Position numbers and translations under genes: made by a program
NCBI RefSeq assembly: GCF_042453785.1
Contig: NC_091664.1
Span: 7,961,001-8,025,000 of the forward strand
DNA: 64,000 bases
Direction of reading: 5' to 3'
DNA from: Malus domestica
Lineage: Eukaryota; Streptophyta; Magnoliopsida; Rosales; Rosaceae
Shown: piece by piece, positions 1-64,000 of the stretch
Layout: each line of letters begins with the position of its first letter
How positions within the stretch are numbered: the stretch's first letter is position 1
Notes under the pieces: model-generated
Told to the model about the DNA's origin: nothing
Database searches by the model: none
What the model saw: the letters and a program-made list of their open reading frames with translations, nothing else

Positions 1-112
1 TAGTCACAATGTAGCCTATTAGGGTTTTGTAGCCGTTTTGTCATTCTCGTTTGTTTAATAATATTCCTATTATTTTGTTAGTCTCGTTCGTTGCGCACTC
101 TGATGTTCAACT

Positions 113-124
113 TGGTATCAGAGC
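113..124 (+). other. Primer binding site for initiator tRNA-Met
   Basis: TGGTATCAGAGC lies two or three bases after the left LTR end. This is the classic plant copia-type primer binding site, complementary to the 3' end of initiator methionine tRNA. It sets the plus orientation of the element. Confidence 0.88.
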
Positions 125-285
125 GAGTTCGATCCTTAGGGTTCAATCCATTCTCGTTGGTAATCAATTTGTTTGTATCAGTTTTGTTTCCGTCATCTTC
201 CGCTATTTGTGTTTTCGTTTTAGATTTGTTAGTTGGTATTGATTGTTTGCAAGAACAAAAAAAAAAGAAAATAGAAAGGATCTTG

Positions 286-1252
286 GAGCTCTCACCCCTG
301 GCCATGTACAAGGCATTTTGGATAGGCAACTTTTAGTCTCTCTTGGAATATCGCCTAACTCCAGTAAAGCTCCTTCTATTGTCCCTGTTCTTTGGCACCC
401 CCACCTTTTTCTTGGGTCAAAGTGAATACCGATGGCCTTGCTAAAGGTAATTCGGGTCCTGCGGCATGTGGCGGGGTTTTTCGAGATTCTGCGGGTTATT
501 TTCTTGGTGGTTTCTCCCTAAGCTTGGGCCATCGTACTTCTTTCTATGCGGAGCTCCATGCTGTCATCCTTGCTGTCGAATTGGCCCACGCGCGGGGCTG
601 GCAAAATTTATGGCTTGAAAGCAACTCTTCTAGTGTAATATCATGTTTTGCTTCTGGATCTTTCTCTCCCCCTTGGTCGCTCCAGACACGCTGGAACAAT
701 TGTACTCTCCATTTGCAGAACATGGTTTTTCGTTGCTCTCATATTTTTCGAGAAGGGAATGCTGCTGTTGACAAATTAGCCAATTTAGGACTTCTATCAT
801 CTTCACTTGTTTGGCATTCCACTCCCCCAATAGAGATCCTTCCTCATCTGCACTCAGATTTCTTGGGCATGCCAACCTACAGGTTTGTCTCCTCTTCTTG
901 ATGTGTGTTCTCCTTTCTTTTCCTAACCTTTTTGGTTTCCCGTTTGTTTTGCAGTTTGTCTTGCAGGTTATTACCTTTTAAGGTTTTTAGAGGGGTTTGG
1001 GCTTATGTCCGCCTAGTCTTTTCCTTGTATTTTCTTTTCCAAGAGGGGTACGGTCTATGTCCCCCCCCTCTTTTTCCGGTATTTCCTTTCTCAAAAGGGG
1101 TAAGGTGCATGTCCCCCCTTGTATTTCTTTTCTATTGTTCTATGAGGGGTTAGGTTTATGTCCCCCCTGTCTAGGTGTAACTTCTTTTTTCTTATCAATA
1201 AATTTCCCTCGTACCGCCGAGGTTCCCCCAAAAAAAAAAAAAAAAAAAAAAA
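286..1252 (+). mobile_element. 5'-truncated L1-type LINE fragment nested in the LTR element
   Basis: The segment carries a LINE-type RNase H ORF, a 3' UTR with repeated GGTT.ATGTCCCCCC-like phrases, and a poly(A) tail at about 1210-1252. It is flanked by a 13-bp direct repeat, AGAAAGGATCTTG, at 273-285 and 1253-1265, read as the target site duplication. Only the RNase H end of the second ORF survives, so it was truncated at the 5' end on insertion. The A-rich surroundings make the exact right edge uncertain by a base or two. Confidence 0.82.
392..901 (+). pseudogene. LINE RNase H domain fragment
   Basis: About 169 codons stay open and end at a stop at 899-901. The translation shows the plant LINE RNase H pattern: VKVNTDG near the start (first catalytic Asp), a glycine-rich turn with GGVFRD, an AELHAV segment (catalytic Glu), LESNSSSV (the Asp expected in LE.DS is replaced by Asn) and a final HIFREGNAAVDKLAN block with the closing Asp. 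There is no ATG at the beginning, and the endonuclease and reverse transcriptase parts are missing. It is therefore a remnant of a larger L1 ORF2, not a host gene. The Asn replacement would weaken catalysis. Confidence 0.85.
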
Positions 1253-1832
1253 AGAAAGGATCTTGCTGCTGCTGTTTGTTTGCACAGAAGAAAAAAAAAA
1301 GAAAACAGAAAGGTTTTGCTGTTTGTTTGCATGAAAGAAAAAAGAAAGAAAAATGGAAAGGAAGGAAAGGATAAAAAAAAAAAAGCAAAAAGAGAAGGAA
1401 AAAGAAAAACAATTGTTTGCTGTTAGTTTAAGGTCCACGGGCAACAAGAAAAAAAAAATGGTTGAGTTTGTTTTTAGGTCCACACGAGTTGTTGGCCTGT
1501 TTGGGATTATTTTGTAACCGTCATTCGAGTACTTGGAATTGTGACCACCCGAGTGATAGTATTTGTGTTTGTTTGTTTGTTGCTACAATTGAGATATGAA
1601 AATCTTGTCCGTTTAGTGACAGGTTCTTTCCATACTCTCAACACTAGCCAGTTTGAACTTGAACCAGTTTGCCAGCTAGAATCAAGTCAAGAATCAAAAA
1701 TCAAGAATCAAGAACCAGTTCGCCAGTCAAGTCAAGTCAAGTTTGCATGCCTACCAGTTCGCCTAACGGAGCCAGTCCACATCTACTTGTTTGCAAACCC
1801 ATGTCGTATACCGCCATGAGTTTGACGGGGGG

Positions 1833-2080
1833 TGTTGGAAAATATTAGTATTTATGTTTATTTTAGTATTTGGGTTTTCTTATAAGTTTATTTTGAGTCT
1901 AGCCTGTTAGCATTAGGGTTAGGGTTAGTTTATTATAAATAGAGTGTTTTGTTATTCATTAGAGAATAAGCTAGTCACAATGTAGCCTCTTAGGTTTTGT
2001 AGCCGTTTCGACATTCTCATTTATTTAATAATATTTCTATTATTTTGTTAGTCTCGTTCGTTGCGCACTCTGATATTCAA
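1833..2080 (+). repeat. Right LTR of the TRIM-like element
   Basis: It begins TGTTGGAAAATATTAG directly after a G-tract and ends near TTCAAC, where similarity with the left LTR stops. It is about 248 bp long. It includes a TATA-like box and a short AGGGTTAGGGTTAG stretch at about 1915-1928. Confidence 0.8.
1934..1941 (+). promoter_or_regulatory. TATA-like box inside the LTR
   Basis: TATAAATA sits about 100 bp into the LTR, where a U3 promoter would be expected. Transcription would start about 30 bp downstream. This is inferred from the motif and position only. Confidence 0.4.
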
Positions 2081-2081
2081 C

Positions 2082-2441
2082 TACATAGCGTTGATTGTGG
2101 TGGTTCGGTGCTGCATGAAGCGAGACTACCTAGCTGCAACTGAAATGGACAAGTACATCAACGGCTATTGGGTTGGTATCCACGAATGTTCTGCCCGCGA
2201 GAAGATTTGCACCAACAGTGTGGCTCATATCATGAATGACGAGACAACTCAGAAATGCTTGCAGTCAACCAAGAGATTGATGAACCTTTGCCAACGACGC
2301 TACCCAGCCATGCCTTCAAAAGCTGTGGAGTTTGACAGCTTGGCTAATGGTAGCGACTTGCAGCATCAGAGGCGAGGGCAGCCAGCCTCTAGCGGAAATG
2401 AGGTTTCGGAGGAAAGGCTTCTGATAATGCCAGCTCCATAG
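2082..2441 (+). CDS. Unidentified terminal exon or gene remnant abutting the LTR
   Basis: The frame is open from inside the LTR to a TAG at 2439-2441, about 119 codons past the LTR border. There is no ATG at the upstream end, so this would be an exon rather than a whole gene. The translation begins near YIALIVVVRCCMKRDYL, has a cysteine-containing stretch (HECSAREKICTNS, then KCLQSTKRLMNLCQRR) and ends in a polar tail. I do not recognise the family. The composition looks protein-like. The LTR element lies directly upstream, so the gene may have been split by it, or the exon may be spliced from sequence left of the window. Non-coding chance ORF remains possible. Confidence 0.35.
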   Translation, partial: YIALIVVVRCCMKRDYLAATEMDKYINGYWVGIHECSAREKICTNSVAHIMNDETTQKCLQSTKRLMNLCQRRYPAMPSKAVEFDSLANGSDLQHQRRGQPASSGNEVSEERLLIMPAP

Positions 2442-2679
2442 AAGAGCTCGTCATGTATATCTGTGTGAATTTTTACAGTGCACAATCAAACTGAAATTTT
2501 GTTATGAAGGTAGCTCGCATCTTTTATTCAATCAAAATCGTTACCTGATATTCATCTGGATACAACATCTCGTAGTTATATTTCTTAAAATTAAGATATA
2601 TTTACAAACATTGTGAATGCATGGAGAGAGACATAGAAAGAACTTCCGTTTTGCACATTTGATGTTGAAAAACGAAAGA

Positions 2680-2763
2680 TCATGGGCTCTTCCCAAAACC
2701 AAAAGTGTCTTCAACACCATTGTTCACCTTGCTCTGCCACTCGGCGATCATATCTGCTTGTGC
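2680..2763 (-). CDS. Possible last exon of an unidentified minus-strand gene
   Basis: On the minus strand a good acceptor (CGTTTCCAG) at 2764-2772 is followed by 27 codons and TGA at 2680-2682. The predicted peptide AQADMIAEWQSKVNNGVED continues to a GFGKSP end and has protein-like composition. I could not find the upstream exons with confidence in 2773-4400, and I do not recognise the protein. Treat as a candidate exon. Confidence 0.3.
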   Translation of the reverse strand, partial: AQADMIAEWQSKVNNGVEDTFGFGKSP

Positions 2764-2772
2764 CTGGAAACG

Positions 2773-4199
2773 AAAATGACAGTAACTTTAGACGCATATG
2801 TGGGTTATGCAGATGACTAGGGTAGCGTATTTGCACGTCGCACCAAGAAGAGAAGACAAGAAAACAAAGAATAGAGGGATAGATGTCCACATGCATTAGG
2901 TTAAGAAAAGAAAGATGTAACGCCTAGTGCTAATTAGTAAGGTTGCCAAGATTGTCACTACTACTGAGTGCAGAACCAGCCAGCTACCACCAATCACTAC
3001 CACTCCAGTCAGTGTAATTGGTTGTCTACATTTTTTTTCAAACCTTTTACTCTTTTAAATTTTGCCCCTCCCCGACAGTTCCTGACTTCGCCTGTAAACT
3101 AATTCATTTTTTCTGTTACCTCGATCATACCAGGAAGACTTAATAAAATAAAGAAACAAAAACACCTGCGGGGGAAACATAATGGCATAAAAAAATACGA
3201 CATACATACAACAGAACCCAACTGAAAGTCCCCCTCATTTTCGATTTTTATGATACATATTTGGAAAAACAAGGTACATATTTGGAAAGATTTTTATGAT
3301 TCATACAGAACTCAGCATTTGCATCCCTGCAGTTTCTCAATTGTTCTCATTACACCTTAACTCCTACATTTTTCGAGTTTTTCCTTCTTCGTATTATGTA
3401 CTGATCCTTTTAACTTGTTCGCCCCTGAAAGTTTTGGTTTGTTTTGCTTCTCTAGGCTGCAATCGACTTAGAACCGTGTGAATTTGGTCACAATCTTGGT
3501 CTGGGCTGATAGTAATTTGAAAGAAATAATTGGAAAGTAAGTGAAGTCGGAAGCTAAAGAGGAATTCTGTGACGAGAGAACTGGGAAGAGGATCACAATT
3601 TCAATGTAGCAAAAAGAGATCGGGCAGGCAGATTGCCAAACGCCACATTGTTTGTATGTTGTAATCAATCTGAGGATTAAAGTAATTGGTTGTATGGAGA
3701 GAAATTCATTGTTACCTCGTACTAAAGTCTAAAATTGCTAACACCTGTTAATGTTCAAGACAGAAATTAGATGTGACGGATGCGTGATGAGCCAACCATG
3801 TAATGCCACATTGAATTTCTGACCTGTTAACGGGAACTTTAGCAAAAATTGAAGCTATACAAATTCGGAAAGTTACTTTTGAAGAAAGTTTCTTCAGTTT
3901 TGTTATACTAATTACTAGATGCAGCAAAAATCATAGGCAATAGTTTGATTAACTTGGCGCAGGAAATGATAAAATTGTTGCACAAACATTCGATCTGCAG
4001 AGACGTTGCAGCTTAAGTACATTATTACAATGGTAACAGCTTACATTTCTATACAGAAAGAATCAGACCCTCCACATTATCATCTCTAGCCAAAGCACCA
4101 TATCCAGAATCTGAATGCTGCAGTTGATAAGTTGCGGAGACCGCCAACAGCTCAAGTTCGACTATCTCCACTTGCTTCCTCTAGTAACCGGCATCTTCG
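2773..4199. other. Intergenic, nothing assigned
   Basis: AT-rich sequence with no ORF or RNA gene that I can support. Short open frames here have no recognisable domains. It may hold upstream exons of the minus-strand candidate ending at 2680. Confidence 0.4.
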
Positions 4200-5640
4200 G
4201 ATGTTAAGAGTTTACTAGTTGTCGACGTCTGATTTGGTATATGTTTCGGATAATGAAATTTGAACCAAACAAAACAATGTGACTCATTAAAATGAAATTT
4301 GTGTTTATATATTGCAGATTAAAGAGCTTACAAAAATCCTATCATACATTAGTTGTTGTTGGCTTGCTGCCACTCTACTCTGAGCATTCAAATAAACTAC
4401 AATCGTTAAAACAACATTTGTACGTAGTTTTTGAAAGCTAATGAATCAAAAGCAATTAACTACCAAATCACTCGTGTCACAGCTACACGGAAATAATAGA
4501 ATTCGACGCAGGCAGGATATTATTTTGTCTCCAAGGGATGGCACGTGGTAGTTGCCAACGAAGAAGGGATGCTTGAGTGCATCAGCAGCAGTAGGCCTCG
4601 CTGAAGGGTCCCAAGAACAAAGGGAAGAAATCAGCTTGATGGCTGATTCACTTGCGGTAGGAATCATCGCTGATAGACCAAACCCGTCAGTTTGTGGAAA
4701 CTGATAGTTCATCTGGCGTGCAAGAAGCAGCCCGTTGCGCCAAGACCCCAAAGTTGGCCTACCAATCACGCTGCAAATCTTGAATATTTGATCAGCATCA
4801 CTTCGACCAGGAAATAGAGGCTGGAGCGAGAAAAGCTCTGCCATGATAGCACCCATTGCCCACATATCGACCTTAGGACAATAGCGGTCTGACCGAAGCA
4901 TTACCTCAGGAGCTCGATACCAGAGAGTGGTGACGTAGTCTGTATAAGGAGGAGGTGAATCAATCTCCTTAGCAGAACCTAAATCCCCAATCTTGACAGC
5001 ACCCTCCTTAACCAACACGTTCTCCGGCTTCATATCTCGGTGAAAATAGCCAGTTTTGTGCATGGAGGCAAGGCCCTGAAACATCTGATAGCAGATGTTT
5101 CTAATTTCGTCCTCTGTGAATCCGGTTTGCCTTTTTGTCTCAATAAGATCATTCAAACTGCTCTGCATATACTCAAACACAAAGTAAGCAGAACTGTATT
5201 GGGCGATGACTTCCTTCAACTGGACAATGTTGGGATGGTTGAGTTTGGAAAGGGACTGAACTTCTGGTAGGCTAAGACACTGCTGCAACGAACTGCACCT
5301 TTGGTTCAGTTTCTTGATTGCAACGAGTTCACCCGTCTGTTTGTGGAGCGCAGCAAACACCGTCCCGTAAGCACCATCACCTAGTTTCTTAATCATCTCG
5401 AACTTTTCCATGATCAGTCTCTAGGAAATGATGGAATTATGAGTACTTGAAGAAGTAAACTAAACCCCTCAACGCCAAAGAAATCTTTGACAAAGTTCAG
5501 GAAAAAGCACCAGTTTTGACAATCTTGGAGCGTTTTCGGAGAGAGAGAGGCAAGTTTCTAAACTTCTAAATGTGTGGAGGGTTGAAATTTATAGGTTCCT
5601 GAATCCTGATTGAATGAGGAAAGGGGGTAACCAACTCACT
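4200..5640 (-). repeat. Tandem duplication, copy 1 (kinase block)
   Basis: Not only the kinase but both flanks match copy 2 at about 18061-19590. The 3' side shares phrases such as TTGGCTTGCTGCCACTCTAC, and the 5' side shares AACTAAACCCCTCAACGCCAA (split here by small gaps). This shows a genomic segmental duplication rather than a second retroposition. Confidence 0.85.
4446..5411 (-). CDS. Intronless CDK/MAK-like serine/threonine kinase, copy 1
   Basis: A 321-aa CMGC-type kinase that starts at ATG 5409-5411 and lacks introns. Visible motifs: glycine loop GDGAYGTVF (about 11-19), VAIKK with Lys33, alpha-C Glu in SLPEVQSL (about 50), FHRDMKPEN (HRD at 124-126), DLG instead of DFG (143-145), activation-loop TDY (157-159) and YRAPE (165-169). 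The TDY loop and overall pattern match plant CDKF-4/MHK (MAK/ICK-related) kinases, which are longer and have many introns. This one is close to a bare catalytic domain and probably began as a retrogene. The last 30 residues are out of frame with those of copy 2 because of a small deletion near the end, giving a cysteine-rich tail. Catalytic residues are all present. Confidence 0.85.
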   Translation of the reverse strand: MEKFEMIKKLGDGAYGTVFAALHKQTGELVAIKKLNQRCSSLQQCLSLPEVQSLSKLNHPNIVQLKEVIAQYSSAYFVFEYMQSSLNDLIETKRQTGFTEDEIRNICYQMFQGLASMHKTGYFHRDMKPENVLVKEGAVKIGDLGSAKEIDSPPPYTDYVTTLWYRAPEVMLRSDRYCPKVDMWAMGAIMAELFSLQPLFPGRSDADQIFKICSVIGRPTLGSWRNGLLLARQMNYQFPQTDGFGLSAMIPTASESAIKLISSLCSWDPSARPTAADALKHPFFVGNYHVPSLGDKIISCLRRILLFPCSCDTSDLVVNCF

Positions 5641-5798
5641 AGTCTAATTGGATTGGTAGTTGGATTCGTGCAATCCAAGTAAAGTCACAATTGCAAAAGT
5701 CTGATTTCTTGATCTTTTTAAAACGTGTTATTGACTTGGGGTCAATTGTCAATAGCTTTTAGTGGTCTGAGATTTCACGAGTTGGCAGTTAAAGTAAA

Positions 5799-6363
5799 GG
5801 CTTATTTTTAGCTACACTCCCCGAACTCCTTGTTAATCTCACTTTGCTCTTTCTATTTCAAAAGTTATCTCTTTACTTCTTGAAACTCAAAGTTTGCTCC
5901 ATTTTAGCCTCGGAACTCGATTTTGATCCAATTTTGCCCCTTGAAACTTTAAAGTTGTCTATGTAAAACTCAAAATTAGCTCCATATCTATTAGTTTCTT
6001 ATATGAGTTATTTAGGTGCGCCAGGCTAATCAATTTCTTTTTTATTTTTCTTCCTCTCTTAATTTTTCTTTTAAACTTAATTCATCTCTGATTGTTGAAT
6101 GTTAACGCATAATAGAGATTTTTTTTTGTCAAAACATAATGGAGATTTATAATCAAATTTACTTCACACATGACATAATCTTATTGGGTATTAGGTTCAA
6201 CATATGTTTCAGTAGGCGACCTTTAAGTTCCAGGGAAAAGAGAGAGTCCACAAGTCAAAGTGGAATGAATTTTGAGTTTCAGGGAATAAAGTGGTAACTT
6301 TTGAGTTACAACGGACAGAGTAAGATCAAAACAAAGTTCTAGGGGCGTAGATGAAAATAAGCC
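5799..6363. mobile_element. Fold-back MITE with long inverted arms
   Basis: The left end (GGCTTATTTTTAGCTACACTCC) recurs in inverted form at the right end, finishing ATGAAAATAAGCC. The similarity runs inward for about 120 bp on each arm, for example the left AAACTCAAAGTTTGCTCC against inverted GGAATGAATTTTGAGTTT. The middle is AT-rich and non-coding. No transposase is present. The target duplication is unclear (possibly AAA), so the superfamily is left open. Confidence 0.65.
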
Positions 6364-7084
6364 AAATGTGCATTTTTTATTTTATTTTTTTGAAAAAGGA
6401 TCGATATTTATTAAACCAAATCAAGTACAAACTCAGGATAGTGTGCCAAATTTGTATTTGAACTCCTTAATTTGATGCAATTAACTAAGAAGGTATGAAA
6501 ATGTGTATTGACATGAAGAAATAGGTAAACAATTCAATCGATAGAAAGTCAGCCAAATACGAATTAGAAAACTTTTGTGAACGTCCAACTTCAATTCCCC
6601 CATATAGACGGAGTAAACAAAAGAATTACGAAAGACAAACAAGTAAATCCAGACGTTACCAAAGTAAAAAAATTGGGGCGTTTTGACATAGGCGCCTCGT
6701 TTTTTAATTTTTTAGACTAAACATACACTCCTTTTGAAAATTTGATTAAACATTTTCTTAAAATTTTGGTTATTAATTTTAGCTTTTTCACATAAGTTCA
6801 GTTTTGTTTAGAATTTTAGTTTTTCACAACTTCTCCTGGGCATTTCATTTTTTTTTCTTTTCTTATTATCCCTATATTTATGCATTTATTATCCATCTCT
6901 ATGCATTTTTTTATTGTTTGTTATCATTTTTACTTTTTTGTGTGAATATAGTAGAATATTTATAAAAAAATTTGTCAGATTTTATTATTTAGAACATCCA
7001 ACACATAATAAATATTTGTTTGATTATATAGCTATGTCTAGTTATCTATAATATGGACATATTTAGTTTTATAGTGGATTTGAT
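6364..7084. other. AT-rich intergenic DNA
   Basis: Very AT-rich sequence with poly(T) stretches and no supported gene or repeat boundary. Confidence 0.5.
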
Positions 7085-7405
7085 TTTTTGTATTTCTCGG
7101 TACATTTGGAATGTAAATGTACCAAAAGGGTTATCTAATAGAGACATTTGATTTTGTGGTACATTTGGGATTTTTTGTTCATTTGGTCTTTTGGTACATT
7201 TGGAATCTAAACATACCAAAAGGGTTACCTGACAATGGGCACATTTGGATTTATGGTACATTTGATTTCTCTGTATATTTGAAATCTAAACGTACCAAAG
7301 GGGTTACATAATAATGGGTACATTTGATTTTATGGTACATTTGGTTTCTCGGTACATTTGAAATGTAAACGTACCAACAGTTGATACTTTTGTTTTCAAA
7401 TGTAC
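7085..7405. repeat. Palindrome-rich minisatellite (GGTACATTTG / CAAATGTACC)
   Basis: About four diverged units of roughly 80-100 bp each carry GGTACATTTG-like phrases, then ...AACGTACCAAAAGGGTTA-like phrases, so each unit can fold on itself. The array ends with the inverse CAAATGTACC at about 7398-7406. The LTR retrotransposon inserted at its right edge. Confidence 0.65.
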
Positions 7406-7411
7406 CATAAG

Positions 7412-8304
7412 TGTGAACACGGAAAATTCCTGAAACGAAAGAGACAAGAAACGACGTGCACAAACAAATATTTGTATTTGATGATTTTGGGTTACAATCT
7501 CTCTCTATTTTGATCCTCTGATTCGATCTCCGTAAGGTATTGATTTGTGGATGTTTCCTTGATCCAAGGGCCGTCGAGGCTTGATCTTGGATGAACTGTT
7601 GGAAGTTTCTTCAAGGGGCCGTGGGCTTGATCTTTGAAGGTGGATTTGAGCGGATCTTCAAAGGGGCTTTTGGGCTTGATCTTTGAAGAACAGTGACGAA
7701 CGGATCTCCAAGGGCTTTTGGGCTTGATCTTGAAGAACAGTGATGAACGGATCTTCAAGGGCTTTTGGGCTTGATCTTGAAGAACGGTTGGATGTGTGGA
7801 TTTGTCGACGTTGTTGATCCAAAGGGCCGTTGGGGCTTGATCTTGGATGAACGGATGATGAACGATGGTGTTTTCTTCAAGGGCCATCGGGGCTTGATCT
7901 TGAATTGGTGGATGGTTGATCCAAGGGGCCGTTGAGGCTTGATCTTGGAAGAACGATGAACGAAGAACGAAGAAGGCTTTCTTGATTCTTCGGGAACCTG
8001 GATGCTTGAGAGCTTCGGAGTTTCAGAGCTTCAGAGCTTCAAGGTGTAATATGAATTGGTTCTTTTTAAATGAATGAATTAGCCTTCTATTTATAGAATT
8101 TTCCAAGGCCTAATTTTGAATATAATATCCCAGATGAAATAAGTCGTTTCTGCTAGATGTTGACATGTGTCCTATTTGATGACTTTTCCAACTCATTTCA
8201 ATTTTCGTTTAGTCACACGCTACGTGTAAAATTTATGTAATACATGAGCGTTGACACTTTTATTTATCGGTCAACATTTATTTACCGAAATTTCGATGTC
8301 TACA
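7412..8304 (-). repeat. 3' LTR (in element sense)
   Basis: An 893-bp LTR with an internal series of imperfect repeats of the phrase AAGGGCCGTCGAGGCTTGAT followed by CTTG, spaced 40-70 bp. The same phrase continues past the polypurine tract into the internal region (about 8393-8860). The right border is GATGTCTACA. Confidence 0.93.
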
Positions 8305-8325
8305 AATGCCCCCACTTTAAGGCAC
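8305..8325 (-). other. Polypurine tract
   Basis: On the minus strand AAAGTGGGGGCATTT lies directly before the 3' LTR. It is the expected primer for plus-strand DNA synthesis of the element. Confidence 0.7.
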
Positions 8326-8392
8326 GTCGTATACATGTGCTTGTCACGTGTAGGAGATGCGTTTTGAAGTCCCTTACTGTAGATGTCGATCC

Positions 8393-8860
8393 AAGGGCCG
8401 TCGAGGCTTGATCTTGAATTGGGCTGGAGATTTCTTCAAGGGCCGTTGAGGCTTGATCTTGAATTGGGCTTGAGATTTCTTCAAGGGCCGTTGAGGCTCG
8501 TTCTTGAACTTTCGTTTGAAATTTCTTCAAGGGCCGTCGAGGCTTGATCTTGAAGGTTGAAATTGGACCACAATGAGCTTCATGTGGTAGATGATCTTTG
8601 GCTTTGGTAGTGGGTGAATCGGCACGTATTTTGTTGCGCTTGTTGACTTTCCACAGCTTTGATCTTGAACTGGGTTGAAGGATTTTCTGGATTCCTCCAA
8701 TTGTTGATTTTCCACAGCTTATTCTTGAACTAGGTTTTGATTCAAGGGTGGTAGACACTTAATCTTGAATCGGATTTGTGATTTCTTCCAGGGCCGTCGA
8801 TGCTTGATTTTGAATTTGGCTGGAAGCTTCTTCAAGGGCCGTCGAGGCTTGATTCTTGAA
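8393..8860. repeat. Internal tandem phrase repeats next to the 3' LTR
   Basis: Imperfect repeats of the LTR phrase (CAAGGGCCGT.GAGGCTTGAT) occur about every 60-70 bp. They suggest local duplication of LTR sequence into the internal region. Confidence 0.7.
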
Positions 8861-10244
8861 GGTTGACTCGAACATATTGCAAGCAGGCACAAGGTGAAGG
8901 TGACGACTTGTTGCTTTGTTCAATCTTTCTAATTCGCACCTGAGCAGTTTGGTCAGCGGTATGATCTTCAAGATTGATGGGCTCTTGTTCTAGCTGGTGA
9001 CTTGATCTTTAAGGATTTGATTCAAGGGTGGTGAATCGGCACGTGCAGCCCACAACGCCTAGTAAGTCGACCCAAGAATTTGAGGGTCAAAACGAGTTCA
9101 CCGTCCTCAGGCAGATGCGGCATCTTCTCGAGTTCTTCATCTCAGACTCTTTCTGCTGAGTTGACTGTGCATGCTGCATTCTTCTCTGCTTGTTTCTTCA
9201 GGCAGATGTGGCAGCTTCTCGAGTTCCTCAGTTCGGACTCCTTCTGCTGAGTTGACCGTGCAGACCGCATTCTTCTCTGCTTGTTCCTTCTGCACCTTGT
9301 CTCTACATGCTGCAAGGTATCATTTTCACTTGCCTTATCTGTCCTCCAAGCAGATGTGGCAGCTTCTTTAAAAGTACAGCAGCAGTGGAAGGCGAGTACT
9401 CGAGAGCAGTGCTAGGTAGGCAATCAGGGAAGGGTTCCAAGCAGTCGGTTCCTTACCCGATTTTGAGTGGAAGTTCCGGCATATTGTTTTCTTTATCCTT
9501 GTCTTTGTAGGTAGGAACAATGACAAAGGAAAGGACAGGGAGAGTGCATGATATGAGATACTCTTGCTTTCTACCCTGGTGATATGAGATATTTTTGCTT
9601 TGGAGTCATTGGCTTGCAGAGGTACCCCAAGAATAAGGAACACTGAGTGACCTGAGAGGCTTCGTTGGGAAAACATTCTCGGAGATGAAGAAAGGTTCTG
9701 TATGTCTGCCTTGCTATGAAGGGTGAAGGTGGACAGTTATAGGAATTTCTTTAGTACCTGTAGAGGTACTATTCTTTTACTCGTGTCGGCAACCAATGCG
9801 TGATTGATCAGTATGGCTTCACGTGCTTTCTTCTTTATCAGAAATCTTCGACAAATTGTTCGTAATTTTCGTCAAGCTGAGTGTGCATGTGATAGGTGTT
9901 GACGAGGCTGAAAAAGACTGGCGCCTCTTCGATATCTAGGATCGGCGCTTCGACAAATTGCCCGTGATTTCCGCAAAGCTGAGTTTGCGTGTGACGGGTG
10001 CTAACGCGTCTGGAAAAGAAAGATGCTTCTCCGATTTCTGAGCTTGCCTCTTCGATTTTTGAATCGGCATTTTCGAACTCTGAGCTCACCTCTTCGATCT
10101 CTGAAATCCCGTTGAGTGCTGATTTTTTATAGAGGCACGCAGTTCGTTTCAAAGCACACTTGAATTTTCGCTTGTGAAAACTCCCTTCTTGCACTTCTAA
10201 GATCTTGATTTGTCCGATCTCTTCTTCCTTCAACACTTTTGAAA

Positions 10245-10913
10245 ATGTCTGGACCCTCCGACCGTCGTTTTGACTTGAATCTTGGTGAAAAGGCAGTCCC
10301 GCCTTCTCCAGACAACATATGGCGCCCATTATTCATATCCCCTACTGGTCCTCTTACCGTTAGGGATTCGGTGGTGAAGATTGATATGACCGCTGCGGTG
10401 GTGGCCCGAAACCTTGTCACTCCCAGAGATAACAGACTACTTTCCAAACGGTCTGATGAGTTGGCTGTTAAGGATTCTCTGGCTCTTAGTGTGCAGTGTG
10501 CAGGTTCTGTGTCTAATATGGCCCAACGCCTATTTGCTCGAACCCGTCAAGTTGAATCATTGGCGGCGGAAGTGATGAGTCTCAAACAGGAGATTAGAGG
10601 GCTCAAGCAGGAGAATAAACAGTTGCATAAGCTCGCACATAGCTATGCGACAAACATGAAGAGGAAGATTGACCAGATGCAAGAATCTGATGGTCAGATT
10701 TTACTTGATCATCAGAGGTTTGTGGGTTTGTTCCAGCAGCATTTGCCTTCGTCTTCTGGGGCTGTACCGCGTAATGAAGCTCCAAATGATCAACCTTTGG
10801 CTCCTCTTCTTCCTGGAGTTCCGCCGAGTGGTGTGGCTTCAAACAGTCAACCTCCGGCGCCTCTCATTTCTGGAGCTCTGCCGAGTGGTGAGGCGGCACC
10901 TGATCGTCCTTGA
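10245..10913 (+). CDS. Antisense ORF of the LTR retrotransposon (coiled-coil, proline-rich)
   Basis: A 222-aa frame from ATG 10245, on the strand opposite to gag. It begins [13 protein letters not shown], has a central helical region ([20 protein letters not shown] through the following Lys/Glu-rich segment to about residue 150) that looks like a coiled coil, and ends in a Pro/Ser-rich tail with a repeated pattern P..SG.A.N.QP..PL. Two further intact copies lie at 43948-44622 and 54256-54930. No enzyme motif or domain is recognised. Tat/Grande-type gypsy elements are known to carry antisense ORFs between pol and the 3' LTR; this may be such an ORF. It has its own start context and a poly(T)/AATAAA-containing 3' end (AATAAA at about 10992), so separate transcription from the plus strand is plausible. 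Confidence 0.75.
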   Translation: MSGPSDRRFDLNLGEKAVPPSPDNIWRPLFISPTGPLTVRDSVVKIDMTAAVVARNLVTPRDNRLLSKRSDELAVKDSLALSVQCAGSVSNMAQRLFARTRQVESLAAEVMSLKQEIRGLKQENKQLHKLAHSYATNMKRKIDQMQESDGQILLDHQRFVGLFQQHLPSSSGAVPRNEAPNDQPLAPLLPGVPPSGVASNSQPPAPLISGALPSGEAAPDRP

Positions 10914-11174
10914 AGATCCCCTCTTGTAAATTTGATTTTTTTTTTTTTTAAGTATGTATAATGCAAATTTATGTAAAATTTCCAGAAAAAATGAATAAAA
11001 ACGAACTTTATTTCTCTCGATGCATTTGTTTTTTTTTTTTTTTGCCGTAAACATGCATAAGATTATGCACACACACACATACATACATATTAATTTTTCA
11101 CATGGACTGATCCACCATTCCAAAACCTTTTCCCTTTTTTTTTGCATGGTGCTAGCCACCAAGGATCCATTTAC

Positions 11175-11177
<3 letters not shown>

Positions 11178-11237
<60 letters not shown>

Positions 11238-11257
11238 TATATATATATATATATATT
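11178..11257. repeat. (AT)n microsatellite
   Basis: A long AT dinucleotide run with a short ACACATATACAT interruption. It lies in a low-complexity stretch (11020-11690) that borders the captured-gene cluster on the left and yields spurious long open frames on both strands. Confidence 0.95.
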
Positions 11258-12050
11258 TTTTTTTTTTTCTTTCTTTCTTTTTCTGCACATGGTGCTCTTT
11301 CTTTTTCTGCACATGGTGCCAGACGTTTCTTTCTTTCATTTTCTGCACATGGTGCCAGACGCACCATGAAGCCCTTTACTTTTTTACTTATTTATTTATT
11401 TTTTATTTTTTTATTTATTTTTATAATTCCTTTTTTTTTTTTAATCATTATTATTTTTTCTTTCATGCTGGATGCACCACATACATATATATATATATAC
11501 ATATATTTTTATATACACACACATATAAACACGCACACAAAGCATCATACCCCTTAAAAAATTCTAATCTATTTTTTCTTTGCCTTCGGTGCTGGCAACC
11601 ACTTGGAAACTTTTTATTTTTTATTATTATTTTATTATTATTATTATTATTTTTATTATTTTATTTATTTTATTTATTTTATATATATATATATAGGGAT
11701 AGAGGGCTTGCAGAGAGCATCGACGGAGATGGATGGAGAAAGGGAGCCGGAGGTGTGGAGTTCGTGGCTGATCATCCTTGCTGGGCATAAGGAAAGGTCT
11801 TGCAGAGGAGGACGAGGACGAGGACGAGTCGGCGACGTGGCTGCTGCTCGTTGCTGTTTGCTATGCTCGCTGCACGGAAGGATGCCCATTGCCAGGGTGG
11901 CTGTCTGCTGCAAGGGAGGCTGTCTCGCTACGCTCCGTTGCACTCTCACCGTCCGCTGCATTAGTCCTGCATTATTCTGCGTTTCTTTCTCTGTTGAAGT
12001 CTTTGCCCTTTTCATTTTTGTACACTTTCTAGCTGACTTTCCCGGAAAAG

Positions 12051-12194
12051 ATGAAGGACCCCCATCTGGGTTTCTGGGGCTGTTTCCCTGTTCTGCTACT
12101 TTTGTTCGTTTCACTGTACCTACCATCAGTACACTCCCAGTCCGGCGGCGGCGACGACGGAGCGGCCATGGAAGCACTCAGCAAAAGCATCAGC
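12051..12194 (+). pseudogene. Captured fragment resembling a TMK-type receptor kinase N-terminus
   Basis: From ATG 12051 the translation reads as a signal peptide (MKDPHLGFWGCFPVLLLLF, then a stretch to SVHSQ) followed by DDGAAMEALSKSIS. This resembles the secretory signal and first leucine-rich-repeat-cap residues (D.AAM..LKKS) of TMK-like receptor kinases. After about 48 codons the similarity stops. The match is short, so the family call is tentative; that it is a secretory signal is more secure. Confidence 0.45.
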
Positions 12195-12265
12195 GGGGGC
12201 GTCGGGATACAACGCCTCTCCATGAACATGGCGGCTCGTCGTACGACTTCCAGGTTTGCAGGAGC

Positions 12266-12470
12266 ATGGAGAGGATCGTGAAGGCATAGGCGCTGAGGGA
12301 CAACAGCATGAGCTCCAGCATGTCAAGCAACAGGATGATGAAGATCAACCTGGACAAACGGAATCATGGACGAGCAGCGAGAAGTTTGGGAGAGGTCGCT
12401 GGGTATGGTGTGAGGAAGAAGGACGGTGTCGGTCTTCTGAGCAACGAGGTGGGATTCTCGGGTCATCAGC
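12266..12470 (+). pseudogene. Captured fragment of cytosolic HSP90 (C-terminal domain)
   Basis: MERIVKA-stop-ALRDNSMSSSMSS followed by a decayed MMKINLD matches the conserved HSP90 block MERI.KAQALRD with its following MSS and M.INPD residues. A TAG replaces the Gln codon of KAQ, and the frame is lost soon afterwards, with further HSP90-like nucleotide similarity but no open frame. It is a dead gene piece inside the retrotransposon. I infer the family from the conserved block only. Confidence 0.55.
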
Positions 12471-12471
12471 G

Positions 12472-12870
12472 TAGGCGAGTGGCTCCAGTCCGATAAGATC
12501 TGGTCGGGTCGACTTCGGGTCGTGTCGTGCAAGGACCGGTGCGAGATCCGGCTGGAGGATCCGAACTCCAGCGAGCTGTTCGCCGCCTACTTCGTGCTCA
12601 AGATCGAGGATGGCACCGGGAAGCACACCTTCATCAGACTAGGATTCGCGGAGCGGAACAAGACTTTCGATTTCAACGTGGCGCTTTCGGACCATGAGAA
12701 GTACGTGAAGAAGGAGCACGAGAAGGAGAGCAATGGCGGCGAAACCAGCGACGACTGCCATATCGATATTCATCCCGCTGTCAATCATAGATTGAAAGAA
12801 GGTGAGACGATAAGGATAAATGTGAAGCCGAAGCCGCAGCCGACGAGTGGGGCCGGGATGTTGTCCTCAT
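12472..12870 (+). pseudogene. Captured fragment of a NECAP-like (adaptin-ear-binding) coat protein
   Basis: The plus strand encodes GEWLQSDKIWSGRLRVVSCK, then DRCEIRLEDPNS, a YFVLKIEDGTGKH block, DFNVALSDHEKYVK and IDIHPAVNHRLKEGETIRIN. This is the PHear/NECAP domain of plant NECAP-like proteins, which act with AP-2 in clathrin-coated vesicle formation. About 20 residues expected between FAA and YFVLKIED are missing, so the copy is internally deleted. No intron is seen over 400 bp, which fits capture from a spliced transcript. Third codon positions are very GC-rich, unlike neighbouring genes. It lacks its own start region and proper C-terminus. Confidence 0.8.
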
Positions 12871-13055
12871 CTGGTATTGGGTTGAAGCGGGGACCGGAGG
12901 CGGTTCATTTCCTGCAGGAATGTTATGGAAGAAACGGTGGAGAGTGGGGAAATGGGCGGGACGAGCTGTTGCTTCATAATAATATCATCAACATCCGCCT
13001 CATTTACTGTTTTCTGGAAAACAATCAGGAAGAGTTGGGTCAGGACCCGGGGATT

Positions 13056-13178
13056 CGCGGAGGCACGGCAGTCCAGTGTGACCACGCTGACCGTCGGCCG
13101 CGTGTCGATTAAGTCTCGTCTGAGCACGACGTACTGAACCAGGACGTCCATAGTGTTGGACTTTGGGATATCCGAAGT
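13056..13178 (-). pseudogene. Captured fragment of a PTRHD1-like peptidyl-tRNA hydrolase
   Basis: On the minus strand [17 protein letters not shown] is followed by a diverged [11 protein letters not shown]. This matches the N-terminal strand and loop of plant PTRHD1/PTH2-like proteins ([22 protein letters not shown]). The fragment is about 40 codons and has lost the rest of the fold. Orientation is opposite to the NECAP-like piece. Confidence 0.55.
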
Positions 13179-13201
13179 GGCTTCTGAACAAATTTTGAAC
13201 C

Positions 13202-13322
13202 AACAACTTTCTCCGATGAAGGTAGCAGTTGTATGATTAGCAACAAGCTTTGGTAACATGGTTTTACCGGTTCCAGGCGGACCATAGAGTAATATACACC
13301 ACGTGGGGGGATCTATTCCAAT
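13202..13322 (-). pseudogene. Captured fragment of proteasome ATPase RPT3 (Walker A region)
   Basis: The minus strand encodes QIGIDPP, a short diverged stretch, [12 protein letters not shown] and [10 protein letters not shown]. The order GIDPP / [13 protein letters not shown] / VANHTTAAF is that of 26S proteasome subunit RPT3 (S6B) rather than the other RPT subunits. The Walker A Lys is kept, but Walker B and the rest are absent. It is joined head to tail with the PTRHD1-like piece in one open frame, so an artificial chimeric protein could be read. Confidence 0.7.
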
Positions 13323-13435
13323 CTGGGCCAGGATCGACAATGGCGAAAGCTACAAAATGTTGCAGACGGTGGGTGCGGTGTCGATCGAGAGAAAAACGGG
13401 CCTGGGCTGGTGCGTTTTGTTGCACCTGGGCCTAG

Positions 13436-13457
13436 ACATATACACATATATATATTT

Positions 13458-13488
<31 letters not shown>

Positions 13489-13545
13489 GTAAATACATAA
13501 AACATGTATCTCTCTTTTTTTTTTTTTTTTTTTTTTTTTGTACAA
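13436..13545. repeat. Poly(T)/(AT)n tract right of the captured cluster
   Basis: Two poly(T) runs separated by AAATACATAAAACATG-like sequence close the cluster on the right. On the minus strand they are poly(A) runs, which could be relics of mRNA tails. Confidence 0.8.
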
Positions 13546-13734
13546 AGAAATTGTAATAGCATCAAAACTTTTAATAAAATTTCTTATTCTTTATTTTGAT
13601 GTGACTGAACTCGAATATTGAATGCTCGAGTTGCCTACGTACCCTTCCAAAGAAGAGATCAAGTCGTAACGTAGTTCAAAATGCATACATATTTTTTTTT
13701 GGGTATTTTCTTTTTGTGCCGTTTGCAGTTTTAA

Positions 13735-13915
13735 CTCATGCAGGCAAGGAGTGTTGGTGCCGTGTTGCAGTTTTAGCTCGTGCAGGCAAGGAGCGTTGGT
13801 GTCGCCTTTTATGCTCGTGCAGACCAGGAGCGTTGGTGTTGCCTTTTATGCTCGTGCAGACCAGGAGCGTTTGGTTCGTGCAGTTTAGGCTCGTGCGAAC
13901 AAGGAGCATTGTTGG
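13735..13915. repeat. Minisatellite of about 47 bp downstream of gag
   Basis: Four to five units share GCTCGTGCAG..CAAGGAGCGTTGGTGT. The array lies right after the gag stop codon in element sense. Confidence 0.75.
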
Positions 13916-13919
13916 TTCG

Positions 13920-15770
13920 TCAAGCGATCCGAGAGAGTTGTTCCTCGCAATCTTCATAGCAAGGAGCCTTGACCGCGTGATTGAAGAAGTCTTCGGGTAA
14001 AAAGTCGCGCATCGTGATGGCAACAGACGATCTTTGTGTCGTAATTTCATCATCTTCAACACGTTCACGTTGCTTTGAAGGTTGACAAGAGCTGCTTTGC
14101 CCCCTTTCCGATTGGCGGACTTGTGGAGGAGACGTATGCTTCTTGTGCAATTTCTTAGGAGTGACTTGAGTCCATCCTTCAATTTTGCTTGTCTTGGACG
14201 ATGCCCCCAGCGGTTGAGGTGAAAACTTTGAGTCGGAAGAGCCAGAAGTGAAGGTGGTATAGTTTGACTTCGCCACTTCGTCAAGATCTAGCTCGATGAT
14301 TCCTTTCTGAGCCAGCTTCATGATGAGATCTTTCAGCACGAAACATTTTTCTGTCGGATGACTGATGAAGCGGTGGAATTTACAGTACCTTGGACTGTCG
14401 GTGCGATTCATCTCTTCTGGCCGTTTGCACTCAGGCAAACCAATCACCTTCTTGTCCAACAGGTCATCTAGCATGGCAACCACATCAGAGTCGGGGAATG
14501 GATAAGTCTTCTCCTCAAGCTCCTTCAAAGTGCGTCTACGCGTCTCTTGATCACGAAAAGCTTCGGTTTGAATCGCCTTGCCTCGTGTGGATATTTTGAC
14601 GGGAGATGTGTTGACCGTCATCGCTTCCTTGGTGGGTTTCCATGCAACCTTTTCCACCTTTGTCCCAAGAGCTTTGTCGTTCTTGTAGTCGACGATCGGT
14701 TCTTTCTTCCCATGATGGGCGATGCTCAACTCCATGTCATGGGCGCGAGTGGCCAATTCCTCGAAGGTCCGCGGTTTAATGCCTTGAAGGATGTATTACA
14801 AACCCCATTGCATGCCTTGGATGCACATCTCGATTGAAGAGGTTTCCGAGAGCCTGTCTTTACAGTCGAGGCTTAGAGTGCGCCATCTGTTGATGTAGTC
14901 AATGACTGGCTCGTCCTTCCACTGTTTTATGCTCGTTAGCTCTAGCATACTCACAGTGCGGCGGGTGTTATAGAAGCGGTTGAGGAATTCCCTTTCCAAT
15001 TGCTCCCAGCTGTTGATGGACTCAGGCTCTAGGTCCGTGTACCACTCAAAGGCATTTCCTTTCAGCGAGCGCACAAACTGCTTGGCGAGGTAGTCTCCCT
15101 CCGTCCCCGCGTTGTTGCAAGTTTCGACGAAATGTGCAACGTGCTGCTTTGGGTTTCCTTTTCCATCAAACTGCATGAACTTTGGTGGTTGATAACCCCT
15201 TGGCATCCTTAGGGCATCAATCTTCTTGGAATAGGGCTTCGAGTAGAACAAGGAGGTATGTGAGCTCCCTTCGTACTGTGCCTTGATGGTGTTGGTGATC
15301 ATCTCCTGCAGCTGCTGGATAGAAAGAGATCCCATGAGTGCCGCTGCTTGGTCTGGCTCCGGCTTCCCATCGATTTTCTTCACCGGGGGTTCTTCATCTC
15401 CGCCAGCTCCTCCCTTTAGTGGATCATCCTCTGGGTCGGGTTTATCGCCGTCCTGCGCCTCCAGTCGGTTGACTAGTGCTGCAATTTGCAAGTCTTTTTC
15501 TTCCACAGTTCGGGTTAGCCTTGCGATCGCTTCATTCATTTGAGCCAGCTGCTCATCGATTGAAGTTGCTCCAATGGTCATGACTTGCATGGCTGAACTG
15601 TCGCTTGAATCGGCATCGGAGAGCATGGATTCAGAGTATTTCCTTGGGCTTTCCCCCCTTGGTGCCCTTAGTGAGGCTAAGGTGATCAAAGGCTCGTGCC
15701 TTGGGTGCTTTTGTTCCCTTGGCAGAGTTGATGCAGAGGTGAAAGAGGCGGCAGAAGTAGCTCTTGCCAT
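13920..15770 (-). pseudogene. Gypsy-type gag with one in-frame stop
   Basis: Starting at ATG 15768-15770 (MARATSAASF), the frame runs 617 codons to 13920. The N-terminal half has a coiled coil (EQLAQMNEAIARLTRTVEEK), then the retrotransposon gag domain: PPKFMQFDGKGNPKQHVAHF, FEWYTDL, SWEQLEREFLNRFY and a YINRWRTLSL helix. A TAA at 14796-14798 interrupts the frame, and the same frame resumes at once as YILQGIKPR. Relatives have a Leu codon there, so one T-to-A change would explain it. A zinc-finger-like CKFH..HPTEKC segment lies in the second half. The frame could also be extended upstream into the LTR without a convincing start. No protease follows. Confidence 0.88.
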
Positions 15771-15926
15771 GCTTTGAGTCGTGATGCCCAAAGTGACACC
15801 AGTTGCGACGAGGACGCTTTTGTTCTTTGCGCCGGTTGCGGAACAGTTTGAGCCTTCCTTGATGCCATTAATTTTGGAAGTGCGCTTGAATTTCTTGAAC
15901 GGAGAAAGAGATGAGAGGCAGAGATT

Positions 15927-15944
15927 GTCCCACTGGGCGTGCCA
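15927..15944 (-). other. Primer binding site of the LTR retrotransposon
   Basis: On the minus strand TGGCACGCCCAGTGGGAC lies three bases after the 5' LTR. The TGG start pairs with a tRNA CCA end, but I cannot say which tRNA supplies the rest. Confidence 0.6.
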
Positions 15945-15947
15945 ATT

Positions 15948-16840
15948 TGTGAACACGAAAAATTCCTGAAACGAAAGAGACAAGAAACGACGTGCACAAA
16001 CAAATATTTGTATTTGATGATTTTGGGTTACAATCTCTCTCTATTTTGATCCTCTGATTCGATCTCCGTAAGGTATTGATTTGTGGATGTTTCCTTGATC
16101 CAAGGGCCGTCGAGGCTTGATCTTGGATGAACTGTTGGAAGTTTCTTCAAGGGGTCGTGGGCTTGATCTTTGAAGGTGGATTTGAGCGGATCTTCAAAGG
16201 GGCTTTTGGGCTTGATCTTTGAAGAACAGTGACGAACGGATCTCCAAGGGCTTTTGGGCTTGATCTTGAAGAACAGTGATGAACGGATCTTCAAGGGCTT
16301 TTGGGCTTGATCTTGAAGAACGGTTGGATGTGTGGATTTGTCGACGTTGTTGATCCAAAGGGCCGTTGGGGCTTGATCTTGGATGAACGGATGATGAACG
16401 ATGGTGCTTTCTTCAAGGGCCGTCGGGGCTTGATCTTGAATTGGTGGATGGTTGATCCAAGGGGCCGTTGGGGCTTGATCTTGGAAGAACGATGAACGAA
16501 GAACGAAGAAGGCTTTCTTGATTCTTCGGGAACCTGGATGCTTGAGAGCTTCGGAGTTTCAAAGCTTCAGAGCTTCAAGGTGTAATATGAATTGGTTCCT
16601 TTTAAATGAATGAATTAGCCTTCTATTTATAGAATTTTCCAAGGCTTAATTTTGAATATAATATCCCAGATGAAATAAGTCGTTTCTGCCAGATGTTGAC
16701 ATGTGTCCTATTTGATGACTTTTCCAACTCATTTCAATTTTCGTTTAGTCACACGCTACGTGTAAAATTTATGTAATACATGAGCGTTGACACTTTGATT
16801 TATCGGTCAACATTTATTTACCGAAATTTCGATGTCTACA
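15948..16840 (-). repeat. 5' LTR (in element sense)
   Basis: It has the same 893-bp length and borders as the other LTR, with about ten single-base differences seen by eye. It has the same internal phrase repeats. Confidence 0.93.
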
Positions 16841-16845
16841 ATAAG

Positions 16846-17239
16846 TTTTAAGTATATTTTTAATATATCTATACGTGAAAAAAATATGTATTGAAGACTT
16901 TTATTGAGACATTTTTAATAGAAAGATTTTTTTTTTAAATACTGATAATAAGGAAATGAGGAATTAGTTAATTATTTTTTTTTATTTTATTAAAAAAATG
17001 TCATTTAATGCGTAGAAGGGGATTGACGAAATTAAATTCATATATTATAGGCAATTAGTTGCTAAGCTAACTTATGCCTCTATATAAATGCATTTAAATT
17101 AAGAAAAATTAATGAAATGATAATTAAATAAATAGAAAATTATTGAGGTGGCAATTGATCAAAGCACCTTAATCAAATCTTTAAAAGGGGTGCATGTTTA
17201 ATCTAACAACTATAGAAAAAATGTAGGGCATTCTAATTT
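16846..17239. other. AT-rich intergenic DNA
   Basis: No gene or repeat boundary recognised. In the ancestral tandem copy this would be continuous with sequence left of 7407. Confidence 0.4.
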
Positions 17240-17452
17240 TCCCAAAAAAATTCTTTCAAAAATAATAATGAATTTTATAGCACAAAACCAAAGAAATATT
17301 AGTCCAAGAAACCAAAGAAATTTAATAGCAACTCCAGTGATAAAATTAAGAGACGGTGTTGGAAATGTCACAAGTTCGGCCATTATGCTAATGATTGTAT
17401 TGTCAAGAAAACAATAAAACAATTAAAAATTTCAGAAGAAGAACCCCTATTT
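17240..17452 (+). pseudogene. Gag/coat-like relic with a CCHC zinc knuckle
   Basis: A short frame with a basic, Asn/Lys-rich run is followed by a CX2CX4HX4C knuckle (17357-17398; CWKCHKFGHYANDC) and an acidic stretch ending in a stop. This layout is found at the C-terminal end of retroelement nucleocapsids, including copia/gypsy elements and endogenous plant pararetroviruses. The relic is too short to choose between them. No other viral or transposon domain is seen nearby. Confidence 0.45.
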
Positions 17453-17679
17453 GGATAATACACATTCAGTTAACCGACTGATTCTAATTGTTTTGTTCCG
17501 AAGCAAAGATATCCACAGGACGGTTCGTCCTATTTAGATATTCACGACCAAGAAGTACTGGATTCTCTTTCAGATAGGCCCTAAAAGGAGAAGGACGGCT
17601 GAAATGCCAACAAGCGTCTCACAAGATAAATTAATCAAAGTTCTAGAATTAAGAAACACAGATTCCAATAAAAATTCCT

Positions 17680-17970
17680 CTGAACGAATTGAATCGAGAA
17701 AGGAGATTTGTGTGATCGTGTTGGAAGAAAGCTTCTGAAGAGCTCCCTGTCTCACTCTCTAGTGCTTTGATTGTTAAGAAAAGAGCTTGAACTTTTTGTA
17801 CTGTTTGACTATTTTTTTCGCGAGTATTTTTAGTGGCGTTTGATTATCATTCTGTTTAGGGCGTTTGTTTGTTCTTGTACATATTTCTTATTTTGGAAGA
17901 AGAAAATATATACCTTGTTGTACATACAAGTTTGTAAACTTATGAGTGCAAGAGATATGAGGGTCCTTTC
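17680..17970 (+). pseudogene. Decayed duplicate of the PQT3-like 5' UTR and first codons
   Basis: This stretch aligns with 20440-20790. Shared blocks include GAAGAAAGCTTC.GAAGAGCT, AGAGCTTGAA.TTTTTGTACTGTTTGA, GTTTGTTCTTG and TTTTGGAAGAAGAAAA, and then a decayed first exon (GTACATACAAGTTTGTAAAC.TATGAGTGCAAGAGA against GTGTATTATAAATTTAAGAGTGCAAAAGA). The ATG is lost. The similarity ends near 17970, just before the kinase-flank homology of copy 2 begins at 18061. It therefore marks the right end of tandem copy 1. Confidence 0.75.
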
Positions 17971-18060
17971 ATGGCATATCAAGAGTTTATCAGTAAAATA
18001 TGTAATTTTAGAGTGTGGTTTTATCTCTCAAGCTATAGTTTGCCAGGACTTTTCATAGAA

Positions 18061-19590
18061 CAACTTACTAGTCGTCGATGTCTGATTTGTCATTTGTTTC
18101 GAACAATGAAATTTGAACCAAATAAAAACAAAGTGACTCAATTGAAGTGAAATTTGTAGGTATATATTGCAGATTATTGAGAGCTTACAAGTATCAGACA
18201 TACATTACTTCTAGTTGGCTTGCTGCCACTCTACTCAAATAAACTAAACTCTCTAAAATAAAATCTGCAGCTTTTGAAAGCTAATGAATCAAATGCAGTT
18301 AAATGCACACATTATTCGTGTCAAATCTAGGCGAAAATAAGAGAATTTGATGCAGGCAGGATATTGCTTTGTCTCAAAGGGATGGCTCGTGGAATCTTGT
18401 AGTTGCCAACGAAGAAAGGATGCCGTAGTGCCTCAGCAGCAGTAGGCCTCGCGGAAGGGTCCCAAGAACAAAGGGAAGAAATCAGCTGGATGGCAGATCT
18501 GCTTGCAGAAGGAATCATCGCAGATAGACCAACCCCGCCAATTTTTGGAAACTGATAGTTCAAGTTTTGGGCAAGAAGCTGTCCCTCTGGCCATGACTCC
18601 CAAGTGGGACTGCCTATAACACTGCAAATCTTGAACATCTGATCATCAGCACTTTCACCGGGAAATAGAGGCCGGAATGAAAACATCTCCGCTATGATGG
18701 CACCCATTGCCCACATATCGACCTTAGGACCATACAAGCCTGACCGAAGCAACACCTCAGGAGCACGATACGGACGAGTAGTGACGTAGTCTGTATAGGG
18801 AGGAGGTGAATCAATCTCCTTAGCCGAACCCAAATCTGCAATCTTGACCACACGCCCACCATCCTTAACCAACACATTAGCGGGCTTCAAATCACGGTGG
18901 AAATAGCCGTTTCTGTGCATATAAGCCAGGCCCTGAAACATCTGAAAGCAGATGCTTCTAACTTCTTCCTCGGTGAATTTGGTTCGCCTTTTCATCATAA
19001 GATCAAGCAGACTGCTCTGCATATACTCGAAGACAAGGAATGCAGAATCGTTTTCGAAGATGACATCCTTCAACTGGACAATGTTGGGGTGCCTGAGCTT
19101 GGAAAGGGACTGAACTTCCGGTAGGCTTAGGCACTGCTCAAAGGAACTGAATGTCTCCCTCAGATACTTGACTGCAACGACTTCACCCGTCGGTTGGTGC
19201 TGCGCCTCAAATACCGTTCCGAAAGAACCACCGCCTAGTTGCTTAGTAATCCAAAACTTGTCCATGATCGGGTCGTAACTCGTAAGGAACCGAACCAACC
19301 CTCCAACAGTTAATGTCGGGCTAAACTAAACCCCTCAACGCCAAGGAACTAATTGCGATCTCTGAGGGAAACCCTAGAACGTATGAACAATTGAACACTG
19401 AGAACAGAAGACTTGAAAGTTGAGAGCTTTTGAAATAACGAGAGAGAGAGAAGCAAGTTGGTAATTGTGGTTTGAGATTCGGGAAATTATGGAAAGTGTG
19501 GAAATTAGGGTTCCAATTTGTAGCTTCTTTCATTCCATTATCTCCCGATTGAACAAGGAAACGCGGCAAGCAAGCTCACGTGGCTTAATT
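18061..19590 (-). repeat. Tandem duplication, copy 2 (kinase block)
   Basis: Matches copy 1 (4200-5640) through the kinase and both flanks, with small indels. The following 1.4 kb leads to the intact PQT3-like gene, which gives the ancestral gene order. Confidence 0.85.
18327..19265 (-). CDS. Intronless CDK/MAK-like serine/threonine kinase, copy 2
   Basis: A 312-aa kinase from ATG 19263-19265 (MDKFWITKQL), chosen because it aligns with the ATG of copy 1; the upstream in-frame codons lack an ATG. Motifs in this numbering: glycine loop GGGSFGTVF, VAVKYL with Lys33, SLPEVQSL, FHRDLKPAN (HRD 123-125, with Ala in place of the usual Glu), DLG (144-146), TDY loop and RPYRAPE, where Pro replaces the usual Trp. 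It is closest to copy 1 and to plant CDKF-4/MHK kinases. Lack of introns indicates a retrogene origin before tandem duplication. It faces away from the PQT3-like gene, with about 1.47 kb between the two start codons. Confidence 0.87.
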   Translation of the reverse strand: MDKFWITKQLGGGSFGTVFEAQHQPTGEVVAVKYLRETFSSFEQCLSLPEVQSLSKLRHPNIVQLKDVIFENDSAFLVFEYMQSSLLDLMMKRRTKFTEEEVRSICFQMFQGLAYMHRNGYFHRDLKPANVLVKDGGRVVKIADLGSAKEIDSPPPYTDYVTTRPYRAPEVLLRSGLYGPKVDMWAMGAIIAEMFSFRPLFPGESADDQMFKICSVIGSPTWESWPEGQLLAQNLNYQFPKIGGVGLSAMIPSASRSAIQLISSLCSWDPSARPTAAEALRHPFFVGNYKIPRAIPLRQSNILPASNSLIFA

Positions 19591-19941
19591 GTATTGGAAA
19601 TTCGATTCGTGTAACGCAAGCAACCTCACTCTCCCAGTTGCTAGTTGCTAGTTGCTACTTAACTCCACTGCGATAAGGAAAGGGCTTTTTCGTAAATTTG
19701 ATTTTACTTTGGGCACAAGATAGGATTTTCCAACGGTCAGGATTTTCCAAAACTCCTTTTCACATGGATCAATAGCTGTTAACGGTCCAGATATTATAAA
19801 ACATGGCCGTGTGAAACCATGGTGTAAAAAATGAAAACGGTTTAAATTTCGTGAACCGTAGATGGGCTGGGCCCACAAGGATTATCCTCAACGGAAAAGG
19901 AGAGACAGAATATAACAAAACCCAACCCCCCCTCACAGCTG

Positions 19942-19973
<32 letters not shown>

Positions 19974-20735
19974 GGTGGCGCTCTGAAATGTCCCAAAAGC
20001 AAACCCTAGCAGCCTGGCGGTTCGTCATGATCATCGACCTATAAAACTCGCCCTAGGGCTTGTAAATCGTTGCTGCTTTCACAAATTGCACGGGGATTCT
20101 CTCTGACGGATTCTGATTTTCTCGATTTTGGCGTGTCGGAAGCTTTCTCGGAGTTCGTGCGACCCAAACAATCGGTGATTTCGAAGCGACGATCTGGTCA
20201 ATCAGTCGGCAAATTAATTCCACCGATATCGATTCTTCAACCTAGGGCTTTCTGATTCTCTCAGACTCTTCGTTAAGGATCGGTGAGAACGCTTCGTATC
20301 GATAAGCGTAGGCAGAGGGCTTTTTCTGATTTCACGGAGATCTGTTAAATTCGAAGGAGATTGGATCGGCGGCGGACGGAGGGTGGAGAAACCTAATTTA
20401 ATTACGAGCATCGCCATCTGTTCGACGATCGGTTTCTCAAGGATTCGAATCGAACTGAAAGAGCTGAGATTGGTGCTGTTGACGGCGGCGAAGAAGCTTC
20501 GGAAGAGCTGTCAATCTGTCTCTCCCCTTGCGGTGGTTTGGTTGTTCCATCTCAATAGAATAATCGAAGGAAAAAAAGAGCTTGAATTTTTTGTACTGTT
20601 TGATTATAGCAGCTTTTTTTCTTGGAGTTGAATATAAGGCCGTATAATTTTTTTGGCCTTCGATTATTTGTTTGTTCTTGTTTGTGGTGTTATACATATT
20701 TCATATTTTGGAAGGAAAAAGAAAAAAAATTTACC
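19266..20735. promoter_or_regulatory. Divergent promoter region between kinase copy 2 and the PQT3-like gene
   Basis: Contains a (CT)n run at 19941-19973 and a long presumed 5' UTR of the E3 ligase gene with AAACCCTAG motifs at about 20001-20010. No coding sequence is assigned. Regulatory role is inferred from position. Confidence 0.45.
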
Positions 20736-23700
20736 ATGGCGGTGTATTATAAATTTAAGAGTGCAAAAGACTATGATTCTATTCCTATGGACGGCCCGTT
20801 CATCGCAGTTGGTATTTTGAAAGAAAAAATATATGAATCCAAGCACTTAGGGCGGGGTACCGATTACGACCTCGTCGTCACCAATGCCCAGACCAATGAA
20901 GGTTGGTTCTGATTTAGTTATTATTCCCTTCTGAACATGTTCTAATTAATCACAGATATGAGTCCTCACAGGTGATAGGAGAGTTTTTGTGTGTCAGAGT
21001 AGAGTGGTAGGATCGTCGTCTATGGTTTTGGGGATTTCTAAAATTTTGTTTTAGGGTTTTTCTTGATTTAATTAACATTGGGGTCTCTAGTTGCCACAGT
21101 GTGCCTTGAAATTCAAGATAGTGATTGTGTATGGTGGTTTACTTTTGCCATTGAAAGAGAATTTTGACCACCACATTTTCTATGTTGAATTGACTCGACC
21201 TGAGTGGGGACTTGCTGTGTGAGGTTGAAATCTGGGTTCTTTAGGAATGGTTAATCTGACCAGAGCTTTCTAGGAACTATGGGTTACGTTGTGGGGAATC
21301 ACATTTTGGTAGCTTTTATCCTTTCTTTCATGGATTAATATCGTTGCAATGTTTTATAGTCTTTATGTTCTGTGTTTTGTAATTTCAGAGTATCTTGATG
21401 AAGGGATGTTGATTCCAAAAAATACGTCAGTTTTGATACGCCGCGTACCTGGAAGGCCTCCGATGCCCATTGTTACTGATTCAGAGTACTATCTCAGATC
21501 CTTTAACTTCTCGTCTTTAGTTATATTGTCGCAAAATCCATGATCAATTTTGAGTTGTCAGTATTACTTTGTTCTTGTGTTTAATTAATCTGTGACATGG
21601 GTAGTCCCTGTTATTGTATCTTTGTTGGCATTAGTGCCATGTACTTCGATAGGGTATTGTGTTTCTTATACCCTTAGGGCAGATCTCAAGGGTTTGTTTA
21701 GTTAGGCAATTTTTATTTCTTTTGTTGCAGGCGAAAGGTGGAAGATGAGGTGGAGGACACTGAACCAGAAAGGACTAGCTTTCTGGCAGCTGAATCATCT
21801 GCCACGAAATATGTAAGTTTAAATATCCGCTAGTCCTCTTTGGTTTTAAGTGGTGTGGTCGTGCTTTGCTTTGTGCCATACCTTTTGTTGATCTTGTGTT
21901 TATTATGGCTTTGCAGCCTGGTGATCCAGATTGGGATGATTATGGGGATGATTTGTATGAAATTCCTGAAGTGCTGGCTGTGCAGACAAGCTATCAGGCT
22001 CCGGATGCGCAGCCAACTGATAAAGCTGATGAAGATAGCAAGATTAAGGCTTTGATCGACACTTCAGCCTTGGAATGGCAACAGTATGATGCTTTCAGTT
22101 TTATTAGTGCACTGCGATATGACAGTGATAGGTTTCTGGTCACTAATGTTGGATGATCTTTGTGTTTTTGCAGCCAAGGTCCTGACAGCTTTGGTCCTGG
22201 TAGAGGTTTTGGCAGGGGTGGAAGAATGATGAATGGACGTGGTATTGGTGAGTCTCTTTAGATTACATTATTTTTGTTTTACGCTACATATCAATGCTCA
22301 TCGAATCCGTGTCTCTTTCTCTATCAATTTTACATACTGACACTGATATCTATTTTCTTTAATTGAGGTCGCGGAGGAGGGGGTTTTGAGAGGAAAACAC
22401 CTCCACAGGGATATATTTGTCATAGGTGTAAGGTGCCTGGTATGTTCATTTTCCTTCTCCTTTTTGGAAGATAATGGATGTTTTGTGATAAGTGCTTAGA
22501 TGAGGAATGTTCTAATATTTGACTTTTGTATGTGTGTCCAGGGCATTATATTCAGCACTGCCCTACGAATGGTGATCCAAATTTTGACATTAAAAGAGTT
22601 AAGCCACCCACTGGAATTCCTAAGTCCATGCTGATGGCAAACCCAGATGGCTCATATAAATTGCCAAGTGGTGATAAAGCTGTATTGAGGCCGAATGAGT
22701 AAGCTGATTTGATTTTGTATATTTTATAGGCTTAGTTTCCAGTTTTTTCATAAAAGAAACTTACTTTTATATTTGATATGGAAACAGGGCTGCTTTTGAG
22801 AAAGAGATTGAAGGTTTACCATCTACACGTTCGGTTGGTGATCTACCGCCTGAGCTACACTGCCCATTGTGCAAAGAAGTGATGAAAGATGCTGTGCTAA
22901 CGAGCAAGTGTTGCTTTAAAAGCTTTTGTGATAAGTGTAAGTTATGATGTAAATTTAATTGTCTAAATTTTGCAACATCTAAGGGAAGAAATTCAACTTT
23001 TTTCTCTCTTGTGATATTTTTGGTTTACCCTCATCTGGGTCATATGACGAGCCCTTTCGACATCTTATTACTTAACTGTGTATCCTGAACTCGTGTACCC
23101 GTATTGTCTATCATCTCAACTTTCTTTGTGCTTACACTGGATCATGTGTTAATCAGGTATCCGGAACTACATTATGTCCAGGTCAGTGTGTATCTGTGGG
23201 GCTACAAATACACTGGCAGACGATCTACTGCCAAATAAGACGCTCAGAGATACAATCAATCGCATCTTGGAATCTGGTGGTAACAGTAGTGCTGATAATG
23301 CTGGGAGTACATTCCATGTTCAAGGTTTGTTTTTCAGTGACGTGCCTTCTATTTCTGTTTAGACTTGAACATTGTTGTTATTACATCATGATTTGTAATA
23401 TTTAGATATGGAGTCTGCTCGCTGTCCACAACCCAAGATTCCTTCCCCCACTGTATCTGCTGCATCAAAAGGAGAAGAAAAACAGTTACCTTTGAATGAA
23501 GAACCTCCAAAGATCCAGGAAACTGAAGATGAGGTAAAGCCTGTTCTTCCCCAGCAGCAGATTTTAGACAGAGTGAGAACTACAAAAGTAGTTGATGCAT
23601 CTGAAGCCACACATGAGTCAATGAGTGTGAAGGAACCGGCATCACAAGGGAGTGCTCCACTGGTTGAGGAAGAAGTGCAGCAAAGGATGGCTTCTGGGGA

Positions 23701-26700
23701 GGCAGGTAATGTATTGGTCTGGGTATTATTGTTTCTTGATTCTGTTGGCCTACTATTCTATTTTAGAACTTTTTTCATGGAGCGTATCAAGTTCTGTGTT
23801 ATCTTTTGTTTTATTTGACATGTATTAGTAGGATAGATGTGTTGAGTAAAATTATTTTTTCCTTGAAAATTGAAAAGAAATTTGTAGTGATCTCTTATTT
23901 GGGTTTTGATTGTATATTCGCTGCAGGAAAGAAAAGGAAAAAGAAGAAAATTCGAGTGCCTGCGACTGGTATGCCTTTTCTCTTATTTTGTTTTTGTAAA
24001 CATAGATGTCTCTGTTCAAGTTCTCTGCAGTAAATTATAAATTTGAATTATATACTCTAATCGTTATGCTTTAATATGTATATAACATGAGTACATACTA
24101 TGCAGACATGCAATGGAGAAACCCTCAAGATCTTGCAGCTGAAAACTATATGATGCCTATGGGCCCTGCTGCTTATAATCCATACTGGAATGGCATGCAA
24201 CCTAGCATGGGCATGGAAGGATACATGACACCATATGGTGGTCCGATGCCGTATATGGGTTATGGTCCGATGGACATGCCATTTGGGGGTCTTGGTCCAC
24301 AGGACCCATTTGGTTCTCAAGGCTATATGATGCCCATGGTTCCGCCTCAGAGGTATGCATTCGACTCATGAATTTCTTAGTAAATGGGTGTGATTTTGGT
24401 GGGTTTGTGTTATGAATTCTGTTATTCAAATTAGGTATGCAAGTTAATGTTATTTTCCTTTGAAACATTACACAACCCTGTAGGTTTGTAGGTGGAATCA
24501 TTGCCCTAAGTGTGTCATTATATGGTTTCAAGTTGCAATTTAGTAATTTTTTTTCCTTCCTTCCGATCCTAAGGCCTTATTTCGTTTTAAATTTTGAACT
24601 TCATACAGGGATCTTGCGGACTTTGGTATGGGTATGAATGGCATGAATGGCATGAATGGCATGAATGGAATGAATGGGATGAATGGGATGAATGGCATGA
24701 ATGGGATGAATGGCATGAATGGCATGCATGGGATGAATGGCATGCATGGACCCCCCATCATGAGCAGAGAAGAATTTGAGGCTCGGAAAGCTGATTTGAG
24801 AAGGAAGCGTGAAAATGAAAGACGGGGTCAAGGGTAAGATTGAAATCATTATTTCTTGTTGGATTTGTGATGCATACATTATAACTTACACGTATATTAG
24901 ATAGATGGCCATACTATGTGAGTTGGTCTACCAAAGTGTTTCGCCTCCTTTGTAGTCATTGTAACTTTTGGACACTATACGTGAGGTCTTAATGGTTTGT
25001 GATACCAGTGACTTAATTGAGTTGTGAAATTCCTATTTGGCATGTTGGTTGTTGATAATAAGAGTCGATACACTGATGCAAGCTTAGTCACATGTAACAC
25101 GTGTTCTTTCTCCATGGACTAGAATAATCGTCTTACTTTTGATCCTAGGAGTTTAGTCTGAGAATCAAAAAAGTATAATGCTTATTTATTTTCCTTGTTG
25201 CAAGACAGACATTTGATAGATAAATCCTTCAGAATTGGCGTTACGAGTTAGCTGTTTGTGCTTTTGTCTGGAGTTTTTCTTTTACATACATGGGCATTGC
25301 GTCATTATAGTCTAATAACGATATACTAGTTGAGACATCTTATGTCCCCTAAAGCCACAAGTATTTGTTTAGACTATTTTAGCCTGGTTGAATATTAAAT
25401 TATTTCCATTGTTCATTTTTTACAGCAGGGAGTTGTCCAAAGATGGGGAGTACGGAAGGGAAGTGAGCGGCGGCGATGTTCCTCCAATGAAACCAAAATC
25501 TGTACGTCTCTATTGTGCCAAATTCCCTATCTTGTTATCCTTGTTTGGATGCTGCAGCAGCTGCTTATGGTTTTTATCAGCATTTTTGCAAGCCGACACC
25601 AAGTTGGCAATAGAAAGCCAACTTGGCCAGATAACGCCTAGAGAGATTGTACTGTTGCTGCAGCAGCTAGGATCAAACAGTCAAGGATATTTTATTAGCC
25701 CCGTTTTCCTATCACTTTATTATTCTTCTTTGGTTTTTAGTTTTAAATTTTATGTCATTATATCATTTATTTTCTTCGCGTTGGAGAGAAGATATTCTAG
25801 TTTGGCCTTTGTCGCGGTGACTTGAACCGATGGATAAATGGCTAAACTAGGCAGGACTTGAGGTCAATTTTGGGGTATGTTACGGTCAGGGTGAATCCCA
25901 TTACTAGTACCCAACTTATTCTGAGTAGAAAATTGTTTCTGGAAATTGTTTGGTTGAAAATTCTTGGAAAATAAGTAATGGGATCCCGGACTGGCTTGCT
26001 GGAGACTCCAAAAACATCTCTTTAGTCTTTCCCCTCCACCGAAACTTGTTATATTAAAAGGCCCCTTCGTTTTTTGGTTGGGTGAAAATATTTCCACTAG
26101 TTTTACTCTTTGAAAACTGAAAAAATTAAACAATCCAATCATCCTAATTTTAATCGTGTAATGGAGTTTGATGGACCTGAAATATTAAAAGAAAAATGTT
26201 TGCGAGCACACCGGAACCTGATGAATTAGAAAAATAAAAGGAAAAAATAGTAAATGGGCATGGTTTGGTTTGGTCAATAATTTTCTCATGGTAATTTTTG
26301 CTTGCATGAAAAGTTTCTTTTGACTTTTTTTGTTGTTGGTGCAGAAGTCAATGGCCCGATCACCAAGCCCAGATTATGGTAATCATCACCGCAGTCACAG
26401 ACGCGAGAGGCCGTCTCCAGAACGAAGACCCTCACGTGACCCACGTGACCTGGAGCCACAGCCGCCTCCGCCTCCGCCTCCGCGTCCTCCAAAGAGAAAC
26501 TCCGACCACCACCACGACAGAGAACGCGAGCGCGATCGAGATCGAGAACGCGAGAGGGACCACGACCACGACCACGAGGATGGTCATCCCCGCCATAAAC
26601 GCCACCGTTCTGAGTCGTCGTTGGGAAAGCCTTCCGGTCTAACGACAACATCGGCGAAATCTGCCTCCTCTATAGCATCAGCTGCGGCAGAAGCGGCGGC

Positions 26701-27115
26701 GGATCGGAAGCACAAGGCAAGCGTGTTCTCTCGCATAAGCTTTCCTGAGGGAGAAGTGAGCAAGAAGCGGAAGGCCTCTTCTTCCTCCACTGCTTCTGCC
26801 GTCGCTCCTTCTCCGGCGGAGGAGGATAACAGGTCGGCGCATCACCATCACAAGGAGTTGTCGTCCTCCTTGGCGAATGGGTTCTACGAGGAGTACAAGT
26901 CGTCGTCTACGGCGGCCAAGGCTGCGAGCAGCGGAACTGGAAGCAGAAAGACTATGGTCAGAGCTGCTTCCATGGAGTATGAGTCGAGCGACGACGATCG
27001 ACACTTCAAGAGGAAGCCGTCGAGGTACGAGGAGTCGCCGCCGCAGGCAGCGGAGCAGGAAGAGCCCTACAGGCACTCGAGAGGCGGCAAGGATCGGGAA
27101 CGCAGGCAGAGATAG
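20736..27115 (+). CDS. PQT3: PQT3-like E3 ubiquitin ligase (DWNN, zinc knuckle, U-box)
   Basis: Fifteen exons give an unbroken 930-aa protein: 20736-20901, 21389-21485, 21731-21812, 21917-22083, 22174-22247, 22368-22439, 22542-22698, 22788-22936, 23157-23324, 23406-23705, 23927-23968, 24106-24352, 24609-24833, 25426-25501, 26345-27115. All junctions are GT-AG and phases agree. Order of domains: N-terminal ubiquitin-like DWNN (MAVYYKFKSAKDYD...), acidic linker, CCHC knuckle CHRCKVPGHYIQHC, U-box/RING CPLCKEVMKDAV...CDKCIRNYI...CICG, a Lys-rich nuclear-localisation-like KKRKKKKIR, a Met/Gly-rich part with NGM repeats, and a basic RS/His-rich tail. The family (RBBP6 / PARAQUAT TOLERANCE 3) ubiquitinates targets in the nucleus; PQT3 is linked to oxidative-stress tolerance. 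PQT3 versus a close paralogue is not settled by sequence alone. Confidence 0.92.
24628..24756 (+). repeat. In-frame 9-bp minisatellite encoding NGM repeats
   Basis: About thirteen units of ATGAATGG(C/G/A) type encode (Met-Asn-Gly)n with a few His variants, inside exon 13 of the PQT3-like gene. Because units are a multiple of three, length changes would keep the frame. Confidence 0.95.
25502..26344 (+). other. Long last intron of the PQT3-like gene
   Basis: An 843-bp intron. It holds a short inverted pair (ATCCCATTACT near 25897 and AGTAATGGGAT near 25975) that might be the remains of a small MITE. Nothing else is recognised. Confidence 0.4.
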
Positions 27116-28402
27116 ATAGGTTTCGGGGATGCCCAAATTGGCTTTCTCAGAACGATGTCGCTCCTCCACCTCACTTTATGTTTTGGGCTGGGCCTTTTGA
27201 GCTGGCTGGGTGTAGTACAGTATTTGTAAAAGAAGCCCAGTCGGGAGTTGTTGCGGGGGGCCCAATGAATGTTTTTGGTTTTTTTTTGTTAATGCTTGAA
27301 ATTTCGTATCGCATGTTTTTTGCTTATCTTAAAACCCTAAAACAAATATGAATAAGAATCTCTCTTTCAAGTTCATGATTCCTATTGAGTATTGATATTT
27401 CATTTTCTTTTGCGCTTTCTGCATATTTTAATTTTATTTAGCGAGAATGTTTTAATTATTGCCAAATTTTTAATTGATGTGTTTGTTTAACATTCAAAGA
27501 TAGAGAAATCTAATAATTAGCTTGATCGAACCGTGTCTAGCCCTACCTAAGCTTCTAAGTAACTATAAATGATATCGATTCAAACCATAATGAGATGAAA
27601 TCTTAGAAATCAAAATCTTACATGCACATTCAATGAGCGCACTTCAACCTTTTATTTATTCAATTGTGAGCTTACAAACCTCATTTGTTTATAATCAGTA
27701 ACACCAAATCACGGAATAACATTTTGAAGAATAATTTTGGTGGTTCCTCAAACGTTATTGTTTTAAAGAAATAAGGATTGAAATGAATACAACAAATAAC
27801 CAAAGTAAGATCATCGACCTATAAAACACTTGGATCAAACATTCATTTGAGATAAACCCTTCTATTCGCCCCTTTGTTTTAGCTACATAATTTAATAATG
27901 AAAAGGAGAGTATGAAAATCATGACCTTTTTTTTAATTACAATAGCAATACGCATGTAACTAAGATAAGGAAGATACGACTTTAACGCGCCATATACACA
28001 CTGTCACAAAACGTTCTTTATCATGGAGTTGAATTCATGCTTAATCTTAATGATGTGAGCTATTTAGTTGTTTGTGTGATTTTGTTCACTTTAGTTTTGT
28101 CTTTTTAAATGCATTAGTTTGTTACCTTTTTGTGCTCGATGTTTTGGATGTCTTGTTGAAGTCTTAGTTGTGTTGTTTAAATTTATGTTATGGAATTGCT
28201 ATTTTTATTAACAACAAAAAACAATGGGAATTAGGCCCAGTTTGGATACATCATGGAGGAATGCCCTTGATTAGGGCATTTCATTTGCTCGGCCACATTA
28301 AACTAAAATCCCGTTAAAAGCCGAGAAACGCGATGTCGTTTAGAAATCTACGACACGTCATAATTCCGAAAGACATTTTAGGGTTTCTAAGAAACAATGG
28401 AC
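27116..28402. other. Intergenic: PQT3-like 3' UTR and upstream DNA of the eL15 gene
   Basis: The first 200-250 bp are a likely 3' UTR. The remainder is AT-rich with no supported gene. Confidence 0.5.
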
Positions 28403-28492
28403 GGCCCAGATTCGAAATCCCTGATCCTTTCGAGCACTATATAATGTCCAGTTTTCACCACAAACCCTCACTCTGCGCTTCGAAAACCCTAG
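28403..28492 (+). promoter_or_regulatory. Core promoter of the eL15 gene: site II, TATA, telo-box
   Basis: GGCCCA (28403-28408) is a site II-type element, TATATAA (28438-28444) a TATA box, and AAACCCTAG (28484-28492) a telo-box. This combination is typical of plant ribosomal protein genes. Position 50-140 bp before the ATG supports it. Confidence 0.65.
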
Positions 28493-28539
28493 CCCCGACT
28501 GCCCAACCCTGCGCGTCGCAGCTCATTTCTGAACCGGCC

Positions 28540-30410
<1,871 letters not shown>

Positions 30411-31317
30411 TTTCAGTCATGTTACCTTATGTTTTGGCGTTATTTCTGCGTACTTTCAGGAAAGACTTATCTGTTATGGATTTGAAATTTTGGCAGTTGA
30501 AAACTTCAATCGTGTTTAATTTGAATGATTTACGGTCTTATTTGAAAGTCTTTTGGGACGTATTACCCCTATCTTACTCTTCCTGATTCTCTTGATATGT
30601 TTTAGTCATTGTTTTGGTAATGTTTTTACATCCTGTGATATCTATCATGCTTGATTCAGTGAAAGCTTGGTCAAACGAGTTAAAGAAAATTTCTTGTTCG
30701 GATTTTCGCCAACTTTACATTACAAGCTTTGATTTCTATTATTTTGTTCTTGAACCCCGAAAGGAGGATGCGAAAACCCAAACATGGTTTGAATATTGGA
30801 TGAGAGTTATTGTTAAGAATCTATTTCTCTTGTTATTGCAACAGATTCAGATTCATGAGTGCAACTCACATGAGTTGGGTTCACCACTACCATGGCGTCC
30901 TGTACAAATAACACAATGATGTCCCAAGTTTTTCATCATAGGTGTTTAGAGGATCAGAAGGACGGTAGTGTTGATGAACCCGTTCCATGTAAATGCTTCG
31001 AATTCAAAGGTTGATGCCTTGTATTCTAGATTTATCAACTTATCCAGCAATTAGTGTCAGAACCTTGTTCGTTTCAAACTAAATCTAAATTGCAGGAAGG
31101 AGATTTAAGAACCTTTCTTGTTTGGCGGCCATTCGCTAACCATTTTATTTATAAAAACCGAAACTGATAACTGAAAATGAAATGGTTATTAAACCGCTCA
31201 GTAACTAAATTCTTAATACAGCAGCCAAGCCAGCATTAAGCTTAATCACCGTACAAAATCACAAAAACAAAACCCAAATTACAAATAATAACCCTAAACC
31301 AAAGTCCAACACAGAAT
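30411..31317. other. 3' UTRs of convergent eL15 and isopropylmalate isomerase genes
   Basis: The two genes converge here. No additional gene is supported; a 101-codon open frame at 30614-30919 shows no domain and lies in a likely UTR. Confidence 0.5.
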
Positions 31318-32079
31318 CTAAGAAGTCAAAGTCGGAATCATCCCAGCCTCCCTAGCATAAGCAAAGATCCCACCCGCTCTAATAACAGGGCCCGCGTCCC
31401 CAATCGGCTTCAACGTGTACTCCTTCCCCGTCGTGTGATTGATCAGTCGGCTCTCGCTCAACTCAATGCTCACCACATCCCCCGTCTTGCACTCCTCGCA
31501 AACCCTACCCTCCGATTCCAGCGGGTACACCTCCCCCGTCGCCACCGAGTTCCTGAAAAATATCCGAGCGTACGACTCCGCCACCACCGCCGCCACTCCC
31601 GCCGCTCCCAGCGCCACCGGCGCGTGCTCCCGCGACGACCCGCACCCGAAGTTGGCGCCCCCGATTACGATCGAGTACTTGGACTTGGTCTCTCCCGGAT
31701 CCACGAAGCGCGTGGAGTATGAGGCGGGGAGGCCGCAGAGCGCGTACGACCCGAGCTTCTCGTACTCGGAGGGGTTGGAGGGGACCAGGGTTAGGTACTC
31801 GGCGGGGATGATCTGGTCGGTGTCGATGTTGTCACCAACGACGTAGCAGAGGCCGTGGAATGTGGTGGACGGGGTTGTGGAGGCGGCTGCGCGTGTGGAG
31901 AAGGTGGCGCGTGAGATTGGGGTTTGGGTTTGGGGGGCGTGGGTTAGGGGTTTGATGGGGGTGGGGGATAGGGTAGGGAATTTGAGAAAGTTAGGGGTAG
32001 AGAGCGAGGATCTGTGGGAGGAGGTGGTGGTGGTGAGCCTAGGGTTTGGAGAGAGGGAGAGAGAGGCGGCGCCGGCCAT
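31318..32079 (-). CDS. 3-isopropylmalate dehydratase (isomerase) small subunit
   Basis: An intronless 253-aa protein. The first 65 or so residues are rich in Ser/Thr/Pro and poor in acidic residues, as expected for a plastid transit peptide. The mature part is the LeuD/aconitase swivel domain: YVVGDNIDTDQIIPAEYL, then IGGANFGCGSSREHAPVALG and ESYARIFFRNSVATGEVYP. With the large subunit (LEU C type) it converts 2-isopropylmalate to 3-isopropylmalate in leucine synthesis; in Brassicaceae some copies also serve glucosinolate chain elongation. The substrate-loop region cannot be assigned from memory, so the leucine role is the default. It is transcribed toward eL15. Confidence 0.95.
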   Translation of the reverse strand: MAGAASLSLSPNPRLTTTTSSHRSSLSTPNFLKFPTLSPTPIKPLTHAPQTQTPISRATFSTRAAASTTPSTTFHGLCYVVGDNIDTDQIIPAEYLTLVPSNPSEYEKLGSYALCGLPASYSTRFVDPGETKSKYSIVIGGANFGCGSSREHAPVALGAAGVAAVVAESYARIFFRNSVATGEVYPLESEGRVCEECKTGDVVSIELSESRLINHTTGKEYTLKPIGDAGPVIRAGGIFAYAREAGMIPTLTS

Positions 32080-32606
32080 CGTGGGGTTGGAAGTTTGCTC
32101 AAAACAGAGGAAGAAGACAAGTAAATGAAGTGGTTTATGCGTGTTCCAACTTTTAAGTAGGGATCGGAATATTTAAGTAGTGAAGGGTGGCTGAACGACA
32201 CTAAAGATGTTGTCGTCTTATGTGGGGAAAAGGCAAATTTGGAGTTGAACTCCTCACATTTTTTTTTTTTTTTTTTTTAAAATATATCGATATTTTTAGA
32301 TTAGAGAGAGGAGGTGTTCGGCTAAGTCATACAATGGGCAATCTAATTTGGCATTGAATTCGCCATTCACGATATTCAAACCTAATACCTCTTACTTTCA
32401 AGTGAAGAGGAATACTACCAGATCGTAGCACTAAACAACTGAACTCCTCACTCTTTTTGTATTCGCATTCCTATCTTCATGTCTTCTTGTGTATTTCACA
32501 AGGCCAAAGAGAAAAAAGTTGGAATATGATCCTTAACTAGGATTTTTTAATGATGGGAGTAATTAATGGTCTTGATTGACAAATTTGATTAGAGGGCTTC
32601 AACTTA

Positions 32607-33955
32607 CAACAACAACAACAACAACAAAGCCTTTTCCCACTAAGTGGGGTCGGCTATATGAATCCTAGAACGCCATTGCGCTCGGTTTTGTGTCATGTCC
32701 TCCGTTAGAACCAAGTACTCTAAGTCTTTTCTTAGAGTCTCTTCCAAAGTTTTCCTAGGTCTTCCTCTACCCCTTTGGCCCTGAACCTCTGTCCCGTAGT
32801 CACATCTTCGAACCGGAGCGTCAGTAGGCCTTCTTTGCACATGTCCAAATCACCGGAACCGATTTTCTCTCATCTTTCCTTCAATTTCGGCCACTCCTAC
32901 TTTACCTCGAATATCCTCATTTCCAATCTTATCATTTCTTGTGTGCCCACACATCCCACGAAGCATCCTCGTCTCCGCCACACCCATTTTGTGTACGTGT
33001 TGATGCTTCACCGCCCAACATTCTGTGCCATACAACATCGCTGGCCTTATTGCCGTCCTATAAAATTTTCCCTTGAGCTTCAGTGGCCTACGACGGTTAC
33101 ACAACCCGCCGGATGCACTCTTACACTTCATCTATCCAACTTCTATTCTATGGTTGAGATCTCTCTAATTCTCCGTTCTCTTGCATGATATATCCTAGGT
33201 AGCAAAAACGGTCGCTTTTTGTGATCTTCGCTAGATTGCTCCGATCATTAGTGTGGATAAGTATATAAATGGATATAGATAGGAAAGCAAACACAAGATG
33301 TACGTGGTTCACCCAGATTGGCTACGTCCACGGAATAGAGGAGTTCTCATTAATTGTGAAGGGTTTACACAAGTACATAGGTTCAAGCTTTCCTTTAGTG
33401 AGTACAGGTGAATGATTTAGTACAAATGACATTAGGAAATATTGTGGGAGAATGATCTCGTAATCACGAAACTTCTAAGTATCGGAATGTGGTATCGTCT
33501 TGACTTGCCTTATCTGTCTCACAGGTAGATGTGGCATCTTCTCTGGAAGTACTCTTCCTCCATCCAGGGGTGGTATCTTTAACTGGTGGAGATGCACAAG
33601 GTAATGTATCAATTTCACTTGAAGCTTACTTGTAGTTTCAGGCTTGGTCAAGCGCGATACAAACCATGTAGTAGGAGTCCCTCAAGTTGCCGAGCTAGGG
33701 GATTTGCTGAAAGAGGTGACAGACAAGGTAAGCAATCAGAGCTCCGGCTGATTGTTCACATTCTCCCTATCTTGCAGGCAGCATGAAGGATAAAGAGAAG
33801 AAAAATGAGAAGAGATGATATGGGATACTTTGTTCTGGATTCATTTTCATAAGGATTCGACGTGATCATGGAGTGCCGGTTGTCGACTACCTGACGCCCT
33901 CCCCCTCCTCCTTTATCCGGGCTTGGGACCGGCCATGTAAGACATAGGCGGAGTT
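32607..33955 (-). mobile_element. Chimeric RTE/LTR element, copy A (internally deleted, non-autonomous)
   Basis: On the minus strand it starts with the RTE 5' UTR (AACTCCGCCTATGTCTTACA...) for about 125 bp, jumps to the last ~600 bp of the cargo seen in copy B (about 47545-48150), and ends with ~640 bp of RTE 3' sequence and (TTG)n. A 17-bp direct repeat (32590-32606 and 33956-33972, TAGAGGGCTTCAACTTA) flanks it exactly. It therefore moved as a 1.35-kb unit, keeping the LINE's two ends but none of its enzymes. The RTE 3' part no longer encodes a continuous protein. Confidence 0.92.
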
Positions 33956-33972
33956 TAGAGGGCTTCAACTTA

Positions 33973-34531
33973 ACGGATTAAAAATCGTATCATTTAATTA
34001 TAGAGTGCTAAAAAACTTACTTTTTTTATTCATTGAGAAGCGATTACTATGCACTTATTTTACTATTGATTTCTAGCCCATGAATTGGGAAAATCAAGAA
34101 ATAAAAATAAATAAAATTGTGCAAAAGGTATTTTCTATTTGTTTTCCAACACCTTTCTACTCTTGTCACGCATATTTAGATTATTCAATCCAAATGGCAT
34201 AGATGTACCGTGTAATGGGAGAAAACGACTTAGGAAGGATCTGAAAGGCCTGAATTGTTGATCAATTTGTGAGTACATTTGGTAGTCTAACCGTGCTCCA
34301 AAATTGCGTATATGTACACAAATCAAAATCTGAGTCATCGAGAACACTTTCTTTGTGGGATATTAGTTGAACCCGCAGCTTACGAGTACAGTGAAAAAAA
34401 CCTCCAAAGTAACTTACGAGCATATAACAGAAAAGAGGAAGAATATAGCCTCAGCACTTGGCAGGTTCATGGATTTATGAATACAACTTCTTTCGGCACG
34501 GTATATTTACAATAATGTGGGTTTCTGCGGA
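33973..34531. other. Intergenic, presumed MSH4 3' UTR at the right
   Basis: AT-rich DNA between copy A and the MSH4 stop codon. No gene is recognised. Confidence 0.5.
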
Positions 34532-37500
34532 CTACAGCATTCCATGAATGTAGCTCTCTTTCAAATTATGTAGTGCTTCCCTGATCGAATCCTCATCCTG
34601 GCTCGAGTACTTCAAACATATCAGCCGCTGCACAACGTGGTAAGCCATCTGGACTGGATGGTATTGCAGGCAGTTTACTTCCATCCTCTTCACTTCCTAT
34701 ACATTGATATTTCAAATTTGCTGAGTCAACGGTTCACGATAAGGGGACTTCCGTACAGAAAACTACAAGTTACTCTTTCAACTAATTCAGATCCAGTGAA
34801 AAACAAGGCAAAAATCAAGGCAGGATGGCGTTTAAAACCCATATCAATGCCTACTACTTGTCAGCCAAATTTAAGTTGGGATTAACTTTAAGTTCTTGGT
34901 ACTCAGAAAGAGATTACCTTCTCTGTGATCCTGGATGTGATGTTTCTGGCTGTTTCCATCACGGAGCTTGGTAATCCTGCCACTTCTGCTAATAGAAGGC
35001 CGTAGTGTGGAACATGTCTCGGCCCATCCTTCAGTTGAAACTAGGGGAAAAGACAAGACTTTCAGCAAAATAAACTCGCATAAAATGAATCGAATGAAAG
35101 AATAATGGAAAAACCACCTTGAACTCTAAACGATTATTTTTAATATCAACGTCAAAGTGAAGTATCTTCACATTTGGGTAGATGGTTACTAGTTCAGATA
35201 GGTTCTCCATATGAGTGGCAAATATTGTGTACCTGAGAAAGATTGAGAAGATGCTAAGTTATCTACTGCAAGTAAAATTTGGTCAAAAGGCTTTGCTAAA
35301 GCAATCATACAATGAATAGTGACAACAGGTACAAAATAACTAGATAGAACTAAAGAATAATATTTTTGTGTCCAACTTCTTTACGGTTTTAGTAATGGCG
35401 AAACTCCAACATATAAGTTTTCTTTTCTTCAATCTCTTATATGCTGCTATAAAGATCCCGGTTAAATGCCTGTCACAGAGAGCACAAAAAGGTCGTACCC
35501 AGTGCACAAGGCTCCCGCTTTACGCAGGGTCTGGGAGAGGTGAATGTCGGCTAGCCTTACCCCCATTTATGGAGAGGCTGCTCCCAAGTCTCGAACCCGA
35601 GACCTACCGCTCATGGGCGAAGGCACTTGCCATCGCACCAAGTGCGACCTCTTAAAAATTCCAGATTTTTGCAAGACACTAACAAATTTTACATTACGCC
35701 TCTGAAGTATTGAAATATATGTTGTAGTATGCCTATTTGTCTAGACTAGTCATATATGTATTCTAGTATATAGATAATTTGAGTTGCTTCTTTTCTGCAG
35801 TATCTTACGATTGAGAAGTTCAAAACCATGCGATGGCAAGTGCCTTCGCCCATGAGCGGTAGGTCTCGGGTTCGAGACTTGGGAGCAGCCTCTCTATAAA
35901 TGGGGGTAAGGCTAGCCGACATTCACCTCTCCCAGACCCTGCGTAAAGCGGGAGCCTTGTGCACTGGGTACGACCTTTTTAGCATGATTGGAAGCATTAC
36001 GCTTCAATTCATGTGATATGGAAACTCTCTATGTCAATGGTTAAAGGGACACATTCTAACGTTTCTATGTTCAAAACTCATAAGCTTTCATGTTACTAAC
36101 CAACTGGAATCTTAGTAAATGGTAATTGAAAAAGAGGTTACGCTTTCAGTGATAATAAATGTTCGCAGCAGCTCCAAGCAATTGCAAATCCATCAGAGGA
36201 AGATGTGGCCCTCCCAAGTTCATCCATGATAACCAAACTCCTGTGTCCGAAAATAGACCGTATTTACTGATATTGTTTACATATTCAAAAGGCTAAATAA
36301 TTTTGTAGTGCACTAACTACCTCTGGGAGACATTTTGCATGATAAAAGCTGTTTCTTTCATTTCTGTCATGAACTGTTGCAGGTAACAAGAAGATTCGTT
36401 TCTAAATATTCCATATTTAGTAGAGAGAAGCTGCATCGTTAAAACATATCACGACTCCATATTTCTGATACTGAAGTTGGAATATTTACCGTACTAGAGT
36501 TCGATTCAAGATTATCTACTGCACCCATCCTTGTAAATATACGATCAACAACCCTTAGAGTTGCAAAGCGAGCAGGTACATAGCAACCCATCTGAGCAAG
36601 AATAACTATAAGACACACTTGTTGAAGATAAGTGCTCTTTCCACTCCTGACAGAAATATCCTACAGTTAAACTCGAGCAAATGGTAACCTAATTGATCAC
36701 ATTTAAAAAAAAAAATTCATATATGTATATGTACACTCATCCATCTCAATTTCAGTCCAAACCTTTAAAGCTTATCACATGCATATTCTCACTGTTTGCT
36801 GGTAAAAACATGGTTTTCTTCTTCACTATTTAACCTGATCTCTAAAATAATAACTGGATGAAGCCGGCAATTTTTTTCCCTTCTCCAATTGTACTCTAAT
36901 TTGCCTTTGTTATAATTAGAAGAATTAGTTTATGGTCACAAATAGAGACAATACATAATATTGAATGTAATGCTTGAACAGAATTTCTTACATGTTTGGG
37001 CCCATGATGAGCACCATGTTTGATGCCTCTGATAAAAAGATATTGTTGGGCTGCAAGGAAAAAAGACAGATGAAAAAATAGCTCCAGTGGACAGAATTTC
37101 AAGCATATCGATGAGGAGAAAGTATAACAAAAGGTTTAGATGTCTAATCTGGTACAAGTAATCGAATTATAGAAAATAAAGAGTTACGTACAACAAAGTC
37201 ATTGTGTATAGTCTCTAGGATAGGGTGTCTTCCAGCATCAATTGCCAGTGGGCCATTATCTATAAGTAAAAGTGACAGTATCAAGGATATCTTGTATTGA
37301 ACATCCAAAGTCATGAGTTTTAATGCCAGAGGATAGCAACTTGCCTGTGAATTCAGGTCTAGTATAACGATCAGCAGGCTTTGTGGAAATGGCATGTGCA
37401 AATGAATTAACAATCATATCCAAAAGGCATAAGACCTCTGCCAGCAGTGTGAGTGCAGAAACATCCTCTCGTATGGCATCTACTAATTCTGCATTTAATA

Positions 37501-37804
37501 TAGAGACATCAGTAATCTATATTTGCATAAGATATAAGAAGATATAAGCTAGATACCAAAAGGTCAGTACATATGTCTAAACATCATCATTTATCAATTA
37601 CTCAAGCTTATAGAAGGCATTGAAACCAATAAAACAATAACATAAAAAAGTTCAACAAGATCCATGCTTTTCCTATAACTGCACTAAGCTAGTATTATCA
37701 GCAATGCATATACAAGATGTTCAATGGTCCACATAACTGCAGTAAAGACAATATTGAATGTTACCACTTGGACAATCTAAAAAGAACATGCTACATTTCA
37801 AATA

Positions 37805-37837
<33 letters not shown>

Positions 37838-40800
37838 GGAAAAAGAAAAATTGTCCTGTCTGAGAAAAACATCATTTACAAGTTGTTTGTGATGAATCAA
37901 GTTAGCATTAATAAGCTTCAATTCATGGTTCAATCCCATAAAATGATGCACTGAAATTGTTTCGGAGTCCAATCACAAGAAAATATTCATGTTCTGAGTA
38001 GATAAAGCCCATTGACACAGATGGTTTCAGGACCTGATAATTGATATTCACTTGGCCACTAATATTTAACCTTCTCCTTCCCAAATCAAGAAACTTGAAC
38101 ATGATGAAAAGGAATGTTCTCCCATGTGTTGTTCAACTAATAATAAGCACTGCTTCAAAATAATAAGTTACTTGTTTAATTAAGATTCACTCATTTACTG
38201 ACACTCCATTCTGAAATGTAAACAAAAGCAAACACTTGAAGCTTATGACAGATATAGACTTAAAGAAGCTTATGATACAAAAGATGTATGTTTAGTATAA
38301 CCTTCTAGGCAAACTTCTGTACGTAAGTAGCATTCTGCAGCTGCAGACTTATTTCTAACGTTTAGCTGTAAATTTCATGCAATGGAGAAACATAAACATA
38401 AATTTTAGTATTCATTTAAGTTACAAAGATATTGACACTTGAAAATACCATAGACACACATTGAAAATACCATAGACACACATGCACAATTTATATTGAA
38501 ACTTGAATTTATTCATCTGAAAAAAAGAAGGCTCAAGTCAAATATATTGCAAAACTCATAAAGAGGTGCAATGTTTCTTTTACTCTTATTTACATTGATG
38601 GCCCTGATTTTTGTTAAAAAGAAACGCTTGAGATAAAACACATAAATGTCATAAAAATTTAAGAAATAAAGGCACCGACAGCATCGTACATGATGATTAA
38701 ACCCATATCTAAGATTTCTGTATGAGTTGGTCTAGTACAAATGATCCCCTTAATTTACACCTCCTAAAATCAAGGTTGTATTTGAAAATGGTCTCTATGA
38801 ACCTGCTTAACCTAATGTCCTAGTCAAAGTTAAAAATGGGAGTTCAATCCGCTCCACAAATGAAGTTCTTAGGAAACTCAAGCAAAATATATCATTCCAA
38901 AGATCATAGATTGAACTTATTATAGTTGCAAAGGCACCATTATAAGTTGTAAGTTATAACCAATCAAGGAAATGCCAACGTTCACAGACAATTAAGGCAG
39001 TACAGAGAGAATGGAAGTTGACAGTTATATTTTGAAAGGACAAGATGGCTTGAATAATACAACAATCATTATTTAGAGTGGGTAAATTAAATTTAATTCA
39101 ATTAAAAGATTGAGCCATAGTACTCACAGAAGCAAGCTCCAAGGTTGAGCAGTGTATATTATTCCCATGTTTCAATACCTATGTCAGAATATCATATAGA
39201 ACTCAGAAATAAACTAGTAAAGAGATGTTAGTAATTTAGAGAAAGCTTGTCCTAAAGGCTAAACCTGAATGAACTGGCTAGGAAGTTTCCCTTGAATGTC
39301 CTTATGTGGCATGCTAAAGTAGAACCCTTGCCTATTGTTAAACGGGAGTTTCAAATTGGGCAACTTGAAATCTTCACGATACTTGTTAGCAAGATTATGT
39401 ATAGCTGTTGATTCAAGATTGACAAAACATTGGCCTTATTACTTTATCTCAAATATAAGAAAACAAAAGACAAATTGAACATGAAGGGAAATGGACAGAA
39501 TTTTAATTGCATATGTAAAAAGAAAACACCTTCACTAGTATCACAAAATGATCTCCGTGCAATATCCAAGAGTCCATCGATTCCAGCTTTGACAGCAAAA
39601 CACTGCTGTGTGCGGGCTACAAATGAAACCCGTGCATGAAGCACATCCTCATCAATAACCTCTCCAATCCTGAAACAAATGAAGCTTCTTGATTTGCCAA
39701 ACAATGTATATACATCACACAACAAGCAAGAAACTTCAAACATGTACTTTCATGGCAATATGACAACTACTTTAGTACTCGTAGTTGAATTTCTTCCGCT
39801 TTATATGACTATCAATTAAATAAAGTTATTTTATGTAGCAATCCATGCAGAATTTATCATCAACTTCATCAGAAGTTAGACCCTAGCACTTGGGTTTGAC
39901 CATCCCTATCCAATTTAATGGAAATATGATAACTACTTTAGTGCTTGGGGTTGAATCTCTTAGACTGTATAATCCACTTGATCGGGTAAGTTGGACACTA
40001 ACACCTGAGGTTGAGTGCATGCCTCTGTAACATGCAGTGTTTCGGGTTGTAGGCAAGAGTCGCAAGACCATAGTCATGGTACCGAAATCATATAAAGAGA
40101 TTAAAGATATATTTGGAATTGGTTGAACCTAAACAAACCTCCCCCATATAAATGAGCATATTAAAACATGTAATTATGCCGTTTCCAGTGGAATATGCCT
40201 CTTATGTACGAGGAAAAGGTTAAATCAGACAATAAGAAAAAGATTGTAAAAGGAGGCAATTTGTTTTAATTAGTAACTGTAGTTAAGGATTTTTTTTGGT
40301 GAACCGTGAAGGGATCTTTTTATAAGGGTAGAACTGATGTACTTTCATATTGCAAAAAGAGGGGACAAAGGTGAATGTTTTGGAACATAATGGAAATATT
40401 TCGGTTGTGGTCATTTCCCAGAGAACTCCGCCTATGTCTTACATGGCCGGTCCCAAGCCCGGATAAAGGAGGAGGGGGAGGGCGTCAGGTAGTCGACAGC
40501 CGGCACTCCATGATCACGTCGAATCCTTATGAAAATGAATCCAGAACAAAATCGCGCTAAAGCTAGGGCGTCACCCGTAAGTGGCGCGCTGTGTGGCCTG
40601 AGCACAGTGATAAGTGAGCAAGGGTCGCTGTATCTCCATCGGCACCCGGATGCAGTGTTAAATGAGCAAGGGGGCCATAGAAACTTCTTTTCGAACGACT
40701 CCACTCAAAGTTGTTTGGGAGCATATGCTCCTATCAACTTTACCCGGGACACACAAAAGAAGTACTTTGATCCTATTAGACGGGGGAGGGTGAAGAAGCT

Positions 40801-43800
40801 AGGACAGAAGGGTAGAGTTCAAGAGAGCAAAATGCGTTTAGGAACGTGGAATATAGGAACCTTAACGGGAAAATCTATGGAAGTAGTGGAAGTTATGGTG
40901 AGGAGAAGGATAAATATTATGTGCCTACAAGAAACTAAGTGGGTTGGTAGTAAGGCAAAGGATCTAGAAAACTCAGGGTTTAAACTTTGGTATTCGGGCA
41001 CAAATAGAACGAGAAACGGTGTTGGCATCATCGTGGACAAGACCTTGGTACAAGATGTTGTAGATGTCAAGAGGGTAGGAGATAGAATCATGGCAATCAA
41101 GATTGTAATAGGACAAGAACTTATCAATGTGATTAGTGCGTACGCACCTCAAGTAGGGTTGGATACGAGTTCGAAGGAGAAATTTTGGGAAGATCTTGGA
41201 GACTTGGTGCAAGGAATTGCTCAGACGGAGAAGTTATTTATAGGAGGAGATTTAAATGGACACGTGGGCAGGGAGACAGGCAACTATGGAGGTTTTCATG
41301 GTGGCCATGGTTTTGGGGAGAGAAACGAGGATGGGGAAGCTATCTTGGATTTTGCAATGGCATATGATCTCTTCTTAGCCAACACCTTCTTTAAGAAGAG
41401 AGAAGAACATGTGATCACCTACAAGAGTGGGTCGTCAAAAACACAAATAGATTTTCTTCTAATGAGGAAAGGGGATCGTATAACTTGTAAGGATTGCAAA
41501 GTTATACCAGGAGAGAGCGTGGCTAATCAACATCGCTTGTTGGTGATGGATGTACATATCAAAAGAGTAAGACAAAAGAACAAGACTTGGAAGTGCCCAA
41601 GGACTAGATGGTGGAATCTAAAAGAAGAAAAACAAGTCATTTTCAAAGAGAAGGTAATCACCCAATGTGTGTGGGATAGAGAGGGGGAAGCTAGCCAAAT
41701 GTGGGATTCCATGGCTAGTTGTATCCGAAAAGTAGCAAAAGAGGTATTAGGAGAGTCCAAGGGCTTTGCCCCACACCAAAAGGAATCTTGGTGGTGGAAT
41801 GAGGAGGTACAAACAAAGGTGAAGGCTAAGAAGGAATGTTGTAAAACCTTATACAAGGAGAGGACTGATGAAAATGGTGAAAGGTATAGAAAAGCGAAGC
41901 AAGAGGCGAAGAAAGCTGTCAGAGAAGCTAAGTTAGCGGCTTACGACGATATGTATAAACGACTAGATACCAAAGAAGGAGAGTTGGATATCTATAAACT
42001 ATCTAGAGCAAGGGAAAAGAAGACAAGGGACCTAAACCAAGTGAGGTGCATCAAGGATGAGGATGGAAAGGTTCTTGCTACAGAGAACGCGGTTAAAGAC
42101 AGATGGAGAGGTTATTTTCATAATCTTTTCAATGAAGGACATGAAATGAGTGCTTCTTTAGGGGAGTTGAGTAACTCAGAAGAGTGTAGAAACTACTCTT
42201 TTTATCGTCGAATCCGGAAGGAAGAAGTGGTTGTAGCTTTGAAGAAGATGAAGCATAAAAAAGCAATAGGCCCAGACGATATACCAATCGAAGTGTGGAA
42301 ACTTTTGGGAGAGACAGGTATAACATGGCTCACTGACCTTTTCAATAGGATTTTGAAAACGAAGAAGATGCCAAATGAGTGGCGAATGAGCACTTTGGTG
42401 CCTATCTACAAGAATAAGGGCGACGTACAAAATTGCATGAACTATAGGGGTATTAAGCTAATGAGTCATACAATGAAGCTCTGGGAGAGAGTCATTGAGC
42501 ATAGATTGAGGCAAGAGACACGGGTTTCGGACAACCAATTCGGGTTCATGCCAGGGCGCTCAACCATGGAGGCAATCTATCTCTTACGAAGATTGATGGA
42601 AAGATATAGAGATGGGAAAAAGGATTTACACATGGTCTTTATAGATTTGGAAAAAGCGTATGATAGGGTCCCAAGAGACATTCTTTGGAGGATTTTAGAG
42701 AAGAAAGGAGTACGAGTAGCATATATCCAAGCTATAAAGGATATGTATGAAGGAGCAAAGACTGCCGTAAGAACTCATGAAGGACAAACCGAAAGCTTTC
42801 CCATAACTGTAGGATTACATCAAGGCTCATCCTTAAGCCCTTACCTTTTTGCGTTGGTAATGGATGAGTTAACACGACATATTCAAGATGATATTCCTTG
42901 GTGTATGCTTTTCGCAGACGATATAGTGTTGATAGATGAAACTCAGGAAGGGGTAAATGCAAAGCTTAACCTTTGGAGAGAAGTGTTGGAATCTAAAGGT
43001 CTTCGCCTAAGCCGATCAAAGACAGAATATATGGAGTGCAAGTTCAGTGCAAATGGAGGCCAAAACGAGTTAGGGGTGAGGATCGGAGATCAAGAAATAC
43101 CAAAGAGCGACCGTTTTCGTTACCTAGGATCTATCTTGCAAAAGAACGGAGAATTAGATGGAGATCTCAACCATAGAATACAAGCTGGATGGATGAAGTG
43201 GAAGAGTGCATCCGGCGTGTTGTGTGACCGCCGTATGCCACTGAAGCTCAAGGGAAAATTTTATAGGACGGCAATAAGGCCGGCGATGCTGTATGGCACA
43301 GAATGTTGGGCGGTGAAACATCAACACGTACACAAAATGGGTGTAGCGGAGATGAGGATGCTTCGTTGGATGTGTGGGCACACGAGAAAGGATAAGATTA
43401 GGAATGAGGATATCCGGGGTAAAGTAGGAGTAGCCGAAATTGAAGGAAAGATGAGAGAAAATCGGTTACGGTGGTTTGGACATGTGCAAAGAAGGCCTAC
43501 TGACGTTCCGATTAGAAGATGCGACTATGGGACAGAGGTTCAGGGCCGAAGGGGTAGAGGAAGACCTAGGAAAACTTTGGAAGAGACTCTAAGAAAAGAC
43601 TTAGAGTACTTGGATCTAACGAAGGACATGACACAGGATCGAGCACAATGGCGTTCTAAGATTCATATAGCCGATCCCACTCAGTGACTTGGATTTTCCA
43701 AGTCTCCAACCGAGAAGTTTTCCTCACTCGGGAAATTAAGGGAACACTACCCCAACCTACATGCTCCACTCAGAAAGCTTCAACATACAAGCTTTAACAA

Positions 43801-46800
43801 AAGAAAATTCAAAGAACTTAGCGAAGAAGGCTTTGGTGTATTTAACACAATACGTTGAAATGAAGGAAAGCTTATTTATTGATATCCCCGATAAGCTACA
43901 AATATGTACATATACATGAGTCAAAATAAGCATACAAGAGGGAGCCTTCACAAAGGTTGCTTAGGAGAAGTCTCAGCAGTCGGTAGAGCCCCAGAAAGAG
44001 AAGGCACCGGAGGGGGATCATTTGGAGCCTCAGTACTGGACAGAACCCTAGAAGGAGGAGGCATCAGAGGTTGATCATTTGGAGCTTCGTTACGCGGTAC
44101 AGCCCCAGAAGACGAAGGCAATAAATGCCTTTGGAACAAACCCACAAATCTCTGATGATCAAGTAAAACCTGACCATCAGTTTCCTTCATCTGGTCAAGC
44201 TTCCTCTTCATGTTTGTAGCATAGTCATGTGCGAGCCGGTGCAACTGTTTATTCTCATGCTTGAGCCCTCTAATCTCCTGTTTGAGACTCATCACTTCAG
44301 CCGCCAATGATTCAACTTGGCGGGTTCGAGCAAATAGGCGTTGGGCCATATTAGACACAGAACCTGCACACTGAACACTGAGAGCCAGCGAATCCTTAAC
44401 AGCTAACTCATCAGACCGTTTGGAAAGTAGTCTATTATCTTTGGGAGTGAGAAGGTTCCTGGCCACCACCGCAGCGGTCATATCATTCTTCATCACGGAA
44501 TCCCCAACGGTAAGAGGACCAGTAGGGGAGACGAAGGATGGGCGCCATATGTTGTCTGGAGAAGGCGGGGCTGCCTCTTCAACAAGGTTCAAGTCAAAAC
44601 GACGGTCGGAGGGGCCAGACATTTTCAAAGGTGTTGAAGAGAGAAGAGGTCGGACAAATCAAGATCTTAGAAGTGCAAGAATGAAGCTTCTACTGGTGGA
44701 GATTCAAGTGTGCTTTGGAACTTAATGCCAGCCCCTATAAAAATCTGCACTCGACGAAGCTTCAGAAATCGAAGAGGCGCCTGCTCAGAAATCGAAGAGG
44801 CGTTTGCTTTCTCAAAAGCTGGGCTGCTTAGAGATCACGAGGGTTGATCTCAGAAATCGAAGAGGCGTTTGCTTTCTCAAAAGTTGGGTTGCTCAAAGAC
44901 CACGAAGGCCGATCTCAAAAATCGAAGAGGCGCTCGCTTTCTCAAAAGCTGGGCTCCTCAGAGACCACGAGGGCCGATCTCAGAAATCGAAGAGGCACCT
45001 ACTTTTCCAGCCTTTTCCAGCCTTGTCAGCACCTGTCACACGCACACTCAGTTTTGCGGAAATTATGGGCATTCTGTCAAAGACTTTTGGGGAAGTAGAA
45101 AACACATGAATCTTACTGTTCAATCACCCACTTCCCACACGCAACAATAGCTCATGGGTACCACAAATAACTTTGCCAAAGTTGAGCACGTGAAGCTTGC
45201 AGCTCCCACTACATCGCTCTGACCAAGAAGGGTAAAAGAATAGCAAAGAAACAGCACTAACAAAGTTTAGACCCATAAATTTTGAAGGTCTAGCTACCAT
45301 ATTATTACCCACAAGGGTAAAGGAACAGTACCACTGCTGGATAATTGGAAAGTCCCTGTGTGTCAACCTCTGTGCTTCGTGGCAAGGTAGACTAGCAAAC
45401 ATGCCCAACCTTTACTCACATTCGAGAAAACACTCCCAATAAGATTGCTTGCTCCAAAATCGAAGAGGCACCGTCCTCCGAATCTCGAGAGCCAGACTCC
45501 CAACATGACTACTTTCTTAAAAATCGAAGAGAGGGTAAAGGAACAGTACCATTGCTGGATAATTGGAAAGTCCCTGTGTGTCAACCTCTGTGCTTCGTGG
45601 CAAGGTAGACTAGCAAACATGCCCAACCTTTACTCACATTCGAGAAAACACTCCCAACAAGATTGCTTGCTCCAAAATCGAAGAGGCACCGCCCTCCGAA
45701 TCTCGAGAGCCAGACTCCCAACATGATTACTTTCTCAAAAATCGAAGAGACACTGCTCCCCGAATCTCGAGAGCCAGACCCCCAGCATGATTGCTTTCTC
45801 AAAAATCGATGAGGCATCGTTCTCCGAATCAATCGAAGAGGCGCTCGCTTTCTCAAGAGCTGGGCTGCTCAGAGACCACGAGGGCCGATCTCAGAAATCG
45901 AAGAGGCACCTACTTTTCTAGCCTTGTCAGCACCTGTCACACGCACACTCAGCTTAGCAGAAATTATGGGCATTCTGTCGAAGACTTCTGGTGAAGTAGA
46001 AATCACATGAATCTTACTGTTCAATCACCCACTTCCCACACGCAACAATAGCTCATGGGTACCACAAATAACTTTGCCAAAGTTCTCTGCCAAAGTTGAG
46101 CACGTGAAGCTTGCAGCTCCCACTACATCGCTCTGACCAAGAAAGGTAAAAGAATAGCAAAGAAACAGCACTAACAAAAGTTTAGACACATAAATTTTGA
46201 AGGTCTAGCTACCACATTATTACCCACAACTGTAAAGGAACAGTACCACTGCTGGATAATTGGAAAGTCCCTGTGTGTCAACCTCTGTGCTTCGTGGCAA
46301 GGTAGACTAGCAAACATGCCCAACCTTTACTCACATTCGAGAAAACACTCCCAATAAGATTGCTTGCTCCAAAATCGAAGAGGCACCGTCCTCCGAATCT
46401 CGAGAGCCAGACTCCCAACATGACTACTTTCTCAAAATCGAAGAGAGGGTAAAGGAACAGTACCATTGCTGGATAATTGGAAAGTCCCTGTGTGTCAACC
46501 TTTGTGCTTCGTGGCAAGGTAGACTAGCAAACATGCCCAACCTTTACTCACATTCGAGACAACACTCCCAACAAGATTGCTTGCTCCAAAATCGAAGAGG
46601 CACCGCCCTCCGAATCTCGAGAGCCAGACTCCCAACATGATTACTTCCTCAAAAATCGAAAAGACACTGCTCTCCGAATCTCGAGAGTCATACCCCCAGC
46701 ATGATTGCTTTCTCAAAAATCGAAGATGCATCGTTCTCCGAATCTCGAGAGCCAGATACCACAGACCACTTTTTCAAAGTGCTCTGACAGAGTTAAAACA

Positions 46801-49800
46801 TGTGAAACTGGCAGCTCCCACTACCGTGCTATGACCAAGCAGGGTAAAGGAATAGCATTACTACTTGTTGTTAGGGAGACTCCTATATATGTCGACCTCC
46901 ATCCCCAACGGACAGGCAGACCTGCAAAAATGCTCAACCCTTCATCATATCTGAGAGGGCACTCCCAACGAAGCCTTTCGAAATATTCAGCTTTCTTTCC
47001 CCCCGATAATACCTCTGCAAACAAGCTATACTAGAGCAAGAATATCTCATATCATCAGGGTTAAAAGCAAGAGTATCCCATATCATGCTTTTTCCCTGTC
47101 TTTTCTTGTGGCCTTGTTTTTACCTGCAAGACAAGGAGAAAGAGAGCAATCAGTCAGCACTTGGAATCAAGCTTCCAGCCAGGAACTGACTGCCTGGAAC
47201 CCCTTACCTGATTACTTACCTGGCATTGCTCTCGAGTACTCATCTTCAACATCTTATGTTTCCAGGGAAGATTCCGCATCTGCTTGAGGAACAGATAGGG
47301 CAAGTGCGAAGGATACAAGGAAGCATGTGGAGACAAGCGTAACAGCACACGTGCCGATACATTCATTACTCTGTCAAACGCAAAAGTATCCCATATCAGC
47401 AGGGTGGAACGTACTCTAGATTTGATGGACTTGTTTTGACCCTCAAATTCTTCAGTCGGCCTTATACTCTGGAGGAAACCAGAAAACCCTCCAGCTCAGT
47501 TCAAGAATAAGCCTGTGGAAAGTTACTTCTTCAAAAGCAAAAGTATCTCATATCATCTCTTTTCATTTTTCTTCTCTTTATCCTTCATGCTGCTGCAAGA
47601 TGGGGAGAAGGTGAACAATCAGTCGGAGCTTTGATTGCTTACCTTGTCTGTCACCTCTTTCAGCAGACCCCCTAGCTCGGCGACTTGGGGGACTCCTACT
47701 ACATGGTTTGTATCGCGCTTGACCAAGCCTGAAACTACAAGTAAGCTTCAAGTGAAATTGATACATTACCTTGTGCATCTCCACCAGTTAAAGATACCAC
47801 CCCTGGATGGAGGAAGAGTACTTCCAGAGAAGATGCCACATCTACCTATGAGACAGATAAGGCAAGTCAAGACGACACCACACTCCGATACTTAGAAGTT
47901 TCGTGATTACGAGATCATTCTCCCACGATATTTCCTAATGTCATTTGTACTAAATCATTCACTTGTACTCACTAAATGAGAGCTTGAACCTATGTACTTG
48001 TGTAAACCCTTCACAATTAATGAGAACTCTTCTATTCCGTGGACGTAGCCAATCTGGGTGAACCACGTACATCTTGTGTTTGCTTTCCTATCTCTATCCA
48101 TTTATATACTTATCCACACTAATGACCGGAGCAATCTAGCGAAGATCACAAAAAGCGATCGTTTTCGCTACCTAGGATCTATCTTGCAAGAGAACGGAGA
48201 ATTAGATGGAGATCTCAACCATAGAATACGAGCTGGATGGAAAGAGTGCATCCGGCGTGTTGTGTGACCGTCATAGGCCACTGAAGCTCAAGGGAAAATT
48301 TTATAGGACGGCAATAAGGCTAGCGATGTTGTATGGCACAGAATGTTGGGTGGTGAAGCATCAACACGTACACAAAATGGGTGTAGCGGAGATGAGGATG
48401 CTTCGTGGGATGTGTGGGCACACGAGAAAGGATAAGATTGGGAATGAGGATATCCGAGGTAAAGTAGGAGTAGCCGAAATTGTAGGAAATATGAGAGAAA
48501 ATCGGCTCCGGTGATTTTGAACATGTGCAAAGAAGGCCGACTGACGCTCCGGTTCGAAGATGTGACTACGGGACAGAGGTTCAGGGCCGAAGGGGTAGAG
48601 GAAGACCTAGGACAACTTTGGAAGAGACTCTAAGAAAAGACTTAGAGTACTTGGATCTAACGGAGGACATGACACAAAACCGAGCGCAATGGCGTTCTAG
48701 GATTCATATAGCCGACCCCACTTAGTGGGAAAAGGCTTTGTTGTTGTTGTTGTTGTTGTTGTTGGTCATTTCCCAGAGGATGCCTGGACTAATTTGGCCA
48801 CTTAATTTGATCCTATTTGGATATTAGAATTTATTGAACAAAACATATGAAGAAAGTTGAGGCTCCACCATAAAACCAATTGGCAATATGGGAAGTAGCC
48901 CAACTTACTTATAAGCCCATGCAAGATCCCTCCTCCCATCAATGTGGGACTCATTCTCAACAACATATTCCAGTGCCAAATTCAAATGAGTTAGGGATGT
49001 CAGAGAAACAAATTTACAAATGATCCACCAGGACTATAGAAGCTTGGAAGCAAACCTCTTTCTAATGGCAGCATACTTCTCATTTTCACATACAGACTGG
49101 TAAACATTTGCAAGAAGAAAACACTTTGCATCTTTAAGAACCTGAGATTTTACGAAACATTGATACTTTGGATCATGTTTTGAGCACTGTAAAATTTGTC
49201 TATGTGTTGGAAAGAAAATAATGCTTGACATCGACATCTGTGTAAAGTGATTTTTACCTTTGAGAGTAAAGGCAAGGCATCTAGAGCAGTCTTCAGAAGA
49301 ATGATACTTGAAACCAACACTTGGCTTTTTCTAGCACAATCAACACCCACAACTTTGTTTGTAATTTTCTTTGGCTTGAAGCAAAAGTGACAAAGCACCC
49401 TATCTGCATGAGCACATACACAACTCCACTCGTTCATGATATGAATAGATAGATTTACTGTATTAAGGCAAAACTTTCCTCTGCTTTCTTCTACCCTCTT
49501 ACCACTCTCTTTTGGAAATTTACGCAGAACCTGAGCTAGTCCAAAGAACAGCTGTTCGTTGCTCATGAGCTCATCCTAAAATCAAATATTAAGGAGACTT
49601 AGGATCGTAAAACTATTGCTGCAAAATACAATATCCATCTCAGGAGCTTCAAGATTCAGAACTTTATATGTATTCTAAGAGGATACAAAGTAGACATTAT
49701 CATTGTATTCTTGCTTTTTCATGTATAACCATGCCCAAAAAATAAACACAAAGTCTGCCCAACCAACTTTGCAATTCAAATAACATGATATTTTTTCATT

Positions 49801-52396
49801 CTTCTTAAAAATAGATAGAGAAATAAAGGTTAACAAACTGAAAAGTATCTCAAATGGATAAAATAATACATAGATCCACAAGAGATAGTTGAGAGCAAAT
49901 AACACTGACCAGGCAATCTAGACGAGCATTTATAGTTTCAATATCTTTTAAAGGCTGCAAAAGATTGGCACGAAGAAGTCTGGACCTGCAGTTATACATT
50001 GCTCCACATTAGATTTATATAAACAAGAAATTGGAAAGGAGAGATCTACCACCAGAGAATTGTAGCTATAAAAAAAATATATGAAATCCAGGATAATAAT
50101 ACAGTGAACCAGCCCCTCATACCCTCCAACCGTTTTTGTTGTCTTAAACATGTTTAATAAACTTCTTTTCTTGTTGCTGGTGCCCCAAAGTGTCGAATGA
50201 AGTGGCTCAATGATTTCCAAGTTTTGGACACTGTAAACAAATTTCAATTGTAAAAGTCATTACCAAAGAGATTACTAATAAAATATATGTTGACCCATTG
50301 TAGATTTATCTGAAATAATTTAGAAAAATGTCCTAATATCACAAAAAATCGTCTGTTTAAAGAATAAAAAGGGAGCTCAGCCCTAGATAAATTCAAAGAA
50401 GGGAAGGGAGCGTACCTAGTCGCATCAATATTCATATGAGCAAATGATCCATTAAAAGTGACCTGGAGAAGGGATATGTGCGATGAAGTAAATGTTTAAT
50501 TCCTCACAAAGACAAAAACAGGGTTGGATGGCAGTGCAGACTGATGGGAGTTCTTAGCCGGAAGAGAAGATAAAAATACAGAAAAATAATGTTATTGATC
50601 TACTCTGTGTACAGATAGCTGATGATATTATTGATATACAAATGATAACTTTCTTCTGATATTATTTTACAGGTCATGAAAGAATGTGCATTAACTCGTA
50701 CCACAAGTGAGTGGTTTGTGACGATGACTCCCTTCTCTGCTTCTATCCTGTTCATCAGGCACTTGATCCATTACCAACAGAAAAGGCAAGGTTAACAGAT
50801 TCTATAACAATAAAACGTGCACATTGCTAACAAGTTCAACATAAGGCAACTTAAAAGGTACGGAAAAAAAAAACACATTTGACATGACATGATCTTTCTA
50901 GTAAATAGAGCTAGAATAGCATCAGGGGAAAAACTGTTAAAATATCTAATGTTCTTTGAATTATTGCTTAAAGAAACTCTTAAACGCCAAAATATGAATA
51001 TGGTGTAACTGCCTACATCATAATAAAAACAAATGCCTAAACTTTGGAACACCATAACGTTAGAAAGCTCAAGATCTGAAAGTACCACTTAATTGTAGCT
51101 GCAGCAGCAGCTAAGCAGAGGTAATACTGCTTGTAATAAGTATCCAATCCTAGTGCTGAAGGTTCCTTGGCTGATAAATTTTTAATCAGTACGGCACCCT
51201 GGAACCCAACAATGGCACACTAAGCTGTGAGCTTCAAGAGTAAACACCCATTTTGATGCAAACATTAGAGGATAAGGAATCTCTAACATAACCTTAGTGT
51301 CATCGAAGCAACCACGGGCCATTACAACCTGCAGAACAGCACACTTGTTTAGTGGATTAAACAAGTAGTCATAAGTGAGGTAACCTCACAGGCATCCAGT
51401 ATTCATGTACACCAAAAAACAAGCATGAGAGAGAGAGAGAGAGAGAGAGCTAGCAATGTTAATGATTAAGGAACACAACCTTCTTGACTGTAGCATAAAA
51501 TCTGTCCACCAACTCTGAAACTCCAACCATACCATCAGGTGCCAGCTTGTTCGGTGAAACAATAATCACCATAGGATCATAGAATTGCAGCAAGGTTTTT
51601 GTATTCTGATATGAACTGCTAGTTTCAATATATTGAGAAAGATGCAGAGAAGCTAATCTTAAATCAAAAGCTGCCACTCCAACCTGTCACAACATTTAGT
51701 GTCAGCTACGTATCCTGAATTCGTTGATCTCTATGCACCAAAACAATTTTAATACAGCTCTCACATAACCTTCGGGTAATCAGCTGGAAGGGACCATAAT
51801 CAAAAGTAAGAAAATTCTTTGATTTTAGTTACAATATCGCAAACCAGTAAAAATCAAGAAAATATGTGAGAACAATAGACCATATTTGGTTTAGCAACAG
51901 GATTATTTTTCCCTTTTATTTGCAAAAAAATTAGAGTAACGAACTAATTGTAATACAATTTTCCTATACTCTTTAACCTGATTTCACCAGACATCGAAAG
52001 ACTATTGCATAAGCATATAGCCTAGAAATTGAAAATTTAAGGGCCAATTTTCCCCTAGGTATGAAGGATGTATAACGCAATTCATACACAATTCTAGCAA
52101 CGTGATAATTCGAACTCATCCGAAAAGGTGGAAAATGCTGTAGAATCCGTTTCGTAACCGAGTAATTCAAAGGAAGCAAACAATTAACACAAGTCCAAAT
52201 GCTACGTTTTTTGAATTTTGAATCTCCATGCTCTTTCATTTTCCTGCGTTTTCTCGGGAAACAAACAAATCGAAGAAAATGAGCGGGAAATATTGAGAGA
52301 TGGAAAAGCGACCGAGCGACCGAGCTTCACCTCCTTGGCTCTGTTCTCGATGAGACCGACGACGATGCTCGACCTCTCTCCTCCGTCGTCTTCCAT
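34532..52396 (-). CDS. MSH4: MSH4, meiotic MutS homologue
   Basis: Twenty-four exons (high to low): 52331-52396, 51480-51683, 51293-51328, 51086-51198, 50702-50747, 50416-50462, 50123-50230, 49910-49985, 49503-49575, 49258-49403, 49056-49141, 39530-39669, 39265-39404, 39128-39178, 38302-38365, 37345-37488, 37192-37259, 36992-37050, 36490-36646, 36321-36373, 36142-36240, 35118-35232, 34918-35040, 34532-34696. They sum to 2379 nt, 792 aa, with every phase matching and no stop. The protein lacks the mismatch-recognition domain, as MSH4 should, and has the MutS core, Walker A GPNMSGKST (exons 18-19), Walker [15 protein letters not shown] (exon 21) and a C-terminal helix region. MSH4 pairs with MSH5 to stabilise recombination intermediates and promote class I crossovers in meiotic nuclei. 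Intron 16 uses a GC donor. Intron 11 is 9.4 kb because it contains chimeric element B. Confidence 0.96.
35486..35655 (-). mobile_element. Au-like SINE, minus orientation, in MSH4 intron 21
   Basis: On the minus strand it carries a tRNA-derived head with a B-box-like GGTTCGAGAC, the phrase GGGGGTAAGGCTAGCCGACA, and an end GTGCACTGGGTACGACCTTTTT-like. This layout is that of plant Au SINEs. It lies about 170 bp from an inverted sister copy. Confidence 0.75.
35828..35980 (+). mobile_element. Au-like SINE, plus orientation, in MSH4 intron 21
   Basis: Nearly the same sequence as 35486-35655 in inverse orientation, lacking about 15 bp at its 5' end. Ends in a short T run. With its neighbour it can form a stem of about 150 bp in the MSH4 pre-mRNA. 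Confidence 0.75.
37806..37837. repeat. Poly(A) tract in an MSH4 intron
   Basis: About 30 consecutive A on plus. No attached retroelement is recognised. Confidence 0.9.
40529..43687 (+). CDS. RTE-clade LINE polyprotein: AP endonuclease and reverse transcriptase
   Basis: One 1052-aa frame from ATG 40529 to TGA. The first 100 residues are variable. The APE endonuclease begins near residue 102 ([14 protein letters not shown]), with LQETKW (Glu about 135), a SAYAPQ block, GGDLNGHVG and a terminal QHRLLVMDV (the usual SDH is NQH). The reverse transcriptase shows [49 protein letters not shown] and the catalytic FADD at 795-798. A C-terminal region with [16 protein letters not shown] and [11 protein letters not shown] is typical of plant RTE elements, and there is no RNase H. 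All catalytic motifs are intact, so this copy may encode a working enzyme. The ORF stop is followed at once by the cargo instead of the usual tail. Confidence 0.94.
43948..44622 (-). CDS. Antisense-ORF protein in chimeric element B
   Basis: A 224-aa frame from ATG 44620-44622, homologous over its whole length to the ORF at 10245-10913, with mostly conservative replacements. It has the same [13 protein letters not shown] start, a coiled-coil middle ([20 protein letters not shown]) and a Pro/Ser tail with a repeated EAPND.P pattern. Unlike the frame in the LTR element, it is carried here by a LINE chimera, antisense to the LINE ORF and sense to MSH4. No function is known to me. Confidence 0.75.
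   Translation of the reverse strand: MSGPSDRRFDLNLVEEAAPPSPDNIWRPSFVSPTGPLTVGDSVMKNDMTAAVVARNLLTPKDNRLLSKRSDELAVKDSLALSVQCAGSVSNMAQRLFARTRQVESLAAEVMSLKQEIRGLKHENKQLHRLAHDYATNMKRKLDQMKETDGQVLLDHQRFVGLFQRHLLPSSSGAVPRNEAPNDQPLMPPPSRVLSSTEAPNDPPPVPSLSGALPTAETSPKQPL
44750..45000. repeat. Short tandem repeats (AGAAATCGAAGAGGCG units)
   Basis: Four to five units of about 60-65 bp share CTCAGAAATCGAAGAGGCG, TTTCTCAAAAG.TGGG and GA.CACGA.GG. They sit in the leader of the antisense ORF. Confidence 0.8.
45314..46660. repeat. Higher-order tandem repeats in the cargo (about 217-bp units)
   Basis: A unit starting near GGTAAAGGAACAGTACCA and containing CTTCGTGGCAAGGTAGACTA occurs at about 45314, 45534, 46233 and 46447. 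The pair is itself part of a ~910-bp duplication (about 44930-45840 and 45840-46750). The same array is present in copy C at about 55637-56980. Confidence 0.85.
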
Positions 52397-52403
52397 TTCC
52401 TTC

Positions 52404-52406
<3 letters not shown>

Positions 52407-52454
<48 letters not shown>
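52407..52454. repeat. (CT)n microsatellite 10 bp upstream of the MSH4 start codon
   Basis: An uninterrupted CT run on plus, so (AG)n in the MSH4 5' UTR sense. Length variation here would alter the MSH4 leader. Confidence 0.95.
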
Positions 52455-52456
<2 letters not shown>

Positions 52457-52950
52457 TCTCTCCTTTGCTTCAACGAGTTTGTATCGCGCGCCAGCTTCTG
52501 TTCCGGCCGAGGGTGCTACTTATATACACGCGACTGTTGCTCGGGTCGCGTGTCGCGTGCGCAGTGAGCGAAGTAAAAAACGACACTCGCTCACAGTTTC
52601 TGCGAAGTGTCGTTCACAGGCGTGAGTTGAAATAGTTTTGATCTAAGGAACAGATTTCTGCCAAATTGCAGTGCATTTTTCAAGTTCAGCTTCTCCAAAT
52701 TATTCCAAAACCACAAATTCACAAAACTCTTTATATATTCTTCATCATACATGTGAAGAATTATCAAGCAACACTCATATGAGCTAATTCCTTATTACCA
52801 AACAATCAAATCTTGATCTTTTTGGACACTTTTGGAGTTCGCATCAGAGAATTAATTCTTGTAAAGAGTAACTCGAGAAATCGCAACCCTATTCACTTAT
52901 TTAATACAAATTTATTATTTTGTACACGTTTTCTTGTTTCATTGGTTTTT

Positions 52951-53995
52951 AGATTTGGAAAAAGCGTATGATAGGGTCCCAAGAGACATTCTTTGGAGGA
53001 TTTTAGAGAAGAAAGGAGTACGAGTAGCATATATCCAAGCTATAAAGGATATGTATGAAGGAGCAAAGACTGCCGTAAGAACTCATGAAGGACAAACCGA
53101 AAGCTTTCCCATAACTGTAGGATTACATCAAGGCTCATCCTTAAGTCCTTACCTTTTTGCGTTGGTAATGGATGAGTTAACACGACATATTCAAGATGAT
53201 ATTCCTTGGTGTATGCTTTTCGCAGACGATATAGTGTTGATAGATGAAACTCAGGAAGGGGTAAATGCAAAGCTTAACCTTTGGAGAGAAGTGTTGGAAT
53301 CTAAAGGTCTTCGCCTAAGCCGATCAAAGACAGAATATATGGAGTGCAAGTTCAGTGCAAATGGAGGCCAAAACGAGTTAGGGGTGAGGATCGGAGATCA
53401 AGAAATACCAAAGAGCGACCGTTTTCGTTACCTAGGATCTATCTTGCAAAAGAACGGAGAATTAGATGGAGATCTCAACCATAGAATACAAGCTGGATGG
53501 ATGAAGTGAAAGAGTGCATCCGGCGTGTTGTGTGACCGCCGTATGCCACTGAAGCTCAAGGGAAAATTTTATAGGACGGCAATAAGGCCGGCGATGCTGT
53601 ATGGCACAGAATGTTGGGCGGTGAAACATCAACACGTACACAAAATGGGTGTAGCGGAGATGAGGATGCTTCGTTGGATGTGTGGGCACACGAGAAAGGA
53701 TAAGATTAGGAATGAGGATATCCGGGGTAAAGTAGGAGTAGCCGAAATTGAAGGAAAGATGAGAGAAAATCGGTTACGGTGGTTTGGACATGTGCAAAGA
53801 AGGCCTACTGACGTTCCGATTAGAAGATGCGACTATGGGACAGAGGTTCAGGGCCGAAGGGGTAGAGGAAGACCTAGGAAAACTTTGGAAGAGACTCTAA
53901 GAAAAGACTTAGAGTACTTGGATCTAACGAAGGACATGACACAGGATCGAGCACAATGGCGTTCTAAGATTCATATAGCCGATCCCACTCAGTGA
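52951..53995 (+). pseudogene. Truncated RTE reverse transcriptase with a nonsense mutation
   Basis: The frame starts at the equivalent of [11 protein letters not shown] and contains the FADD motif. A TGA at 53507-53509 replaces the Trp codon after GWMK in copy B (one G-to-A change); the same frame then continues to 53995. The endonuclease and the front of the reverse transcriptase are absent, so it is inactive. Confidence 0.92.
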
Positions 53996-54255
53996 CTTGG
54001 ATTTTCCAAGTCTCCAACCGAGAAGTTTTCCTCACTCGGGAAATTAAGGGAACACTACCCCAACCTACATGCTCCACTCAGAAAGCTTCAACATACAAGC
54101 TTTAACAAAAGAAAATTCAAAGAACTTAGCGAAGAAGGCTTTGGTGTATTTAACACAATACGTTGAAATGAAGGAAAGCTTATTTATTGATATCCCCGAT
54201 AAGCTACAAATATGTACATATACATGAGTCAAAATAAGCACACAAGAGGGAGCCT

Positions 54256-54930
54256 TCACAAAGGTTGCTTAGGAGAAGTCTCAGCAGTCGGTAGAGCTCC
54301 AGAAAGAGAAGGCACCGGAGGGGGATCATTTGGAGCCTCAGTACTGGACAGAACCCTAGAAGGAGGAGGCATCAGAGGTTGATCATTTGGAGCTTCATTA
54401 CGCGGTACAGCCCCAGAAGACGAAGGCAATAAATGCCTTTGGAACAAACCCACAAATCTCTGATGATCAAGTAAAACCTGACCATCAGTTTCCTTCATCT
54501 GGTCAAGCTTCCTCTTCATGTTTGTAGCATAGTCATGTGCGAGCCGGTGCAACTGTTTATTCTCATGCTTGAGCCCTCTAATCTCCTGTTTGAGACTCAT
54601 CACTTCAGCCGCCAATGATTCAACTTGGCGGGTTCGAGCAAATAGGCGTTGGGCCATATTAGACACAGAACCTGCACACTGAACACTGAGAGCCAGCGAA
54701 TCCTTAACAGCTAACTCATCAGACCGTTTGGAAAGTAGTCTGTTATCTTTGGGAGTGAGAAGGTTCCTGGCCACCACCGCAGCGGTCATATCATTCTTCA
54801 TCACGGAATCCCCAACGGTAAGAGGACCAGTAGGGGAGACGAAGGATGGGCGCCATATGTTGTCTGGAGAAGGCGGGGCTGCCTCTTCAACAAGGTTCAA
54901 GTCAAAACGACGGTCGGAGGGGCCAGACAT
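54256..54930 (-). CDS. Antisense-ORF protein in chimeric element C
   Basis: An intact 224-aa frame (ATG 54928-54930) that appears identical in protein sequence to the copy in element B, although silent base changes exist (for example near 54297 and 54399). Same coiled-coil and Pro/Ser tail. That the protein is unchanged while the adjacent LINE frame has a stop is suggestive, but the copies are young. Confidence 0.75.
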   Translation of the reverse strand: MSGPSDRRFDLNLVEEAAPPSPDNIWRPSFVSPTGPLTVGDSVMKNDMTAAVVARNLLTPKDNRLLSKRSDELAVKDSLALSVQCAGSVSNMAQRLFARTRQVESLAAEVMSLKQEIRGLKHENKQLHRLAHDYATNMKRKLDQMKETDGQVLLDHQRFVGLFQRHLLPSSSGAVPRNEAPNDQPLMPPPSRVLSSTEAPNDPPPVPSLSGALPTAETSPKQPL

Positions 54931-55636
54931 TTTTAAAGGTGTTGAAGAGAGAAGAGGTCGGACAAATCAAGATCTTAGAAGTGCAAGAATGAAGCTTCTA
55001 CTGGTGGAGATTCAAGTGTGCTTTGGAACTTAATGCCAGCCCCTATAAAAATCTGCACTCGACGAAGCTTCAGAAATCGAAAAGGCGCCTGCTCAGAAAT
55101 CGAAGAGGCGTTTGCTTTCTCAAAAGCTGGGCTGCTTAGAGATCACGAGGGTTGATCTCAGAAATCGAAGAGGCGTTTGCTTTCTCAAAAGTTGGGCTGC
55201 TCAAAGACCACGAAGGCCGATCTCAAAAATCGAAGAGGCGCTCGCTTTCTCAAAAGCTGGGCTCCCCAGAGACCACGAGGGCCGATCTCAGAAATCGAAG
55301 AGGCACCTACTTTTCCAGCCTTTTCCAGCCTTGTCAGCACCTGTCACACGCACACTCAGTTTTGCGGAAATTATGGGCATTCTGTCAAAGACTTCTGGGG
55401 AAGTAGAAAACACATGAATCTTACTGTTCAATCACCCACTTCCCACACGCAACAATAGCTCATGGGTACCACAGATAACTTTGCCAAAGTTCTCTGCCAA
55501 AGTTGAGCACGTGAAGCTTGCAGCTCCCACTACATCGCTCTGACCAAGAAGGGTAAAAGAATAGCAAAGAAACAGCACTAACAAAGTTTAGACCCATAAA
55601 TTTTGAAGGTCTAGCTACCATATTATTACCCACAAG

Positions 55637-56980
55637 GGTAAAGGAACAGTACAACTGCTGGATAATTGGAAAGTCCCTGTGTGTCAACCTCTGTGCTTCG
55701 TGGCAAGGTAGACTAGCAAACATGCCCAACCTTTACTCACATTCGAGAAAACACTCCCAATAAGATTGCTTGCTCCAAAATCGAAGAGGCACCGTCCTCC
55801 GAATCTCGAGAGCCAGACTCCCAACATGACTACTTTCTTAAAAATCGAAGAGAGGGTAAAGGAACAGTACCATTGCTGGATAATTGGAAAGTCCCTGTGT
55901 GTCAACCTCTGTGCTTCGTGGCAAGGTAGACTAGCAAACATGCCCAACCTTTACTCACATTCGAGAAAACACTCCCAACAAGATTGCTTGCTCCAAAATC
56001 GAAGAGGCACCGCCCTCCGAATCTCGAGAGCCAGACTCCCAACATGATTACTTTCTCAAAAATCGAAGAGACACTGCTCCCCGAATCTCGAGAGCCAGAC
56101 CCCCAGCATGATTGCTTTCTCAAAAATCGATGAGGCATCGTTCTCCGAATCAATCGAAGAGGCGCTCGCTTTCTCAAGAGCTGGGCTGCTCAGAGACCAC
56201 GAGGGCCGATCTCAGAAATCGAAGAGGCACCTACTTTTCTAGCCTTGTCAGCACCTGTCACACGCACACTCAGCTTTGCAGAAATTATGGGCATTCTGTC
56301 GAAGACTTCTGGTGAAGTAGAAAGCACATGAATCTTACTGTTCAATCACCCACTTCCCACACGCAACAATAGCTCATGGGTACCACAAATAACTTTGCCA
56401 AAGTTCTCTGCCAAAGTTGAGCACGTGAAGCTTGCAACTCCCACTACATCGCTCTGACCAAGAAAGGTAAAAGAATAGCAAAGAAACAGCACTAACAAAA
56501 GTTTAGACACATAAATTTTGAAGGTCTAGCTACCATATTATTACCCACAACTGTAAAGGAACAGTACCACTGCTGGATAATTGGAAAGTCCCTGTGTGTC
56601 AACCTCTGTGCTTCGTGGCAAGGTAGACTAGCAAACATGCCCAACCTTTACTCACATTCGAGAAAACACTCCCAATAAGATTGCTTGCTCCAAAATCGAA
56701 GAGGCACCGTCCTCCGAATCTCGAGAGCCAGACTCCCAACATGACTACTTTCTCAAAATCGAAGAGAGGGTAAAGGAACAATACCATTGCTGGATAATTG
56801 GAAAGTCCCTGTGTGTCAACCTTTGTGCTTCGTGGCAAGGTAGACTAGCAAACATGCCCAACCTTTACTCACATTCGAGACAACACTCCTAACAAGATTG
56901 CTTGCTCCAAAATCGAAGAGGCACCGCCCTCCGAATCTCGAGAGCCAGACTCCCAACATGATTACTTCCTCAAAAATCGA
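55637..56980. repeat. Higher-order tandem repeats in copy C
   Basis: Four units of about 217 bp in the same arrangement as in copy B, with few differences. The repeat number is the same in the two copies. Confidence 0.85.
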
Positions 56981-59312
56981 AGAGACACTGCTCTCCGAAT
57001 CTCGAGAGCCAGACCCCCAGCATGATTGCTTTCTCAAAAATCGAAGAGGCATCATTCTCCGAATCTCGAGAGCCAGATACCACAGACCACTTTTTCAAAG
57101 TGCTCTGACAGAGTTAAAACATGTGAAACTGGCAGCTCCCACTACCGTGCTATGACCAAGCAGGGTAAAGGAATAGCATTACTACTTGTTGTTAGGGAGA
57201 CTCCTATATATGTCGACCTCCATCCCCAACGGACAGGCAGACCTGCAAAAATGCTCAACCCTTCATCATATCTGAGAGGGCACTCCCAACGAAGCCTTTC
57301 AAAATATTCAGCTTTCTTTCCCCCCGATAATACCTCTGCAAACAAGCTATACTAGAGCAAGAATATCTCATATCATCAGGGTTAAAAGCAAGAGTATCCC
57401 ATATCATGCTTTTTCCCTGTCTTTTCTTTTGGCCTTGTTTTTACCTGCAAGACAAGGAGAAAGAGAGCAATCAGTCAGCACTTGGAATCAAGCTTCCAGC
57501 CAGGAACTGACTGCCTGGAACCCCTTACCTGATTACTTACCTGGCATTGCTCTCGAGTACTCATCTTCAACATCTTATGTTTCCAGGGAAGATTCCGCAT
57601 CTGCTTGAGGAACAGATAGGGCAAGTGCGAAGGATACAAGGAAGCATGTGGAGACAAGCGTAACAGCACACGTGCCGATACATTCATTAGTTTGTCAAAA
57701 GCAAAAGTATCCCATATCAGCAGGGTGGAACGTACTCTAGATTTGATGGACTTGTTTTGACCCTCAAATTCTTCAGTCGGCCTTATACTTTGGAGGAAAC
57801 CAGAAAACCCTCCAGCTCAGTTCAAGAATAAGCCTGTGGAAAGTTACTTCTTCAAAAGCAAAAGTATCTCATATCATCTCTTCTCATTTTTCTTCTCTTT
57901 ATCCTTCATGCTGCTGCAAGATGGGGAGAAGGTGAACAATCAGTCGGAGCTCTGATTGCTTACCTTGTCTGTCACCTCTTTCAGCAGACCCCCTAGCTCG
58001 GCGACTTGGGGGACTCCTACTACATGGTTTGTATCGCGCTTGACCAAGCCTGAAACTACAAGTAAGCTTCAAGTGAAATTGATACATTACCTTGTGCATC
58101 TCCACCAGTTAAAGATACCACCCCTGGATGGAGGAAGAGTACTTCCAGAGAAGATGCCACATCTACCTATGAGACAGATAAGGCAAGTCAAGACGACACC
58201 ACACTCCGATACTTAGAAGTTTCGTGATTACGAGATCATTCTCCCACAATATTTCCTAATGTCATTTGTACTAAATCATTCACTTGTACTCACTAAATGA
58301 GAGCTTGAACCTATGTACTTGTGTAAACCCTTCACAATTAATGAGAACTCTTCTATTCCGTGGACGTAGCCAATCTGGGTGAACCACGTACATCTTGTGT
58401 TTGCTTTCCTATCTCTATCCATTTATATACTTATCCACACTAATGACCGGAGCAATCTAGCGAAGATCACAAAAAGCGATCGTTTTCGCTACCTAGGATC
58501 TATCTTGCAAGAGAACGGAGAATTAGATGGAGATCTCAACCATAGAATACGAGCTGGATGGAAAGAGTGCATCCGGCGTGTTGTGTGACCGTAGTAGGCC
58601 ACTGAAGCTCAAGGGAAAATTTTATAGGACGGCAATAAGGCTAGCGATGTTGTATGGCACAGAATGTTGGGTGGTGAAGCATCAACACGTACACAAAATG
58701 GGTGTAACGGAGATGAGGATGCTTCGTGGGATGTGTGGGCACACGAGAAAGGATAAGATTGGGAATGAGGATATCCGAGGTAAAGTAGGAGTAGCCGAAA
58801 TTGTAGGAAATATGAGAGAAAATCGGCTCCGGTGATTTTGAACATGTGCAAAGAAGGCCGACTGACGCTCCGGTTCGAAGATGTGACTACGGGACAGAGG
58901 TTCAGGGCCGAAGGGGTAGAGGAAGACCTAGGACAACTTTGGAAGAGACTCTAAGAAAAGACTTAGAGTACTTGGATCTAACGGAGGACATGACACAAAA
59001 CCGAGCGCAATGGCGTTCTAGGATTCATATAGCCGACCCCACTTAGTGGGAAAAGGCTTTGTTGTTGTTGTTGTTTCTTGTTTCATTGGTTTTCAGGAAA
59101 AAAAGATAACTGGCTGAGTTATAAGCATGAGAAAGTGAGTTGCTGGTAAATATAAAGAAAATCAGTAAAGCTGGGTTTATTGTTAATAGGTGAGCAAACA
59201 TTAGTTTGTACGTACTCAATATTGGGAAGAAGAAATTATAACAGGATTTTCTTACCAACCCACACCAGCAACATGAAGGGTTCAAGACCTATACAGAATC
59301 TTTACAATTGCA

Positions 59313-61542
59313 TTAATTCATGACTTCTTCAATCGTCACAAATCGGCCCTTCTCTATTGAAAGCTGTGCTGCAACTCCGATGGCAACTGAAACTAATCCG
59401 TCGTGCAAATCTACTGCTGGAGCTTTAGCTTTGGCCCTAATTGCAGATAAGAAGTGCAGGTGTTCCAAATAGCTAGATCCATGATGCAGTCCATCATATC
59501 TGAAACACAAATTGGTTTCAAATCAAATTAAAAGGGTACGCATTTCTGAAAACTTCCCCGCATAGACTTGAACAGCGCTGAATGGGGGGTTCAGAACATG
59601 TACAGTTGAAACCGGGAGGAGAAAGATAACTTACTTTATTTGATCATTCTCAGCTTTTAAAGTCTGGACACCATTTCTCCCATCGACTCGAGTACCAAAA
59701 CGTACAATGCTCTCAGGAACAAAGGCCTCCCCCTGTTAAAAATTCGTGAGATGAATCAAAATGAAAGAAAACACCACATGCAAGCATGAACTAAAGACAG
59801 CTGCGTACAAGAAAGTCGAGAAATTGAACTAATGATTCTACCATCAAGAGCCAATGGTGGAGTTGTAATTGGTTCGCAAATTAGTGTCAAGATAGGAATC
59901 TGGAAGCGGTGATTGGTGGGACAATCGATCAGGAGAAGCAGTGGAACAGTAACAAAGGACTCTAGCAGCGGTGAACGGTCAGCAGGTTCCGTCGACCAGT
60001 AGGATGAGGCAAAAGGTTACTGGTTTCGTGCAAGAGTCAGGGCGACTAATCGGACCTAGCTGCCTGACCGGTCAGCCCACATTTACTGTTTCGTTTAAAA
60101 GCCCTATTTAGGCTAGTTTTGTCCTATTTGGGCTGGTTTTCTCGTCTCCTGGTTGGATTCCTATGTAACCCTAATTCTTATACTATACCAATACGAACAT
60201 TGGGAGGACTTTAAGCGTGCGAGTGAAATCAAAACAAGAACTGTGCAAAGAAATTAACATGAAGGATCTTGGGTCCTTGGTATGCATGGAGATAAGGAGG
60301 GACAAGAAAGTGGAAAAGTTATGGCTATCACAAGGTATACACTTTTTGCAAAATGCTTGAGTTTAACATGTATTATGCAAAGCCCATGTTTACTTCCCTG
60401 GCATCGTTCTTAAGTTAAATGCGGGGATTGTCCTTCTAGCGACAAGGAGAAGGAAATCATGAAAGGCGTTCCATATGCAACTGCAGCAGGGTGTCTCATG
60501 TATGCTATGGTGTGTACAAGGCCCAACTTAGCTCAAGTGGTTAGTGTTGTTTCAAGGTACATGGCGAATCCAGAAAAGCTTCATTGGTCTGCAATGAAGA
60601 GGATTCAGATATTTGAAAGGCACTAAGAAGTTTGGGATTTTGTTTGAAAGATAACAAGGCAATTCAAGCGCCTCGGGTAATGCAGACTCTGATTATGCGG
60701 GAGACTTAGATAAGAGAAGGTCCACCACTGACTATGTCTTTGTTTGTGGTGGAGGTCCGATTAGTTGGAGAGCAGTATTACAATCGGTTACTGTGTTGTC
60801 TACTACTGCAGCGGAGTATATGGCATTGGCGGAAGCTTCTAAAGAAACTGTTGGCTTGGTGGGTTAACATGGGACTTCAGGATTAATCAAGGTTCGGTGA
60901 TGCTGAAGAGTGATAGCCAAAGTATTATATGTTTGGTCAGCAATCAAGTCTTTCATGGGAGGACTAAACACATAGAAGAGAGATATCATCAAATTCGATA
61001 TTGGTGAAATGTTGGAGTCATTGAAGTAGAGAAGGTCCATACGATGAGAATGCTTCAGATAGCTTAACCAAGCCCGTCACAGCTGAGGAGTTCAAACGTT
61101 GTTTGAGCTAGCTCAAATCTTTTTTATGCAAAAGATTGAGGTGGAGCACCTTCCACCCAAGGTGTGTTCAGGCGAAGGATTATTCGCCATGGTAGAGTTC
61201 TTGGATGCTTAGTAAGGTTGTTTTCAAGAATATTCAGGTATGTTCTGTCACGACAACGGGACAAGTTGAAATTTCTTGAAGTTTTCCAGAGTTTCTTCAA
61301 GAGGTTCGAATATATTCTGGGGCGCAACAGTCATTTCTTAGTTTTGACCCACCAAGGTAGACATTGTTGTGTTTCGGCTCGTCAAAACACAACAGGTGGG
61401 ATAAAAGACATTGGTGTTATCCCATTCATATCCCACCCACCTCAAATTCAAGTAAAAGAAAATGGTCACTACAAGTAACGAGGCAGCAAAGACCTTAATC
61501 TAGTAAAAGATCATATTTTGTAGGTCTGTGTGTCATGATGGG

Positions 61543-61596
<54 letters not shown>

Positions 61597-64000
61597 CCTT
61601 TCCTATCTCACCAACAACAGATATTTCTTGCTCATTTTTAGTTCCTTCAGCAAACATACAAAGGTCAAGCATCCCGCGAGAACCATTGTCAAATTCAACG
61701 ATAACATATGCATTGTCAATTATGTCTGGGACCTAAACAATAAAAGAGACAGTGTGTAAGGAATAATATCGCGAGAAGTGACCCATAGTGTAGAAGAAGG
61801 CAAGTGTTTCTGCTTCATAACTTTCATATAGTCCTCTTCTTGGAATATATAAATTTGACAAGCACAGGCATGACAGTGGTCTTTCAGCATGAGACTGGGT
61901 TGAAATTCTATACTCTAACTAGTGCTTTATTATTTCCATTGCATACGAAAAGTTTTGTCATTAGTTTTTACTTTTTAGCAATACTGAATGAGTTTTGGAT
62001 GACTAAAAGCATACTTACTTTGATTTTCCTTGTAAATCTTTTTAAATCTGCAAAGATTCTAACTCTCAAAACAGAAACTAATGGTTGAAATTGTGTTTGG
62101 CCTTAAAGTCAGCAACAAATTTCAAATCTCAGTCAAAGTGAAATTACCTTTCCATCGTATATTTCATCTTTGTGGTTAACGTCAATGGCTCCAGAAGCCA
62201 TGACACGAACTGGGTTGGCACCAGCAAACAGCCTCATCAGATCAAAGAAGTGGCAGCACTTCTCTACCAAAGTCCCCCCAGAGTTAATGTTGAACCGGTT
62301 CCAATTGTTGACCTAATACAGGCATGAGTCAATAAGATCAACTACAACAACATAAATAATGAAGCTTTTTAAGAAAGATATAATGGAACTTCGGTTGCAG
62401 AACATACCTTAACCAAGAAAGGAAACCGGTGTTCGCGGATTGCCACCATTTTGACCTGTCCAAGACTTCCACCCTTTACTATTTCTATCAGTTTAGCAAC
62501 AGGTGGCATGTATCTATACTCCAGTCCAACTTGTACCAGCATATCCTGCCTCTTTCTAGCAGAATTCACGACCTATAGTTCCAGATACCCTATATGATTC
62601 AGATCAATTGCTTATTTGGAAAAATAAATAAATAACTTCCCCTTCAAAAAAAAGAAAAAGCCAAAGATGTTGAAGAATACAACATGAACGAATGTGCTGT
62701 AGAAGGACCACATAAAGATAAAGCTTTAGTAACATATTCTGTGCACCTGTGTGATAAGGCATTAACGTAACATCTGTGTAAATTTACAAATATGTCTGTC
62801 TGAGTGTCATTTGTGCTGAATGTATGAAAACAAACAATACGATGTTCATACTTCAAGGGATGTTTGCATCAGGTTGGACACCAACTCACAGCAAAAAACA
62901 AAAAAAAACAAAAAAAACAAAAAGCAATCCATTTCTGTATACATTATCTTGAGATGTCTATCCCACTACAGAACTAGAGATCTGCAAGAATGTGGAACGC
63001 TAGGAATCCCTGCAAACGTTCTCAGCTGATTTGTGTTGCAATATAACTTTACCACATTCATTCCCTGCACTATAACCCCTTAGTTAACCAAGCCAAACTC
63101 TAAAGTTCATTGTACCACAATTTAGTCCAGAAACAAAAAGAAACAAAGACAATACAAAAATATTTTATTTCAACCAATTCAATTTATCAAAGAATATCAT
63201 TAAAATGATCATGTTCAAAGCGTTATTTGAAATCATGTGATAATGAATTGCAAGCATAATTAACAAAACTTCTGATTGACCGACCTCCTTGCAGTGAGCA
63301 ACCGTGGTACACAATGGCTTCTCCACTAATACATGATGGGGTTTACGGTGGTTGATGATATCCATCAAAATTTGATAATGGGTCATATTTGGAGTTGACA
63401 CAACCACCACATCACAGAGCAAGCTGTCCAATAGCTCCCTGTGTCCTGAAAAAACCTTCAAAACACCAAACCTTTATTCTGAGATACTACTTGATCAAAT
63501 ATATCACAACTTTTTTCACAATCCGATACTCTAAACTATTGCGGGAGGGGGATTCGAACTTGGGTGCAAGGGCCACACTGCCGTGGCGGCCAACTGGTCT
63601 AACCCACATTTCCTTGCCCATTGGAACTTAAACATTCTAAAACTGTACGTGATTAGCAGTAAGATGAAAAATTATATGCTGGGAAAACATCATTTAAATA
63701 GTTAAACTAAAAAATCTTGCATACCCTTAAGTTAAAACATAATTTATACTAAAAAAAACTTGGTCTTGCTCCAAACCAATTATTCATTAATTCATAACTT
63801 CCAAACTCCGAAGAAATAAAGCATCACAGAGCTCAATTGCAGTAAAGTTTGTGGAGGTGAGATAAAGCATATACCTTGATGGGCCAATTAAAAGAGTGTG
63901 CCAAGTCAAGGGCAAGCTTCTGGGAAGGAAGATGGGGGTCGGCTATGGCGACCACGGCCACGCCTTCGGAGCGAAGGTGGTACAAATTGATGAGGTGCTC
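59313..64000 (-). CDS. Gfo/Idh/MocA-family oxidoreductase, 3' part (5' end outside window)
   Basis: Seven exons are visible (high to low): 63875-64000 (continues beyond the window), 63285-63455, 62408-62572, 62148-62312, 61598-61732, 59635-59732, 59313-59499; 348 codons plus stop, all GT-AG, in frame. The first visible part is Rossmann fold ([20 protein letters not shown]), followed by [17 protein letters not shown] and the family signature LVEKPLCTT with the catalytic-site Lys. The second domain has [20 protein letters not shown], with the His and Asp usual in the family. Such enzymes are NAD(P)-dependent sugar or polyol dehydrogenases; the substrate of this plant member is unknown to me. 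It resembles Arabidopsis At4g17370. The introns hold a copia relic, a (GA)n run and a SINE. Confidence 0.9.
60200..61100 (+). mobile_element. Copia reverse transcriptase/RNase H relic in an oxidoreductase intron
   Basis: In several frames the plus strand shows copia pol C-terminal phrases: [70 protein letters not shown]. Several frameshifts and stops break it. No LTRs were delimited. It lies antisense to the host gene. Confidence 0.8.
61546..61592. repeat. (GA)n microsatellite
   Basis: A pure GA run five bases from the 5' splice site after the exon at 61598-61732 (minus sense), so it lies at the very start of the following intron. Confidence 0.95.
63470..63628 (-). mobile_element. tRNA-derived SINE in the first visible oxidoreductase intron
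   Basis: On the minus strand GGGTTAGACCAGTTGG (A-box-like) and GTTCGAATCCCC (B box) are spaced as in a tRNA promoter, followed by an unrelated AT-rich body. It does not fold as a complete tRNA. The 3' end is placed approximately. Confidence 0.6.

Follow-up and report, generated by a model that had tools for sequence, protein, structure and literature searches.

How can a single retrotransposon insertion hold a non-LTR element, a long stretch of LTR-retrotransposon DNA and then the end of the same non-LTR element a second time, and is this an accident of one locus or the usual form of a mobile family? The question is raised by positions 40424-48764 of the window analysed here (the whole 64-kb stretch of apple DNA), where an RTE-type LINE gives way to 4.46 kb of foreign DNA, after which a LINE 3' end appears again and closes in (TTG)n. 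In our judgement this is likely to be an RTE-clade LINE that is autonomous, that in its standard form consists of the LINE body, a Retand-like pol-to-3' LTR region and a second LINE 3' end, and that spreads in the manner of a LINE.

Layout of the composite and source of its cargo

The composite lies between two copies of a 16-bp target duplication, TGGTCATTTCCCAGAG, at 40408-40423 and 48763-48778 (plus strand), the latter overlapping the last TTG by 2 bases; the longest match among 506 mismatched flank pairs was 11 bp. The bounds first proposed for the unit, 40408..48778, hold with the duplication included, and the element proper starts at 40424. From there to 43687 (plus strand) extends the LINE body, a short 5' leader plus ORF, with a start common to 12 of 23 examined copies. 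Its ORF, already described as full, is open for 1052 aa (40529-43687) and carries endonuclease and RT domains in one frame, with no ORF upstream; its closest proteins are other plant LINEs. The LINE ends against the cargo at the left junction, 43687..43688 (plus strand), which occurs at thousands of places.

The cargo (43688-48150, plus strand) lacks pol and, from its sequence, resembles the region between pol and the 3' LTR of a Retand-type LTR element. It contains a coiled-coil-like antisense ORF (43948-44628, minus strand; 226 aa as listed), tandem repeats whose units measure about 64 and 217 bp, set in a duplication of roughly 925 bp (44784-46756), and an LTR-like stretch running from TGGTTTGTATC to GATCACA (47704-48150, plus strand). 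This stretch ends at the right junction, and related LTRs are found at loci L029 and L046, that of L029 having a TG start, a GATCACA end and a leader. The preliminary description had supposed that no LTR was left in the cargo, which does not stand. Beyond the cargo comes the second LINE 3' segment (48149-48727, plus strand), 92.2% identical to 43101-43686; the duplication of this segment had been noted before with slightly different bounds (43105-43687 and 48153-48725). It is followed by the LINE tail, GGAAAAGGCTTTG and (TTG)n (48728-48764, plus strand), ending in (TTG)9 at 48738-48764, which bears out the (TTG)n first read. That an LTR element simply inserted into a LINE is ruled out on two counts: the LINE sequence resumes 586 bp upstream, and there is just one LTR-like stretch.

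An LTR element at 7412-16841 (minus strand; gag ORF 15983-14796, minus) is a relative of the cargo and not its source. The relationship, proposed earlier, is borne out by similar blocks that together cover about 1.6-1.7 kb of the cargo's 4.46 kb, with 86% identity over 866 bp at the antisense ORF and 73-78% in the other longer blocks. Since this element lies on the minus strand, the cargo runs in its sense direction, and the coiled-coil-like ORF (10239-10913, plus strand, in the window element) is antisense in both. The element's own LTR was rejected as the source of the cargo LTR, the local alignment being weak (score 31 versus 29 on the other strand).

Spread through the apple genome

With up to 2 mismatches allowed, the left junction occurs at 4127 places in the assembly and the right junction at 2349, with none for either reversed-pattern control, and both are found in all 22 copies compared. 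A duplication of its own, 14-22 bp long, was found at 15 of 23 examined copies; at one more (L020) the duplication is only 11 bp, the same as the mismatched-pair maximum, and none was found at the other 7. On C1, the LINE tail follows 4.0-5.05 kb downstream of 42 of 55 exact left junctions (controls 1 and 1), the left junction lies 3252-3254 bp from an exact 5' end in 14 of 18 cases, and the chimera spacing is present at 17 of 18 exact LINE 5' ends, the remaining one falling outside the assessment. The LINE 5' end itself was matched at 397 places (reversed-pattern control, 4); as the 5' leader may be different in older subfamilies, this count and that of the 4127 left junctions are not comparable. 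From these counts the family would make up some 2-3% of the apple genome.

Given common junctions at thousands of sites and LINE-type insertion, the arrangement is not confined to this locus and its segmental duplicates, and the mobile chimeric family with an intact enzyme that had been proposed is upheld: the ORF is complete, with neither stop nor frameshift, in 6 of 20 fetched copies as well as in the window copy. An assembly artefact or segmental duplication would account for the odd layout and nothing further, and has next to no chance of being the explanation in view of the number of junctions. For the family in this assembly it is ruled out by the unrelated flanks and separate duplications; moreover, the head of a 90%-identity cluster of 2492 members is a protein that matches the cargo ORF at 100% identity, the named record being from Malus baccata. 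HODOR, a 9.7-kb apple repeat placed at putative centromeres in the part of its description at hand (PMC13334179), was compared by location; identity with it seems doubtful, since exact left junctions range from 1.7 to 32.4 Mb along C1.

Features of the RTE clade are present, namely a single endonuclease-RT ORF, a (TTG)n tail, 5' truncation and target duplications that vary in length; a 3' tail of (TTG)n or (TTGATG)n is given for flowering-plant RTE LINEs in an excerpt of PMC3747384. Insertion of the composite at new sites takes in the entire unit and leaves LINE-type duplications; 5' truncation is frequent, and the unit closes in (TTG)n. Two LTRs with a 5-bp duplication were not encountered around the mobile unit, which has one LTR-like stretch and duplications of 11-22 bp at its LINE ends. 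Target-primed reverse transcription is well supported as the mode of spread. The LINE RT would recognise the 3' end at about 48149-48764, begin target-primed reverse transcription there and then continue copying across the cargo and on into its coding region; in this way the cargo would travel in cis.

Three copies of the composite lie within the window. The second, at 52946-59082 (plus strand), is truncated at its 5' side to a point equivalent to about 42638 and has a 20-bp duplication; the third, at 32606-33955 (minus strand, 18-bp duplication), carries an internal deletion that joins LINE position 40550 to cargo position 47540. This third copy and L024, L028 and L048 all keep the 5' and 3' ends and have lost part of the middle. 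L048 is without cargo, and the other three derive from the chimera. Internal jumps at short matches are seen within copies of the family.

Origin of the fusion

A single template-switching event had been put forward as the origin, and this is not supported as it stands, given the LTR-like end at the right junction and four older relatives (L039, L043, L046 and L049). In these, about 50 bp of leader from the LTR element follow the same LTR end, and next comes a longer LINE 3' part that starts near 42829. Together, the LTR-like end and the leader forms indicate that the composite probably formed in steps, as far as sequence comparison can tell. LTR-element sequence ending in an LTR, initially with the leader of about 50 bp, may first have become linked to a LINE 3' part; the present right junction would then have resulted from a loss between two CAAA matches; and an RT copying such an RNA may have jumped to LINE RNA near the latter's 3' end, creating the left junction. 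The order of these steps rests on few loci, and the left-junction microhomology is known from one locus, L046, itself rearranged.

Template jumping, which we infer for the fusion, is something the family's machinery does do, since L022 holds a whole tRNA-Gln and the LINE fused together within a single 18-bp duplication. Events at the DNA level might have had a similar outcome, if an LTR retrotransposon inserted into a LINE near 43101, unequal recombination or deletion added a second LINE body at 43687, and the composite DNA was transcribed and went on to LINE-type spread later. An LTR-like end at the right junction is what insertion would leave, and DNA repair, too, would suit the short junction matches (CAAA; ACTTAGYGG). 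We nevertheless regard this course as unlikely, given that in the older copies the LTR leader, not LINE, adjoins the LTR end, and that template jumping is demonstrated for this LINE family.

Some copies start exactly at 43688 (L051, L053 and L054), which could mean that the cargo and LINE 3' end were mobile alone first. The cargo with the LINE 3' end would then have been a non-autonomous element with its 5' end at 43688, mobilised in trans by the LINE, and a later jump to LINE RNA would have made the autonomous chimera. L051/L056 has this form, the 18-bp match that surrounds it having 3 bases in common with the element start, and L053/L055 begins at 43688 and has a (TTG)n end. That said, the start at 43688 is forced by the search pattern, the exact places number just 4, among them a chimera variant (L052), L053 shows no clear duplication, and no end could be located for L054. 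We hold this course possible but somewhat doubtful.

Under the stepwise origin by template jumping, the composite would in the last step have displaced the plain LINE. The best 20 matches to the A-type 3' end and tail comprise 10 chimera ends, 4 older leader forms and 6 without cargo within the roughly 3 kb fetched, with no young full-length plain LINE among them; the close plain LINE relatives that must have served as parents did not turn up.

The antisense reading frame and known systems

The antisense ORF has no stop in any of 20 fetched copies. Its singleton N/S, taken as a gauge of selection after capture, is 0.52 in frame versus 0.76 and 0.80 out of frame, the shared sites being too few to use, and that of the LINE ORF is 0.41. 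A TATA-like motif, TTTTTATAGGGG, was spotted by eye upstream of it. We offer only as a long shot the idea that an LTR-derived accessory gene with its own TATA-like motif, the tandem repeats and the LTR help the LINE to spread, so that a new autonomous kind of non-LTR element displaced its plain ancestor.

In Retand, according to the excerpt of PMC11963269 at hand, the region separating pol from the 3' LTR likewise carries an antisense ORF together with tandem repeats. Unlike Retand, the composite is without gag, pol and a second LTR and moves in LINE fashion, and no TRP28 domain (PF04195) was found in its antisense ORF (E up to 1). With the plant RTE LINEs and their SINE partners covered in the excerpt of PMC3747384 it shares the single endonuclease-RT ORF, (TTG)n and variable duplications, and what sets it apart from them is that its usual structure includes 4.46 kb of LTR-element DNA along with a duplicated 3' end. 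LINE chimeras as such are already known. The tripartite chimeras of Magnaporthe and mouse, according to part of PMC2104539, also consist of fused transcripts in one insertion, with a 14-16-bp duplication and template switching as the explanation; each of those is a lone retrogene copy whose LINE part lies on the 3' side, whereas the apple composite keeps its enzyme and itself multiplies. In the open-licence PubMed Central literature we found no description of a plant LINE with LTR-element cargo as its standard structure.

The chimera kept its enzyme and became the form at nearly every intact 5' end examined, with its junction at thousands of places, and it shows a route by which genes and regulatory DNA can pass to a retrotransposon from an element of another class. 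Because the cargo sits between duplicated LINE 3' ends, much as if between LTRs, element finders may be misled. The shortened copies (32606-33955, L024, L028 and L048) resemble the SINEs and short derivatives of LINE 5' and 3' ends in the same excerpt of PMC3747384, from which they differ, L048 excepted, in being derived from the chimera. The tRNA-LINE fusion at L022 illustrates one possible way in which a SINE may be born.

Structure and genome-wide distribution of the chimera

The chimeric element starts at 40424, ends in a (TTG)n tail at 48764, and is enclosed in its entirety by a 16-bp duplication. Its LINE ORF (40529-43687, 1052 aa) encodes endonuclease and reverse transcriptase domains and, among solved structures compared by sequence, is most similar to LINE-1 ORF2p, followed by an RNA-directed DNA polymerase (8c8j) and R2 proteins. 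A protein from the catfish Silurus asotus is also among the best matches (48% identity over 85%), outscoring many plant LINEs. Downstream of the ORF come 4.46 kb of foreign DNA, the cargo, and then a repeat of the LINE 3' 580 bp; the two 3' segments (43101-43686 and 48149-48727) are 92.2% identical.

The preliminary description held that this arrangement moves as a unit, so that many copies should share both junctions while each has its own target duplication, and a search of the genome (651 Mb, 19 contigs) bore this out. Allowing up to two mismatches, the left junction (43687/43688) was counted 4127 times and the right junction (near 48149-48150) 2349 times, with no occurrence of the reversed pattern; the right-junction figure is a lower bound, the pattern being off by 1-3 bases in 10 older loci with such a junction. 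A 401-bp left-junction query was covered in full by 40 of the 40 matches scored among 1200 candidates, 28 of them at the top score.

Twenty copies fetched from these 40, a sample of the family's younger members, were compared along with three in the window (n = 23). Duplications of 14-22 bp flank 15 of them, and one more (L020) has 11 bp; the longest match between mismatched flank pairs was 11 bp (n = 506). Each of the 12 copies whose 5' end at 40424 is retained lies within a duplication of 11-22 bp. None was found around seven copies (L009, L010, L014, L017, L018, L019, L021), where another kind of end-joining, or rearrangement after insertion, may be the cause; a wider search of L014 and L019 turned up matches of 11 and 13 bp, 803 and 1845 bp upstream, that were left out of the count. 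The 5' break of these seven is clean.

The left junction is identical in 22 of 22 compared copies and lacking from the copy at 32606-33955. Since the fetched copies were chosen by this junction, the right junction alone is an independent test, and it too is present, with one base altered in L027. Pairwise divergence averages 0.52%, with a minimum of 0.03%. The LINE ORF is complete, with neither stop nor frameshift, in the window copy and in 6 of the 20 fetched copies (L011, L012, L014, L015, L020, L025); a single stop is present in each of L013 and L023, the ORF is interrupted in L026 and L027, and the others are truncated. The chimera is thus a mobile family.

It is also the usual form of that family among the places listed for one contig (C1), from which all spacing counts of 5' ends, junctions and tails were taken. 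Up to 21.32 Mb, a LINE tail lies 4001-5046 bp downstream on the same strand for 42 of 55 exact left junctions, against one on the opposite strand and one upstream as controls. An exact left junction is absent before 38 of the 80 listed tails, which means that copies with mutations, truncations or no cargo are common too. For 14 of 18 exact 5' ends, the exact left junction comes 3252-3254 bp further on; for three of the other four (4649676, 13633821 and 13692370), subtraction of listed positions places a tail at the chimera spacing, 8.0-8.3 kb. The fourth, at 21617640, falls outside the range of the tail listing, and none of the listed 5' ends showed the spacing of a plain LINE, about 3.3 kb. 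Five older copies retrieved by their left junction continue into the LINE for at least 384 bp at 97.3-99.0% identity. Taking 4-5 kb of element after every left junction, we estimate that the family makes up about 2-3% of the genome.

The cargo and its LTR-element relative

On its minus strand, the LTR element at 7412-16841 matches the cargo in a colinear series of blocks that add up to about 1.6-1.7 kb: one of 866 bp at the antisense ORF (86%), others of 405 bp (73%) and 153 bp (78%), and smaller ones. Over half of the cargo has no match in this alignment. Because the gag of the LTR element (Retrotrans_gag, E 4e-16) is encoded by the minus strand, the cargo runs in the sense direction of that element; in both, the 226-aa coiled-coil-like ORF lies antisense. 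Scanned ORFs of the LTR element include a gag domain and no pol domain, and one at 12870-13340 (minus) with an AAA ATPase motif is perhaps a captured piece of a host gene.

Antisense ORFs and tandem repeats, both present in the cargo, are likewise described between pol and the 3' LTR of Retand elements in PMC11963269; the TRP28 domain reported there for Retand antisense ORFs was not found in a domain scan of the cargo ORF. Against its LTR-element homologue the cargo ORF has a dN/dS of 0.37, compared with 1.16 and 1.65 in two wrong frames, and was therefore constrained in LTR elements or since. It has no stop in 20 of 20 fetched copies, which is as compatible with youth as with selection. The best 120 of 2089 protein matches are all named Malus, one cluster being 100% identical.

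An LTR-like stretch (47704-48150) ends at the right junction. A related LTR at locus L029 starts with TGTTTGTACC and ends in GATCACA, followed by a leader; locus L046 contains another. Predictions of apple LTR elements included one LINE clade (PMC11197308), and the LTR-like repeats around the cargo are, at a guess, one reason.

Target-primed movement and template jumping

The tail, duplications and truncations are those of target-primed reverse transcription. The tails of flowering-plant RTE LINEs are (TTG)n or (TTGATG)n, and the TS SINE has about 100 bases of its 3' end in common with an RTE LINE (PMC3747384). Given these tails and this common 3' end, known biology suggests that the second LINE 3' segment would provide the start signal for reverse transcription, with the cargo traveling in cis with the LINE.

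Direct evidence of template jumping by the LINE machinery comes from L022 (2832-9120), where an entire tRNA-Gln(CTG), flanked by a short leader (CAA) and trailer (Rfam tRNA, 69 bits), is joined to the LINE at 42593 of a 5'-truncated chimera, one 18-bp duplication enclosing both. The product is a newborn SINE-like fusion. Internal jumps at short matches occur in L024 and L028, and in the copy at 32606-33955 the LINE 5' 127 bp are joined to cargo position 47540 at a CAAA match. Template switches are reported to have produced 33 two-part chimeras and one three-part chimera in fungi and three-part chimeras in mouse (PMC2104539), and non-LTR derivatives with internal deletions are already known (PMC3414825, PMC6740152). 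Our literature search found no autonomous LINE family in which LTR-element DNA is a fixed component. A short element at L048 (1129-1553) consists of LINE 5' and 3' ends, with no cargo, inside a 14-bp duplication.

Origin of the chimera

An origin by template switching, as first proposed, is in keeping with the jumping seen in L022; its occurrence as a single event fares less well, as four older copies (L039, L043, L046, L049), in which some 50 bp of leader separate the same LTR end from LINE sequence that begins near 42829, favor steps. The present right junction can be derived from such leader-bearing forms by loss between two CAAA matches. We favor an origin in steps that included one or more template jumps.

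DNA-level recombination is a serious rival as the source of the chimera. In L052 the left junction reads CAGTGG followed by CTTGG, which puts the end of the LINE part 2 nt into the tail; CAGTGA, the state in the window, is found in five further older copies. In L046, ACTTAGCGG precedes a related CTTGG module and agrees in 8 of 9 bases with ACTTAGTGG, the usual end of the LINE, the ACTTAGCGG stretch itself sitting at a breakpoint of that locus. In L051/L056 the cargo and LINE 3' end form a separate unit whose start is exactly 43688 and which is flanked by an 18-bp match; 3 bases of that match also belong to the element start. L053/L055 also start at 43688 and end in (TTG)n with no clear duplication, and the end of the L054 element was not found; because the search pattern imposed the 43688 start, these loci are no proof of a natural 5' end. 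Confidence in the rival readings overlaps, because they concern the origin and have the mobile-family reading in common. At L030 (1530-1967), an unrelated repeated sequence of about 440 bp separates the LTR end from the LINE 3' segment.
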